NCBI RefSeq assembly: GCF_016411865.1
Contig: NZ_JAEKJA010000030.1
Span: 1 to 43,976, forward strand
Length of the DNA: 43,976 nucleotides
Reading direction: 5' to 3'
From: Acuticoccus mangrovi
GTDB lineage: Bacteria; Pseudomonadota; Alphaproteobacteria; Rhizobiales; Amorphaceae
Shown: positions 1-43,976 of the stretch, in pieces
Layout of the letters: each line of letters starts with the position of its first letter
Numbering within the stretch: the stretch's first letter is position 1
Notes under the pieces: model-generated
Databases searched by the model: none
What the model saw: the letters and a program-made list of their open reading frames with translations, nothing else
What the model was told of the DNA's origin: nothing
Translations under genes and position numbers: made by a program

Positions 1-998
1 GAAATGCTCAAGTAGTTCGGCATCTTCGGATCGACGGCGTTGGCGGTGATCTCGAAGCGTTCGAGCCAGCGCCACTGCGCGACCTTCAGATGGTCGACGA
101 GGTGCTGGGCGGCGCTCTCCGGGTCACCGTCGAGAAGGCATTGCAGGATCTTCAAATGCTCCTTCACCGCGTCCTCGATGAGCTCCATCGGGATCCCGAG
201 GAACGGGTCGGTGAGGTAGCGCGTCGGCACGAAGAGGAACTGGGTGCGCTGCAGCGCGCCGAGGATCTCGGTGTTGGGGCAGTAGGACAAAAGGCTGCTG
301 TGCAGGTCGATCTCGGCGCGGTCGAACTCGGCGCTGTCGATCGGCGAGCGGCTCAGCGTCTCCACCGCGTCCTTGTGCGCGGCCTCGATCCGCTGACGCG
401 GCAGCAGCGGGAACGCCTTCAACAGCGCCTGCGGTTCGAGGAGCCAGCGCAGCTCGTAGAGATAGCCGACGCGCTCGGGCGTGACCTTCTCGGCATGCCA
501 GTGGCCGGCGCGATCCTTCATGACGAGGCCGACGCCGTTCATCCGCGCCAGCACGTCGCGCGTCACCGTGCGGCTGACGCCGAAGTGCTCGCCGAGCTTC
601 TGCTCGTTGATGTGCACCGAGCCGAAGAGGATGCGCATGGCGATCTCCTTCTCGAGCTCGGCGTACATGCGCTCCCACTGGCGGGGGGTGTCGAGGCGGA
701 AGCTGTCGAGCAGCGCCGGCTCGCCCACGCGCGCGGAGGGGAAGGCGCTCACGACGATGTAGCCCTGCCCGTCGAGCTCGCGCAGGAAGCCGTCGCTGTG
801 GAGGTCGACGAGCGCGGCGCGCGCGGGCGAGCGACTGACGCCGAAGGCCTTCGCCACCTGCGTCTCCATCACCCGCTCGCCGGCCTTGACGCGCCCGTTC
901 TCGATCATCGTCTTCAGCAGCATGTAGATCCGCTGGCTGAGGGATCGCGAGCGCGCCAGGCCTCTGCGTGCTGCCGGTCTCTCGTCCATCGCGTCCAT
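1..998 (-). CDS. GntR-family regulator with two winged-helix domains plus FCD-like effector domain (3' end cut)
   Basis: The reading frame is open to the window edge, so the C-terminus is missing after about 332 residues. The protein carries two winged-helix segments. The first is at about residues 18-82, with recognition helix around VAKAFGVSRSPARAAL. The second is at about 115-165, with LGEHFGVSRTVTRDVL. A helical region resembling an FCD ligand-binding domain follows. Ordinary GntR/FCD proteins are about 220-250 aa with one such domain, so this is an enlarged or duplicated version. The ATG at 998 overlaps the dctM stop codon by one base, so it is probably translated with the TRAP operon and may control it in response to the imported acid. 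The family call is firm; the ligand is unknown. Confidence 0.85.
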   Translation of the reverse strand, partial: MDAMDERPAARRGLARSRSLSQRIYMLLKTMIENGRVKAGERVMETQVAKAFGVSRSPARAALVDLHSDGFLRELDGQGYIVVSAFPSARVGEPALLDSFRLDTPRQWERMYAELEKEIAMRILFGSVHINEQKLGEHFGVSRTVTRDVLARMNGVGLVMKDRAGHWHAEKVTPERVGYLYELRWLLEPQALLKAFPLLPRQRIEAAHKDAVETLSRSPIDSAEFDRAEIDLHSSLLSYCPNTEILGALQRTQFLFVPTRYLTDPFLGIPMELIEDAVKEHLKILQCLLDGDPESAAQHLVDHLKVAQWRWLERFEITANAVDPKMPNYLSI

Positions 999-2311
999 CA
1001 TTCCATCATCGCCGGCAGCCATTGTGTCAGCTGCGGCAGGAAAAGCACGATGGCGAGACCGATGATCTGCAGAAAGACGAACGGCACTACGGAGCGGAAG
1101 ATCTCACCCAGCGTGACGTCCTTCGGCGCCACGGCCTTCAGGTAGAAGGCGGCGGGGCCGAACGGCGGCGTCAGATAGGAGATCTGCATGTTCATCGTGA
1201 ACAGGATGCCGAACCAGATGGGATCGAGCCCGAGATCTTTGATGATCGGCACGAAGATCGGCATCGTGAGCAGGACGATGCCGATCCAGTCGATGAAGGC
1301 GCCGAGCACGATCAGGATCAGCATCATGACCACGACGATGCCGAGCGGCGGCAGCGGCAGGTCGGAGATCGTGCCTTGCAGGAACGAGGTGCCGCCGCCC
1401 AGCGTGTAGATGCCGACGAGGGCGGAGGCGCCGAAGAACACCCAAGTCAGCATCGCCACCGTGCTGCCGGTCTGTTTCAGCACGTCGAACAGCATCGGGA
1501 ACGAGAACTTGCCGTTGACGACGACCACGACGAGGGCGCCGAGAACGCCGATGCCCGCCGTCTCCGTCGGCGTGGCGACGCCGGTGTAGAGCGAGCCGAG
1601 CACCGCCCCGATGAGCAGGATGGGCAGGATGAGCGCCTTGCCGAGGCCGATCTTCTCGCGCAGCGGCATGTCGAGGTCCGCGGCGTCGGCGAGGGGGCCC
1701 TTCTCCGGCTGGAGATGGCAGGTGACGATCACGTAGGCGATGTAGAGCCCGGCGAGGAGCAGGCCCGGGATCACCGCGGCGAGAAATAGTTCGCCGATCG
1801 AAACCTGCGCGACGAGCCCGTAGACGATCAGCACGATGCTCGGCGGCAGCAGCGTGCCGAGCGAGCCGCCGCTGCAGATGACGCCGAGCGCGAGCTTGCG
1901 ATCGTAGCCGCGGCCCAGCATCGCCGGCAGGCACACGAGGCCGAGCACGACGATCTCCGCGCCGATGATGCCGACCATCGCGGCGAGGATGGTGGAGGTC
2001 AGCAGCGTGCCGATGGCGAGGCCGCCGCGCAGCCGGCCGGACCAGACGTGGAGGGCGTGGAAGAGGCGTTCGACCACCCCGGCCCGCTCCAGCAGGCACC
2101 CCATCAGGACGAACAGCGGGACGGCGATGAGGGCGTAGTTGCCCATCAGCGTCAGCATCCGGCTCGGGATGAGGTAGAGCGCGTTGGGGCCGTAGGTCGA
2201 CAGCGTCAGGATGACGGCGGTGAGGCCGGTCGCGAAGGCGAGCGGCATCCCGGTGACGAGCAGCGCCAGGAGGACGCCGAGCGTCAGAAGGCTGAGCCAT
2301 TCACCACTCAC
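998..2311 (-). CDS. dctM: TRAP transporter large permease subunit (DctM family)
   Basis: A 437-aa, very hydrophobic protein with about 12 predicted membrane segments, the usual size for the large membrane subunit of tripartite ATP-independent periplasmic transporters. It starts MSGEWLSLLTLGVLLALL and contains the DctM-typical segments PPSIVLIVYGL and GAFIDWIGIVLLTMP. It moves the substrate delivered by the periplasmic protein across the inner membrane using the sodium or proton gradient. The start overlaps the end of the dctQ gene by 11 bases and its stop overlaps the regulator start, so the three are translationally coupled. Substrate is not readable from this subunit; the neighbouring sugar-acid-type enzymes suggest an organic or sugar acid. 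Confidence 0.95.
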   Translation of the reverse strand: MSGEWLSLLTLGVLLALLVTGMPLAFATGLTAVILTLSTYGPNALYLIPSRMLTLMGNYALIAVPLFVLMGCLLERAGVVERLFHALHVWSGRLRGGLAIGTLLTSTILAAMVGIIGAEIVVLGLVCLPAMLGRGYDRKLALGVICSGGSLGTLLPPSIVLIVYGLVAQVSIGELFLAAVIPGLLLAGLYIAYVIVTCHLQPEKGPLADAADLDMPLREKIGLGKALILPILLIGAVLGSLYTGVATPTETAGIGVLGALVVVVVNGKFSFPMLFDVLKQTGSTVAMLTWVFFGASALVGIYTLGGGTSFLQGTISDLPLPPLGIVVVMMLILIVLGAFIDWIGIVLLTMPIFVPIIKDLGLDPIWFGILFTMNMQISYLTPPFGPAAFYLKAVAPKDVTLGEIFRSVVPFVFLQIIGLAIVLFLPQLTQWLPAMME

Positions 2312-2789
2312 GGGAGAGCCTCCCGATCGCGATCTTCAAACGGTTCACGCATTCGAGGATCATCAGGGCGGCACCGACCGGGATGGCGGTCTTCATGATC
2401 GTCGGCGCGTGCGAGTTCCAGCCGCCGCCCGAGGTTTCGCCGCTGCGGATCGCCGGGATGGCCTGCTTGCTGCCGTAGTAAACAATGACGGCGAGGAAGG
2501 CGATCGACAGGACGTAGGCGACGACGTCGAGCACCATCCGCGCCCGCGGCGGGAACCAGTTGTAGATGACGTCGATGCGCACGTGCTTGTCCTCGCCGAG
2601 GACGTAGGCGCCGGCGAGGACGTATTGCACGGCGGCGATGGCGATGACGAGCTCGAGGCCCCACACCGTCGGAGAATCGAAGAAGTACCGCATGCCGACG
2701 TCGTAGACGGTGATGAGAAAGACGGCGAGGTAGGCGGCGATTGAGCCGTATTCGCCGAGCTTGCGGTTGAAGAGGCTGATATATCTCAC
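2301..2789 (-). CDS. dctQ: TRAP transporter small permease subunit (DctQ family)
   Basis: A 162-aa protein with four predicted transmembrane segments, typical of the small membrane subunit that partners DctM. The segment around GEDKHVRIDVIYNW, with acidic and basic residues between helices 2 and 3, is characteristic of the family. It lies between the binding protein and dctM and overlaps dctM by 11 bases. About 99 bases of hairpin-rich DNA separate it from the dctP stop, which may reduce its expression relative to the binding protein. Confidence 0.93.
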   Translation of the reverse strand: MRYISLFNRKLGEYGSIAAYLAVFLITVYDVGMRYFFDSPTVWGLELVIAIAAVQYVLAGAYVLGEDKHVRIDVIYNWFPPRARMVLDVVAYVLSIAFLAVIVYYGSKQAIPAIRSGETSGGGWNSHAPTIMKTAIPVGAALMILECVNRLKIAIGRLSREW

Positions 2790-2828
2790 GGTGGCGACCT
2801 TAGGGGTTGCGGATCGCGTCGAAGGGGA

Positions 2829-2900
2829 GATGGCCGACCCGCCGACGCGGACCGGCCATCGGGAGCGCTCGGCTCCCGCTATCGACGACTAGTCGTCGAT
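2829..2900 (-). promoter_or_regulatory. Cluster of stem-loops between dctP and dctQ
   Basis: On the minus strand, right at the dctP stop codon, lies a perfect 20-base palindrome (2881-2900, half-site ATCGACGACT). It is followed by a stem of 7 bp with a 5-base loop (2860-2878, CGGGAGC/GCTCCCG) and a stem of 8 bp (2829-2836 with 2853-2860, GATGGCCG/CGGCCATC). Such structures after a binding-protein gene commonly stabilise its mRNA or partly terminate transcription, giving more binding protein than permease. The pairings are visible; the function is inferred. Confidence 0.55.
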
Positions 2901-3914
2901 CAGCCCGATCTTCTTCATGTAATCGAGCTGGCTTTCGAGCGCCCGCTGGGCGAACTCGCTGCGGGTCGCGTAGGCCTTCCAGACGTCGACGGCCGCCTCG
3001 CGGAACGCCTTCTTGTCCTCGTCGCTCCAGTCGATCAGCGTCACGCCCTCGGCGGTGAGCTTCTCGGCGGCTTCCGCGTCCTTCTGCGCCATCGTCGCGA
3101 CCATGTCGTCGGCGAAGGCCCGCACCGCCTCCTTCAGCGTCGTCTGCAGTTCGGGCGACAGGGAGTCCCACACGTCCTTGCGGATCGCGACGTCGGCGAT
3201 CGACATCGAGTGGACGCCCGGATAGATCGCGTACTTGGCGATGTCGTGGAAGCCGAGCTCCTCGTTCATCGACAGAGTGCCCCAGTCGGCGCCGTCGACG
3301 ACGCCCTTGTCGAGCGCGCTGTAGACCTCGGTGCCGGCCATCTCGATGGGGATCGCGCCGAACTTCGCGAACACGTCGGAGAACATGCCCTTCGACATGC
3401 GCAGCTTCATGCCCTTGAACTCGTCGGGATGCTCGACCGGCTTCATCAGCGGCAGCGATTCCGCGCCCCAGGTCGTGACGCCGATCGGGTAGAGGCCGAA
3501 CGGCTCGTAGGCTTCCTGGAGCAGCTCGAGGCCGCCGTTCTCGTAGTGGTAGTCGAGCAGCTGCTCGGGCGTCTGATAGGCGCCGACGAGGCCGCCGAGG
3601 ATCGCGAAGCCCGGCTCGCGCCCGGTCCAGTAGGCCGGCGCGTTGTGCTCGCCGTCGAGGACGCCCATCTGCACCGCCTCGAGCGTCTCGGCGGTGCCGA
3701 CGACGGCATCGGCGGGCAGCGGGCGGATCTTGATCTGACCGTCGGTACGCTCGGCGACGTCCTCGGCGAAGCGCTCGAAGCTCTGCTGCGTCGCCGTTCC
3801 CGCCTGCCACAGGCTCTGGATCGCCCAGTTGTAGTCCTTCGCGGCGGCGGGACCCGCGAATGTCGCGGTCGCGAGAAGGGCGGCCGTCGTGGCGGCCGTG
3901 AATGCTCTCTTCAT
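2889..3914 (-). CDS. dctP: TRAP transporter periplasmic solute-binding protein (DctP family)
   Basis: 341 aa with a clear Sec signal peptide (MKRAFTAATTAALLATATFAG, cleavage likely after PAAA at residue 25). The mature part has the DctP/TAXI-like fold signature around residues 170-230, including FKGMKLRMSKGMF with the family's ligand-binding arginine region, and GVVDGADWGTLSMNE. It captures the substrate in the periplasm and passes it to DctQM. AGGAGG lies about 10 bases upstream of the ATG. It is in line with the FAH and SDR genes, 141 bases after the FAH stop. Ligand identity cannot be told from sequence; the neighbouring catabolic genes suggest a sugar-derived acid. Confidence 0.94.
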   Translation of the reverse strand: MKRAFTAATTAALLATATFAGPAAAKDYNWAIQSLWQAGTATQQSFERFAEDVAERTDGQIKIRPLPADAVVGTAETLEAVQMGVLDGEHNAPAYWTGREPGFAILGGLVGAYQTPEQLLDYHYENGGLELLQEAYEPFGLYPIGVTTWGAESLPLMKPVEHPDEFKGMKLRMSKGMFSDVFAKFGAIPIEMAGTEVYSALDKGVVDGADWGTLSMNEELGFHDIAKYAIYPGVHSMSIADVAIRKDVWDSLSPELQTTLKEAVRAFADDMVATMAQKDAEAAEKLTAEGVTLIDWSDEDKKAFREAAVDVWKAYATRSEFAQRALESQLDYMKKIGLIDD

Positions 3915-4034
3915 CTCTTCGTTTCCTCCTGCTGATGCGGGTTGGGACCGTCGCGGCGCGTCTAGCGGTGTGCCGGTCCCGTTCGGACCACGCGGGGTCC
4001 GGGTGTCGATCGTCCCGGAAGGGACGCCGGCTCG

Positions 4035-4072
4035 CTCATGGGCGCGGCGCCGGACTCATGGGCGCGGCGCCG
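4035..4072. repeat. 20-base tandem duplication at the end of the FAH-family gene
   Basis: The 18-base string CTCATGGGCGCGGCGCCG occurs at 4035-4052 and again at 4055-4072, a period of 20. The second copy contains the last codons and the stop of the FAH-family gene (minus strand). The first copy lies just past it and repeats the same stop context. It looks like a local replication-slippage duplication. Confidence 0.8.
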
Positions 4073-4907
4073 AAACGATGGTCTGGCGCTGCCGGCCGAG
4101 CCCGGCGATGCCGAGCTCGACGACGTCGCCGGGATTGAGCCAGATCGGCTCGGGCTTCTTGCCCATGCCGACTCCCGGCGGGGTGCCGGTCGCGATGACG
4201 TCTCCGGGCAGGAGGGTCATGCAGCGGCTGACGTCGGCGATGAGGGCGGCGACCGGGAAGATCATCTTGTCGGTGTTCCCGGTCTGCATGCGCTCGCCGT
4301 TGACGTCGAGCCAGAGGTCGAGCTTGCCGGGATCGGGGACCTCGTCGGCGGTCACGAGCCAGGGGCCGATCGGGCCGAAGGTGTCGCACCCCTTGCCCTT
4401 CGCCCATTGGGTCGTCTCCATCTGGAAGGCGCGCTCCGAGACGTCGTTGAGGACGCAGTAGCCGGCGATGTAGTCGCCCGCCTTCTCCTCGGGGACGCAG
4501 CGCGCCGTGCGGCCGATGACGACGCCGAGCTCGACCTCCCAGTCGAGCTTGGTGGAACCGACGGGCTGCACGGTGTCGTCGTCGGGTCCGCAGATCGCCG
4601 AGGGCGCCTTCAGGAAGACGATGGGCTTCTGCGGCAGCGGCATGCCCGCCTCTTCGGCGTGGTCGGAATAGTTGAGCCCGATGCAGACATACTTGGAGAT
4701 CCCCTCCCACGGCACGCCGAGGCGCGGGGTGCCCTCGACGGGTGGGAAGTCGGCGAGATCGAGGCGCGCCAGCTCGGCGAGGAGACCGTTCTCGAAGGCG
4801 CGGGCATGGAGGGCGGGGACCTTCGAGGAGAGGTCGCGGACGACGCCGTCGGCATCGACCGCGCCGACCTTCTCCGCGCCGGGCTCTCCGAATCTCAGAA
4901 GCTTCAT
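4056..4907 (-). CDS. Fumarylacetoacetate hydrolase family protein, likely 2,4-diketo-3-deoxy sugar acid hydrolase
   Basis: 283 aa, the size of the short FAH-family enzymes often annotated as ureidoglycolate lyase or 2,4-diketo-3-deoxy-L-fuconate/rhamnonate hydrolase. Visible motifs are IGLNYSDHAEE at about 76-86, the metal site WEVELG (E124, E126) with D155, and the substrate-side loop GTPPGVGMGKKPEP near the C-terminus. Enzymes of this branch cleave a C-C bond in 2,4-diketo acids using Mg2+ or Mn2+. The gene is 21 bases downstream of an SDR and upstream of a TRAP transporter. Because SDR plus FAH is the known pair converting 2-keto-3-deoxy-L-sugar acids to pyruvate and L-lactate, that role is more likely than ureidoglycolate lysis, but specificity is inference. 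Confidence 0.85.
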   Translation of the reverse strand: MKLLRFGEPGAEKVGAVDADGVVRDLSSKVPALHARAFENGLLAELARLDLADFPPVEGTPRLGVPWEGISKYVCIGLNYSDHAEEAGMPLPQKPIVFLKAPSAICGPDDDTVQPVGSTKLDWEVELGVVIGRTARCVPEEKAGDYIAGYCVLNDVSERAFQMETTQWAKGKGCDTFGPIGPWLVTADEVPDPGKLDLWLDVNGERMQTGNTDKMIFPVAALIADVSRCMTLLPGDVIATGTPPGVGMGKKPEPIWLNPGDVVELGIAGLGRQRQTIVSAPRP

Positions 4908-4928
4908 CGTGTGTCTGTCCTCACCGGG

Positions 4929-5678
4929 TCACATCAGGGTTGAGCCGTCGTCGACGACGAGGGCGGCGCCGTTCATGTGGCGCGCCTCCTCCGAGGCGAG
5001 GAAGGCGATGACGTTCGCGACGTCCTCGGGGCGGGCGAAGTTCGCCGCTCCGGCGCGGCGCACCCCGCCGTCGACCTGGCTCTCGATGCTTTCGATCATG
5101 CGGCCGGCGATCGGGCCGGGCAGCACGGCGTTGACCCGCACTCCGCGCCCGGCGGCGTCGAGCGCGGCGACGCGCGTCAGCCCGAGCACGGCGTGCTTGC
5201 TCGCCACGTAGCCCGCAAGCCCGGCCCGTCCGCGGATCGCCGAGGTGGAGGCGACGTTGACGATCGCGCCGTGGCCGCGGCGCGCCATGCGCGGAAGGGC
5301 GGCCTGCATGACGAGCAGCACGCCCTTGACGTTCACCGCCATGACGCGGTCGAAGACGGCCTCGGGATAGGCGTCGATCGGGGCGACGGCGCCGGCGATA
5401 CCGGCACTGTTCACGAGGACCGCCACCCCGCCGAGCGTCCGCTCGATCGCGTCGAAGGCGTGCTCGAGCGTGTCCGCCCGCGTCACGTCCGCTTCGAGCG
5501 CGATACCGCGCCCGCCCGCCGCCTCGATCTCGTCGAGGGTGTGTTGGGCGCCGGCAAGACTGCTGTCGAGAAGGGCGACGGCCGCCCCGTCCCGGGCGAG
5601 CCGGAGTGCCGTGGCACGGCCCAGATCGCCACCTCCACCGGTGACGACCGCGACACCGGGATCGTCGAGGGGCTCCAT
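4929..5678 (-). CDS. Short-chain dehydrogenase/reductase (SDR), possible 2-keto-3-deoxy sugar acid 4-dehydrogenase
   Basis: 249 aa classical SDR. The nucleotide-binding TGGGGDLG is at 13-20, NSAG at 90-93, and the catalytic Ser144, Tyr157 and Lys161 (YVASK) are all present. An aspartate (D38, in LLDSS) ends the second strand, which favours NAD(H). It is the first gene of the minus-strand operon SDR-FAH-dctP-dctQ-dctM-gntR. Next to an FAH hydrolase, the best-supported role is NAD-dependent oxidation of a 2-keto-3-deoxy acid at C4 to the 2,4-diketo acid. SDR specificity cannot be read from sequence alone, so that step is inferred from context. Confidence 0.85.
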   Translation of the reverse strand: MEPLDDPGVAVVTGGGGDLGRATALRLARDGAAVALLDSSLAGAQHTLDEIEAAGGRGIALEADVTRADTLEHAFDAIERTLGGVAVLVNSAGIAGAVAPIDAYPEAVFDRVMAVNVKGVLLVMQAALPRMARRGHGAIVNVASTSAIRGRAGLAGYVASKHAVLGLTRVAALDAAGRGVRVNAVLPGPIAGRMIESIESQVDGGVRRAGAANFARPEDVANVIAFLASEEARHMNGAALVVDDGSTLM

Positions 5679-5967
5679 TCCCGTCCCCGCTTCCTTCCGC
5701 TTCGGGCCACCGAACCGTGTGTATCGGCGGCCTCAATATGTATTTTGAATATCCTGTACGCTTCGACCAGAGCCGTCAAGTGCGGCGGAGAAATTTGGCC
5801 GATGCGACTGAAAGTTGATGGAAATTCGCGGATTCACGCAACGCATGGAGGGCATTTCACGGAATTGACGTGCCCCCGATTGACACGGATGCTTGTTGAC
5901 GTACTTTGGATACGAAAATCATATCGGTTCGCGTTCGAGCCGATGCCCTGGCAAGAAGCGACGATGT
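5679..5967. promoter_or_regulatory. Divergent promoter region between the SDR/TRAP operon and the lldD operon
   Basis: This 289-base spacer is AT-richer than its surroundings and must hold promoters for both directions. On the plus strand, TTGAC recurs at 5865, 5880 and 5896, at 15-16 base spacing. The last (TTGACG, 5896-5901) could be a -35 with a weak -10 TCATAT at 5919. On the minus strand TTGACG at 5779-5774 could pair with CAGGAT at 5756-5751. Operator-like stretches are TTTGGATACGAAA at about 5905-5917 and ATATGTATTTTGAATAT at about 5736-5752. The tandem GntR protein at the end of the operon is the obvious candidate binder. Confidence 0.45.
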
Positions 5968-7119
5968 ATGAACGCCGACCGAACCGTCACTGCGGTCGAG
6001 GACTTGAGGATCCTGGCGCGCCGCCGTGTGCCGCGCATGTTCTATGACTACGTGGACTGCGGCTCGTGGAGCGAGGCGACCTATCGGGCCAACAGCCGGG
6101 ACTTCGCGCACTGGGAGTTCAAGCAGCGCGTCGCGGTGAACATCGAGGGCCGCTCCACCGAAACGACGCTGCTCGGCGAGGTCGCCGCGATGCCCGTCGC
6201 CCTGGCGCCCGCCGGCCTCGGCGGCATGCAGTGCGCCGACGGGGAGGTCCTCGCCGCGCGGGCGGCCGGCGCGTTCGGCGTGCCGTTCACGCTGTCGACG
6301 ATGAGCGTGTGCTCGATCGAGGACGTCGCCGAGGCGACCCAGCGCCCTTTCTGGTTCCAGCTCTACATGATGCGTGACCGCACCTTCATGGGCGATCTCA
6401 TCGACCGGGCGAAGGCGGCCGGCTGCTCGGCGCTCGTCCTCACCCTCGATCTCCAGGTCCAGGGGCAGCGCCACAAGGACATCAAGAACGGCCTCTCGAC
6501 ACCGCCGAAGCTCACTGTCGCCAACCTCCTCAACCTCCTGACCAAGCCGCGCTGGTGCTGGGGGATGCTGCGGGCGAAGCGGCGCACCTTCGGCAACATC
6601 GTCGGCCATGCCCCCAATATCGAGGACACCAGCTCGATGGCGTTGTGGGTCAGCGAACAATTCGATCAGACGCTCGATTGGGATGCGGTCGAGTGGGTGA
6701 AGGCGCGGTGGGGCGGCAAACTGATCCTCAAGGGCATCATGGATCCCGCCGACGCGCGGCTCGCTGCGGACGCCGGTGCCGATGCGATCGTCGTCTCCAA
6801 CCACGGCGGGCGCCAGCTCGACGGGGCGCCGTCGAGCATCCGCGCCCTGCCGGCCATCGTCGACGCCGTCGCGGGGCGGACCGAGATCCACTTCGACAGC
6901 GGAGTGCGCTCCGGTCAGGACGTCTACCGCGCGGTCGCCCTCGGCGCCAAGGGTGTGCACATCGGCCGCGCCTACATGTACGGGCTCGGTGCGCTCGGAG
7001 AGGACGGGGTCGCGCGCTGCCTCCGCATCCTCAGGAAGGAACTCGACCTCACCATGGCGCTGTGCGGGGTCCGCACGGTCGAGGGCATCACGCGCGACAC
7101 CATCATCCCGCGAAGCTGA
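5968..7119 (+). CDS. lldD: FMN-dependent L-lactate dehydrogenase / alpha-hydroxy-acid dehydrogenase
   Basis: 383 aa, the normal length for LldD. It begins in the family-typical way with RRVPRMFYDYVDCG after about 14 residues. The catalytic histidine is H279 in SNHGGRQLDG, and the FMN phosphate-binding segment is FDSGVRSGQDV, followed by HIGRAYMYGLGALGE. It oxidises an L-2-hydroxy acid, normally L-lactate to pyruvate, passing electrons through FMN to the membrane quinone pool. An in-frame start at 5893 exists, but the ATG at 5968 gives the conserved N-terminus. As first gene of the divergent operon it would complete the neighbouring SDR/FAH route by oxidising the L-lactate released. Glycolate- or mandelate-type specificity is a lesser possibility. 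Confidence 0.9.
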   Translation: MNADRTVTAVEDLRILARRRVPRMFYDYVDCGSWSEATYRANSRDFAHWEFKQRVAVNIEGRSTETTLLGEVAAMPVALAPAGLGGMQCADGEVLAARAAGAFGVPFTLSTMSVCSIEDVAEATQRPFWFQLYMMRDRTFMGDLIDRAKAAGCSALVLTLDLQVQGQRHKDIKNGLSTPPKLTVANLLNLLTKPRWCWGMLRAKRRTFGNIVGHAPNIEDTSSMALWVSEQFDQTLDWDAVEWVKARWGGKLILKGIMDPADARLAADAGADAIVVSNHGGRQLDGAPSSIRALPAIVDAVAGRTEIHFDSGVRSGQDVYRAVALGAKGVHIGRAYMYGLGALGEDGVARCLRILRKELDLTMALCGVRTVEGITRDTIIPRS

Positions 7120-7147
7120 GCCGGCGATATACCGAGGAGGAACGTCA

Positions 7148-7912
7148 ATGTTCGGAAACTTCAAGCTCTATCCGAAGAGCGGGGTCAATCCCCACCATTC
7201 GCCGGCCTATCCGCTGGAATGGGACTGCACGCTGCGCACCGTCGAGGTGGTCACCCGCGTCGACCCGGCGAAGATCGACGCGATGCTCGAAGGCAGCGGC
7301 TTCGAGCGGGTCAACGACCGCGTGGCCTTCCGCTTCATGCTCTCGCCGGGGCACACCCTGTCGGTGCCGAACGGGGCGATGTTCGATCTGATGATCACCG
7401 TCGCCGTGCGCTATCAGGACCTCTTCACGCAGACCCACGTCTACATGTACTGCAGCGATCCGATGGGGATGGCCGCGGGCCGCGAGATCTTCGGCTACAC
7501 GAAGAAGGACTGCACCTACAAGTTCGACGAGGATGCCTTCGGCGCGATCCGCGGCTGGGTCAATCGCCGCGGCTTCCAGCTCGCCGAATTCTCCTTCGTT
7601 CCGGACGAGACGGCGCCGCTGGTGCGCCTCGTCGACGGGGACACGCAGCCGGGCGGTGAGATCCACGTGCGGCGCTTGCCTCACCCCGAGCGGCCCGAGC
7701 CGGCCTACGAGGACATCGTCTACCGCCTCACTCCGCTGCAATATTCCGCACCTCTCGTCGGCAAAGTCGACCTCGACCTCTACCCCTCCGAGTTCGATCC
7801 CATCGCCGACCTCGAGCCGGAGGTGCTCGGCGCGCATTTCATGACGTCGCGCGTCTACGCCGGCGGCTTCGATCTCGAGGATCGCCGCCTCATCAAGCGC
7901 CTGACGCCCTGA
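7148..7912 (+). CDS. Acetoacetate decarboxylase (ADC) family protein
   Basis: 254 aa. It matches the ADC fold family: the segment GREIFGYTKKD (111-121) carries the paired lysines (K119, K120) that in acetoacetate decarboxylase form and tune the Schiff base. A strong GAGGAGG lies about 7 bases before the ATG, and the gene starts 28 bases after lldD. The family includes true decarboxylases and also aldolase/dehydratase-type members acting on 2-keto acids, so the reaction is open. In this operon a role in turning over a beta- or 2-keto acid intermediate is plausible. Family assignment is strong, substrate unknown. Confidence 0.82.
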   Translation: MFGNFKLYPKSGVNPHHSPAYPLEWDCTLRTVEVVTRVDPAKIDAMLEGSGFERVNDRVAFRFMLSPGHTLSVPNGAMFDLMITVAVRYQDLFTQTHVYMYCSDPMGMAAGREIFGYTKKDCTYKFDEDAFGAIRGWVNRRGFQLAEFSFVPDETAPLVRLVDGDTQPGGEIHVRRLPHPERPEPAYEDIVYRLTPLQYSAPLVGKVDLDLYPSEFDPIADLEPEVLGAHFMTSRVYAGGFDLEDRRLIKRLTP

Positions 7913-7967
7913 CCAAGGGCCGTCGGCAAGACGCCGCAGGCGACCGGCCGCTGGGGGAGGGGATGGC

Positions 7968-8894
7968 ATGAGGGTTCTCGTATTCGGTGCGGCCGGCTTC
8001 GTCGGGCGCCGGCTCGTCGCGGCGCTCGCCGGGAGTGGTGTGGACGTCGTCGGCGCCGACATCGCGGCCGCTCCGGCCGGCGCCGCGCCCTGTCCCATCC
8101 ATGCGGTCGACGTCGGCGATCGCGACGCCGTCGCCGGACTCACCGCGGACGTGCGGCCCGACGTCGTCGTCAACCTCGCCTACGCGACCGGCGCGGCCAT
8201 CGAGGCGAACCTCGACCGGTCGACACGCATCAACCTCGGGGGTCACGTCCATGTGCTCGACGCGGCGATCGCCTCTCGGGCGCGCCGCGTGGTCTATTCG
8301 AGCTCGATCGCGGCCTATGGGCCCGACCAGGCGCTCTACGGGGACCGCGACATCGTCGAGAGCGACTCGTGCCCGCTCGAGCACCACGGCACGACGTACG
8401 GCGCGATGAAGGCGTTCAACGATTTCGTCGCCGCGCGTTACCGGGCACGGGGACTGGTCGAGACCTGCGGCGTGCGGCTCAGCATCGTCTTCGGGCCCGG
8501 TCGCCGCCACGGCTTCACGGCGTGGACGTCCCGCATGCTCGATCCGCCGAGCGGGGAGGGCGTCCCTGTCCCGCTTGCGGCGGAGCAGGCGCTGAGCCTC
8601 ATTTCGGTGGAGGATGCGGCCCGGCTTCTCGCCCTCGCGGTGGGCGCGTCCGGTGCGCTGCCGCCGCTCGTCAACTCCGGCGGCCATCGCGCGAGCGCGA
8701 AGGGCGTCGCCGACATGGTCGTGCAGATCGAGCCGCGCGCCCGCTTCACCTTCGAGGACCATCCGGCGGAGATGCCCTTCGTCGATCGTCTCTCCGGCGA
8801 TCTCGCCCGGGAGGCCCTGGGCTTCCGCCCCCAGCCCTTCGCCGCGGCCCTCCGCGCCGAAATGGCCCGCGCCGCGGACGGCGCCACTTCCTGA
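7968..8894 (+). CDS. NAD-dependent epimerase/dehydratase family protein (extended SDR)
   Basis: 308 aa. The N-terminal Rossmann motif is GAAGFVG (7-13), with Ser111-113 followed by Tyr144 and Lys148 (YGAMK) as the catalytic set of extended SDRs. GRRHGFTAW and the C-terminal region are typical of sugar-nucleotide or sugar-acid epimerase/dehydrogenase relatives. A good ribosome-binding site (GGGGGAGGGG) lies just upstream. It is the last gene of the lldD-ADC-epimerase operon; a perfect hairpin terminator follows. In a sugar-acid operon it could be a uronate or sugar 1-dehydrogenase or an epimerase, but that is inference. Confidence 0.82.
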   Translation: MRVLVFGAAGFVGRRLVAALAGSGVDVVGADIAAAPAGAAPCPIHAVDVGDRDAVAGLTADVRPDVVVNLAYATGAAIEANLDRSTRINLGGHVHVLDAAIASRARRVVYSSSIAAYGPDQALYGDRDIVESDSCPLEHHGTTYGAMKAFNDFVAARYRARGLVETCGVRLSIVFGPGRRHGFTAWTSRMLDPPSGEGVPVPLAAEQALSLISVEDAARLLALAVGASGALPPLVNSGGHRASAKGVADMVVQIEPRARFTFEDHPAEMPFVDRLSGDLAREALGFRPQPFAAALRAEMARAADGATS

Positions 8895-8911
8895 GAGCGC
8901 GCCTTGCGGAC

Positions 8912-8931
8912 CGGCGTTTAGCAAAACGCCG
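8912..8931 (+). terminator. Hairpin terminator after the epimerase gene
   Basis: A perfect 8-bp stem, CGGCGTTT (8912-8919) with AAACGCCG (8924-8931), closed by a 4-base loop AGCA. It sits 17 bases past the epimerase stop. There is no clear run of T after it, so it may act with Rho. Confidence 0.6.
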
Positions 8932-9027
8932 TGACCGCATGAGGAACGAGCAAGCCGACCACGGTGCGCGCCGAGCCTGATCGCCGGCAGCGGGGCGGGG
9001 TGCCGAGCGGGTTCCGCGACCTCAGCC

Positions 9028-9363
9028 TCAGCCGAAAAGGTCGGGAAGGTCGCTGAAGCCGTGGCCCACGTCGAAGGGGAAGAGCCCGCCGTCGTCGCCG
9101 GCTAGGTCCGGATCTGCGGGCGGGGTTTCGTCCGGAGCCGCAAGATCGGTGGCGAAGTCGGCGGGGCCGGTGTCGCCCGTCCGGGGCGGGGCGAAGACGA
9201 AGGCATCGTCGCCATCCTCGATGAAGGTTTCGGTTTCCGGCGTGGGATCCTGCGGGCTGTCGTCGACGATGACGATCTCGACGCGGCGGTTGCCGGCGCG
9301 CGGGGTGTCCTCGTCTTCCGGGCCACGGCCGTTCGGTTCGGTCGTGATGTCGTCGTTGGCCAT
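9028..9363 (-). CDS. Small acidic protein of unknown function
   Basis: 111 aa from the ATG at 9363, which has AGGAG nine bases upstream. A TTG start at 9390 is possible but less well supported. The protein is strongly acidic, rich in D, E, P and G, with one short hydrophobic beta-like stretch (RRVEIVIVDDSPQDP) near residue 25-40. It has no signal peptide or membrane segment, and the remainder is low-complexity and probably disordered. I do not recognise a family. It stands alone between two operons on the opposite strand. The clean start signal and uninterrupted frame argue for a real gene. Confidence 0.6.
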   Translation of the reverse strand: MANDDITTEPNGRGPEDEDTPRAGNRRVEIVIVDDSPQDPTPETETFIEDGDDAFVFAPPRTGDTGPADFATDLAAPDETPPADPDLAGDDGGLFPFDVGHGFSDLPDLFG

Positions 9364-9624
9364 CGCTCTGTTCTCCTGTTCGTCTGACAAGACTGAACAT
9401 GGGCGGTCATCGGCCAGCGGCCTGTGATGCAGATGACAGTCTGGTCGAGCAGGGCGAAACGGCGTTCCCGCCGCGCCGGGGCCGGCTCGAGCCTTCGTTC
9501 GGCCGCACCCTCACGGGCGGCAACAAGCGGGCAATCGTGCGGCCCGCCGGCGCCGCGATTCAGCGTTCATCGGGGTGCACAGGATTGCATCAAGCGGCGG
9601 CTGCAAAATCAGCACACAACCGTG

Positions 9625-9654
9625 TTGCGCGATTTGTAGGTTTGACCATATATT
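9625..9654 (+). promoter_or_regulatory. Promoter of the HutC-type regulator / transporter operon
   Basis: A near-consensus -10 TATATT lies at 9649-9654, with TTGCGC (9625-9630) 18 bases upstream as -35. It sits in a locally AT-rich stretch 48 bases before the TTG start at 9702. The rest of the 9364-9701 spacer shows no further gene. Confidence 0.5.
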
Positions 9655-9701
9655 CCAACTTGCAAGTCGTTGTGAGCGTGAACATGCGATAGGCCAACGA
9701 A

Positions 9702-10544
9702 TTGAAAAGAACGAACATAGCTCCTCTCGACCGATCGTCGCCGATTCCGTTGTATGCGCAACTAAAGAGTCGCTTGTTTCCCATTCTTTCGCATTGGGAA
9801 AACGTGGATGAACGGTTCTACACAGATGAAGAGTTGACGCGTCTATTCGACGTTAGTCGCGATACGGCGCGACAGGCGATTTCTGGACTTGTCGAGGACG
9901 GTTTGCTGACCCGCGTGCGGGGGCGCGGAACGTTCGTGGTGTTCCCTGCCGTGGAGGAGCGCTTCAACGCAGGGATGAACTTCGAGCAGCAGTGGGCCGA
10001 CCGCGGCACGCCGATGCAGATCCGCCGTCTGGCGTTCGAGATCCGTGCCGCCGATGCCGACGTCGCCGCCCGCCTCGCGCTGCCCGTCGGCACCGAGATT
10101 CTCTACATCAAGCGCATGCGCTCGACGGCGGGCGTGCCGATCGCGCTCGACCACCGCTACCTGCCGGCGCGCCTCGTGAAGGAGTGGGGGCCGGAGGCGG
10201 CGGAAGCCTCGATCCTCCACCGCGTGTGGGAGGAGCACGGCCTCAGCGTCGGCGACTTCACCATCACCGCCGACCTCGCCGACGAAGAGGCCCGGCTTCA
10301 CCTGATGCTTCCCGAGGGGGCGCCGGTCCTCATCCGCCAGCTGCGGTACCACAACGCCGCGGGAGACATCCTATTGGCCGGTCAAACCGTGCATCGTGCC
10401 GATCTTGCACGCTATTCGATGCAAGTTCCGCTCGAAAAACCGGCCGATGGAGAGCAACCGTTCGCAAAACTCGTGTCTCTTGGGCTCGATGTGCCTGCGA
10501 ACGATGCTGAAGATGCTTTGTTGCGACTACCTGAGTGCGAGTGA
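9702..10544 (+). CDS. GntR-family regulator, HutC subfamily (UTRA effector domain)
   Basis: 280 aa. The N-terminal winged helix has the recognition region LTRLFDVSRDTARQAISGLVEDG and the wing RVRGRGTFV. A UTRA domain (about 90-245) has the typical LALPVGTEILYIKRMRSTAGVPIALDHR. The start is a TTG, because the only in-frame upstream ATG (9684) is followed by a stop two codons later. The C-terminal tail after RADLARYSMQ is about 35 residues longer than usual. It heads the nine-gene plus-strand run and most likely regulates the transporter and di-iron genes in response to their substrate. Despite the subfamily name, nothing here links it to histidine use. Confidence 0.9.
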   Translation: MKRTNIAPLDRSSPIPLYAQLKSRLFPILSHWENVDERFYTDEELTRLFDVSRDTARQAISGLVEDGLLTRVRGRGTFVVFPAVEERFNAGMNFEQQWADRGTPMQIRRLAFEIRAADADVAARLALPVGTEILYIKRMRSTAGVPIALDHRYLPARLVKEWGPEAAEASILHRVWEEHGLSVGDFTITADLADEEARLHLMLPEGAPVLIRQLRYHNAAGDILLAGQTVHRADLARYSMQVPLEKPADGEQPFAKLVSLGLDVPANDAEDALLRLPECE

Positions 10545-10593
10545 ACACACTTCCCAACACCCTTTGAAGCGGTGCAAACTGAGGAGCCGGGCT

Positions 10594-11766
10594 ATGCTCA
10601 ATCGTCGTGTCGTATTGGCTGGGATGGGCGGACTGGCCGCCAGTACGGCGCTTGCCCCCATCCGCGCACGCGCCGCAGATGAGATCACCATCGGGTCGAT
10701 CGTCTCCGCCACCGGTCCCGGCGCCTTCCTGGGCCAGGACATCAAGGACGGCATGGGCCTCGCCGTCGAGCAGATCAACGACGCCGGCGGCATCGGCGGG
10801 CGCAAGATCAACTGGATCGCCTACGATTCGGAAGGCCAGACCCAGAAGGCCATCGCCGCCACCAAGCGCCTGCTCACCCGCGACCGGGCCGACATCATCG
10901 TCGGCGGCGGCGCCATGAGCGGCATCGCCCTCGCCATGGCCCCGATGGCGGAGGCGGCCAAGGTGCCGTTCATCTCCACCGAAGGCGCCATCAGCATCGT
11001 CGAACCGGTCGCCGAACGTCAGTACATCTTCAAGAGCACCGTCGACGATTCCCTCGTGATGGGCCGCCTCGACGACTACTTCACCAAGAAGGGCATCACC
11101 AAGGTCGCGATGGTCGCCGACACCTCCGGCTTCGGCCAGGCCGCCGTCGCGCAGATGAAGAAGTTCACGGAGGAGAACAACCCCTCCTGGAGCGTGATGT
11201 ACGAGGGGTTCAACCCCACCGACACCGACATGATGGCCCAGCTCACCCGCGTCCGCGATTCCGACGCCGAGGCGATCCTGTGCTGGACCGTCACCCCCGC
11301 CGGCGTGGTGTTCTTGAAGCAGGCCCAGCAGCTCGGCCTCGACAAGCGCACCCTCCTGCACTCCTACGGCTTCGTCGCTCCCCAGTACATGGAGCTCGCC
11401 GGCAGCGCCGCCGACACCCTGCAGCTCATCAGCGTCAAGTTCCCGGTCGGCGACGAGCTGCCCGACGCGGACCCGATGAAGCCCGTCATCGCGAGCCTCA
11501 CCGACGCCTTCATCGAGCGCTACGACCGCAAGCCCAACCAGTTCGTCGCCCAGGCCTACGACGCGATCCAGCTCGCCCGCCTCGGCATCGAGGGCGCCGA
11601 CGGCGATATGGCGAAGGTCAAGGACGCCATCGAGAGCATCAAAGGCTACGCCGGCTCCGGCGGCGTCTTCAACTTCTCGCCCGAAAAGCATTCGGGCCTG
11701 TCGAAGAACGACCTCGTGCTCGTCAGCTGGGCCGACGGTCGCTTCCACCTTTCCGACTACGCCTGA
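10594..11766 (+). CDS. LIV/HAAT-type ABC transporter substrate-binding protein
   Basis: 390 aa. The N-terminus MLNRRVVLAGMGGLAAS, with paired arginines and an ARA-A cleavage site near residue 28, looks like a twin-arginine or Sec signal. The mature part is a type I periplasmic binding protein: ITIGSIVSATGPGAFLG, QINDAGGIGGRKI and a venus-flytrap fold like LivJ/amide-binding proteins. The ATG at 10594 has GAGGAG upstream; a longer in-frame ORF overlapping the regulator lacks this. It would bind the compound that the two ferritin-like enzymes act on. Members of this family bind branched-chain amino acids, amides, urea and aromatic acids, so the ligand is open. Confidence 0.92.
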   Translation: MLNRRVVLAGMGGLAASTALAPIRARAADEITIGSIVSATGPGAFLGQDIKDGMGLAVEQINDAGGIGGRKINWIAYDSEGQTQKAIAATKRLLTRDRADIIVGGGAMSGIALAMAPMAEAAKVPFISTEGAISIVEPVAERQYIFKSTVDDSLVMGRLDDYFTKKGITKVAMVADTSGFGQAAVAQMKKFTEENNPSWSVMYEGFNPTDTDMMAQLTRVRDSDAEAILCWTVTPAGVVFLKQAQQLGLDKRTLLHSYGFVAPQYMELAGSAADTLQLISVKFPVGDELPDADPMKPVIASLTDAFIERYDRKPNQFVAQAYDAIQLARLGIEGADGDMAKVKDAIESIKGYAGSGGVFNFSPEKHSGLSKNDLVLVSWADGRFHLSDYA

Positions 11767-11796
11767 CGCCGTTCTCAGACCCGAAGGACCTGCGAA

Positions 11797-12747
11797 ATGT
11801 CCGACGACAAGATCACCCGAGAGCAGGCGCTCGAACAGATCGCGACGCTGTTCGACGCCCCCGAAAGCCGCTTTCCCCTGAACTTCAACTCCAAGATGCC
11901 CCGCATCCGCGAGCTGTTCCAGGCGGCGACCAAGAACCAGTGGGACCCCAAGCTCGACATCGCCTGGGACAAGCTCGACCCCGACGCCTACACCAAGGAG
12001 CAGCGCGACGCCGCGCGGCTCTACTGGAGCCGCCGCGCCTGGGGCGAATACGGCGCCATCTCCGAAAGCCCGGCGCTGCAGATCCGCTTCGTGGAGGAGG
12101 ACCGCCCCTCCGACATGCAGATGTTCTTCTCCATCCGCTCCCAGGAAGAAGCCCGCCACGCCGAGGTCTGCCACGACATGGCCGAGCGCCTCGGCGGCTA
12201 CATCGAAAAGCCCATCGAGCAGCTGTTCCAGACCTCGGTGTCGACCCACGGCGTGCGCCGCGCCGCGCTCGCCGCCGACGTGCCGCTCGAGGGCATCATC
12301 GCCGCCCTCGTGTGCACCGCCGAAGAGATCGCCTTCGACGTCTTCAAGCACCTCACCGACGTGACGTCGGACCCGGTGGCCAAGCAGATCGTCCGCCTGA
12401 TCATGCGCGACGAGAGCCGCCACTGCGCCTTCGGCTGGTACTTCCTTGAAGAAATCTGCGACGACCTCACCGACGAGCAGAAGACGATGATCGAGGAAGC
12501 CGTCGTCAACATGATCGAGAAGGTGGAGCTCAACGGCTACCACAGCGTCTGGCTCGCGCCCGACAACCCCGGCACGCGCCACGAGATCCAGACCGACGAG
12601 GTGACCCACGGCGCCGGCCTCGGGGCGACCATCGAGGAGCTCGAGAAGCCGATCTTCATCGAGTCCATCGCCCGCATCCGCAAGCAGATGGGCGATCTCG
12701 GCATCAACCTGCCGCCGTTCGAGCACCCGAAGGTCGGGACCTTCTGA
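11797..12747 (+). CDS. Ferritin-like di-iron protein, putative catalytic (alpha) oxygenase subunit
   Basis: 316 aa, mostly helical. It shows a complete carboxylate-bridged di-iron ligand set: Glu84 (RAWGEYG), E118-A-R-H121, Glu176/177 (CTAEEIAF) and E206-S-R-H209. This is the E, ExxH, E, ExxH pattern of ribonucleotide reductase R2, bacterial multicomponent monooxygenases and PaaA-type epoxidases. I cannot place it in a named family. It lies 30 bases after the binding-protein gene and its stop overlaps the start of a clear paralogue. The likely role is O2-dependent oxidation of the imported substrate. No ferredoxin, reductase or regulatory subunit gene is visible nearby, so the electron source is unknown. 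Confidence 0.8.
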   Translation: MSDDKITREQALEQIATLFDAPESRFPLNFNSKMPRIRELFQAATKNQWDPKLDIAWDKLDPDAYTKEQRDAARLYWSRRAWGEYGAISESPALQIRFVEEDRPSDMQMFFSIRSQEEARHAEVCHDMAERLGGYIEKPIEQLFQTSVSTHGVRRAALAADVPLEGIIAALVCTAEEIAFDVFKHLTDVTSDPVAKQIVRLIMRDESRHCAFGWYFLEEICDDLTDEQKTMIEEAVVNMIEKVELNGYHSVWLAPDNPGTRHEIQTDEVTHGAGLGATIEELEKPIFIESIARIRKQMGDLGINLPPFEHPKVGTF

Positions 12748-13688
12748 TGTCGACCCTCGCCGCGGACCGGCCGACCCAGGGCGAGCTCGACACGATCTAT
12801 TCCTTCGTCGAGCAGCGCTTCCCGCTCTATCTGTCGCCCAAGATCGCCTCGATCAACGACCTCTACGAGGCCGCCAAGCAGGGGCGCTGGAACCCCTTCC
12901 AGGAGGTACCCTGGAAGGCGCTGACCGCCGACGGCCTCGACCCCGAGACCGCCGCCGCCGTGCGCCGCACCTATAGCCGCCGCGCCTGGGGCGAGGCGAC
13001 CGGTCTCACCGAGACCCCCGCCCTCCTCATCCGCTTCTGCATGGAAACGGGTCGCGAGGTCGACCCCAAATTCTTCCTCACCGTGCGCAACACCGAGGAA
13101 GTGTGGGCCATCGAGTGCTTCGACCGGGTGGCCGAAGCCTTCGGCGGGCGCATCGAGCGGCCGGAGAACCGGGCCTACGAAGCCGCCTTCAACCAGCACC
13201 GCCATCGCCAGGTGGTGTCGGCGAGCCAGCTGCTCGATGCTTACGTCGCCGTCCACTGTGCCTTCGAGGACGGGCTCGAATACGGCCTCACCAAGGCGTG
13301 GCGAGAGGGGGCGGCCGACCCGATCCTCGCCGGCATGTTCGACAAGATACTGCCTGGCAAGGAGCGCCACGGCACCTTCGGCTGGCTCTATTTGGAACAC
13401 CGTGCTCCGACCTGGAGCGAGGAGGACAAGGCGGCCATCACCGAACAGCTGGTGCGCCACGTGAACGACGTCGAGATGCTCGGCCTCCACTGCCCCTGGC
13501 TCGCGCCCGAGCGGGCCGAGGCCGAGGCGCGCGCCGACGCCATCACCGCCGAGGCCGGCCTTGGCGCCGTGTCCAAGGAGGCGGAAAGCGAGGTTCTCGT
13601 CGGTTTTGTCGCCGATGCGCGTCAGCGCTTCGCCGAGCTCGGCATCGACCTGCCGCGGTTCAATTCCAACCACATCGGCTGGTTCTGA
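12747..13688 (+). CDS. Degenerate ferritin-like paralogue, putative non-catalytic (beta) partner
   Basis: 313 aa, colinear with the preceding protein over its whole length (shared SRRAWGE, ETPALxIRF, FGWxYLE, WLAP, and similar C-terminal ends). Key metal ligands are altered. The first ExxH becomes E118-V-W-A121, and the second becomes K205-E-R-H208, so one His and one Glu are lost, while E83 and E174 remain. It therefore probably cannot hold a normal di-iron centre. Start overlaps the previous stop by one base (TGATG), which suggests equimolar synthesis and a heteromeric complex. The same arrangement is known for the alpha/beta chains of soluble methane monooxygenase and for PaaA/PaaC. Confidence 0.78.
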   Translation: MSTLAADRPTQGELDTIYSFVEQRFPLYLSPKIASINDLYEAAKQGRWNPFQEVPWKALTADGLDPETAAAVRRTYSRRAWGEATGLTETPALLIRFCMETGREVDPKFFLTVRNTEEVWAIECFDRVAEAFGGRIERPENRAYEAAFNQHRHRQVVSASQLLDAYVAVHCAFEDGLEYGLTKAWREGAADPILAGMFDKILPGKERHGTFGWLYLEHRAPTWSEEDKAAITEQLVRHVNDVEMLGLHCPWLAPERAEAEARADAITAEAGLGAVSKEAESEVLVGFVADARQRFAELGIDLPRFNSNHIGWF

Positions 13689-13690
13689 CC

Positions 13691-14572
13691 GTGGACGGCA
13701 CGAACACCCTCGTCCAGCTCGTCATCGCGGGGCTGTCGATCGGCAGCATCTACGCGCTCATCGCGCTGGGCTTCAACATCGTCTTCAAGTGCACCGGGGC
13801 GATGAACTTCGCCCAGGGCGAATGGGTGATGATGGGGGGGATGGTGACCGCGGCGCTCTTCGGGGTGTTCTCCTCCGTGGGGCTCGCGGTCGTCACCGCG
13901 ACGGTGCTGATCGGCGCCATCGGGCTCGTGTCGGAGCGCATCACCATCTGGCCCGTGCGCCGGCCCGACCCGATGACGCTGACCCTCGTCACCGTGGGTC
14001 TCGCCATCGTCAGCCGCAGCCTCGTGATGATCTTCCTCGGCAAGATGCCGGCGGGCTATTCCGGCTTTTCCGGCACCGACGTGATCAGCATCGAGGGCGT
14101 CACGGTGCAGACGCAGAGCCTGTGGATCATCGCGATCACGCTCCTGTTCCTCGTCCTGATGCACTTTTTCTTCGAACGCACCGTGCTCGGCAAGGCGCTC
14201 CGGGCGGTGTCGGCCGACCCGCAGGCCGCCTCCCTCGTCGGCATCCCGTCGTCGCAGATGCTGATGCTCGCCTTCGGCCTCGCCGCCCTCGCCGGCGGGA
14301 TCGCGGGCGCCATCGTCACCCCGCTCACGCTGATGACCTACGACCAGGGCGCCACCCTCGGCTTCAAGGGGTTCAGCGCGGCGATGCTGGGGGGCATCGG
14401 CAACCTGCCGGGCGCCGTCGTCGGCGGGCTGCTGCTCGGCCTCATCGAGACCTTCGGGAGTTTTTACATCTCGTCCCACTTCAAGGATGCGATCTCGTTC
14501 GCGGTGCTCCTCCTCATCCTGTTCATGCGACCGGCGGGGCTGTTCGGCCGGGTGGAAGTGGTGAAGGCCTGA
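13691..14572 (+). CDS. livH: LIV-type ABC transporter permease LivH
   Basis: 293 aa from a GTG start two bases after the beta-subunit stop. It has about eight membrane segments. The family landmarks are LSIGSIYALIALGFNIVFK near the N-terminus and the cytoplasmic EAA-like loop ERTVLGKALRAVSADPQAA followed by VGI. It forms half of the membrane channel with LivM. A much longer in-frame ORF begins at 13103 but overlaps the previous gene and has no conserved extension. The closeness to the di-iron genes argues that transport and oxidation are one unit. Confidence 0.92.
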   Translation: MDGTNTLVQLVIAGLSIGSIYALIALGFNIVFKCTGAMNFAQGEWVMMGGMVTAALFGVFSSVGLAVVTATVLIGAIGLVSERITIWPVRRPDPMTLTLVTVGLAIVSRSLVMIFLGKMPAGYSGFSGTDVISIEGVTVQTQSLWIIAITLLFLVLMHFFFERTVLGKALRAVSADPQAASLVGIPSSQMLMLAFGLAALAGGIAGAIVTPLTLMTYDQGATLGFKGFSAAMLGGIGNLPGAVVGGLLLGLIETFGSFYISSHFKDAISFAVLLLILFMRPAGLFGRVEVVKA

Positions 14573-15638
14573 TGAGCCAGACCGCCGCCACCGAAGCGCC
14601 GCCCGCCGGCGCCCTCCCCGCCCACGACGACGTCCGCGACGACGCCCGCGAGGGCACCGGCGGGACCGACGCCGCGCCCGCCGCCCGGCCGGTGCGCAAG
14701 CCGCGCCTTTTCGCCCGCAACGCCGTCAGCTTCGTCGTCCTGTGGGCGCTGATGATCGCGGTCCCCTTCGTCGCGCCCAACTTCTACGTCGTCTCGCTGG
14801 TCAACCTCTTCCTGATCTACGTGATCCTGATCGCGAGCCTGAACCTCGTCATCGGCTTCTGCGGCCAGATCTCGCTGGGGCATGCGGGGTTCTTCGGCCT
14901 CGGCGCCTATGCGAGCGGGATCCTGAGCGCCAAGTTCGGCCTCACCCCCTGGCTCGGCCTGCCGGCGGCGGCGCTGGCGGGCGGGCTCGGCGCCTTCGTC
15001 ATCGGGCTGCCGGCGCTGCGCCTCCACGGGCATTACCTCGCCATGGCGACGCTCGGCTTCAACGCCATCCTCGTCGTCCTGTTCAACGAGCTGATCCCCC
15101 TCACCGGCGGCCCCAACGGCCTCCTCGGCATCGAGCCGTTCGCCCTCGGCCCCATCGCCCTCGACACCGACGAGACGGTGTTCTGGCTCGTGTGGATCGT
15201 GTCGCTCGTCGTCATGATCGCCATCGCCAACCTCGTCGATTCGCGCATGGGGCGGAGCCTGCGCGCCATTGGCGGCAGCGAGCGCGGCGCCGCCTCCCTC
15301 GGCATCGACACCTACCGCACCAAGCTCGCCACCTTCGCCATCGCCGGCGCCATGGCCGGCATCGCCGGCAGCCTCTACGCCCACGTGAACCTCTACGTGT
15401 CGCCGGAAACCTTCTCGGTGTTCCCCTCCATCATGCTCCTCGTGATGGTCGCGCTCGGGGGCACGGGGCGGCTCTGGGGTCCGATCTTCGGCGCGGCCGT
15501 CTTCATCGCCGTGCCCCAGGTGCTGCTCGACTTCGCCGACCTCGAGCTCCTCCTCTTCGGGCTCGCGATGCTGATCGTCCTCATCGGCTTCCCGGCGGGC
15601 ATCGCCGGCCTTGCCGACGGCTGGCGCCGGTGGCTCAA

Positions 15639-15642
<4 letters not shown>
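14572..15642 (+). CDS. livM: LIV-type ABC transporter permease LivM
   Basis: 356 aa. A polar, Ala/Pro/Asp-rich extension of about 45 residues precedes the first membrane helix, which is longer than in many LivM proteins. The core has the expected GFCGQISLGHAGFFGLGAYA and the loop SRMGRSLRAIGGSERGAASLGI. It pairs with LivH. The ATG overlaps the livH stop (ATGA). Confidence 0.92.
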
Positions 15643-16428
<786 letters not shown>

Positions 16429-16436
<8 letters not shown>

Positions 16437-17214
16437 CGCCGCCATCGCCCCGGCTCCCGAAGGGGCCGTCCCGGCCTCCACCGCCGCGAGCCTCGGCGAC
16501 GGTCTCGTCGTGCGCGGCATCCACGCCGGCTATGGCGAGATGCGCGTCCTGCACGGCGTCGACATCGAGGTGGCGGCGGGGGAGGCGGTCTGCCTCATCG
16601 GGGCGAACGGCATGGGCAAGACGACGCTGATGCGCTGCCTCGCCGGGCTTCTGCGCCCCTACGAGGGCACCGTGGGCTTCGCCGGGCGCAACCTCACCGG
16701 CCTTTCCGCCGCCGCGCGGGTGCGCGAGGGGGTCGCCCTGGTGCCGGAGGGCCGCCACGTCTTCAAGCCGATGACGGTGCAGGAAAACCTCGAGATGGGC
16801 GCCTACAAGCGCCTGTGGCCCCGGCGCGACCCGAAGGTGGCCGCCGACCTCGCCCACATTTACGAGATCTTCCCCCGCCTCAAGGAGCGCCGCACCTCCC
16901 TCGCGGGGACGCTCTCGGGGGGCGAACAGCAGATGCTCGCCATCGGCCGCGCCCTCATGTCCCGCCCGCGCCTCCTCCTCCTCGACGAGCCGTCGATGGG
17001 GCTCGCCCCGCGCGTGGTGCAGGAAATCTTCGCCGTCATTCGCCGGATCAGCGCGGAGGGTCTCGCGATCCTCCTCACCGAGCAGAACGCCCGCATGGCC
17101 TTCCGCACGGTGAGCCGCTGCTACGTCCTCAGCGAGGGACAGATCATCAGCGAGGGCACCTCGGAGAAGCTCGCCGCCGATCCGGCGGTGAAGGCGGCCT
17201 ATCTCGGCATTTGA
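16429..17214 (+). CDS. livF: LIV-type ABC transporter ATP-binding protein LivF
   Basis: 261 aa. It carries an N-terminal Ala/Pro-rich extension of about 25 residues, Walker A GANGMGKTT, VPEGRHVFKPMTVQENL typical of LivF, signature LSGGEQQ, Walker B LLLLDEPSMGLAP and TEQN in place of the switch histidine, as usual in LivF. It is the second ATPase of the heterodimer with LivG and the last gene of the transporter block. Confidence 0.93.
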
Positions 17215-17217
17215 CCC

Positions 17218-17242
17218 ATCCCTTTCCCCAATCCCTTTCCCC
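17218..17242 (+). repeat. 13-base direct duplication in front of the hydrolase gene
   Basis: ATCCCTTTCCCC occurs at 17218-17229 and 17231-17242, directly before the ATG at 17244. No purine-rich ribosome-binding site is visible in this pyrimidine-rich leader. Translation may depend on coupling to livF or on an alternative start. Confidence 0.7.
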
Positions 17243-17243
17243 C

Positions 17244-18227
17244 ATGACTTCGCCCCCGGAGAAGACGGTGACTGCCTCAGACTATCTCTCGCCCGAAATG
17301 CAGGACGTCCTCGCCCGCCTGGCGAGCGCCGCGATCGGCGTCAATCGCTACGAGCTCTCCTTCCCCGAGGCTCGGCAGGCGCTGGAAGCCCAGCGTTCCT
17401 GGTGGAACGACGTGAACCCGGATCTCCCCCGCATCGAGACCTTCACCATCGAGGCCGCCGGATCGACCTTCCGCGCCCGCCTCTACGATCCGCGCGAGGG
17501 GGCCGCGACGAGCACCGACACGCGGCCCGTATGCGTCTATCTCCACGGTGGCGGCTGGTGCGTCGGCAGCATCGACACTCACGACCGCATCACCCGTCTG
17601 CTGGCGCTCGCCTCGGGGCTCCGAGTGTTGTCGCTCGACTATCCGCTCGCCCCGGAGGCACCGTTTCCGCTGGCGCTCGACGCGCTCGTGGAGCTCGTGT
17701 CGGCGCCGCCGACGGATCCGCGGATCGGCGAGGCGACGGGGTGGATCATCTCGGGCGATTCGGCGGGCGCCAACCTCGCCGTCGCCGCGGCCCTGCGCCT
17801 GCGCAAGGCGGGGCTCCCGGCGCCGGTTGCGCTGCTCCTCTTCTACGGCTGCTACCAGAAGGACTTCGCGCTCGATTCCTACGTGCGCTTCGGTGGGGGC
17901 GACTTCGGCCTCAGTCTGGCGGCGATGCGCATGTACTGGGAGGCCTATGCCGCGAACGGCGGCGAGGAGGAGGAGCTCTATCCTCTCTACGCCGACCTTG
18001 CGGGCCTGCCCCCCTCCCTCGTCGTCGCCGCCGAGTGCGACGTCCTCTACGACGAGAACATCATGATGCACGAGAAGCTCCGCGCCGCGGGGGTCGATGC
18101 CGAGCTCGTCGTGGTGCCGCAGGTGATTCACGGCTTCCTCTCCTATGGCCGCACCCTGCCGGCCGCCGACGCCACGCTGAGCGAGGCCGGCGCCTGGCTC
18201 GCCGCAAAGGTCTCGGAGCCCGCCTGA
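17244..18227 (+). CDS. Alpha/beta hydrolase, hormone-sensitive-lipase (HSL) family esterase
   Basis: 327 aa. The oxyanion motif HGGGW (about 100-104) and the nucleophile elbow G-D-S173-A-G identify the HSL/family IV carboxylesterases. The acid is in the ECDVLYDE region and the base in VIHGFLSY. It hydrolyses small esters, lactones or related acyl bonds in the cytoplasm (no signal peptide). It follows livF by 29 bases and ends at a strong hairpin, so it looks like the last gene of the transporter/di-iron operon. A role in opening an ester or lactone made by the oxygenase, or in trimming the imported substrate, is plausible but unproven. Confidence 0.88.
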   Translation: MTSPPEKTVTASDYLSPEMQDVLARLASAAIGVNRYELSFPEARQALEAQRSWWNDVNPDLPRIETFTIEAAGSTFRARLYDPREGAATSTDTRPVCVYLHGGGWCVGSIDTHDRITRLLALASGLRVLSLDYPLAPEAPFPLALDALVELVSAPPTDPRIGEATGWIISGDSAGANLAVAAALRLRKAGLPAPVALLLFYGCYQKDFALDSYVRFGGGDFGLSLAAMRMYWEAYAANGGEEEELYPLYADLAGLPPSLVVAAECDVLYDENIMMHEKLRAAGVDAELVVVPQVIHGFLSYGRTLPAADATLSEAGAWLAAKVSEPA

Positions 18228-18238
18228 CACGCCGGCGG

Positions 18239-18269
18239 CGAAGCCCCTCTGCGCCGCGGCGGGGCTTCG
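18239..18269 (+). terminator. Terminator-like hairpin after the transporter operon
   Basis: A perfect 9-bp stem, CGAAGCCCC (18239-18247) with GGGGCTTCG (18261-18269) and a 13-base GC-rich loop, starts 12 bases after the hydrolase stop. No T-run follows. Confidence 0.6.
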
Positions 18270-18761
18270 CGTTGCCGCCACCTCGGCCGGCTGCGGCCCT
18301 GAACGGGCCTCCGCCTCCGCACCACAGGGCCCGCCATGCGGCCGACTGCGCCGCGTCGCCGCGAACCGGGTGACGGCAGGGCGCGAGGCTTCCCGCTCCA
18401 GGATCGCCGATTTCTCAGTGACTTCGCTCGGAGCTCGACGCTCTGGTCGAGACCGGGTGCCGACTTGCGCGTGGATACACTGCATGTGCCTTCGCTCCGC
18501 TCACTGGCGGTCGAGGCGAAGCGTCGCCGAGGTGGGCGGCCCCGAGGACGTAGTCGATCGGGACTCGGGTCGGCCGATCGAGGGCTTGAGGTCGCCGGTC
18601 CGACTCTTCTCGGGTGGCAATGCGAACTCTCAGATCGCAGAATAACCAACTGAAATTACGCGGAATTTATCGCGAACACTCCTCCACCTCACGAACGCCG
18701 GTCCTGCCGCCCTTCCTGGCGGGAGCTTCCGAACCCGCGTCATGCGGGCACACCGCGTCCA
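18270..18761. other. Non-coding spacer, no gene recognised
   Basis: About 490 bases between the transporter operon and the urocanase promoter. Several frames are open because of high GC, but none has a convincing start, a family resemblance or neighbour-like amino-acid composition. GC falls from about 18600 onward. A small inverted element CGCG-N8-CGCG lies at about 18659-18674. Confidence 0.5.
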
Positions 18762-18807
18762 ATTGGATCGGGCATGCCCTTGACTCTCGGGGATCCATGT
18801 ATCCAAT
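18762..18807 (+). promoter_or_regulatory. Promoter and possible operator of the urocanase operon
   Basis: TTGACT (18780-18785) and TCCAAT (18802-18807), 16 bases apart, make a plausible -35/-10 pair. The expected RNA start is about 23 bases before the ATG at 18837. ATTGGAT (18762-18768) and ATCCAAT (18801-18807) form an inverted repeat that brackets the -35 and overlaps the -10. GGAT-N6-ATCC (18791-18804) nests inside it. The FCD GntR protein encoded at the operon end is the likely ligand-responsive binder. Confidence 0.45.
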
Positions 18808-18836
18808 TTTGATCGATGAGGTTGGAGAGGGACGAG

Positions 18837-20498
18837 ATGGTAGGCAGCGCAACTCCTGGCGGCCCGCTCGTGTGTCGCGGTTGGGAGCAAGAGGGCATCC
18901 TGCGCTGCTTGCTCAACAATCTCGATCCGAACGTCGCCGAGGACGTCGAAAAGCTCGTCGTCTATGGCGGTAAGGGCCGCGCGGCGCGCAGCCACAAGGA
19001 CCTGAACCTCATCGTCGAGGCTCTGAAGCATCTCGGAGACGACGAAACCCTCATCGTCCAGTCGGGTGCCGCGGTCGCCGTGCTTCCGACCCATCCCGGC
19101 GCACCGCGGGCGATCATCTCCAGCGCCATGCTGGTGCCGGCCTGGTCGGATTCCCAGAGTTTCTGGAACCTCGAGGCGCGCGGACTGACGATGTACGGTC
19201 AGATGACGGCGGGCGGCTGGTTCTATATCGGCACCCAAGGCGTGCTCGGCTTCACCTACGAGACCTTCCTGGCGCTGGGGCGGAAGCACTTCGACGGCAA
19301 GCTCGCGGGCAAGCGCGTCCTCACCGCGGGTCTCGGCGGCATGGGCGGCGCCCAGGGTTTCGCCATCCCCAAGGCCGGCGCCCGCGCGCTGATCGTCGAG
19401 GTCGATGAAAAGCGCGCCCGGCGCCGCGCTTCGGCGGGCTGGGTACAGCATCTGACGCACGACTACGACGAGGCGATAGCGCTTCTCCACGCGTCCGACG
19501 CGCCGGAGGCGATCGCCCTGATCGGCAACATCGCCGAGGTCGCGCCGCGGCTGTTGAGTGACGGGGTCCACTTCGATGCCGTCACCGACCAGACGGCCGC
19601 CCACGATGCGCTGAACGGCTACGTGCCGATCGGCTACTCTCCGGAAGACACCCGCACCGCCACGGCGGACGACACGGCATATCTCGCCGCCGTGAAGGCC
19701 TCGATGCTGCGGCATGGCGAGGCACTGCTGGAGTTCAGGCGTCGGGGCAGCATCGTCTTCGAGTACGGCAACAACCTGCGCGACCAGGTGCGCCGGGCCG
19801 GGCTCGACGAGATCATGTCTATTCCGGGCTTCGTGAACGAGTATGTCCGCCCGATCTTCGCCTCCGGCGTGGGGCCGTTCCGGTGGATCGCGCTGAGCGG
19901 CGACGACGAGGATCTGCGCAAGAGCGAGGACGCGGTGCTCGAGGTCGCCGGAACGCCCGGCCTCGAGAAATGGTTCGAGCTCGCCCGGGCGGGCATCCCG
20001 CGGCAGGGTCTTCCGGCGCGCATCTGCTGGCTCGGTCTCGGCCAGCGCGATGCGGTGTGCACGCGGCTCAACGAGCTCGTCGCCGCCGGCGAGATCGGCC
20101 CGCTGGCGCTCGGTCGCGACCACATGGATCCGGCCTCGGTCGCCTCGCCCTTGCGCGAGACGGAAGGGATGCTCGACGGCTCGGACGCGATCGCCGACTG
20201 GCCCGTGCTCAGCGCCATGCTCAACTGCGCCCAGGGGGCGACCTGGGTTGCCGTCGGCAATGGCGGGGGCGTGGGTGTCGGCAACAGCATCCACACCGGC
20301 ATGGTGGTCGTCGCCGACGGCACGCCGCGTGCCGCCGAGAAGATCCGCCGCGTCTTCTGGACCGACCCGGCGCTCGGCGTCGCCCGCTATGCGGACGCCG
20401 GCTACGACGCCGCCATCCAGCGGGCCGCGGAGACAGGGCTCAACCTGCCGCGTCTGACCGACACACTTGCGAAACGTCACACGGGAGAAGCCCGATGA
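18837..20498 (+). CDS. Urocanate hydratase family protein, divergent substrate pocket
   Basis: 553 aa, full length for urocanase, with NNLDPNVAE, VVYGGKGRAARS (41-52), QMTAGGWFYIGTQG, LTAGLGGMGGAQ (NAD-binding), VTDQTAAHD, YGNN, GPFRWIALSGD, ARICWLGLG with the conserved cysteine, and GRDHMDPASVASPxRET. Family members add water across an imidazole-acrylate using tightly bound NAD+. Several residues near the active site differ from canonical HutU: the AARDW segment is AARSH, the HHGGGVG segment is GNGGGVG, and FSQHSG is NSIHTG. No hutH, hutI or hutG is present. The ATG at 18837 has GGAGAGG six bases upstream. A substituted urocanate, such as a thio- or methyl-derivative, is more likely than urocanate itself. 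That is inference. Confidence 0.85.
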   Translation: MVGSATPGGPLVCRGWEQEGILRCLLNNLDPNVAEDVEKLVVYGGKGRAARSHKDLNLIVEALKHLGDDETLIVQSGAAVAVLPTHPGAPRAIISSAMLVPAWSDSQSFWNLEARGLTMYGQMTAGGWFYIGTQGVLGFTYETFLALGRKHFDGKLAGKRVLTAGLGGMGGAQGFAIPKAGARALIVEVDEKRARRRASAGWVQHLTHDYDEAIALLHASDAPEAIALIGNIAEVAPRLLSDGVHFDAVTDQTAAHDALNGYVPIGYSPEDTRTATADDTAYLAAVKASMLRHGEALLEFRRRGSIVFEYGNNLRDQVRRAGLDEIMSIPGFVNEYVRPIFASGVGPFRWIALSGDDEDLRKSEDAVLEVAGTPGLEKWFELARAGIPRQGLPARICWLGLGQRDAVCTRLNELVAAGEIGPLALGRDHMDPASVASPLRETEGMLDGSDAIADWPVLSAMLNCAQGATWVAVGNGGGVGVGNSIHTGMVVVADGTPRAAEKIRRVFWTDPALGVARYADAGYDAAIQRAAETGLNLPRLTDTLAKRHTGEAR

Positions 20499-22477
20499 AG
20501 CCGGAGTTGGCGGAACAGGACCGCTCGCCATGCTACAGTTTGAGCATCGACACGGGGGGCACGTTCACCGACGGCTTCGCATCCGGTCCCGATGGTCAGG
20601 TTCAGGTCAAGGTCGACACGACCCCGCATGATTTGACCCAGGGCTTCATGGCGTGCGTGGAAGCGGCCGCCGAGGCGATGAACGAACCGCTGGAGGATTT
20701 CCTCGCCCTGCTGCGGGACGTGCGCTTCTCCTCCACGATCGCCACCAACGCCGTGGTGCAGCGGCTCGGCCACCGCGTCGGGCTGATCGTCAGCGACGGC
20801 GGGCTCGCGGCCTACGGCTCCGACGGCGAGTTCGCGTCGCTTAGCGATTTCATCGATCCCGACTTCGTCGTCGCGGTGCCCGAAGCCGTCAGCGATGAGG
20901 GCGTCGTCGAGCTGGCACCGAACCCGGCCGACGTCGAGGCCGCCGTGCGCCGTCTCCTCGAGCGCGGCGTCGGGATGATCGTGATCAGCTTTCGCAACGC
21001 CGACAAGAACCCGGCGAACGAGGCGGCGGCGCGGGAGCTCATCACCGCCTCCTATCCGCGGCATTATCTCGGCGCCATTCCGGTTCTCCAGGCCGCCCGG
21101 CTGTCGTTGTCGCCGAGCGACTTCGGGCGCACGGCCTTGGCGATCCTCAATGCCTATCTGCACCCCTCGCTGGTGCGCAGCCTCTACAAGGCCGAAGACG
21201 GGCTGCGCACCAGCGGACACCAGCGCCCGCTGCTGATCGTCAACACCGACGGCTCGACCACGCGCGTCGCCAAGACGCGGGCGCTCGACACGTTCAACTC
21301 CGGCCCGTCGGCCGGCGTGATCGGCGCGGCGAATGTCGCCGCCGCGATCAAGGCGGAGCACGTCTGCACCTTCGACGTCGGCGGCACCACGACGGACGTC
21401 GCCTACATCCACGACGGCACGGCCCTGCGCACGCCGCACACCGTCGCCGCGAGCCTCTCGGTGCCGCACCCGGCCATCGACCTCTGGTCCTTCGGCCTCG
21501 GCGGCGGGTCGATCATCGCGCGCAAGGACGGGGCGTTGACGGTGGGGCCGAACAGCGCCGGCTCGTCGCCGGGGCCGGCGTGCTTCGGCTTGGGCGGCAC
21601 CCATCTGACGCCGACGGACGTCTGGCTGATCCTCGGATATATCGACCCCGAGGGCTATCTCGGCGGGCGCCGCACCTTGCGCAAGGACGCCTCGATCGCC
21701 GCGCTCGACGCGGTCTTTCCGGGCGACGACCGATCGGCGGAAGACAAGGCCCTCGATGCGCTCGACGCCGTCCATCGCGCCTTGGCCGACGGGATGCGGG
21801 CGTGGGCCGCGAACCACCCGGAGCTGTTGTCGGGCCCGGGGCGTTGGCTCTTTTCCTACGGCGGCGGCGGCGGTCTCCTGTGTGTGGAGGCGGCGCAATC
21901 CCTCGGCATCGACCAGGTCGTGGTGTTCCCGCAGTCGTCCGTGTTCTCGGCGTTCGGCGGCGGCCTGATGCCGATCGCCCACGCCTATCGGGCGTCCGCC
22001 TCGCGTCTTGCAGGGCCCTTCAAGCTCGCCGCTCTGGTGGGCGCCGCCGAGCGCGATTTGCGGGCCGAAGGGATCACCGACCTCGCCGCGGTCAAAGCCT
22101 CGGTCAGCGTGTCGTCGACGGACGGGGTGGAGACGGAGATTCAGTCGGACCTCGCGTCGCTCAAGGCGGACGACGCGAGCGTCGACCTGACGCCGCGCAG
22201 TCATCGGGTCGACCTGCGCGTGGAGGTGGAGCGTCCCCTCGACGTGACGGTGCGCATGGGCGTGCCGGAATTGGGTAAGGCAGACCGGACCGTCCACACA
22301 CGCGAGGGCGCGCGCGCCTATCCGATCGTGCGCGGGCTGGGCGAGCCGAACGCCGCGCCCGTCGACGGACCGGCATTCCTCGCGGCCCAGGACACGACGA
22401 TCGTCATTCCCGAAGGCTGGCACTGCACGTTCGACGCGCTGGGCTTCGGCACTCTGCGCAAGGGGGCATCCCAATGA
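20495..22477 (+). CDS. HyuA-family (hydantoinase/oxoprolinase N-domain) subunit, first copy
   Basis: 660 aa. It carries the acetate/sugar-kinase-like ATPase motifs of the HyuA family: DTGGTFTD (19-26), FDVGGTTTD mid-protein, FGLGGGSII and SSPGPACFG. The family uses ATP to activate a carbonyl or enol for hydrolysis of cyclic amides or carboxylation. The start overlaps the urocanase stop (ATGA), with GGGAGAAG upstream. The order HyuA, small cysteine protein, HyuA, HyuB matches the four core subunits of acetophenone carboxylase, so this is probably one subunit of a single complex rather than a stand-alone hydantoinase. Confidence 0.87.
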   Translation: MKPELAEQDRSPCYSLSIDTGGTFTDGFASGPDGQVQVKVDTTPHDLTQGFMACVEAAAEAMNEPLEDFLALLRDVRFSSTIATNAVVQRLGHRVGLIVSDGGLAAYGSDGEFASLSDFIDPDFVVAVPEAVSDEGVVELAPNPADVEAAVRRLLERGVGMIVISFRNADKNPANEAAARELITASYPRHYLGAIPVLQAARLSLSPSDFGRTALAILNAYLHPSLVRSLYKAEDGLRTSGHQRPLLIVNTDGSTTRVAKTRALDTFNSGPSAGVIGAANVAAAIKAEHVCTFDVGGTTTDVAYIHDGTALRTPHTVAASLSVPHPAIDLWSFGLGGGSIIARKDGALTVGPNSAGSSPGPACFGLGGTHLTPTDVWLILGYIDPEGYLGGRRTLRKDASIAALDAVFPGDDRSAEDKALDALDAVHRALADGMRAWAANHPELLSGPGRWLFSYGGGGGLLCVEAAQSLGIDQVVVFPQSSVFSAFGGGLMPIAHAYRASASRLAGPFKLAALVGAAERDLRAEGITDLAAVKASVSVSSTDGVETEIQSDLASLKADDASVDLTPRSHRVDLRVEVERPLDVTVRMGVPELGKADRTVHTREGARAYPIVRGLGEPNAAPVDGPAFLAAQDTTIVIPEGWHCTFDALGFGTLRKGASQ

Positions 22478-22824
22478 GCAAGCCCGACACGGAGCGACCG
22501 AGCCTCCTCGAGGTGACCGAATATCTCGCCATCGATCTGGACGCGCGGCGGTGGCAGTGCCGCTGCTGCGGTCACGATCTCGGCGAGGCGGCGAGCAACT
22601 ACAAGTTCGCCTGCCTGGTCGCCGACCGCGACCCGCGCGAGGTGCACCCGCCGGTCATCGACGGTCCGTACACCTTCGCGCCCGATCCCGACTGGTGCCG
22701 GATCGTGGAATTCTACTGCCCCGGATGCCTGACCCTCATCGAGGCGGAATATCTGCCGCCCGGCCATCCGGTCACGCACGACATCGAGATCGATATCGAT
22801 TCCTTGAAGAAGAAATCAGCGTGA
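22474..22824 (+). CDS. Small cysteine-rich subunit, acetone/acetophenone carboxylase gamma/alpha-prime-like
   Basis: 116 aa. Cysteines are arranged as CRCC (29-32) and CPGC (82-85), with further Cys47 and Cys75, which suggests a zinc-ribbon-like fold. The region YKFACLVADRDPREVHPP followed by the aromatic DPDWCRIVEFYCPGC resembles the small subunit family of acetone and acetophenone carboxylases. It overlaps the preceding hyuA by four bases (ATGA) and precedes the second hyuA by seven bases. It is expected to be a structural or active-site-shaping component of the complex. The family assignment comes from residue pattern and context together. Confidence 0.8.
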   Translation: MSKPDTERPSLLEVTEYLAIDLDARRWQCRCCGHDLGEAASNYKFACLVADRDPREVHPPVIDGPYTFAPDPDWCRIVEFYCPGCLTLIEAEYLPPGHPVTHDIEIDIDSLKKKSA

Positions 22825-22831
22825 GAGAACG

Positions 22832-24985
22832 ATGAATCATTCATCGATCGAGATTGATATCGGCGGCACGTTCACCGATTGCTACGTCACCTCCCGCGAT
22901 GGTCGGACGACCTGGTGCAAGGTGCGCACGACGCCGCACGACCTCGGTCTCGGCCTGTCCCGCGCGATCGATGAGGCGGCCCAGCGGTTGGACACGTCCG
23001 GCGACGCGCTGCTCGAAGAGACGAGCATCGTCCGCTACTCCACCACCGTCGCGCTGAACAAGTTGATCGAGCGCAGCGGGCCCAAACTCGCCTACATCAC
23101 CACGTCCGGCTTCGACGACACCCTGCTGATCGGCCGCGCCAGCCAGTGGTCGGACGGCCTGCCGTTCAAGGAGCAGCGCAACGTCGCGCGCGTGAACAAG
23201 CCGGTTCCGCTGATCCCCAAGCATCTGACGGTGGGGGTGAAGGAGCGCATCGGCTCGTTCGGCGAGGTGCTGCGCCCGCTGGACGAAGACGATTTCCTCG
23301 CCAAGCTCGACCATCTCGTCGACCAGGGCGTGCGCGGCTTCGTCGTCTGCACGCTGTTTTCCTACCTCAATCCGGTGCACGAGCTGAAGATTCGCGAGCT
23401 GATCGAGCGCGAATACGACGAGTCCTATCTCGGTCGCATGCCGGTGTTCCTGTCGCACGAGGTCTCGCCGCGGAAGATGGAGTACACGCGTTCGACGATG
23501 ACGCTGTTGAACGCCTACCTCCATCAGTCGATCTATGAGGAGCTCGTCGGCATCGGCCAGCAGCTGCGCAGCCGCGGCTACAAGGCGCCGCTGATGATGG
23601 TGCACAACACCGGCGGCATGGCGAGCGTGTTTCGCTCGTCCGCCGTGCAGACCTTCAGCGGCGGTCCCGTCGCCGGTCTGATGGGCAGCGCCGCGATCGG
23701 TGAGTCCTACGGGCGCTCGAACGTCGTCACCACCGACATGGGCGGCACCTCCTTCGACATCGGCATGGTGGTGCAGGGCAGCACCCGCTTCTATCAGTTC
23801 GCGCCGACCATCGATCGCTGGGTGATCGACGCGACGATCCTCGATACGCGCTCGATCGGTGCCGGTGGCGGCTCGATCGCCCGCGTCAGCGAGGAGCTCG
23901 GCGGCCGCCTCGATGTCGGCCCGGAGAGCGCCGGGTCGATCCCGGGCCCCGTCTCCTACGACCAGGGCGGGCGCGAGCCGACGGTGACCGATGCCGACCT
24001 CGTCCTCGGCTACCTCGATGCCGACAACTTCCACGGCGGCAAGCTCACGCTCAACAAGGCGCGGGCCGAGCGAGTGATCGGGACGAAGATCGCCAAGCCG
24101 CTCGGCGTCTCCGTTCCCCACGCGGCGCTGCTGATCAAGCGGATCATCGACGCCAAAATGGGCCTCGAGATCCACAAGGAAACCGTGCTGAAGGGCTACG
24201 ACCCGCGCGACTTCACGGTGTTCGCGATGGGCGGCGCGGGCCCGGTCCATTGCTGCGGCTACACCGCCGCGGCGAACATGAGCGAGATCGTGGTCTTCCC
24301 GTTCTCCTCGGCGTTCTGCGCCTTCGGATCGTCGACGATGGACGTGCTCCACGTCTACGAGCGGTCGCAGCGCATCACGCTGCTGAAGCCCAGCGATCCG
24401 GACTCCTGGCTCGCCGACGGCAGCACCTTCAACGCCGTGGTCGAGGACTTGTCCGACCAGGCGCGCCGCGACTTCTCCGGCGAGGGCTTCGACAGCTCCA
24501 AGCTGACCTTCGAGCTCGAGCTCGAGATGCGCTTCGGCGGTCAGCTCAACGTCAAGCGGGTGGCCTCGCCGATGCTCCGGCTCACCGGCACCGAGGACGC
24601 CCGCACGATCGCCGCCGCCTTCGAGAAGGAGTTCAGCGAGGCCTATAGCGCGATGGGGCTGAACCCCGACGCCGGCATCGAGATCGAAGGCTTCATTCTG
24701 AAGGCGAGGCTGCCGCAGCCGCGGCCGGTTCTCCCGGTCTACCCCGAGGGCGGCCGGCCGGAAGGCGCCAAGGAGGCGCAGACCGGCACGCGCCTCGCCT
24801 TCTGGGATGTCGAGAAGGGGTTCGAGCCGACCCCCGTCTATCAGATGAACCTGCTGCTGCATGGCGACCGTCTGCGCGGGCCGGCGATCATCGAAGACGA
24901 GAGCACGACACTTGTTCTCGACCCGGGTTGGACCCTCAATGTCGACCGTCACCACGCGCTCGTACTGTCAAGGGAGACTGCCTGA
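22832..24985 (+). CDS. HyuA-family subunit, second copy
   Basis: 717 aa. ATPase motifs are intact: DIGGTFTD (9-16), TTDMGGTSFD, GAGGGSIAR, ESAGSIPGPVSYD and FAMGGAGPVHCCG. It is clearly homologous to but distinct from the first copy, and longer by about 57 residues, mostly in the C-terminal half. The two copies are not a recent duplication. In acetophenone carboxylase two different HyuA-like chains coexist in the core complex, which explains the pair. It is joined to hyuB by a one-base overlap. Confidence 0.9.
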   Translation: MNHSSIEIDIGGTFTDCYVTSRDGRTTWCKVRTTPHDLGLGLSRAIDEAAQRLDTSGDALLEETSIVRYSTTVALNKLIERSGPKLAYITTSGFDDTLLIGRASQWSDGLPFKEQRNVARVNKPVPLIPKHLTVGVKERIGSFGEVLRPLDEDDFLAKLDHLVDQGVRGFVVCTLFSYLNPVHELKIRELIEREYDESYLGRMPVFLSHEVSPRKMEYTRSTMTLLNAYLHQSIYEELVGIGQQLRSRGYKAPLMMVHNTGGMASVFRSSAVQTFSGGPVAGLMGSAAIGESYGRSNVVTTDMGGTSFDIGMVVQGSTRFYQFAPTIDRWVIDATILDTRSIGAGGGSIARVSEELGGRLDVGPESAGSIPGPVSYDQGGREPTVTDADLVLGYLDADNFHGGKLTLNKARAERVIGTKIAKPLGVSVPHAALLIKRIIDAKMGLEIHKETVLKGYDPRDFTVFAMGGAGPVHCCGYTAAANMSEIVVFPFSSAFCAFGSSTMDVLHVYERSQRITLLKPSDPDSWLADGSTFNAVVEDLSDQARRDFSGEGFDSSKLTFELELEMRFGGQLNVKRVASPMLRLTGTEDARTIAAAFEKEFSEAYSAMGLNPDAGIEIEGFILKARLPQPRPVLPVYPEGGRPEGAKEAQTGTRLAFWDVEKGFEPTPVYQMNLLLHGDRLRGPAIIEDESTTLVLDPGWTLNVDRHHALVLSRETA

Positions 24986-27051
24986 TGGCACTCGACGTCG
25001 CTCTGATCGAATCCGGCATCAAGCCGGTGCCGCCGACCCAGGAAGAACTCGACGCGGCCGAGGCGCTCCAGGTCGGTGATTACGAGATCTTTTCCGAGAA
25101 CCTGGTGCTGATCGCCCAGGAGGGAAAAGAGGTCATGACGAAGATGGGCATCTCGTCCATGCTTCATTCCGGCGACACGATGGTCGGGATCTACACGGCG
25201 GCGGGCGACCTCGTCACCACCGTGTGCGGCACGCTGCTGCACAGCGTGACCGGCCAGATTCCGATCAAATACATCATCAAGCACTTCACCGACGATCCGA
25301 GTGTCGGCGTGCGCGAAGGTGACGTCTACTACACCAACGAGGCGCTCTACGGCGGCATCCACAACCCGGATCAGTTCGCGATCATGCCGGTGTTCGTCGA
25401 CGGTGAGCTGCTCGCCTGGGTGGTCAGCGGGGCGCATCAGTCGGAGACCGGCGGCTCGGAGCCGGGCGGCGAGATCCCCGCGGCGACGACGCGCCACGAC
25501 GAGGGCATGAAGCTCACGCCGATCAAGATCGGCGAGAACTACCGTCTGCGCACCGACCTCCTCAACATGATGGAGAACTTCATCTCGCGCGCGCCGCGCA
25601 TGCAGGTCACCGACGTGAAGGCGCGCGTGGCGGCCTGCGACCGCGTGCGCCAGCGGGTTCAGGCGATGGCGGCGCGGCGCGGCACGGCGACCATGAAGGG
25701 TCTCTTCCGCAAGATGATCCAGGAGACGTCGTCCGGCGTGCATCAGCGCGTCGCGCGATGGGTCGACGGCACCTACCGCCACACGGTGTTCATGGACACC
25801 ACCGGCCACGAGGACTCGCTGTTGCGCGCGTCGGTGACGCTGACCGTCAAGGACGGCAAGCTCAGCATCGACTTCGAAGGCAGCTCGCCGGAGCACGAAG
25901 GCAGCTACAACGCGTTCGCCTCCGTCATCCGCGCCCACTGCGCGGTGATCCTCTTCGAACTCCCGTTCAACGACTTTCCGATGTCGTCGGGCATGATGGA
26001 GCACATCGAGATCGCGGTGCCGAAGGGGTCGTTCTTCGACGCCGGGCCCGAGGCGGCGATCTCGTGCTCGCCGCTCGTCGGCGGTATGGTCTTCCCGCTC
26101 CTCGGCGTGGTGCTGTCGAAGGCAATGTACAGCTCCGAGCAGCGCGACCAGGTGTGCGGCTACACCTCGTCCAGCGCCTCCGCCGTCATGGTATCGGGCA
26201 CCAACCAGCACGGTGTCCGGGTGACCGACTTCATGGGCTATCCGCTGAACGCCTACGGGCTCGGCGCCCGGTGCGATCAGGACGGGGTGGACGTGTTCGG
26301 CTTCCCGCACGGCCCGTGGGGCAAGGCGCCGGACGTCGAGGACATCGAGTCGGAGTTCCCGCTTCTCCATCTCTACCAGCGTCAGATGACGGATACCTGC
26401 GGCTACGGCAAATATCGCGGCGGGGTGGGCGCGTCGATCGCCTATATCGTGCGCGGGTCGCCCTACGTGGCGTTCACCTCGAGCCAGAAGGAATCGAAGT
26501 TCCCCGCCCACAACGGCCTCTTCGGCGGCTATTCCATGTCCACCTTGCCGGGCATTCAGGTCCGCGGGACGGACGCGCTCGCCAGGATGGCGGCCGGCGA
26601 CCCCAACATCCCGACCGACGACTACGAGCTGGCCGTCGCCGAGGCCAACAAGACGCTGGGCGGCGAGGTGATCATGGAGCACCAGACGCGCGGCATCCGC
26701 GTGCTTGCCGAGGGCGACATCCTCGCCGCGAGCACGCAGGGGAGCGGCGGCTACGGCGACGTGCTCGAACGCGACCCGGCGAGCGTGGCGGAGGATCTCA
26801 GGAAGGAGGTCATCACCCTCGGCGTCGCCCGCGACGTCTACGGGGTCATCGTCGATCCCCAGCGCTTCCTGGTCGACGAGGAGGCCACCGCGGCGCGCCG
26901 CCAGGAGATGCGGCAGGCGCGTGGAGCCAAAGCCAAGCCCTACGGCGAATGGGTCAAGTCGTGGGAGGCGAAGCGGCCGCCGGATCAGGCGCTCAAGTGG
27001 TTCGGAACCTGGCCCGACGCCAAGCCCAACCGGGACGTGGTGAGAATCTGA
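24985..27051 (+). CDS. HyuB-family (hydantoinase B/oxoprolinase C-domain) subunit
   Basis: 688 aa. Motifs typical of HyuB are present: EIFSENLVLIAQEGKEVM near the N-terminus, VREGDVYYTNEALYGGIHNPD, GAHQSETGG, and in the C-terminal half GYGKYRGGVGASI and GSGGYGD. The ATG at 24985 overlaps the hyuA stop by one base and has AGGGAG upstream. HyuB carries the hydrolase/carboxylase chemistry while HyuA supplies ATP-dependent activation. Here it would be the last of four core subunits. The expected reaction is ATP-dependent ring opening or carboxylation of the product of the urocanase step. Confidence 0.92.
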   Translation: MALDVALIESGIKPVPPTQEELDAAEALQVGDYEIFSENLVLIAQEGKEVMTKMGISSMLHSGDTMVGIYTAAGDLVTTVCGTLLHSVTGQIPIKYIIKHFTDDPSVGVREGDVYYTNEALYGGIHNPDQFAIMPVFVDGELLAWVVSGAHQSETGGSEPGGEIPAATTRHDEGMKLTPIKIGENYRLRTDLLNMMENFISRAPRMQVTDVKARVAACDRVRQRVQAMAARRGTATMKGLFRKMIQETSSGVHQRVARWVDGTYRHTVFMDTTGHEDSLLRASVTLTVKDGKLSIDFEGSSPEHEGSYNAFASVIRAHCAVILFELPFNDFPMSSGMMEHIEIAVPKGSFFDAGPEAAISCSPLVGGMVFPLLGVVLSKAMYSSEQRDQVCGYTSSSASAVMVSGTNQHGVRVTDFMGYPLNAYGLGARCDQDGVDVFGFPHGPWGKAPDVEDIESEFPLLHLYQRQMTDTCGYGKYRGGVGASIAYIVRGSPYVAFTSSQKESKFPAHNGLFGGYSMSTLPGIQVRGTDALARMAAGDPNIPTDDYELAVAEANKTLGGEVIMEHQTRGIRVLAEGDILAASTQGSGGYGDVLERDPASVAEDLRKEVITLGVARDVYGVIVDPQRFLVDEEATAARRQEMRQARGAKAKPYGEWVKSWEAKRPPDQALKWFGTWPDAKPNRDVVRI

Positions 27052-27054
27052 GGG

Positions 27055-27705
27055 ATGGCCGCGCTGCGTGACGCCTTGGCAGGGAAGAGCCGCTGCTTCG
27101 TCCCGTACGCCTGGGAGGAACTGCCGTCGCTCGTCAATATGAGCGCCGGCCCCGGCTGGTGGACCGATGCGACCGGGTGCCGACGCCTCCTGCTCGACCT
27201 GATCGGGGCAACCGGAGCGCACGGCGCGGTGGTCGATATCCTTCACCCAAGCGAGCAGCGCCTGCTGGCGGACGAGCCCGGATTGGAGGGCCTTTGCGAC
27301 GACGTCCTCGACAACCCGGTCGTCGCCGACGCGATCGACAGGCTCAGCCGTCTTGCGGCGACGGTGCAGGTTCCGCTCGTCGCCGCCCTTCCAAGCTTCC
27401 ACGACGGGGACGCCGACCTGGTGGGTGACATTCTGTGCGACATCGCCGGAGCGGCGATGGGGACCGGCATCGCCGCGATCCTGATCGCTGGCGCCGACGG
27501 GGCGGTGGCCGGCCGGATCAAGCGGCTCGCGGACAATTTCGATCTTCCCGTGATCGTGCTGGGCGAGGACGGCGCGCGCGAGATCACCCGCGACGGGGCG
27601 GTGGCCGTGGCGGGGGACGTGCCAGCCGGCGTGGTTCTGACGCCGGGCGACGTCAGCCGCAGCTGGACCCTTGCCGAGATCAAGCAGTTCGGAAGCGCGC
27701 CGTGA
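27055..27705 (+). CDS. Protein of unknown function in the urocanase/carboxylase operon
   Basis: 216 aa, starting three bases after the hyuB stop. I do not recognise a family. The sequence alternates hydrophobic strands and helices (GAVVDILHP, VPLVAALPSF, GIAAILIAGADG, LPVIVLGEDG), suggesting a compact alpha/beta fold of Rossmann-like type. It has no signal peptide, membrane segment or obvious metal motif. Acetophenone carboxylase has a fifth, separable subunit encoded after its core genes, and this protein occupies that position, though I see no sequence evidence that it is equivalent. An AGGG lies too close to the ATG to be a good ribosome site, so translational coupling is likely. Confidence 0.7.
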   Translation: MAALRDALAGKSRCFVPYAWEELPSLVNMSAGPGWWTDATGCRRLLLDLIGATGAHGAVVDILHPSEQRLLADEPGLEGLCDDVLDNPVVADAIDRLSRLAATVQVPLVAALPSFHDGDADLVGDILCDIAGAAMGTGIAAILIAGADGAVAGRIKRLADNFDLPVIVLGEDGAREITRDGAVAVAGDVPAGVVLTPGDVSRSWTLAEIKQFGSAP

Positions 27706-27744
27706 CGGCGGGTGGCATCGACCCGACGGGAAGGGGATCTTGAT

Positions 27745-28704
27745 ATGACGATGGGCTCGCCCGCCGACGCGCGCCAGACGGTGGCCATCGTCGGTGCCGG
27801 CGCGATGGGAGCGGGGATCGCCATCGCCTGCGCTCGGGCGGGGCATCCGGTGCGCTGCTTCGTGCGCAGCGACGAGTCGCGGTCGAAGCTCTTCGAGCGG
27901 ATCGGCACGGCGCTGGACGTTCTGGTGTCCGCCGACCTCGCACAGCCGTCCGAGAAGGACGGGATCGTGGAGCGCATCAGAACGGCGCCCTCGATCGGCG
28001 AGGCCGTCGAGGGCAGCGCGCTGATCGTGGAGTCGGTGCCCGAAGCGGTTCCGCTCAAGCTCGAGATCTTGGCCGCGATCTCGGACAGCTGCGAGGAGAG
28101 TGCCGTCATCACGACGAACACCAGCTCGCTGGATCTCGCAGAGCTCGAAGGCGCCGTCGCGGGGCCGGCCCGGTTTGCGGGGCTCCACTGGTTCTACCCC
28201 GCCGAGTTGGTCGAGGTCGTCGAGATCGTCGCCGCCCCGTCGACGGCGCCGGCCGTTCTCGACGCGCTGCAAGCCTTCGCCGAGGGGATCGCCAAGCAGG
28301 TCGTGCGGGTGAAGCGACCGATCCCGGGCTTCGTCGTCAATCGACTGCAATATGCGCTGCTGCGTGAGGCGCACCATCTGATGGCCGAGGGCGTGTGCGA
28401 CGCGCAGGACATCGACGCCTCGCTCGTGGCCTGTCTCGGTCCGCGTTGGTCGGCAACGGGACCGTTGGAGAGCATGGATCTCGCCGGTCTCGACGTTCAC
28501 CTCGCCGTCGCCCAGCAGCTCTATCCGCAACTGTCCGCCGCCACGGAGCCGCATCCCCGGCTGGTCGAGCTGGTCGCGAAGGGAGATCTCGGCGCGAAGT
28601 CCGGACGGGGCATCTGCGGCGGCTATGATAGCGTGTCGGTAACCAAACTGTTCCAACGTCGCGCTGCGGCAATCCGTGCCCTCCGCCGCGCCGAGCGCAC
28701 GTGA
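27745..28704 (+). CDS. 3-hydroxyacyl-CoA dehydrogenase family protein (lambda-crystallin/short type)
   Basis: 319 aa. The NAD-binding GAGAMGAG is at 17-24. The middle motif NTSSLDL, GLHWFYPAELVEVVEIV, and the C-terminal PGFVVNRLQYALLREA and LGPRWSATGPLESMDL identify the single-domain-pair type shared with L-gulonate 3-dehydrogenase and carnitine dehydrogenase. These oxidise a 3-hydroxy acid or its CoA ester with NAD+. AAGGGG precedes the ATG at 27745; an in-frame upstream ATG at 27712 lacks one. Within this operon it may oxidise a hydroxy acid formed after ring opening. Confidence 0.87.
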   Translation: MTMGSPADARQTVAIVGAGAMGAGIAIACARAGHPVRCFVRSDESRSKLFERIGTALDVLVSADLAQPSEKDGIVERIRTAPSIGEAVEGSALIVESVPEAVPLKLEILAAISDSCEESAVITTNTSSLDLAELEGAVAGPARFAGLHWFYPAELVEVVEIVAAPSTAPAVLDALQAFAEGIAKQVVRVKRPIPGFVVNRLQYALLREAHHLMAEGVCDAQDIDASLVACLGPRWSATGPLESMDLAGLDVHLAVAQQLYPQLSAATEPHPRLVELVAKGDLGAKSGRGICGGYDSVSVTKLFQRRAAAIRALRRAERT

Positions 28705-28769
28705 CAGCCTCCTTTGGATGAAGACTTGTGCGAGGGTCGCATAGACGACGTGAGACCGATGCGAAGACG

Positions 28770-29522
28770 ATGAAGAGCACCGATACGATCGTTCGCCCGC
28801 ACAGACTCCTCGAAGAGGTCGGGCATGGCTCGAACCTCGTGGACGACATCGCCTTTCGTCTCCAGGCGGACATCCTGCATGGCGCCTTCGCGCCCGGCCA
28901 GCACCTGAAGCAGACCGATCTGTGCGATCGCTACGGCGTGAGCCGGACGCCGATCCGGGAGGCGCTGCAGCAGCTTCAGGCGCAGGACATGGTCGTCATC
29001 GTGCCCAACAAGGGCGCGATCGTTCAGTCGCCGACGGCGAGCGGCCTGATGGAAGTCTACGAGATCCGCGCGGAGCTCGAAGGGTTTGCCGCCGAGCTGG
29101 CGGTCGCCAACTGGACCGAGGACGACGAGATCGAGCTGTTGTCGACGCAAGCCAAGCTGACGGCCCTCGTCGAGATCGCCCTCAGCCATGCCAACGTCAC
29201 GTCGGAGTCGGAGACGAAAGTGGCGACGCGCATCGCCGCGGTGAACGAGGAGTTCCACGCGATCTTCCGTTCCGCGTGCCGCAATCAGCGGCTGAAGGGA
29301 CTGATCGTCAACCTGCAGAACTCGGTGCCGGTGCGGCAGGTGTGGTTTGCCGTAAAGAACGCGAACGAAGCGCACCGCCTCAACGTCGAGGATCACGACG
29401 AGATCATCGACGCGTTCCGCCGACGCAGCCCATCCGATGCGCGCGAGGCGACGCGGAAGCACATTCTGCGTGCGGGGCGATGGCTCGTCGAGGCCTTCGG
29501 CCGCCAGGACACGGTCGACTAG
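28770..29522 (+). CDS. GntR-family regulator, FCD subfamily
   Basis: 250 aa. The winged helix is at about 25-85, with the recognition segment LCDRYGVSRTPIREALQQL, followed by an all-helical FCD domain (about 100-235). Its acid and histidine residues (VNEEFHAIF, DHDEII, RKHILRA) look like the usual metal/ligand site. It is 65 bases after the dehydrogenase gene on the same strand and is the likely repressor of the urocanase operon. The start is uncertain; a GTG at 28728 is the alternative. The ligand is probably an operon intermediate. Confidence 0.87.
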   Translation: MKSTDTIVRPHRLLEEVGHGSNLVDDIAFRLQADILHGAFAPGQHLKQTDLCDRYGVSRTPIREALQQLQAQDMVVIVPNKGAIVQSPTASGLMEVYEIRAELEGFAAELAVANWTEDDEIELLSTQAKLTALVEIALSHANVTSESETKVATRIAAVNEEFHAIFRSACRNQRLKGLIVNLQNSVPVRQVWFAVKNANEAHRLNVEDHDEIIDAFRRRSPSDAREATRKHILRAGRWLVEAFGRQDTVD

Positions 29523-29696
29523 CGACGCCGACGGCGACCTCGTTGGTCGCTCGCCCGGGGCTGAGCCGTCGAACATGCTCGTGCCTACCGCGACGGCAAG
29601 ACGCCTGTATGTCGGGCGATTGGTCTGCGCACATGGGGGTGAGGCGCGGGAGCGCCCGCTTGCGCCGGCTCTTCACGGTTGCGTTAGGCGCCTGCG

Positions 29697-29739
29697 GCGA
29701 TTGCAAAAATCCACGATTGAGGACTTGTCATTTTACATC
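29697..29739 (+). promoter_or_regulatory. Upstream region of the first AraC gene with motifs shared by its paralogue
   Basis: GCGATTGCAAAAAT (29697-29710) and GTCATTTTACATC (29727-29739) resemble GCGATTTGCCAAAATA (34463-34478) and GTCATTTTGCGTC (34310-34298, minus strand) in front of the paralogous AraC gene. They may be autoregulatory AraC half-sites. The 29523-29696 part of the spacer shows no gene. Confidence 0.4.
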
Positions 29740-29779
29740 GGTCGATGCCATTTCAGATCGACAGAGCGGGTGATGCGCC

Positions 29780-30835
29780 TTGGACTCATCCATCGATCTG
29801 ACGCGGGCGAACGGGTTTGGTCCCTTGCCGCGACTTCTCGAGCAGCGCGCTGGGGAGCGCGGCTTGCAGCGCACGTTCGAGGCGGTGGGCGTGCCGCAGG
29901 CCGTCATCGAGGCGCCGCACATCCCGATCCCGCTGCGGGCGATGATCGCTCTTCACGACCGCGCGGCACACTGCCTCGGTGACCGGACCTTCGGGCTGGA
30001 GCTCGGCCAGACGATGGCGGCGACGGCCTACGGGCGCTGGCGGGAATATGGAGCGCTGGCGCCCGATCTCGGCACCGCGATCCGGCGGCTCTGCAACACG
30101 TTGTCGATGCATCAGACCGGGGCCCATCTCTCGCTCCTGCCGATGGGGGACCGGTACGTCTGGCGCTATTGGCTCGTGCGGCGGTTCGACGTCGACGTCC
30201 AGACCCACGCCGATCACGTGCTCGGCCCGATGCTCCTGTTGTGCCAGCACTATTTGGGGCTCGGCTGGAAGCCCGAGTTCGTCGAGCTCAGCTACAGGCG
30301 CGATCCGGACGCCGGGTTGATCGAGGAGCGCTTGCAGATCCCGGTTCGCTTCGAGCAGCCGGGGGTCGGCGTCGTTCTGAAGCCGGCCGATCTGTTGCAG
30401 CGCCAGCGGGTCGCGCCGGCCGGTTGCGCGGGGGCCGTCACGCTGCGCGAGGTGGTGGCCGACGTCGTTCTCGCCGATGCGCCGGAGCCGGCCCGGTCGA
30501 TCGCGGCGGTGGTGACGCTTCGTCTTCTCGACGGGCGGGCGGACATCGACGGTGTGGCTCAGATGACCGACCTCAGCGTCCAGAGCCTTCAGCGGCGACT
30601 GAGGGAGAAGGGCTACACGTACCGCGAGATCGTCAACCAGGCGCGCCACAGGAGGGCCGAGGCGCTGCTTCGCGAGACGGAGATGTCGGTGCTCGATATC
30701 GCCCTCTCCCTCGGCTACGAGGACCACCCCAACTTCAGCCGTGCGTTTCGGCGATGGGCGGGATGTGCCCCGTCGACCTATCGCAACACCATGAGGGAGG
30801 CGGCTCTTTCGGGCGTGCGCGCCAAGCGGAAATGA
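29780..30835 (+). CDS. AraC-family regulator with arabinose-binding/OruR-type N-terminal domain
   Basis: 351 aa. The C-terminal AraC DNA-binding domain has the first helix-turn-helix around LSVQSLQRRLREKGYTYREI and the second ending in SLGYEDHPNFSRAFRRW. The about 200-residue N-terminal part begins RANGFGPLPRLLEQRAG and matches the effector domain of OruR-like activators. The start must be TTG at 29780, because no in-frame ATG or GTG fits upstream. It is paralogous to the gene at 33256-34281 over its full length. Target genes are not clear; it is convergent with the MscS gene and follows the urocanase operon. Confidence 0.88.
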   Translation: MDSSIDLTRANGFGPLPRLLEQRAGERGLQRTFEAVGVPQAVIEAPHIPIPLRAMIALHDRAAHCLGDRTFGLELGQTMAATAYGRWREYGALAPDLGTAIRRLCNTLSMHQTGAHLSLLPMGDRYVWRYWLVRRFDVDVQTHADHVLGPMLLLCQHYLGLGWKPEFVELSYRRDPDAGLIEERLQIPVRFEQPGVGVVLKPADLLQRQRVAPAGCAGAVTLREVVADVVLADAPEPARSIAAVVTLRLLDGRADIDGVAQMTDLSVQSLQRRLREKGYTYREIVNQARHRRAEALLRETEMSVLDIALSLGYEDHPNFSRAFRRWAGCAPSTYRNTMREAALSGVRAKRK

Positions 30836-30904
30836 CAGGGCTATCGGCACGGTCGACCGAGAGCCGCGGATCGAAGGGTCGTCGCCGACGGGGCCCGGGC
30901 TGCG

Positions 30905-30926
30905 TCCCCGGCGAGCCTGCCGGGGA
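30905..30926. terminator. Hairpin between convergent araC-type and mscS-type genes
   Basis: A perfect 8-bp stem TCCCCGGC/GCCGGGGA with a 6-base loop sits between the two converging stop codons and could serve both directions. No T-run is present. Confidence 0.5.
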
Positions 30927-30949
30927 GGGGCCGATGCGTCTCCGAGTGC

Positions 30950-32932
30950 CTACGGCGCGGGGTGGACGGCCTGGGCAAGCTGCGAGAAGTCGACGTCCTG
31001 GCCCGCCAGCGGAACGCCCTTTTCCTTGAGAGCGCGCTGCAGCATCGCGAAGGCGTAGCGGCGGATCGCGAACTGCTGGCCCGGAACCGCCGTGAACTTG
31101 CAGCCGATTTCATAGCTGCGCCCGGTGATGGAGACGGCGCCCTGCGACTTCAGCGGGCCGATGATCTTGTCCTTCAGCTCCGGATCCTGCGCCATCTCTT
31201 CGCCAACCTTCTTGACGAGCTTGCGGACCATCTCGACGTCGGTGTCGGCCGGGACGCGGAAGGTGAACTTCATCACCGCCCAGTCGCGGCTGGCGTTCTT
31301 GATGGTGCCCATCTTGGAGAACGGCACCGTGATGACGGCGCCCCGCGGGTGGCGCAGCGTCGCCGAGCGCAACGAGATCCGCTCCACCGCGCCGCCGCCG
31401 GCGTCGGTCTCGATGTACTCGCCGACCCGCAGGGCATCTTCGTAGAGGTAGAAGAGCCCGCTGATGATGTCGGTGACGAGGGTTTGCGCGCCGAAGCCGA
31501 TCGCGAGGCCGAGCACGCCCGCCGAGGCGATCAGCGGCGCGACGTTCACGCCGAGCGACGTCAGCGCGGTGAACGCCGTCACGAGCACGATCAGCACCAG
31601 GGCGGCGCCCCGCAGGATGGGAAGGATCGTGTCCATGCGGTCGCCGGCGCCACCCATCTCGCCGTGCTCGGCGGCCTCGTCGCCGTCCTTCTTGCCGTGT
31701 GCCTCGCCCAGAATGCCGAGGACCGCGCGCCACACCGCGACGCCGACGACGATGATGACCGCGGCCTCCATGATGTGCGGCACGATGGCGGCGAGCCCTT
31801 CGGCGTCGGAGTTGCCGAAGGGCTGGATCCCCCAGGCGGTGAAGAGAAGGGATGCGATGCCGACGATCACCGCGCCCTCCGCGAGAGCGAAGCCGGCGAG
31901 GACGGCCGGGGTCTTTTCGTGCTCCTCGAGCTCGCCGACCCAGATCCGGAGGGCGGCGACGATGAGCGGCGCGAGGACGAGCAGGAACACGGTGGAGCCC
32001 GCCCCGGAGGCCGCGGCGGCCCCGAGGAGGCCGAGCGCGCCGAGGGACTTCACCGTCATGTCGAGAACGACGAGGACGATGTAGAGCGTGACGGTTCGGC
32101 GCGCGAGGCGCGTGCCCCAGCTCGGGCTCGCCTCGCCGTTGTTGGCGAGGGAGCGGCCGATGAGGCTCCCGAGCGGCCGACGGATCGCGACGAAGAACGA
32201 GATCGTGGCGATACTCAGGATGACGGCGAGCACGAGGCGGGCGAGGGAGCCGGAGGGATCCGTGCCCACGGCCATCTCGACGAAGCCGCGCAGCGTCCCG
32301 ATCGCGGCGACGGCGATCGCGAGCGGGAGCACGGCGCGCTGGACCACGTGGGCCTCGGCGTCGGTGAAGCCCATCAGGCGCCGCTCGGGCGCCGTCGGGG
32401 CGACGCACACCGCGACGAACAGACGGATGATGCGGGCGAAGATGATCGCCATGATGACGGCGCGGCCGAGGACGCGGCCTTCGTCGCTGAACGGGAGGAG
32501 CCGTCCGACGATGACGGCGACCACCGTGAAGATGGCCAGTGCGATCAGTCGCCGCACGAGGAAGCGCAGCGCCCGCGGGGCGCGGTCACGCAGGCGGGCG
32601 ACGTCCGATCCGGCCGCGGCCGAACGCTTCGGGGACATCAGGCGGAACACGCCTTCCGCCACGGCGCCCGCGACGACGGCGATCGCCATGTAGGCGAGCA
32701 GGGTCAGCCCACCGGCGGCCGCGAAGGCGTTGGCAAGGTCTGCCGGGAACGATCGGGCGGCGACCACCGCGGCGGCGAACGCGTCGTCGACGCTGGGCGG
32801 GGCCGTGGCTGCTGCGGTGGGGGCGACGAAGCCGGCATCGGGGAAGATCGCATGGATCCGAGAGATTTCGTCCGCCGGCGTTCCCGCCGGGACGGTAATG
32901 ATGATGTCCGACACAGCCCGTGTGCGTTCCAT
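30950..32932 (-). CDS. Large MscS-family mechanosensitive ion channel
   Basis: 660 aa. An N-terminal region of about 80 residues is followed by roughly ten membrane segments. The MscS signature spans about 455-500: VLGLAIGFGAQTLVTDII as the pore helix, then LYEDALRVGEYIETD. The beta domain with HPRGAVITVPFSKMGTIKNAS and a C-terminal alpha/beta domain follow. The extra helices place it with the larger MscS relatives (YbdG/MscM or MscK-like size class). It protects against osmotic downshock as a homo-heptamer in the inner membrane. The ATG at 32932 has a weak ribosome site; a GTG at 32914 is an alternative. It is a stand-alone gene. Confidence 0.9.
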   Translation of the reverse strand: MERTRAVSDIIITVPAGTPADEISRIHAIFPDAGFVAPTAAATAPPSVDDAFAAAVVAARSFPADLANAFAAAGGLTLLAYMAIAVVAGAVAEGVFRLMSPKRSAAAGSDVARLRDRAPRALRFLVRRLIALAIFTVVAVIVGRLLPFSDEGRVLGRAVIMAIIFARIIRLFVAVCVAPTAPERRLMGFTDAEAHVVQRAVLPLAIAVAAIGTLRGFVEMAVGTDPSGSLARLVLAVILSIATISFFVAIRRPLGSLIGRSLANNGEASPSWGTRLARRTVTLYIVLVVLDMTVKSLGALGLLGAAAASGAGSTVFLLVLAPLIVAALRIWVGELEEHEKTPAVLAGFALAEGAVIVGIASLLFTAWGIQPFGNSDAEGLAAIVPHIMEAAVIIVVGVAVWRAVLGILGEAHGKKDGDEAAEHGEMGGAGDRMDTILPILRGAALVLIVLVTAFTALTSLGVNVAPLIASAGVLGLAIGFGAQTLVTDIISGLFYLYEDALRVGEYIETDAGGGAVERISLRSATLRHPRGAVITVPFSKMGTIKNASRDWAVMKFTFRVPADTDVEMVRKLVKKVGEEMAQDPELKDKIIGPLKSQGAVSITGRSYEIGCKFTAVPGQQFAIRRYAFAMLQRALKEKGVPLAGQDVDFSQLAQAVHPAP

Positions 32933-33255
32933 TTCAAGATGTTGACCGCGTAATACTACGCGATCCGTCGCGCGGTGTCTGTGCTTTTTGCGTCAGTGCG
33001 GCGCCGCGACCATCCCTCGGCGAGCCGGCCGGCGGCGGGCCAGGGCACTCCCCGCGCCGGGCGGGCGAACGCCCTCCCGACAGAGCGCACCCCGAGAGCT
33101 CGCTCGGCGGTTCGTCGGGACGGGTCACGCCCACGGGCCGTCTAGCGCGCTTGCCGCTCAGCTTGGATCAACCTGAGCGAAGAGCAATCGCGCCAGATCT
33201 GGAGAGCGAGCACGCTTTTCCCACTCAACCCGATTCAGGTTGAGCGGGAGGTGCT
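32933..33255. other. Spacer between mscS-type and second araC-type gene, with alternative hairpins
   Basis: No gene is seen. TCAGGTTGA (33235-33243) can pair either with CTCAACC (33224-33230, 7-bp stem) or with TCAACCTGA (33168-33176, 9 bp). It follows the AraC-type stop on the minus strand and may act as a terminator. The promoter of the mscS-type gene must lie near 32940-33000. Confidence 0.4.
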
Positions 33256-34281
33256 CTAGGACCTGTGGAGCCCGCGAAACTTCATCGGGGACACGCCCAT
33301 CCAGCGCGTGAAGGCACGGGTGAAATTCGAGTGCTCTTCGTAGCCGAGCGTCAGGGCGATTTCGGAAATGGAGAGTCTGGTTTCGAGCAGCAGCGACACG
33401 GCACGCGTGCGGCGTGTGGCCTCGAGGATCTGCCGGTAGGAGTAGCCCTCTCGCCGAAGCCGACGCTGCAGCCCCTGCAGGCTGAGACCGGCCAGTTGCG
33501 CCGCGCCGTCGATATCGGCGTGGCCGTCGAGCAGGCGCAGCGCGACGACGGCCGACACCGAGCGGACCGCCTCGGGCGCGGTCTCGGGGACGGTTTCCTC
33601 TAGAACATCGTGCAGCTCGACCTGCACGGGACGCGCGTGCGGCAGAACGAGCGGCGGGCGGCGCACGTCCTCTGCCCGAATGGCGAGGGCGATCCCTTGC
33701 CTGTCGAAGTGGACCGGCGTCTGGAGGCGGCGTTCCACCGCCGCGGCGTCGCGATCGTGGCGATAGTTGACCTCGATCCAGGCCGGTGCCCAGTCCTCGC
33801 CCAAGTAATGCTGAGCAAACTTCATCATCGGGTAGATGAGGTGGTCGATATATTGGGCGCGCACCGTCTCGCCCAGCGGGGGGGTCGCGCGCCACAGCCA
33901 CACCGGACCGGAGCGATGGAAGGACCACGTGAACCCGCGCTGGTGCGACCAACTCGTCGCGCACACACGCACGATCGCCTCCCGCAGAGTCGGCGCCTGC
34001 AGGCTGTGCCTCATCCAGTTGCCGTAGCCGAGGTGCGTCATGCGCTCCCCGATATCGAGGCCGAACGTGCGGGACCCGAGCTGGTGTGCGGCGCGCTCGA
34101 ACAGCTCGGCCATCGCCCGGATCGGGATCGGCCTATCCGGCTCGGCCTCGAGCGCGAGCGGCAGCTGGGTCGATTGAAAGGTCCTGATGAGGGCCGCCTC
34201 GCCGGCGCGCTCCTCCAGAAACGACGGGAGAGAACCGAAGCCGCGCGCACGCGCCAGAGGCACGACGGCGAGCTTCGTCAT
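33256..34281 (-). CDS. AraC-family regulator, paralogue of the 29780 gene, divergent from the sulfatase
   Basis: 341 aa from the ATG at 34281, which has GGAGGT six bases upstream; a longer in-frame ORF to 34443 lacks support. Domain order is the same as in its paralogue: effector domain beginning RARGFGSLPSFLEERAG, then the AraC domain with LSLQGLQRRLRREGYSYRQI and LGYEEHSNFTRAFTRWMG. The first half of the C-terminal domain is especially alike (VVALRLLDGHADIDGAAQ). It is transcribed away from the sulfatase gene across a 430-base AT-rich spacer, the usual layout for a local activator, so it probably controls the sulfatase. Confidence 0.89.
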   Translation of the reverse strand: MTKLAVVPLARARGFGSLPSFLEERAGEAALIRTFQSTQLPLALEAEPDRPIPIRAMAELFERAAHQLGSRTFGLDIGERMTHLGYGNWMRHSLQAPTLREAIVRVCATSWSHQRGFTWSFHRSGPVWLWRATPPLGETVRAQYIDHLIYPMMKFAQHYLGEDWAPAWIEVNYRHDRDAAAVERRLQTPVHFDRQGIALAIRAEDVRRPPLVLPHARPVQVELHDVLEETVPETAPEAVRSVSAVVALRLLDGHADIDGAAQLAGLSLQGLQRRLRREGYSYRQILEATRRTRAVSLLLETRLSISEIALTLGYEEHSNFTRAFTRWMGVSPMKFRGLHRS

Positions 34282-34711
34282 CGGCGGACCTCCAAGTGAC
34301 GCAAAATGACTAACCGAAACACGGAAGGTCGGGCCATAGAGGAGCTGTCCGTAGCTTGGAAACGAGGCGGCAATCTTGCGGTAGGAGGTCCCTACCCGAG
34401 AGCTGACCGCAAAGCAACATCGCATATACGAACTTGCTGACAAGCAAAGGTATGACAGTTTTGCGATTTGCCAAAATATAGTTTAGGCGCTCGATCTAAA
34501 TATTTGCTCAGGAGAGTTCTTATTTGGCGTATATATAGTATATAAATATTGGAATAGAGACGCAAAGATTGTGTTTGGTCGGCATGTGCGACGCATCACT
34601 CGATGTATGCCTTCCGTGTTCTCGTCACTGTCGTGTCGCGTGAATTCCCCCCGAACCCTGTCAAGTATGCCGCTCGTTCCAGATCCCGGGGGCGAGCGTA
34701 AGGAGGACGAT
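34282..34711. promoter_or_regulatory. AT-rich divergent promoter region between araC-type regulator and sulfatase
   Basis: This is the lowest-GC stretch in the window; 34450-34560 is mostly A/T, with a run TATATATAGTATATAAATAT at about 34529-34549. It carries AraC half-site candidates. CAGTTTTGCG at 34457-34466 (plus) resembles CATTTTGCG on the minus strand at about 34308-34300, and GCCAAA at about 34470 is inverted relative to TTTGGC at 34523. No single -35/-10 pair stands out. Confidence 0.5.
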
Positions 34712-36535
34712 ATGCCTTGTGGGACGTTACGAGAGAGCCGGTCGCCCCGACCGATTCCTGTTGCAGGTGCGACCCGGCGCGCGAGAGGGGCCGCGATCGC
34801 GCTCTCGCTCGCCGTCTTGGTGCCCGGGGCGGTCCACGCCCAGGAGGCATCCAATCCGCGGGGCTCGATGACCGGGCCGACCTCGGCGAAGGGGTACGAC
34901 TATCCGGGCTTCTCGCTCCACATGAAGGACGTGAAGCCGGCGGACAACATGTACCCGGTGCTGCAGCGGCCGGAGCAGGACAAGGCGGCGGCGGAGAAGC
35001 TGTCGGCGTTCGAGGCGAAGGCCGGCAAGAAGCCCAACATCATGATCTTCCTGCTCGATGACGTGGGCTGGATGGATCCGGGCTTCAACGGTGGCGGCGT
35101 CGCCGTCGGCAATGCCACGCCGAACATGGACGAGCTGGCGCAGGACGGTCTGCTGTTGACGTCGGCGTACTCCACGCCGTCCTGCTCGCCGAGCCGGGCG
35201 ACCATCCACACCGGCCAGAACCCGCTGCATCACGGCATCCTGCGTCCGCCGATGTACGGCGAGGCCGGGGGTCTCGACGGCGCGACGACGCTGCCGAAGC
35301 TCCTGAAGGCCGAGGGCTACGTGACCCAGGGGGTCGGCAAGTGGCACATGGGCGAGAACAAGGGCTCGCTGCCGCAGAACGTGGGCTATGACGACTATGT
35401 CGGCTTCCTCGGCGTCTCGGACATGTACACCGAGTGGCGCGACGTCTATCTGAACCCGGAAATCGCCCTCTCGCCCTCTCGCTTCAAGATGATGGAAGAG
35501 GACGAGTTCAACCATACGGAGGTGCATTGCAGCATCGCCGATACGGAAAAGTGCGAAAGCGGCCGGTTGATCGATCTTGATTACATCAAGGATCTCGATC
35601 AGCACTGGAAGGATGTGAGTCTCGATTTCATCGAGAAGCAGAAGGACAGCGACAAGCCGTTCTTCCTCTATCATGCCACGCGCGGCTGCCACTTCGACAA
35701 CTATCCGAGTGACGACTACGCCGGCAAGTCGGCCGCCCACACCGTGTACAGCGATTGCATGGTCGAGATGGACGACATCTTCGGTGCCCTCGTCGATAAG
35801 CTGAAGGAGACCGGCCAGCTGGACAACACGCTGATCCTGCTGACGTCGGACAATGGTCCCGAGTGCGAGATCCCGCCGCATGGGCGCACCCCCTTCCGCG
35901 GCTGCAAGGGCACGAACTGGGAAGGCGGCGTGCGGGTTCCCACCTTCGCCTACTGGAACGGGATGATCGCCCCCCGCCGGTCGGACGGCCTGTTCGACTT
36001 CGCGGACATCCTGCCGACCGTCATGTCCCTCAGCGGTGTGAAGGGGGCCGACCTCGCCAAGCTCTTCGACGCGAAGACCTATATCGACGGCGTGGATCAG
36101 GCCTCGTTCCTCCTGGCCGACAAGGGTGAATCGAACCGCCGCAGCCGCCCCTATACGATCAACCAGTATTTCGGCGCGCTCCGCATCGACGAGTTCAAGT
36201 ACATGTTCACCGGCGAGATCGAGGACTCGATCGTGCAGAAGGGGAGCTGGGGCGGCTTCAGCGGCAGCCTGTTCCACGATACCGGCGGCGCCGTGCTGTT
36301 CAACCTGTATGAAAGCCCGCAGGAAGACGTCAACATCGGCGTCCGGCACATCCCGGCGACGGTGCCGCTCATCGGGGCGACGGGCGCCTACATGAGCGAG
36401 CTGATGAAGTACCCGCCGCAGTTCAAGATCGGCTTCGTGGGCAACAACCCGGCGATGTACAACCTCGCGCCGGAAGCCCGCGGGGCGATGCAGAAGATGC
36501 TCGAGGAGAACGGCGTCGGGCGGCCGACCCCCTAA
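34712..36535 (+). CDS. Secreted type I sulfatase (formylglycine-dependent arylsulfatase family)
   Basis: 607 aa. An N-terminal signal sequence has a basic start and the hydrophobic segment AIALSLAVLVPGAVHA, with cleavage likely before QEASNP (about residue 48). The sulfatase signature is C158-S-P-S-R, with Cys158 being the residue converted to formylglycine. LLDDVGWMDPG supplies metal-binding aspartates, and GKWHMGE and TSDNGPE are further active-site motifs. AAGGAGG lies upstream of the ATG. The enzyme hydrolyses a sulfate ester in the periplasm. No maturation enzyme (FGE or anaerobic SME) and no sulfate transporter is encoded nearby. The substrate is unknown. Confidence 0.93.
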   Translation: MPCGTLRESRSPRPIPVAGATRRARGAAIALSLAVLVPGAVHAQEASNPRGSMTGPTSAKGYDYPGFSLHMKDVKPADNMYPVLQRPEQDKAAAEKLSAFEAKAGKKPNIMIFLLDDVGWMDPGFNGGGVAVGNATPNMDELAQDGLLLTSAYSTPSCSPSRATIHTGQNPLHHGILRPPMYGEAGGLDGATTLPKLLKAEGYVTQGVGKWHMGENKGSLPQNVGYDDYVGFLGVSDMYTEWRDVYLNPEIALSPSRFKMMEEDEFNHTEVHCSIADTEKCESGRLIDLDYIKDLDQHWKDVSLDFIEKQKDSDKPFFLYHATRGCHFDNYPSDDYAGKSAAHTVYSDCMVEMDDIFGALVDKLKETGQLDNTLILLTSDNGPECEIPPHGRTPFRGCKGTNWEGGVRVPTFAYWNGMIAPRRSDGLFDFADILPTVMSLSGVKGADLAKLFDAKTYIDGVDQASFLLADKGESNRRSRPYTINQYFGALRIDEFKYMFTGEIEDSIVQKGSWGGFSGSLFHDTGGAVLFNLYESPQEDVNIGVRHIPATVPLIGATGAYMSELMKYPPQFKIGFVGNNPAMYNLAPEARGAMQKMLEENGVGRPTP

Positions 36536-36557
36536 CCGACGAGGCCCAAGCGAAAAG

Positions 36558-36597
36558 GGCGGGAAGAGCGGACCCCTTCGGGCCGGTTCTTCCCGCC
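36558..36597 (+). terminator. Terminator after the sulfatase gene
   Basis: A perfect 10-bp stem GGCGGGAAGA (36558-36567) with TCTTCCCGCC (36588-36597), with a loop that can itself fold around CCCCTTCGGG. It starts 22 bases after the stop. Confidence 0.75.
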
Positions 36598-37001
36598 TTG
36601 CTTGGGAGGGCGGCTCGGTGCCCGTGATGCCGAGATTGAGAAACGAAGGCGCCGTCCATCGGCTCGCCGGTCAGGCGACGTCGGGGGGCGGCGCCTTTCG
36701 CGTTCGGCGCCGAGGCGGCGATCGCGCCGGACGACGTCCCCGCCATCTGTCGCTTCGATCCCGACGGCGGGTCCGGGTCCCCCGTAGAGGCGGTGGGCTC
36801 TCTTATGGCTATGGATAGGTCGATCGCCGCGGCCCGCGTCGATCTCAGGCCGTGCTCATTTGTCTTTCGACGCGCAGTGATGGTGAGCTGCAGCGTCACA
36901 ATGGTTCTTTCCGTGCGTGCGGCGACAGTCAGAACGCGCGTCTGCTCGTCCGTAGTTCGGACTCGCGCTACGTGGCGTGAGCGAGACTCAGTGCATGAAG
37001 C
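36598..37001. other. Spacer upstream of the class V aminotransferase, no gene recognised
   Basis: About 400 bases with GC-rich inverted repeats, for example AAGGCGCCG (36646-36654) with CGGCGCCTT (36689-36697), a possible second terminator. Open frames here lack start signals and look like composition artefacts. Confidence 0.45.
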
Positions 37002-37031
37002 GGTTTCATCGTCGGCAGCATTGGTATACCA
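37002..37031 (+). promoter_or_regulatory. Extended -10 promoter overlapped by a GntR-type palindrome
   Basis: A perfect 10-base palindrome TGGTATACCA (37022-37031) contains an extended -10 (TG-G-TATACC, 37022-37030). A weak -35 (GGTTTC, 37002-37007) lies upstream. The palindrome has the form of FCD/FadR-type GntR operators. A repressor bound here would block RNA polymerase. The FCD regulator encoded at 38317-38991, convergent with this gene, is the best candidate. Confidence 0.5.
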
Positions 37032-37074
37032 GTGGCATGTTGGTTCGCCGCCGAACGGTGGAGCGGAGAGTTTG

Positions 37075-38304
37075 ATGGATATGTCTGGCCCGGAGCCCTG
37101 GTGGATTGCCGCGAGGGGCGAACCGCCTCGCGACCTCGTGAGTTTTCGTCGTGGATTTCCGGCGATGCAACGCGGGGCCTATCTCAACACGGCGTCCTCC
37201 GGCATCGTTTCGCGTGTGGCTGCCGATCGCGCCCAGAGAGTGATCGAGGCGATCTGCCTCGGTGAATTCAGCAAGGAAGAGTCCACGCCGACCCTGCGGT
37301 CCGCACGGCAGCGCTTCGCCAGCCTCATCGGGGCCGAGGCCGGCCAGATCGGCGTGGTGAAGAACGTCTCGGACGGGCTGAACGCGGTCGCGACCGCCGT
37401 GCCGCCGCGCGGCGAACGGGACAACGTCGTGGTGTGCGCCGATCTCGAGCACCCGAACAACATCTATCTCTGGCAGAAGATGCGCCGGCACGGCGTGGAC
37501 GTCCGCGAGGTCACGGCCCGTGCCGGCGTGATCCCGGCGGACGAGCTGATCGCCGCGATCGATCAGGACACCCGCATCGTCACGGCCTCGTCGGTGACGT
37601 TCACGCCGGGCTTCCGCCTCGACCTCGAGCGGGTCGGTCGGGCGGCGCGGGCGAATGGCGCCTTCTTCCTCGTGGATGCGGTCCAGAGCTGCGGCGTGCT
37701 GAGCCACGATCTTGCCGCCGAGAACATCGACGCGCTCGTCACGTCGACGACGAAATATCTCCTTGGCACGGCGGGTCTCGGCTTCGTCGCGGTCGCGCCG
37801 GACTGGATCAACCGGCTCGAGCCCGTCTACGTCTCGCGCTACGGTGTCGAGCGCGGTTCCGGGCACGAGTCGGAGATCGAGGGCGGGGACTTCATCTTCA
37901 GCCACAACGCCACCCGCTTCGAGGTCGGCAACTACAACTGGCCCGCCATCGCGGCGATCGACTCGGCGGTCGAGGCGCTCCTCTCCGTGGGGCCCGAGCG
38001 GATCGAACGGCACGCGGTCGCGCTCGCCGATGCGCTGCGGAACGGGTTTGTCGCGCTCGGCCTGCCGGTGAACGCGCCGGCGGAGCCCGCTCTGCGCAGC
38101 CCGATGGTGACGCTGGGGACGCTCGGCGCCGGCGATGCGTACGCGAGCGCGGATGGGATGCTGAACCGGCTCGCCGATGCGCTGCGTGAGGCGGGCGTGC
38201 GCTTCTCGATCCGTCGCGGCCTCGTCCGCTTCGGTCTGCACGGCTTCAACGACGAGACGGACGTCGCCCATGTCCTGGACGTCGCTCGGCGGGCGATCGG
38301 GTGA
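37075..38304 (+). CDS. Class V PLP-dependent aminotransferase family protein
   Basis: 409 aa from the ATG at 37075, with GGAGCGGAGAG upstream. It shows the fold-type I class V pattern: N-terminal YLNTASSGI, cofactor-contact VKNVSDGLNAVA, HPNN (90s-120s), DAVQSCG for the pyridine nitrogen aspartate, and Schiff-base Lys227 in STTKYLLGTAGLGF. The family includes cysteine desulfurases, isopenicillin N epimerase-like proteins, serine-glyoxylate and 2-aminoethylphosphonate transaminases. No cysteine-desulfurase active-site loop is evident. Specificity is open; it may supply or remove an amino group for the ureido-compound pathway on the other strand. Confidence 0.85.
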   Translation: MDMSGPEPWWIAARGEPPRDLVSFRRGFPAMQRGAYLNTASSGIVSRVAADRAQRVIEAICLGEFSKEESTPTLRSARQRFASLIGAEAGQIGVVKNVSDGLNAVATAVPPRGERDNVVVCADLEHPNNIYLWQKMRRHGVDVREVTARAGVIPADELIAAIDQDTRIVTASSVTFTPGFRLDLERVGRAARANGAFFLVDAVQSCGVLSHDLAAENIDALVTSTTKYLLGTAGLGFVAVAPDWINRLEPVYVSRYGVERGSGHESEIEGGDFIFSHNATRFEVGNYNWPAIAAIDSAVEALLSVGPERIERHAVALADALRNGFVALGLPVNAPAEPALRSPMVTLGTLGAGDAYASADGMLNRLADALREAGVRFSIRRGLVRFGLHGFNDETDVAHVLDVARRAIG

Positions 38305-38316
38305 GCTGCGGGCGCC

Positions 38317-38991
38317 TCAGCCCAGCCGCTGGGCGCCCACGCGACTGAAGATTTGCACGCCGGCCGAGATGGCGTTCGAGAGGTGGTCGTAGACCGCTTG
38401 CTGGGCCGCCGCCGGATCGCGATCGAGCACGGCGACGAGGATGGCGAAATGCTCGCCGATCGTCGCGTGAATGCGGCTGTGGTCGTGGTCCCGCGTCAGC
38501 CGCATCGTCAGCTCGATCTGATCCCGCAGCGTTTCGTGAAAGGCGAGGAGGCGGTCGTTGTGGGCGGCGGCGACGAGCTCGTTGTGGAACTCCGTGCCGG
38601 TGTCCTGAATGGTCCGCAGCGGGACGTTGCCGGCGTTCGCGAGCAGGTCCTCGAACTGCGGTTTGAAGGCCGCGAGGGCCGGCGATGGCCCGCGCTGGGC
38701 GGCGAGGTAGGCGGCGATCCCCTCGATCCCCATGCGCACCTCGTAGAGCTCGCGGAGCTGGTGCAGGCTGAGGGTGCGCAGGAACGTGCCGCGTCCGGGT
38801 ATGATCATGACGAGGCCGTCCCGGTTGAGCGCTTTCAGAGCCTCGCGGACCGGCGTCCGGCCGAGGCCCAGCCGCTCGGACAGGCCGCGCTCGCTGATCG
38901 GCTCGTCGGGCGCAAGTCCACCTGCGAGGATGAGCGCCCGCAACTCCTCGTAGGCCTTTCGGGCGAGCGGGGCCGTCGCTTGTTGGGTCAT
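38317..38991 (-). CDS. GntR-family regulator, FCD subfamily
   Basis: 224 aa. The winged helix at about 10-75 has LSERLGLGRTPVREALKAL and the wing PGRGTFLRT. The FCD domain follows, with FHNELVAAAHNDRL and IGEHFAILVAVLDRD supplying the usual metal/ligand residues. It lies at the end of the minus-strand operon and converges with the aminotransferase gene (13 bases between stops). A perfect palindrome 73 bases upstream of its start (39064-39075) may be its own operator. Confidence 0.9.
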   Translation of the reverse strand: MTQQATAPLARKAYEELRALILAGGLAPDEPISERGLSERLGLGRTPVREALKALNRDGLVMIIPGRGTFLRTLSLHQLRELYEVRMGIEGIAAYLAAQRGPSPALAAFKPQFEDLLANAGNVPLRTIQDTGTEFHNELVAAAHNDRLLAFHETLRDQIELTMRLTRDHDHSRIHATIGEHFAILVAVLDRDPAAAQQAVYDHLSNAISAGVQIFSRVGAQRLG

Positions 38992-39063
38992 CGACCTGCC
39001 GTTTCCTTACTGTCTTCGGTGCGTCGAAGCGCCGACGAATCGGCCGTCTCAGCGCCGGGGATC

Positions 39064-39075
39064 GTCTACGTAGAC
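39064..39075. promoter_or_regulatory. Perfect 12-base palindrome upstream of the FCD regulator
   Basis: GTCTACGTAGAC lies in the 128-base gap between the cyclodeaminase-family stop and the regulator start. It is long enough to be a homodimer site and is positioned for autoregulation. Confidence 0.5.
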
Positions 39076-39119
39076 CGAGGATGCGTGACTTGTCATGGCG
39101 CGAGGCTCACCGCGGGGCG

Positions 39120-40097
39120 TCAGTCGAGCGAGACGGAACGCCCGGCACCCGCACTTTCGGCCCGTCTCCGGCAGATCTCGGCCAGCGCGAGATCGGCGAT
39201 CGCGAGGCCCTGGACGACGGCGAGCACGCGCTCCGTGGCGGTGCGGCGACCGCGGGCGGGATCCGCGAGCACCTCGCCGAGCGAAGCTGAAAGGCGCGCC
39301 TGGAGCGCATCGGGCGTCGTTTCACCGCGACGAACCCAAGCCGAGATCGACCCCAACGTGGTCGCGTAGCCGAGGTCGTCGACGACGAAGCGATCGGCGG
39401 CGGCAAGCAGCGCCGCCGGCAGCTCGTGGTTCTCGCCCATGCCGATGACCGTCATGCCCGGCCGGAATGCGAGGGGGTCGAGCACCGGCTCATCCGCGGT
39501 GGAGAGAGCGATCACGACGTCGGCGTCCGCCACGGCTTCGGGGATCGACGCGGCGGTGACGCCCTCGCCGGCGGCATCGGCCGCGGCGGTCGCGCTCGAC
39601 AGGCGGCGGGACGCGACGGTCAGTCGGCCGTCCGGAAAGACCTCGCGAAAGCCGGCGGCGAGGCAGGTGCCGATCCGGCCTGCGCCGATCAGCGCAACCC
39701 TGGGAGCCGCGACCCCGCTCAGCAGTCTTGCCGCGAGGAGACCGCTCGCGGCGGTGCGGAGGCGGTGGATGTGGGTCTGCGCGACGAGGGCGAGGGGACG
39801 GGCCGTGGTGGGATCCAGCATGTAGCACCAGTGGTGCTCCCCGCCGGCACCGTCCCGGCCGACATCGCCGATCATCCTGAAGCCGAGCGCGCGGAGCGTC
39901 GGGACGGAGCCGCCCTTCACCTTGAAGTGGGTGTCCGTCTCCTGCGGGCCGCTGAGGAACATCGCCGCGGGGTTGGACAGCGAAGCGACACCTCCGGCGA
40001 GATCGGAGAGGGCGATGCGGCACGCCTCGACGGCGTCCCCCATGGTGGCGAGGCGGGCGGTGGTCGCCTCGCTGATCACCGTCAAGGTTGCGGGCAT
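39120..40097 (-). CDS. Ornithine cyclodeaminase / mu-crystallin family protein
   Basis: 325 aa. The substrate side has THFKVKGGSVP and the HIHRLRTAASGLLAARLL segment. The NAD(P)-binding motif is GAGRIGTCL, followed by ASRRLSSA and ALSTADEPVLDP. Members are ornithine cyclodeaminases, alanine dehydrogenases, ketimine reductases and opine-type dehydrogenases, so this is a dehydrogenase or cyclodeaminase of an amino/imino acid. The ATG at 40097 has AGGAG seven bases upstream; an ATG at 40112 overlapping the previous stop (ATGA) is the alternative. It follows the M20 hydrolase directly, suggesting that it acts on the amino acid released. Confidence 0.87.
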   Translation of the reverse strand: MPATLTVISEATTARLATMGDAVEACRIALSDLAGGVASLSNPAAMFLSGPQETDTHFKVKGGSVPTLRALGFRMIGDVGRDGAGGEHHWCYMLDPTTARPLALVAQTHIHRLRTAASGLLAARLLSGVAAPRVALIGAGRIGTCLAAGFREVFPDGRLTVASRRLSSATAAADAAGEGVTAASIPEAVADADVVIALSTADEPVLDPLAFRPGMTVIGMGENHELPAALLAAADRFVVDDLGYATTLGSISAWVRRGETTPDALQARLSASLGEVLADPARGRRTATERVLAVVQGLAIADLALAEICRRRAESAGAGRSVSLD

Positions 40098-40108
40098 GGC
40101 GTCGCTCC

Positions 40109-41452
40109 TCATGCCGCCACCGTCCCGGCGTCGGCCGCCGCCTGGGCGCGGTCGAGGCGGACGATCGCGAGCGCCAGCACCTTCACGGCCTCGGCGAAGT
40201 CCTCGAGCGCCATCGCCTCGTCGGGATTGTGGCTGCCGTTCGGATTGCGCACGAAGATCATCCCCGCGGGCACGCCGGCGTTGGCGAAGTCGCCGGCATC
40301 GTGGCCGCCGCCGCTCGCGATCTCCATGGTGCGGATGCCGAGCGCATCCGCCGCCGCGGTGGTGGCGGCGCGCACCGAGGCTGCCATCGGCGCCGGCGTC
40401 ACCCGGGAGAAGCGGCCCAGATCGAAGGTGACGCCGCGCCGGGCGCCGATCTCCGCGGCGAGCTTCGGCAGGAACGCCTCCATGATGTCGAGCGTGTCGG
40501 TCTCGTGGCTGCGCACGTCGATGCAGAAGTCCATTCGCCCCGGCACCTTGTTGTGGCTGTGCTGGGCGATGTCGGTGTGGACCTTGCCGAAGGTGAGCAC
40601 CATGTCGCGACCCTCGGCTTCGAGCTCGATCCACATCGCCTCGGCGCGCGACAGGAACTCGGCGACGGCGAGCGCCGCGTCGTGTCGCATTCCGCGGGGA
40701 ACCGCGCCGGAATGGGCCGTCTCGCCGATGCAGCACGCCGCGCGGGCCCGCAGGTTGCCGCGGATGCCGGTGACGAGGCCGACGCCGATCTCCTCGTACA
40801 CGAGCACCGGCCCCTGCTCGATGTGGACCTCGAGGAAGGCGGCAACGTCCGCGGGCGCGAAGGTCGCGGTGCCGGCGCGGATCGCGGCGACGTCGCAGCC
40901 GAGGTCGGTCATGTGCTCGCCGAGAGTGCGTCCGCTGTCGAAGCGGCGCGAGGAGTCGAGCTCGTCGGCCGGGAGGAGGCCGATCGCGGCGCGCGAGCCG
41001 ATATGGTGGGTGGAGAACCAGGCGCTCTCCTCGCCCCGCATGCCGATGACGGTGAGGTCGTTCGCCAGCGTGACGTCGGCGCGACGGAGCGCGGCGGCGG
41101 CGAGCCAGCCGGCGACGACCCCGGCGAGCCCGTCGAAGTTTCCGCCCATCGGGACCGAATCGAGGTGCGAGCCGGTGACGATCCCCGCTCCCTTCGGCGC
41201 CGCCCCAGGCGCCGTGATGATGCAGTTGGCCGCGGCATCGGTGCCGACGACGAGGCCGTGACGGGTCGCCGCCTCCGCAACGCGGCGGAAGGCGATGGTC
41301 TCGCCTTCGCCGTAAGAGGGGCGGGTGATGCCGATCTCCGGGTCGGCGGTCTCGCGGGCGAGAGTGGCGAAGAGGTCCGCCGCCTCAGGCATCAGGGCAT
41401 CGACGGCGGCGGCGATGGCGCTGTCATGAAGCGACATGGCGGGGCTTGTCAC
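40109..41452 (-). CDS. M20-family Zn-dependent amidohydrolase (N-carbamoyl-amino acid / allantoate hydrolase type)
   Basis: 447 aa. The di-zinc motifs of the carbamoylase/ureidohydrolase branch are present: TGSHLDSVPMGGNFDG (H96, D107), GMRGEES (E141, E142), EVHIEQGPVL, the GETAHSGAVPRGMRHDA dimerisation-domain segment, and SHNPDEAM near the C-terminus. It hydrolyses N-carbamoyl amino acids, allantoate or ureidoglycine to the amino acid, CO2 and ammonia. The GTG at 41452 overlaps the previous stop (GTGA); the ATG at 41437 is possible. With a PuuE-like enzyme upstream, a cyclic ureide or ureido-acid pathway is likely. Confidence 0.92.
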   Translation of the reverse strand: MTSPAMSLHDSAIAAAVDALMPEAADLFATLARETADPEIGITRPSYGEGETIAFRRVAEAATRHGLVVGTDAAANCIITAPGAAPKGAGIVTGSHLDSVPMGGNFDGLAGVVAGWLAAAALRRADVTLANDLTVIGMRGEESAWFSTHHIGSRAAIGLLPADELDSSRRFDSGRTLGEHMTDLGCDVAAIRAGTATFAPADVAAFLEVHIEQGPVLVYEEIGVGLVTGIRGNLRARAACCIGETAHSGAVPRGMRHDAALAVAEFLSRAEAMWIELEAEGRDMVLTFGKVHTDIAQHSHNKVPGRMDFCIDVRSHETDTLDIMEAFLPKLAAEIGARRGVTFDLGRFSRVTPAPMAASVRAATTAAADALGIRTMEIASGGGHDAGDFANAGVPAGMIFVRNPNGSHNPDEAMALEDFAEAVKVLALAIVRLDRAQAAADAGTVAA

Positions 41453-42345
41453 GACGCCAGCGCCCCGGTCGCCTCGAGGAAGCCGTCCGCGATCTCCGAG
41501 CCGCGCGCCGCCCAGACACCGTCATGCGACATGATGTGCTTGAGGCAGCGGTCGAGGACGCCGATCCGGTGAGCCTGGCCGATCACGAACGGGTGCAGGC
41601 TGATGCACAGGACGCGCGCCGAGGTTTGCGATTCGGCGTAGAGCACGTCGAACGCGTCGTAGACCATTCGTTCGAACTCCACCATCGACTGCTTCTGCCG
41701 CCACAACGTGCCGCTGTCGTTCAGTTCGAACGAGTAGGGGATCGACACGAGCGGCTTGCCGTCGACGCTCATGCGGTAGGGCTGGTCGTCGTTCACCCAG
41801 TCGGCGACGTAGCGCGCGCCGTTCTCGATCAGATAGTCGAGCGTGTTCCAGGTCTCCTGCAGGCCGGAGCCGAGCCAGCCGACGGGACGGGTGCCGCTCG
41901 TCTCGGCGATCTGGTCGAACACCTCCTTGACCAGCGCGCGCTCCTCCTCCGGCGGGATCTCGTTGACGCGGTGGGTGTTGGTGCGGCCGTGCCCGATCAT
42001 CTCCCAGCCGAGCTTCATCATCTCCTCGACGATGATAGGCATGTAGACGCAGACGTCGCTGTTGAGCGCCGCGGTGCCGGGCATGCCGTGCTTGGCGAGG
42101 ACGTCCATCACCCGCCATATGCCGACGCGGTTGCCGTAGTCTCGCTGCGCCCACTGGCGGACCATCGGCACCGCTTCCCGCCCGGTGGGCCGCTCCTGCG
42201 AATCCCCGGGCATCGGCACATCAAGGTGGAAGATTTCGACGTTCGGGCAGAGCCAGACCGCGAGCGTTTTGCCGTTCGGCCACGTCCAATGCGGCCGCTT
42301 GGCGATGGCGGAGAACTCGAACGGGCCGTATTTCGCAGGTTTCAT
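41449..42345 (-). CDS. PuuE-like polysaccharide-deacetylase (NodB-fold) family protein, first copy
   Basis: 298 aa. It starts KYGPFEFSAIAKRPHWTWPNGK, as in the PuuE allantoinase-like branch of the NodB-fold family. IGHGRTNTHRVN contains the two histidines (119, 125) of the second NodB motif. GWLGSGLQETWNTLDYL and CISLHPFVIGQ are also characteristic. The usual first-motif aspartate pair is replaced by CPNVEIF, as expected for cyclic-amide hydrolases rather than sugar deacetylases. It probably opens a cyclic ureide, feeding the M20 hydrolase encoded next. A close paralogue lies at 43441-43976. Confidence 0.87.
   Translation of the reverse strand: MKPAKYGPFEFSAIAKRPHWTWPNGKTLAVWLCPNVEIFHLDVPMPGDSQERPTGREAVPMVRQWAQRDYGNRVGIWRVMDVLAKHGMPGTAALNSDVCVYMPIIVEEMMKLGWEMIGHGRTNTHRVNEIPPEEERALVKEVFDQIAETSGTRPVGWLGSGLQETWNTLDYLIENGARYVADWVNDDQPYRMSVDGKPLVSIPYSFELNDSGTLWRQKQSMVEFERMVYDAFDVLYAESQTSARVLCISLHPFVIGQAHRIGVLDRCLKHIMSHDGVWAARGSEIADGFLEATGALAS
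41834..41886. repeat. 53-base segment identical to 43832-43884
   Basis: Identical over 53 bases to the equivalent codons of the second PuuE-like gene (encoding roughly PVGWLGSGLQETWNTLD). It marks either recent duplication or gene conversion of this conserved block. Confidence 0.85.
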
Positions 42346-42400
42346 GCAATGAGCCTCGTGGGTTGGGGGACGTCGGCGGCCGGCGGCCTCGAGAGATGGA

Positions 42401-43444
42401 TCAGGCCGCGCCGCGCGCCGGCCGGGTTGCTGTGGAGAAGTTGCGGGCGACGGTGCACACCACGGCGGCGGCCTGCACGGCGTCCGCCCGGCTCACCTGA
42501 TGATGGAAGACGGCGCGCACGTGCGTGCCATGGACCTTGGTGCGCACACCGAGCCGAGCGAGGGCGGCGACCCACGCCGCCGGGGGCATGCCGGACGGGG
42601 CGACGTTGAGCCGGACGATGTTGGTCTCCACGACCGCCGGATCGATGACCTCCGGATGCTCCGCGGCGATGTGACTTGCGAAGAGCCGTGCGTTCTCGTG
42701 GTCGTCGCCGAGGCGGTCGACCATGGTGCTCAGGGCGACGAGGCCGGCTGCGGCGATCACGCCGGCCTGGCGCATGCCGCCGCCCAGCATCTTGCGCCGC
42801 TCGCGGGCCTCCTCGATCACCTCCACCGGGCCGCACAGGACCGAGCCGATCGGCGCGCCGAGCCCTTTCGAGAGGCAGAAGGTGACCGTCACTGCCGTTT
42901 CGGCGAGCGCCTCTACGGTCGTGTCGGTCGCGACGGCGGCGTTGAAGATGCGCGCACCGTCGATGTGGAGCGGGACCCCGGCGGCGGCGCAGGCGCGCCC
43001 GTAGGCGGCGACTGCCTCGGGTGGGGCAGCGCGGCCGCCGAGGGCGTTGTGCGTCAGCTCGACGACGGCGAGCGCGGGACCCTTCCCGAAGCCGACGCCA
43101 ACGTCGTCGACGGTCGGCACCGGCGACACCCCGGACCAAAGGTCTGGCTCCAGTCCGGCGACCGAGAATGCCCCGCCCCGCTCCGACAGGACGATGTGGG
43201 AATCCTTGTGCGCCACCAGCCGGCCGCCCGGTGTCCCGAGCACGATGGCGGCGATGAGATTGCTCATGGTGCCGCTCGGCACGTACAGCGCCGCGGCCTT
43301 TCCGAGCCGCTCGGCGGCGGCGGCCTCGAGAGCGAGCACGGTCGGATCGTCGCGATAGCCGTCGTCGCCCACCTCGGCGTCCGCCATCGCGCGGCGCATC
43401 GCGGACGTCGGGGTGGTCACGGTGTCGCTGCGCAGATCGATCAT
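42401..43444 (-). CDS. ltaE: Low-specificity L-threonine / L-allo-threonine aldolase family
   Basis: 347 aa. The N-terminal DLRSDTVTTPTSAMRRAM is diagnostic. HIDGARIFNAA (D162, R165) binds the cofactor and Lys193 in CLSKGLGAPIG forms the Schiff base. It cleaves beta-hydroxy amino acids to glycine and an aldehyde, in the cytoplasm. Its start overlaps the stop of the second PuuE-like gene (ATGA) and it lies 55 bases before the first one. The setting suggests a beta-hydroxy amino acid product or a glycine-forming step in the ureido pathway. Confidence 0.94.
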   Translation of the reverse strand: MIDLRSDTVTTPTSAMRRAMADAEVGDDGYRDDPTVLALEAAAAERLGKAAALYVPSGTMSNLIAAIVLGTPGGRLVAHKDSHIVLSERGGAFSVAGLEPDLWSGVSPVPTVDDVGVGFGKGPALAVVELTHNALGGRAAPPEAVAAYGRACAAAGVPLHIDGARIFNAAVATDTTVEALAETAVTVTFCLSKGLGAPIGSVLCGPVEVIEEARERRKMLGGGMRQAGVIAAAGLVALSTMVDRLGDDHENARLFASHIAAEHPEVIDPAVVETNIVRLNVAPSGMPPAAWVAALARLGVRTKVHGTHVRAVFHHQVSRADAVQAAAVVCTVARNFSTATRPARGAA

Positions 43445-43976
43445 CCCGCTGCGTCATCCGTGCGCTGGGCGAGATAGGCCTCGCAGATTTCCGAGCCGGT
43501 CGCCGCCCACACCTCGTCATGGGAGAGGATGTACTCGAGCGCCCGATCGAGCACGCCGATCACCGACGGCTGGCCGATCACGAACGGATGCAGGGCGAGG
43601 CACATGACCCGCCCGCTGCCGTTTTGGGCATCGGCGAGCATCACGTCGCAGGCATCGCGGATCATGCGTTCGAACTCGGGCCCCGGCTTGCGCGCCTTCC
43701 ACAGCACCGGCACGTCGTTGAGATCATAGGAATAGGGGACGCTGACGAGCGACTTGCCGCCGACGTCCATCATGTACGGCTGCTCGTCGTTCACCCAGTC
43801 CGAGACGTAGCGGATGCCGTTCTCGAGAAGGTAGTCGAGCGTGTTCCAGGTCTCCTGCAGGCCGGAGCCGAGCCAGCCGACGGGCCGCGTCCCGGAGAGC
43901 CCCTCGATGGTGTCGAGGATCTCCTTCACCAGCACCCGCTCCTCCTCCGGCGGCACCTCGTTGAGGCGATGGGTGT
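43441..43976 (-). CDS. PuuE-like polysaccharide-deacetylase family protein, second copy (5' end cut)
   Basis: The frame is open to the window edge, so about the C-terminal 178 residues are present. It is colinear with the first copy: HRLNEVPPEEERVLVKEI, RPVGWLGSGLQETWNTLDYL and ALHPFVIGQPSVIGVLDRAL. Differences cluster in the substrate-facing middle (VPVLWKARKPGPEFERM versus GTLWRQKQSMVEFERM). The pair therefore probably handle related but different substrates or form a heteromer. Confidence 0.87.
   Translation of the reverse strand, partial: THRLNEVPPEEERVLVKEILDTIEGLSGTRPVGWLGSGLQETWNTLDYLLENGIRYVSDWVNDEQPYMMDVGGKSLVSVPYSYDLNDVPVLWKARKPGPEFERMIRDACDVMLADAQNGSGRVMCLALHPFVIGQPSVIGVLDRALEYILSHDEVWAATGSEICEAYLAQRTDDAAG
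43832..43884. repeat. 53-base segment identical to 41834-41886
   Basis: Second copy of the identical block shared by the two PuuE-like genes. Confidence 0.85.

Follow-up and report, generated by a model that had tools for sequence, protein, structure and literature searches.

Acuticoccus mangrovi carries a gene of the urocanase family directly in front of genes for a complex resembling acetophenone carboxylase (Apc), and the question raised by this locus is whether the two serve one pathway and, if so, on what substrate. The window analysed here, that is, the whole stretch of 43,976 nucleotides, contains a gene run that, judged from its sequence, points to an undescribed breakdown pathway.

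Organization of the gene run

The core of the run consists of five genes on the forward strand (18816/18837-27051), encoding a urocanase-like protein, a HyuA protein, a small protein with four cysteines, a second HyuA and a HyuB. This order had been given in an earlier note on the same DNA, and it held; every frame is open. The stop-start overlaps described there throughout the set were found at three of the four junctions (ATGA between urocanase and HyuA genes and between HyuA and small-protein genes, TGATG between the second HyuA and HyuB genes), but a 7-bp gap separates the small-protein gene from the second HyuA gene. A 216-aa gene starts 3 bp after the HyuB gene, and a gene of the 3-hydroxyacyl-CoA dehydrogenase (3HCDH) family followed by a GntR gene extend the run further (Table 1). 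For uroC, the ATG at 18837, which is preceded by a purine-rich stretch, is a likelier start than 18816. The overlapping starts and stops suggest that the run is co-expressed.

An alpha/beta-hydrolase gene lies upstream, separated from uroC by about 590 bp, and a consensus scan of this gap detected no site resembling a terminator or a promoter. A 16-nt inverted repeat within the gap (18238-18270) was considered as a terminator and dropped, since the consensus scan gave it no support. The upstream ABC and diiron genes were set aside as members of the pathway because a Paraburkholderia plasmid carries a similar binding protein-diiron-diiron-Liv module with no urocanase or Apc gene within a 28.8-kb stretch, and because of the distance between the two runs here. 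Two scans of viral contigs brought up no relative.

Table 1. Genes of the uroC run, with positions in the window and the basis of each assignment.
Predicted product	Position	Strand	Basis
UroC, divergent urocanase-family hydratase, 560 aa	18816-20498	+	Pfam Urocanase_N, Urocanase, Urocanase_C
ApcA (alpha-prime in PMC5214803), putative bicarbonate kinase subunit	20495-22477	+	Best PDB match 5l9w_b
ApcB (gamma in PMC5214803), Cys4 small subunit, 116 aa	22474-22824	+	PF08882
ApcC (alpha), putative ketone kinase subunit, 717 aa	22832-24985	+	5L9W score, tree
ApcD (beta), 688 aa	24985-27051	+	5L9W score, tree
Probable ApcE-like fifth subunit, shortened, 216 aa	27055-27705	+	apcE position, hhalign, Foldseek
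3-Hydroxyacyl-CoA-dehydrogenase-family NAD dehydrogenase	27712-28704 (likelier start ATG 27745)	+	3HCDH_N and 3HCDH
GntR/FCD regulator, final gene of run	28728-29522	+	GntR and FCD domains

A carboxylase of the Apc branch

PDB scores and trees bore out the proposal that the four proteins encoded after UroC are subunits of the acetophenone carboxylase type. ApcA matched 5l9w_b best (297 bits), and its phosphate motifs were seen in the alignment. ApcB, the sole match of PF08882 in the genome (135.5 bits), scored 143 bits with 5L9W versus 50 bits with acetone carboxylase. The preference was equally visible for ApcC (723 bits with 5L9W versus 372 with acetone carboxylase, 330 with oxoprolinase and 294 with N-methylhydantoinase) and for ApcD (495 bits versus 190 with acetone carboxylase and 112 and 106 with hydantoinases). 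Alignments read by eye contain the four conserved cysteines of gamma as well as the ATP motifs of alpha and alpha-prime. All four subunits fell below the cut-offs of the NCBIfam equivalog models (330/1250, 162/250, 782/1500 and 556/1500 bits for ApcA to ApcD, respectively).

PMC5214803 gives criteria by which the branches of this family can be told apart. The gene order apcABCD(E), with the ApcE-like gene as E, fits the Apc branch. Apc beta and gamma are each about 50 shorter than their counterparts in acetone carboxylase (Acx) according to that paper, and the window subunits (688 and 116 aa) are of Apc length by its criteria, next to 684 and 129 aa in 5L9W, 776 and 168 aa in Acx and 581 aa in one HydB chain. 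The alpha fingerprint given there, R/KERiDsxG, reads KERIGSFG in ApcC, with the D replaced by G. Clustering with Apc and apart from Acx and Hyd, another of the criteria in PMC5214803, was also found, within the limits of the trees, which were built by FastTree and carried long-branch warnings. For ApcD, the smallest starred set comprised the window protein and three Apc rows (99), and the HyuB rows of the genome itself formed one separate group. ApcC fell in a 13-row clade together with 5L9W; the support of this clade (82-85, no star) is not strong, and the tree gave it no firm place relative to the five outgroup rows.

By these published criteria, the predicted complex is of the Apc branch and is not a hydantoinase. 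A hydantoinase or 5-oxoprolinase was ruled out by the PDB scores and the ApcD tree, hydAB comprising two genes without gamma or alpha-prime, and the grouping of HyuA and HyuB with hydantoinases was not seen. Acetone carboxylase was ruled out by the number of genes (acxABC being three), by the length of the small subunit (about 168 aa for Acx gamma) and by the scores. Five of the seven 5L9W positions of the putative ketone pocket are kept, the others being changed from N282 to S and from Q344 to D. Since other Apc-like proteins also have acidic or polar residues at the position of Q344, its replacement by D indicates a charged substrate only weakly. Only one of the three putative bicarbonate-site residues of alpha-prime is kept, which counts against the pathway proposed below.

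The earlier note spoke of a four-subunit complex; the core four are present, but a likely fifth (epsilon) subunit, which it did not mention, is encoded directly after apcD, in the position of apcE. The hhalign comparison of this 216-aa protein with a 68-sequence family from the ApcE position returned a probability of 93% (E 3e-7), versus at most 3.5% for 20 other window proteins in the same test. Comparisons with sets of 6 and 3 sequences were not significant, nor was any score in an HMM search, and no match was obtained against plasmids. A profile search of the PDB yielded nothing but TALE-type repeat proteins, none of which had a stretch that passed by itself; no ApcE chain was among them, and the result was treated as an artefact. 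AlphaFold2 gave a pLDDT of 40 for the protein alone (no usable structure) and of 70 with 20 family members, and the best Foldseek match of the model was 9fou_D, an ApcE. As the model was built with members of the ApcE-position family and is thus biased towards it, this match is supportive and not independent. Among the matches listed in a search for newer papers on ApcE structure, none was relevant by title. Taken from sequence comparison and modelling, the 216-aa product is probably a shortened ApcE.

UroC is not an ordinary HutU

Against the HutU model TIGR01228, UroC scores 676.9 bits (cut-off 375). All three domains are present, and its NAD motifs are retained along with the RICW cysteine and the Arg-Glu of RETE. 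It differs from HutU in that the His-His before GGG is replaced by Gly-Asn (481-482), in further changes at Gly134 and Gly145-Phe146, and in that no hut enzyme gene was seen beside uroC; HutH, HutI and HutF had no match among the window proteins scanned. The divergence claimed for this urocanase was confirmed by the near-invariant HutU columns, 81 of 273 of which are altered in UroC. In the same comparison, two thiourocanate hydratases were altered at 89 and 90 columns and four other divergent HutU-type proteins at 28-48, and the HutU of the genome itself at none, also when its own row was removed from the reference set (49 rows, five of them duplicates; the 44 distinct rows give identical counts). 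UroC had a very long branch in the tree (38 rows), and its closest protein among 397 genomes of the order shares 53% identity.

The models NF058530 (thiourocanate hydratase) and NF058531 (S-methylthiourocanate hydratase) describe relatives of urocanase with other substrates, and two NF058530 proteins are about as far from HutU as UroC is. UroC nevertheless fails both (543 bits, cut-off 930, and 583 bits, cut-off 880), and the substitutions of thiourocanate hydratases are mostly unlike its own, which together rule out that it is one of them. By its sequence, then, UroC is not an ordinary HutU and has diverged nearly as far as enzymes known for other substrates.

One pathway or two activities

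Our leading hypothesis, still tentative, is that uroC-apcABCDE-dehydrogenase-gntR forms one catabolic operon, in which a ketone would be carboxylated by ApcABCDE and UroC would act as a hydratase in the same pathway. ApcC may phosphorylate the enol of the ketone, ApcA may make carboxyphosphate and the ApcE-like protein may complete the cycle, with a beta-keto acid as the putative carboxylation product. The dehydrogenase would interconvert the beta-keto and beta-hydroxy forms, and UroC would hydrate a heteroaryl-acrylate. We infer this order of steps and, as the most likely substrate, an N-heteroaromatic, imidazole-like ketone. Spelled out for an acetyl-N-heteroarene (e.g., acetyl-imidazole), the route would run through carboxylation of the methyl ketone by ApcABCDE, reduction of the beta-keto acid by the 3HCDH-family enzyme, dehydration to a heteroaryl-acrylate and hydration of the latter by UroC to an imidazolone-type product, a version that in this full detail is rather unlikely. 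The best NCBIfam match of the dehydrogenase, FHMPC dehydrogenase (210 bits), lies below its cut-off of 500. It counts against a single pathway that the 3HCDH family acts mostly on CoA esters, with no CoA ligase gene in the run. No gene for a CoA ligase, CoA-transferase or thiolase was seen in the window run, and several relatives of the complex have such genes nearby (some annotated, others judged by eye). Further points against it are that the run contains no enzyme for the dehydration step and that the scan showed no promoter-like site before uroC.

The main rival, which is possible but less probable, is that two unrelated activities share one operon, a spare divergent urocanase acting on urocanate and an aryl or alkyl ketone carboxylase. 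The HutU score and the retained NAD and Cys motifs of UroC are consistent with it, as is a further spare urocanase on another contig of the genome (C14). Moreover, no urocanase gene occurred in the stretches retrieved around 95 Apc-like loci (91 distinct); conservation cannot vouch for the pairing, since no second example was found, and no paper on such a pairing was found in the open-access literature, judged by title and the start of the abstract. Against two unrelated activities stand the ATGA overlap of uroC and apcA, the heavy alteration of UroC at positions fixed in HutU and the lack of HutH, HutI or HutF matches among the window proteins scanned.

In the model of the earlier note, the Apc-like complex would use ATP to open or carboxylate an imidazolone-type urocanase product, replacing HutI/HutG. 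The gene pairing favours it, and a parallel exists in ergothioneine degradation, where a relative of urocanase supplies hydantoin-type chemistry (thiouroc_hyd and ErtE in NCBIfam). But HutF, HutI, HutH, HutU and HutC are all encoded on another contig (C65), together with the only aromatic ammonia-lyase of the genome, so a replacement of HutI is unsupported. The note had named an ordinary HutU with hut genes elsewhere as grounds for abandoning its model; the hut genes do lie elsewhere, but the window urocanase is no ordinary HutU. The better scores of the subunits with Apc than with hydantoinases or oxoprolinases, and their grouping with Apc in the trees, speak against ATP-dependent ring opening; Apc is a branch of ketone carboxylases and includes subunits absent from hydantoinases. 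For a lactam carbonyl, the two Hyd subunits alone would suffice, according to the family description in PMC5214803. Altogether, we consider this model unlikely. That the run is an assembly chimera or a set of decaying genes is very improbable: the window is an entire contig and the pairing has no second example, but the frames are open throughout, the overlaps exact, the catalytic motifs retained and the codon-position GC coding-like in uroC, apcC, apcD and the 216-aa and 3HCDH-family genes.

If the acetyl-N-heteroarene route were true, a urocanase would act behind a ketone carboxylase, and we know of no earlier urocanase that does so. Through an operon that couples such a carboxylase to a re-tuned urocanase, a new class of substrates could become accessible for both families. 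The run also shows that ketone carboxylation can lie hidden where a "hydantoinase" is annotated next to a "urocanate hydratase".

Comparison with known Apc systems

According to PMC5214803, biochemical characterisation had by 2017 reached a single member of the Apc branch. An Apc-like clade of 75 sequences (Zoogloea, Rhodococcus, Porticoccus and others) shares the apcABCD order with the window, mostly with a gene in the ApcE position, but it is separate from the window clade and differs in the ketone pocket, the commonest residues of which (T/I/H/H/L in a set of 100 rows) are unlike those of the window. Compared with ApcABCDE of Aromatoleum aromaticum EbN1 (5L9W), the window run has a urocanase gene in front, no CoA ligase gene seen and a much shorter epsilon-like subunit. 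It resembles that system in its two kinase subunits with ATP motifs, in the position of ApcC within the 5L9W clade and, as described in PMC5214803, in the gene order A-B-C-D-E, the subunit sizes and the Cys4 small subunit.

The gene run

The pairing of a urocanase gene with a carboxylase-type complex is genuine; the reading frames are open, and the pairing has been met once to date. Pfam and NCBIfam scans bear out the five genes recognised in the earlier note (urocanase, HyuA, small protein, HyuA and HyuB), the two HyuA genes, the Acetone_carb_G gene and the HyuB gene lying on the same strand downstream of the urocanase gene. As read from the sequence, the stop-start overlaps that the note described are present as ATGA at the urocanase/HyuA and HyuA/small protein junctions and as TGATG at the HyuA/HyuB junction, but the small protein gene and the second HyuA gene are spaced by 7 bp. 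The gene for a 216-aa protein begins 3 bp past the HyuB gene, followed by 3HCDH-family and GntR/FCD genes. About 590 bp, containing an inverted repeat, separate the run from the genes upstream, and a consensus scan of this gap gave no terminator-like or promoter-like site.

Features of the window and their coordinates
Feature	Coordinates	Strand	Possible role
TRAP-type binding protein (DctP), FAA hydrolase, short-chain dehydrogenase, FMN-dependent dehydrogenase	2889-7119		suggestive of a further catabolic set
UTRA-GntR, binding protein, two tandem diiron-type proteins, Liv-type transporter genes	9702-17214
UroC (divergent urocanase family)	18816 (likelier start 18837)-20498
ApcA (HyuA)	20495-22477
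ApcB (Acetone_carb_G, Cys4)	22474-22824
ApcC (HyuA)	22832-24985
ApcD (HyuB)	24985-27051
216-aa protein	27055-27705		ApcE-like candidate
3HCDH family	to 28704
GntR/FCD	28728-29522
M20 carbamoylase-type amidohydrolase, PuuE-like polysaccharide deacetylase, threonine-aldolase-type protein	40109-43444	minus	possible ureide or amino acid catabolism

The tandem diiron-type proteins are 32% identical, the first being weakly AurF/R2-like and the second without a family match. A similar module occurs on a Paraburkholderia plasmid (diiron1 62%, diiron2 41%, binding protein 54%, LivH 52%), in a stretch with no urocanase and no acetophenone carboxylase (Apc) gene.

Occurrence of the pairing

Loci of ApcB relatives were taken from a contig scan (68 loci), plasmids (7 regions from 83 matching records) and four genome samples. 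In the order, matches came from 21 of the 397 genomes, counting the window's own, and 20 ApcB regions were fetched; the class gave 20 of its 385 (again with the own genome) and 10 regions; the phylum gave 8 of its 329 (with the own genome and some already counted) and 2 regions; and the phylum to which an actinobacterial relative belongs gave 17 of its 296 and 10 regions. By our own sorting, the 112 loci with ApcB and HyuA comprised 17 acetone-carboxylase-like and 95 Apc-like loci. Of the latter, 91 are distinct when compared over 150 bases at ApcB, and 86 have 4.2 kb or more of sequence on the upstream side of ApcB. The synteny survey proposed in the earlier note yielded no second pairing, with no urocanase in the fetched stretch of any of the 112 loci (flanks at most about 10 kb), which is not proof of absence because the scan requires an exact short peptide, the samples were drawn and the flanks are short. 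Among nine further genomes, seven from the genus and two from the family, only one carried a PF08882 match, and the gene order there is of the acetone-carboxylase type. The families are known; their combination has so far not been met in the searches described.

The urocanase

UroC has all three urocanase domains (TIGR01228, 676.9 bits; cut-off 375) and is one of three urocanases in the genome. The possibility weighed in the earlier note, an ordinary HutU with hut genes elsewhere, held in its second part, since contig C65 carries HutF, HutI, HutH, HutU and HutC, and also the genome's sole PF00221 ammonia-lyase; it failed in its first. The reference was 273 columns with conservation of 98% or more across 49 HutU rows (44 distinct), and four divergent HutU-type rows were excluded from it by choice. 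UroC is changed at 81 of these columns, two thiourocanate hydratases (obtained by family search, scoring above their own cut-off) at 89 and 90, the excluded rows at 47 (C14 contig), 28, 32 and 48 (the row with 48 has 10 gaps), and the genome's own HutU at 0, also when removed from the reference. VVYGG, GQMTAG, RICW, RDH and RETE are retained in UroC, and Gly-Asn precedes GGG where HutU has His-His. Its tree branch measures 5.25 changes per column, versus a median of 0.15. The nearest relative among the 397 order genomes is 53% identical, and plasmid matches reach 50-53% among those listed (40 of 705); one genome has a 60% match, but this is limited to the C-terminal 213 residues and lies in a 217-codon open frame. 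The third urocanase (C14; L005:9102-10814) lies ahead of an MmgE/PrpD gene; it shows RSYW at the position of the HutU RICW and so has lost the Cys.

The carboxylase complex

The best structure match of every subunit is acetophenone carboxylase (5L9W): 723 bits for ApcC (next enzyme 372), 495 for ApcD (190), 143 for ApcB (50), and, for ApcA, 297 and 253 to the two HyuA-type chains (153). PMC5214803 distinguishes Apc, acetone carboxylase and hydantoinase by the apcABCD(E) gene order, by where the proteins fall in trees, by the lengths of the subunits and by signature motifs; the complex shows the Apc order, lengths, Cys4 and ATP motif given there, and the alpha fingerprint with one change. Phylogeny, suggested in the earlier note as a check, was run for ApcD and ApcC (both FastTree, with long-branch warnings). 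In the ApcD tree (120 rows), the window protein and three Apc rows make up the smallest starred set (99), and the other 15 HyuB proteins of the genome fall together in a group of their own; the Apc label requires two changes, and the L160 row sits with acetone-carboxylase-type rows. The window's match scores lowest among the genome's 16 Hydantoinase_B matches. In the ApcC tree (106 rows), the 13-row and 7-row clades common to the window and 5L9W have supports of 82 and 85, below the mark of 95, and the tree gives no firm branching order for the 13-row clade, another clade of 78 rows and the five rows of acetone-carboxylase or hydantoinase type. Judged on these sequence comparisons, the complex is a member of the Apc branch, and is not named acetophenone carboxylase because none of the four NCBIfam equivalog cut-offs was reached.

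ApcE is required for activity (PMC4729919, PMC5214803), and its sequences are described as strongly divergent (PMC5214803). An iterative search seeded by the Neorhizobium gene after apcD (2033 ORFs; 98 loci plus the window) gathered 68 proteins, one per locus, 65 of them no more than 400 bp from a matched Apc gene; the 216-aa protein did not reach significance by HMM there. Against the 68-sequence family, hhalign gave it 93% (E 3e-7, 171 columns), versus at most 3.5% for 20 other window proteins and 0.3% for eight shuffles. AlphaFold2 pLDDT was 40 for the protein by itself and rose to 70 when 20 members of the family were added. The best Foldseek match of the model was ApcE (9fou_D, E 6e-4); this match is not independent evidence, since the model was shaped by that family. 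Of six proteins encoded next to Apc genes in relatives that lie close to the window's clade, five gave a URO-D (PF01208) match, as did none of three after apcD in other loci; profile comparison joined the two sets at 95%, and hhalign of the 216-aa protein against them was not significant. The URO-D-matching proteins adjoin Apc genes at L053, L229, L230, L231 and L238. Profile comparison shows the ApcE-position family to be their relative, and a URO-D-type barrel is a possible fold for ApcE.

Proposed pathway

In the Apc model (PMC5214803), ApcC phosphorylates the ketone enol, ApcA forms carboxyphosphate, ApcE enters the cycle and the product is a beta-keto acid. On this model, the window's ApcC would phosphorylate an enol and its ApcA would make carboxyphosphate, with an ApcE-type protein in the cycle, to yield a beta-keto acid. 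Only one of the three putative bicarbonate-site residues of alpha-prime named there is kept (D274), and the changes at the others (E248 to N, K281 to D) count against a plain copy of the mechanism. Near some relatives' complexes, CoA transferase, AMP-binding or thiolase genes are annotated, and PaaK-type ligases (L102, L229, L234) and thiolases (L066, L230, L231) were recognised by eye from sequence starts. The window's run contains no CoA transferase, AMP-binding, PaaK-type ligase or thiolase gene, and instead has the urocanase and a dehydrogenase of the 3HCDH family. In its simplest form, a joint pathway would comprise ketone carboxylation, beta-carbon redox and heteroaryl-acrylate hydration, of which we infer the last two steps.

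Seventy-five Apc-like ApcC proteins (most of L052-L126) form a clade that does not include the characterised acetophenone carboxylase. In a 100-row ApcC-type set, T/I/H/H/L are the most frequent pocket residues, which suggests a different substrate. In the window, five of the seven ketone-pocket residues named in PMC5214803 are kept (L81, F281, P285, I333, T345), with N282 changed to S and Q344 to D. Since most of the 100 rows have other residues at L81, F281, N282, Q344 and T345, the window's pocket is nearer at these positions to the aryl-ketone pocket, with an added acid.
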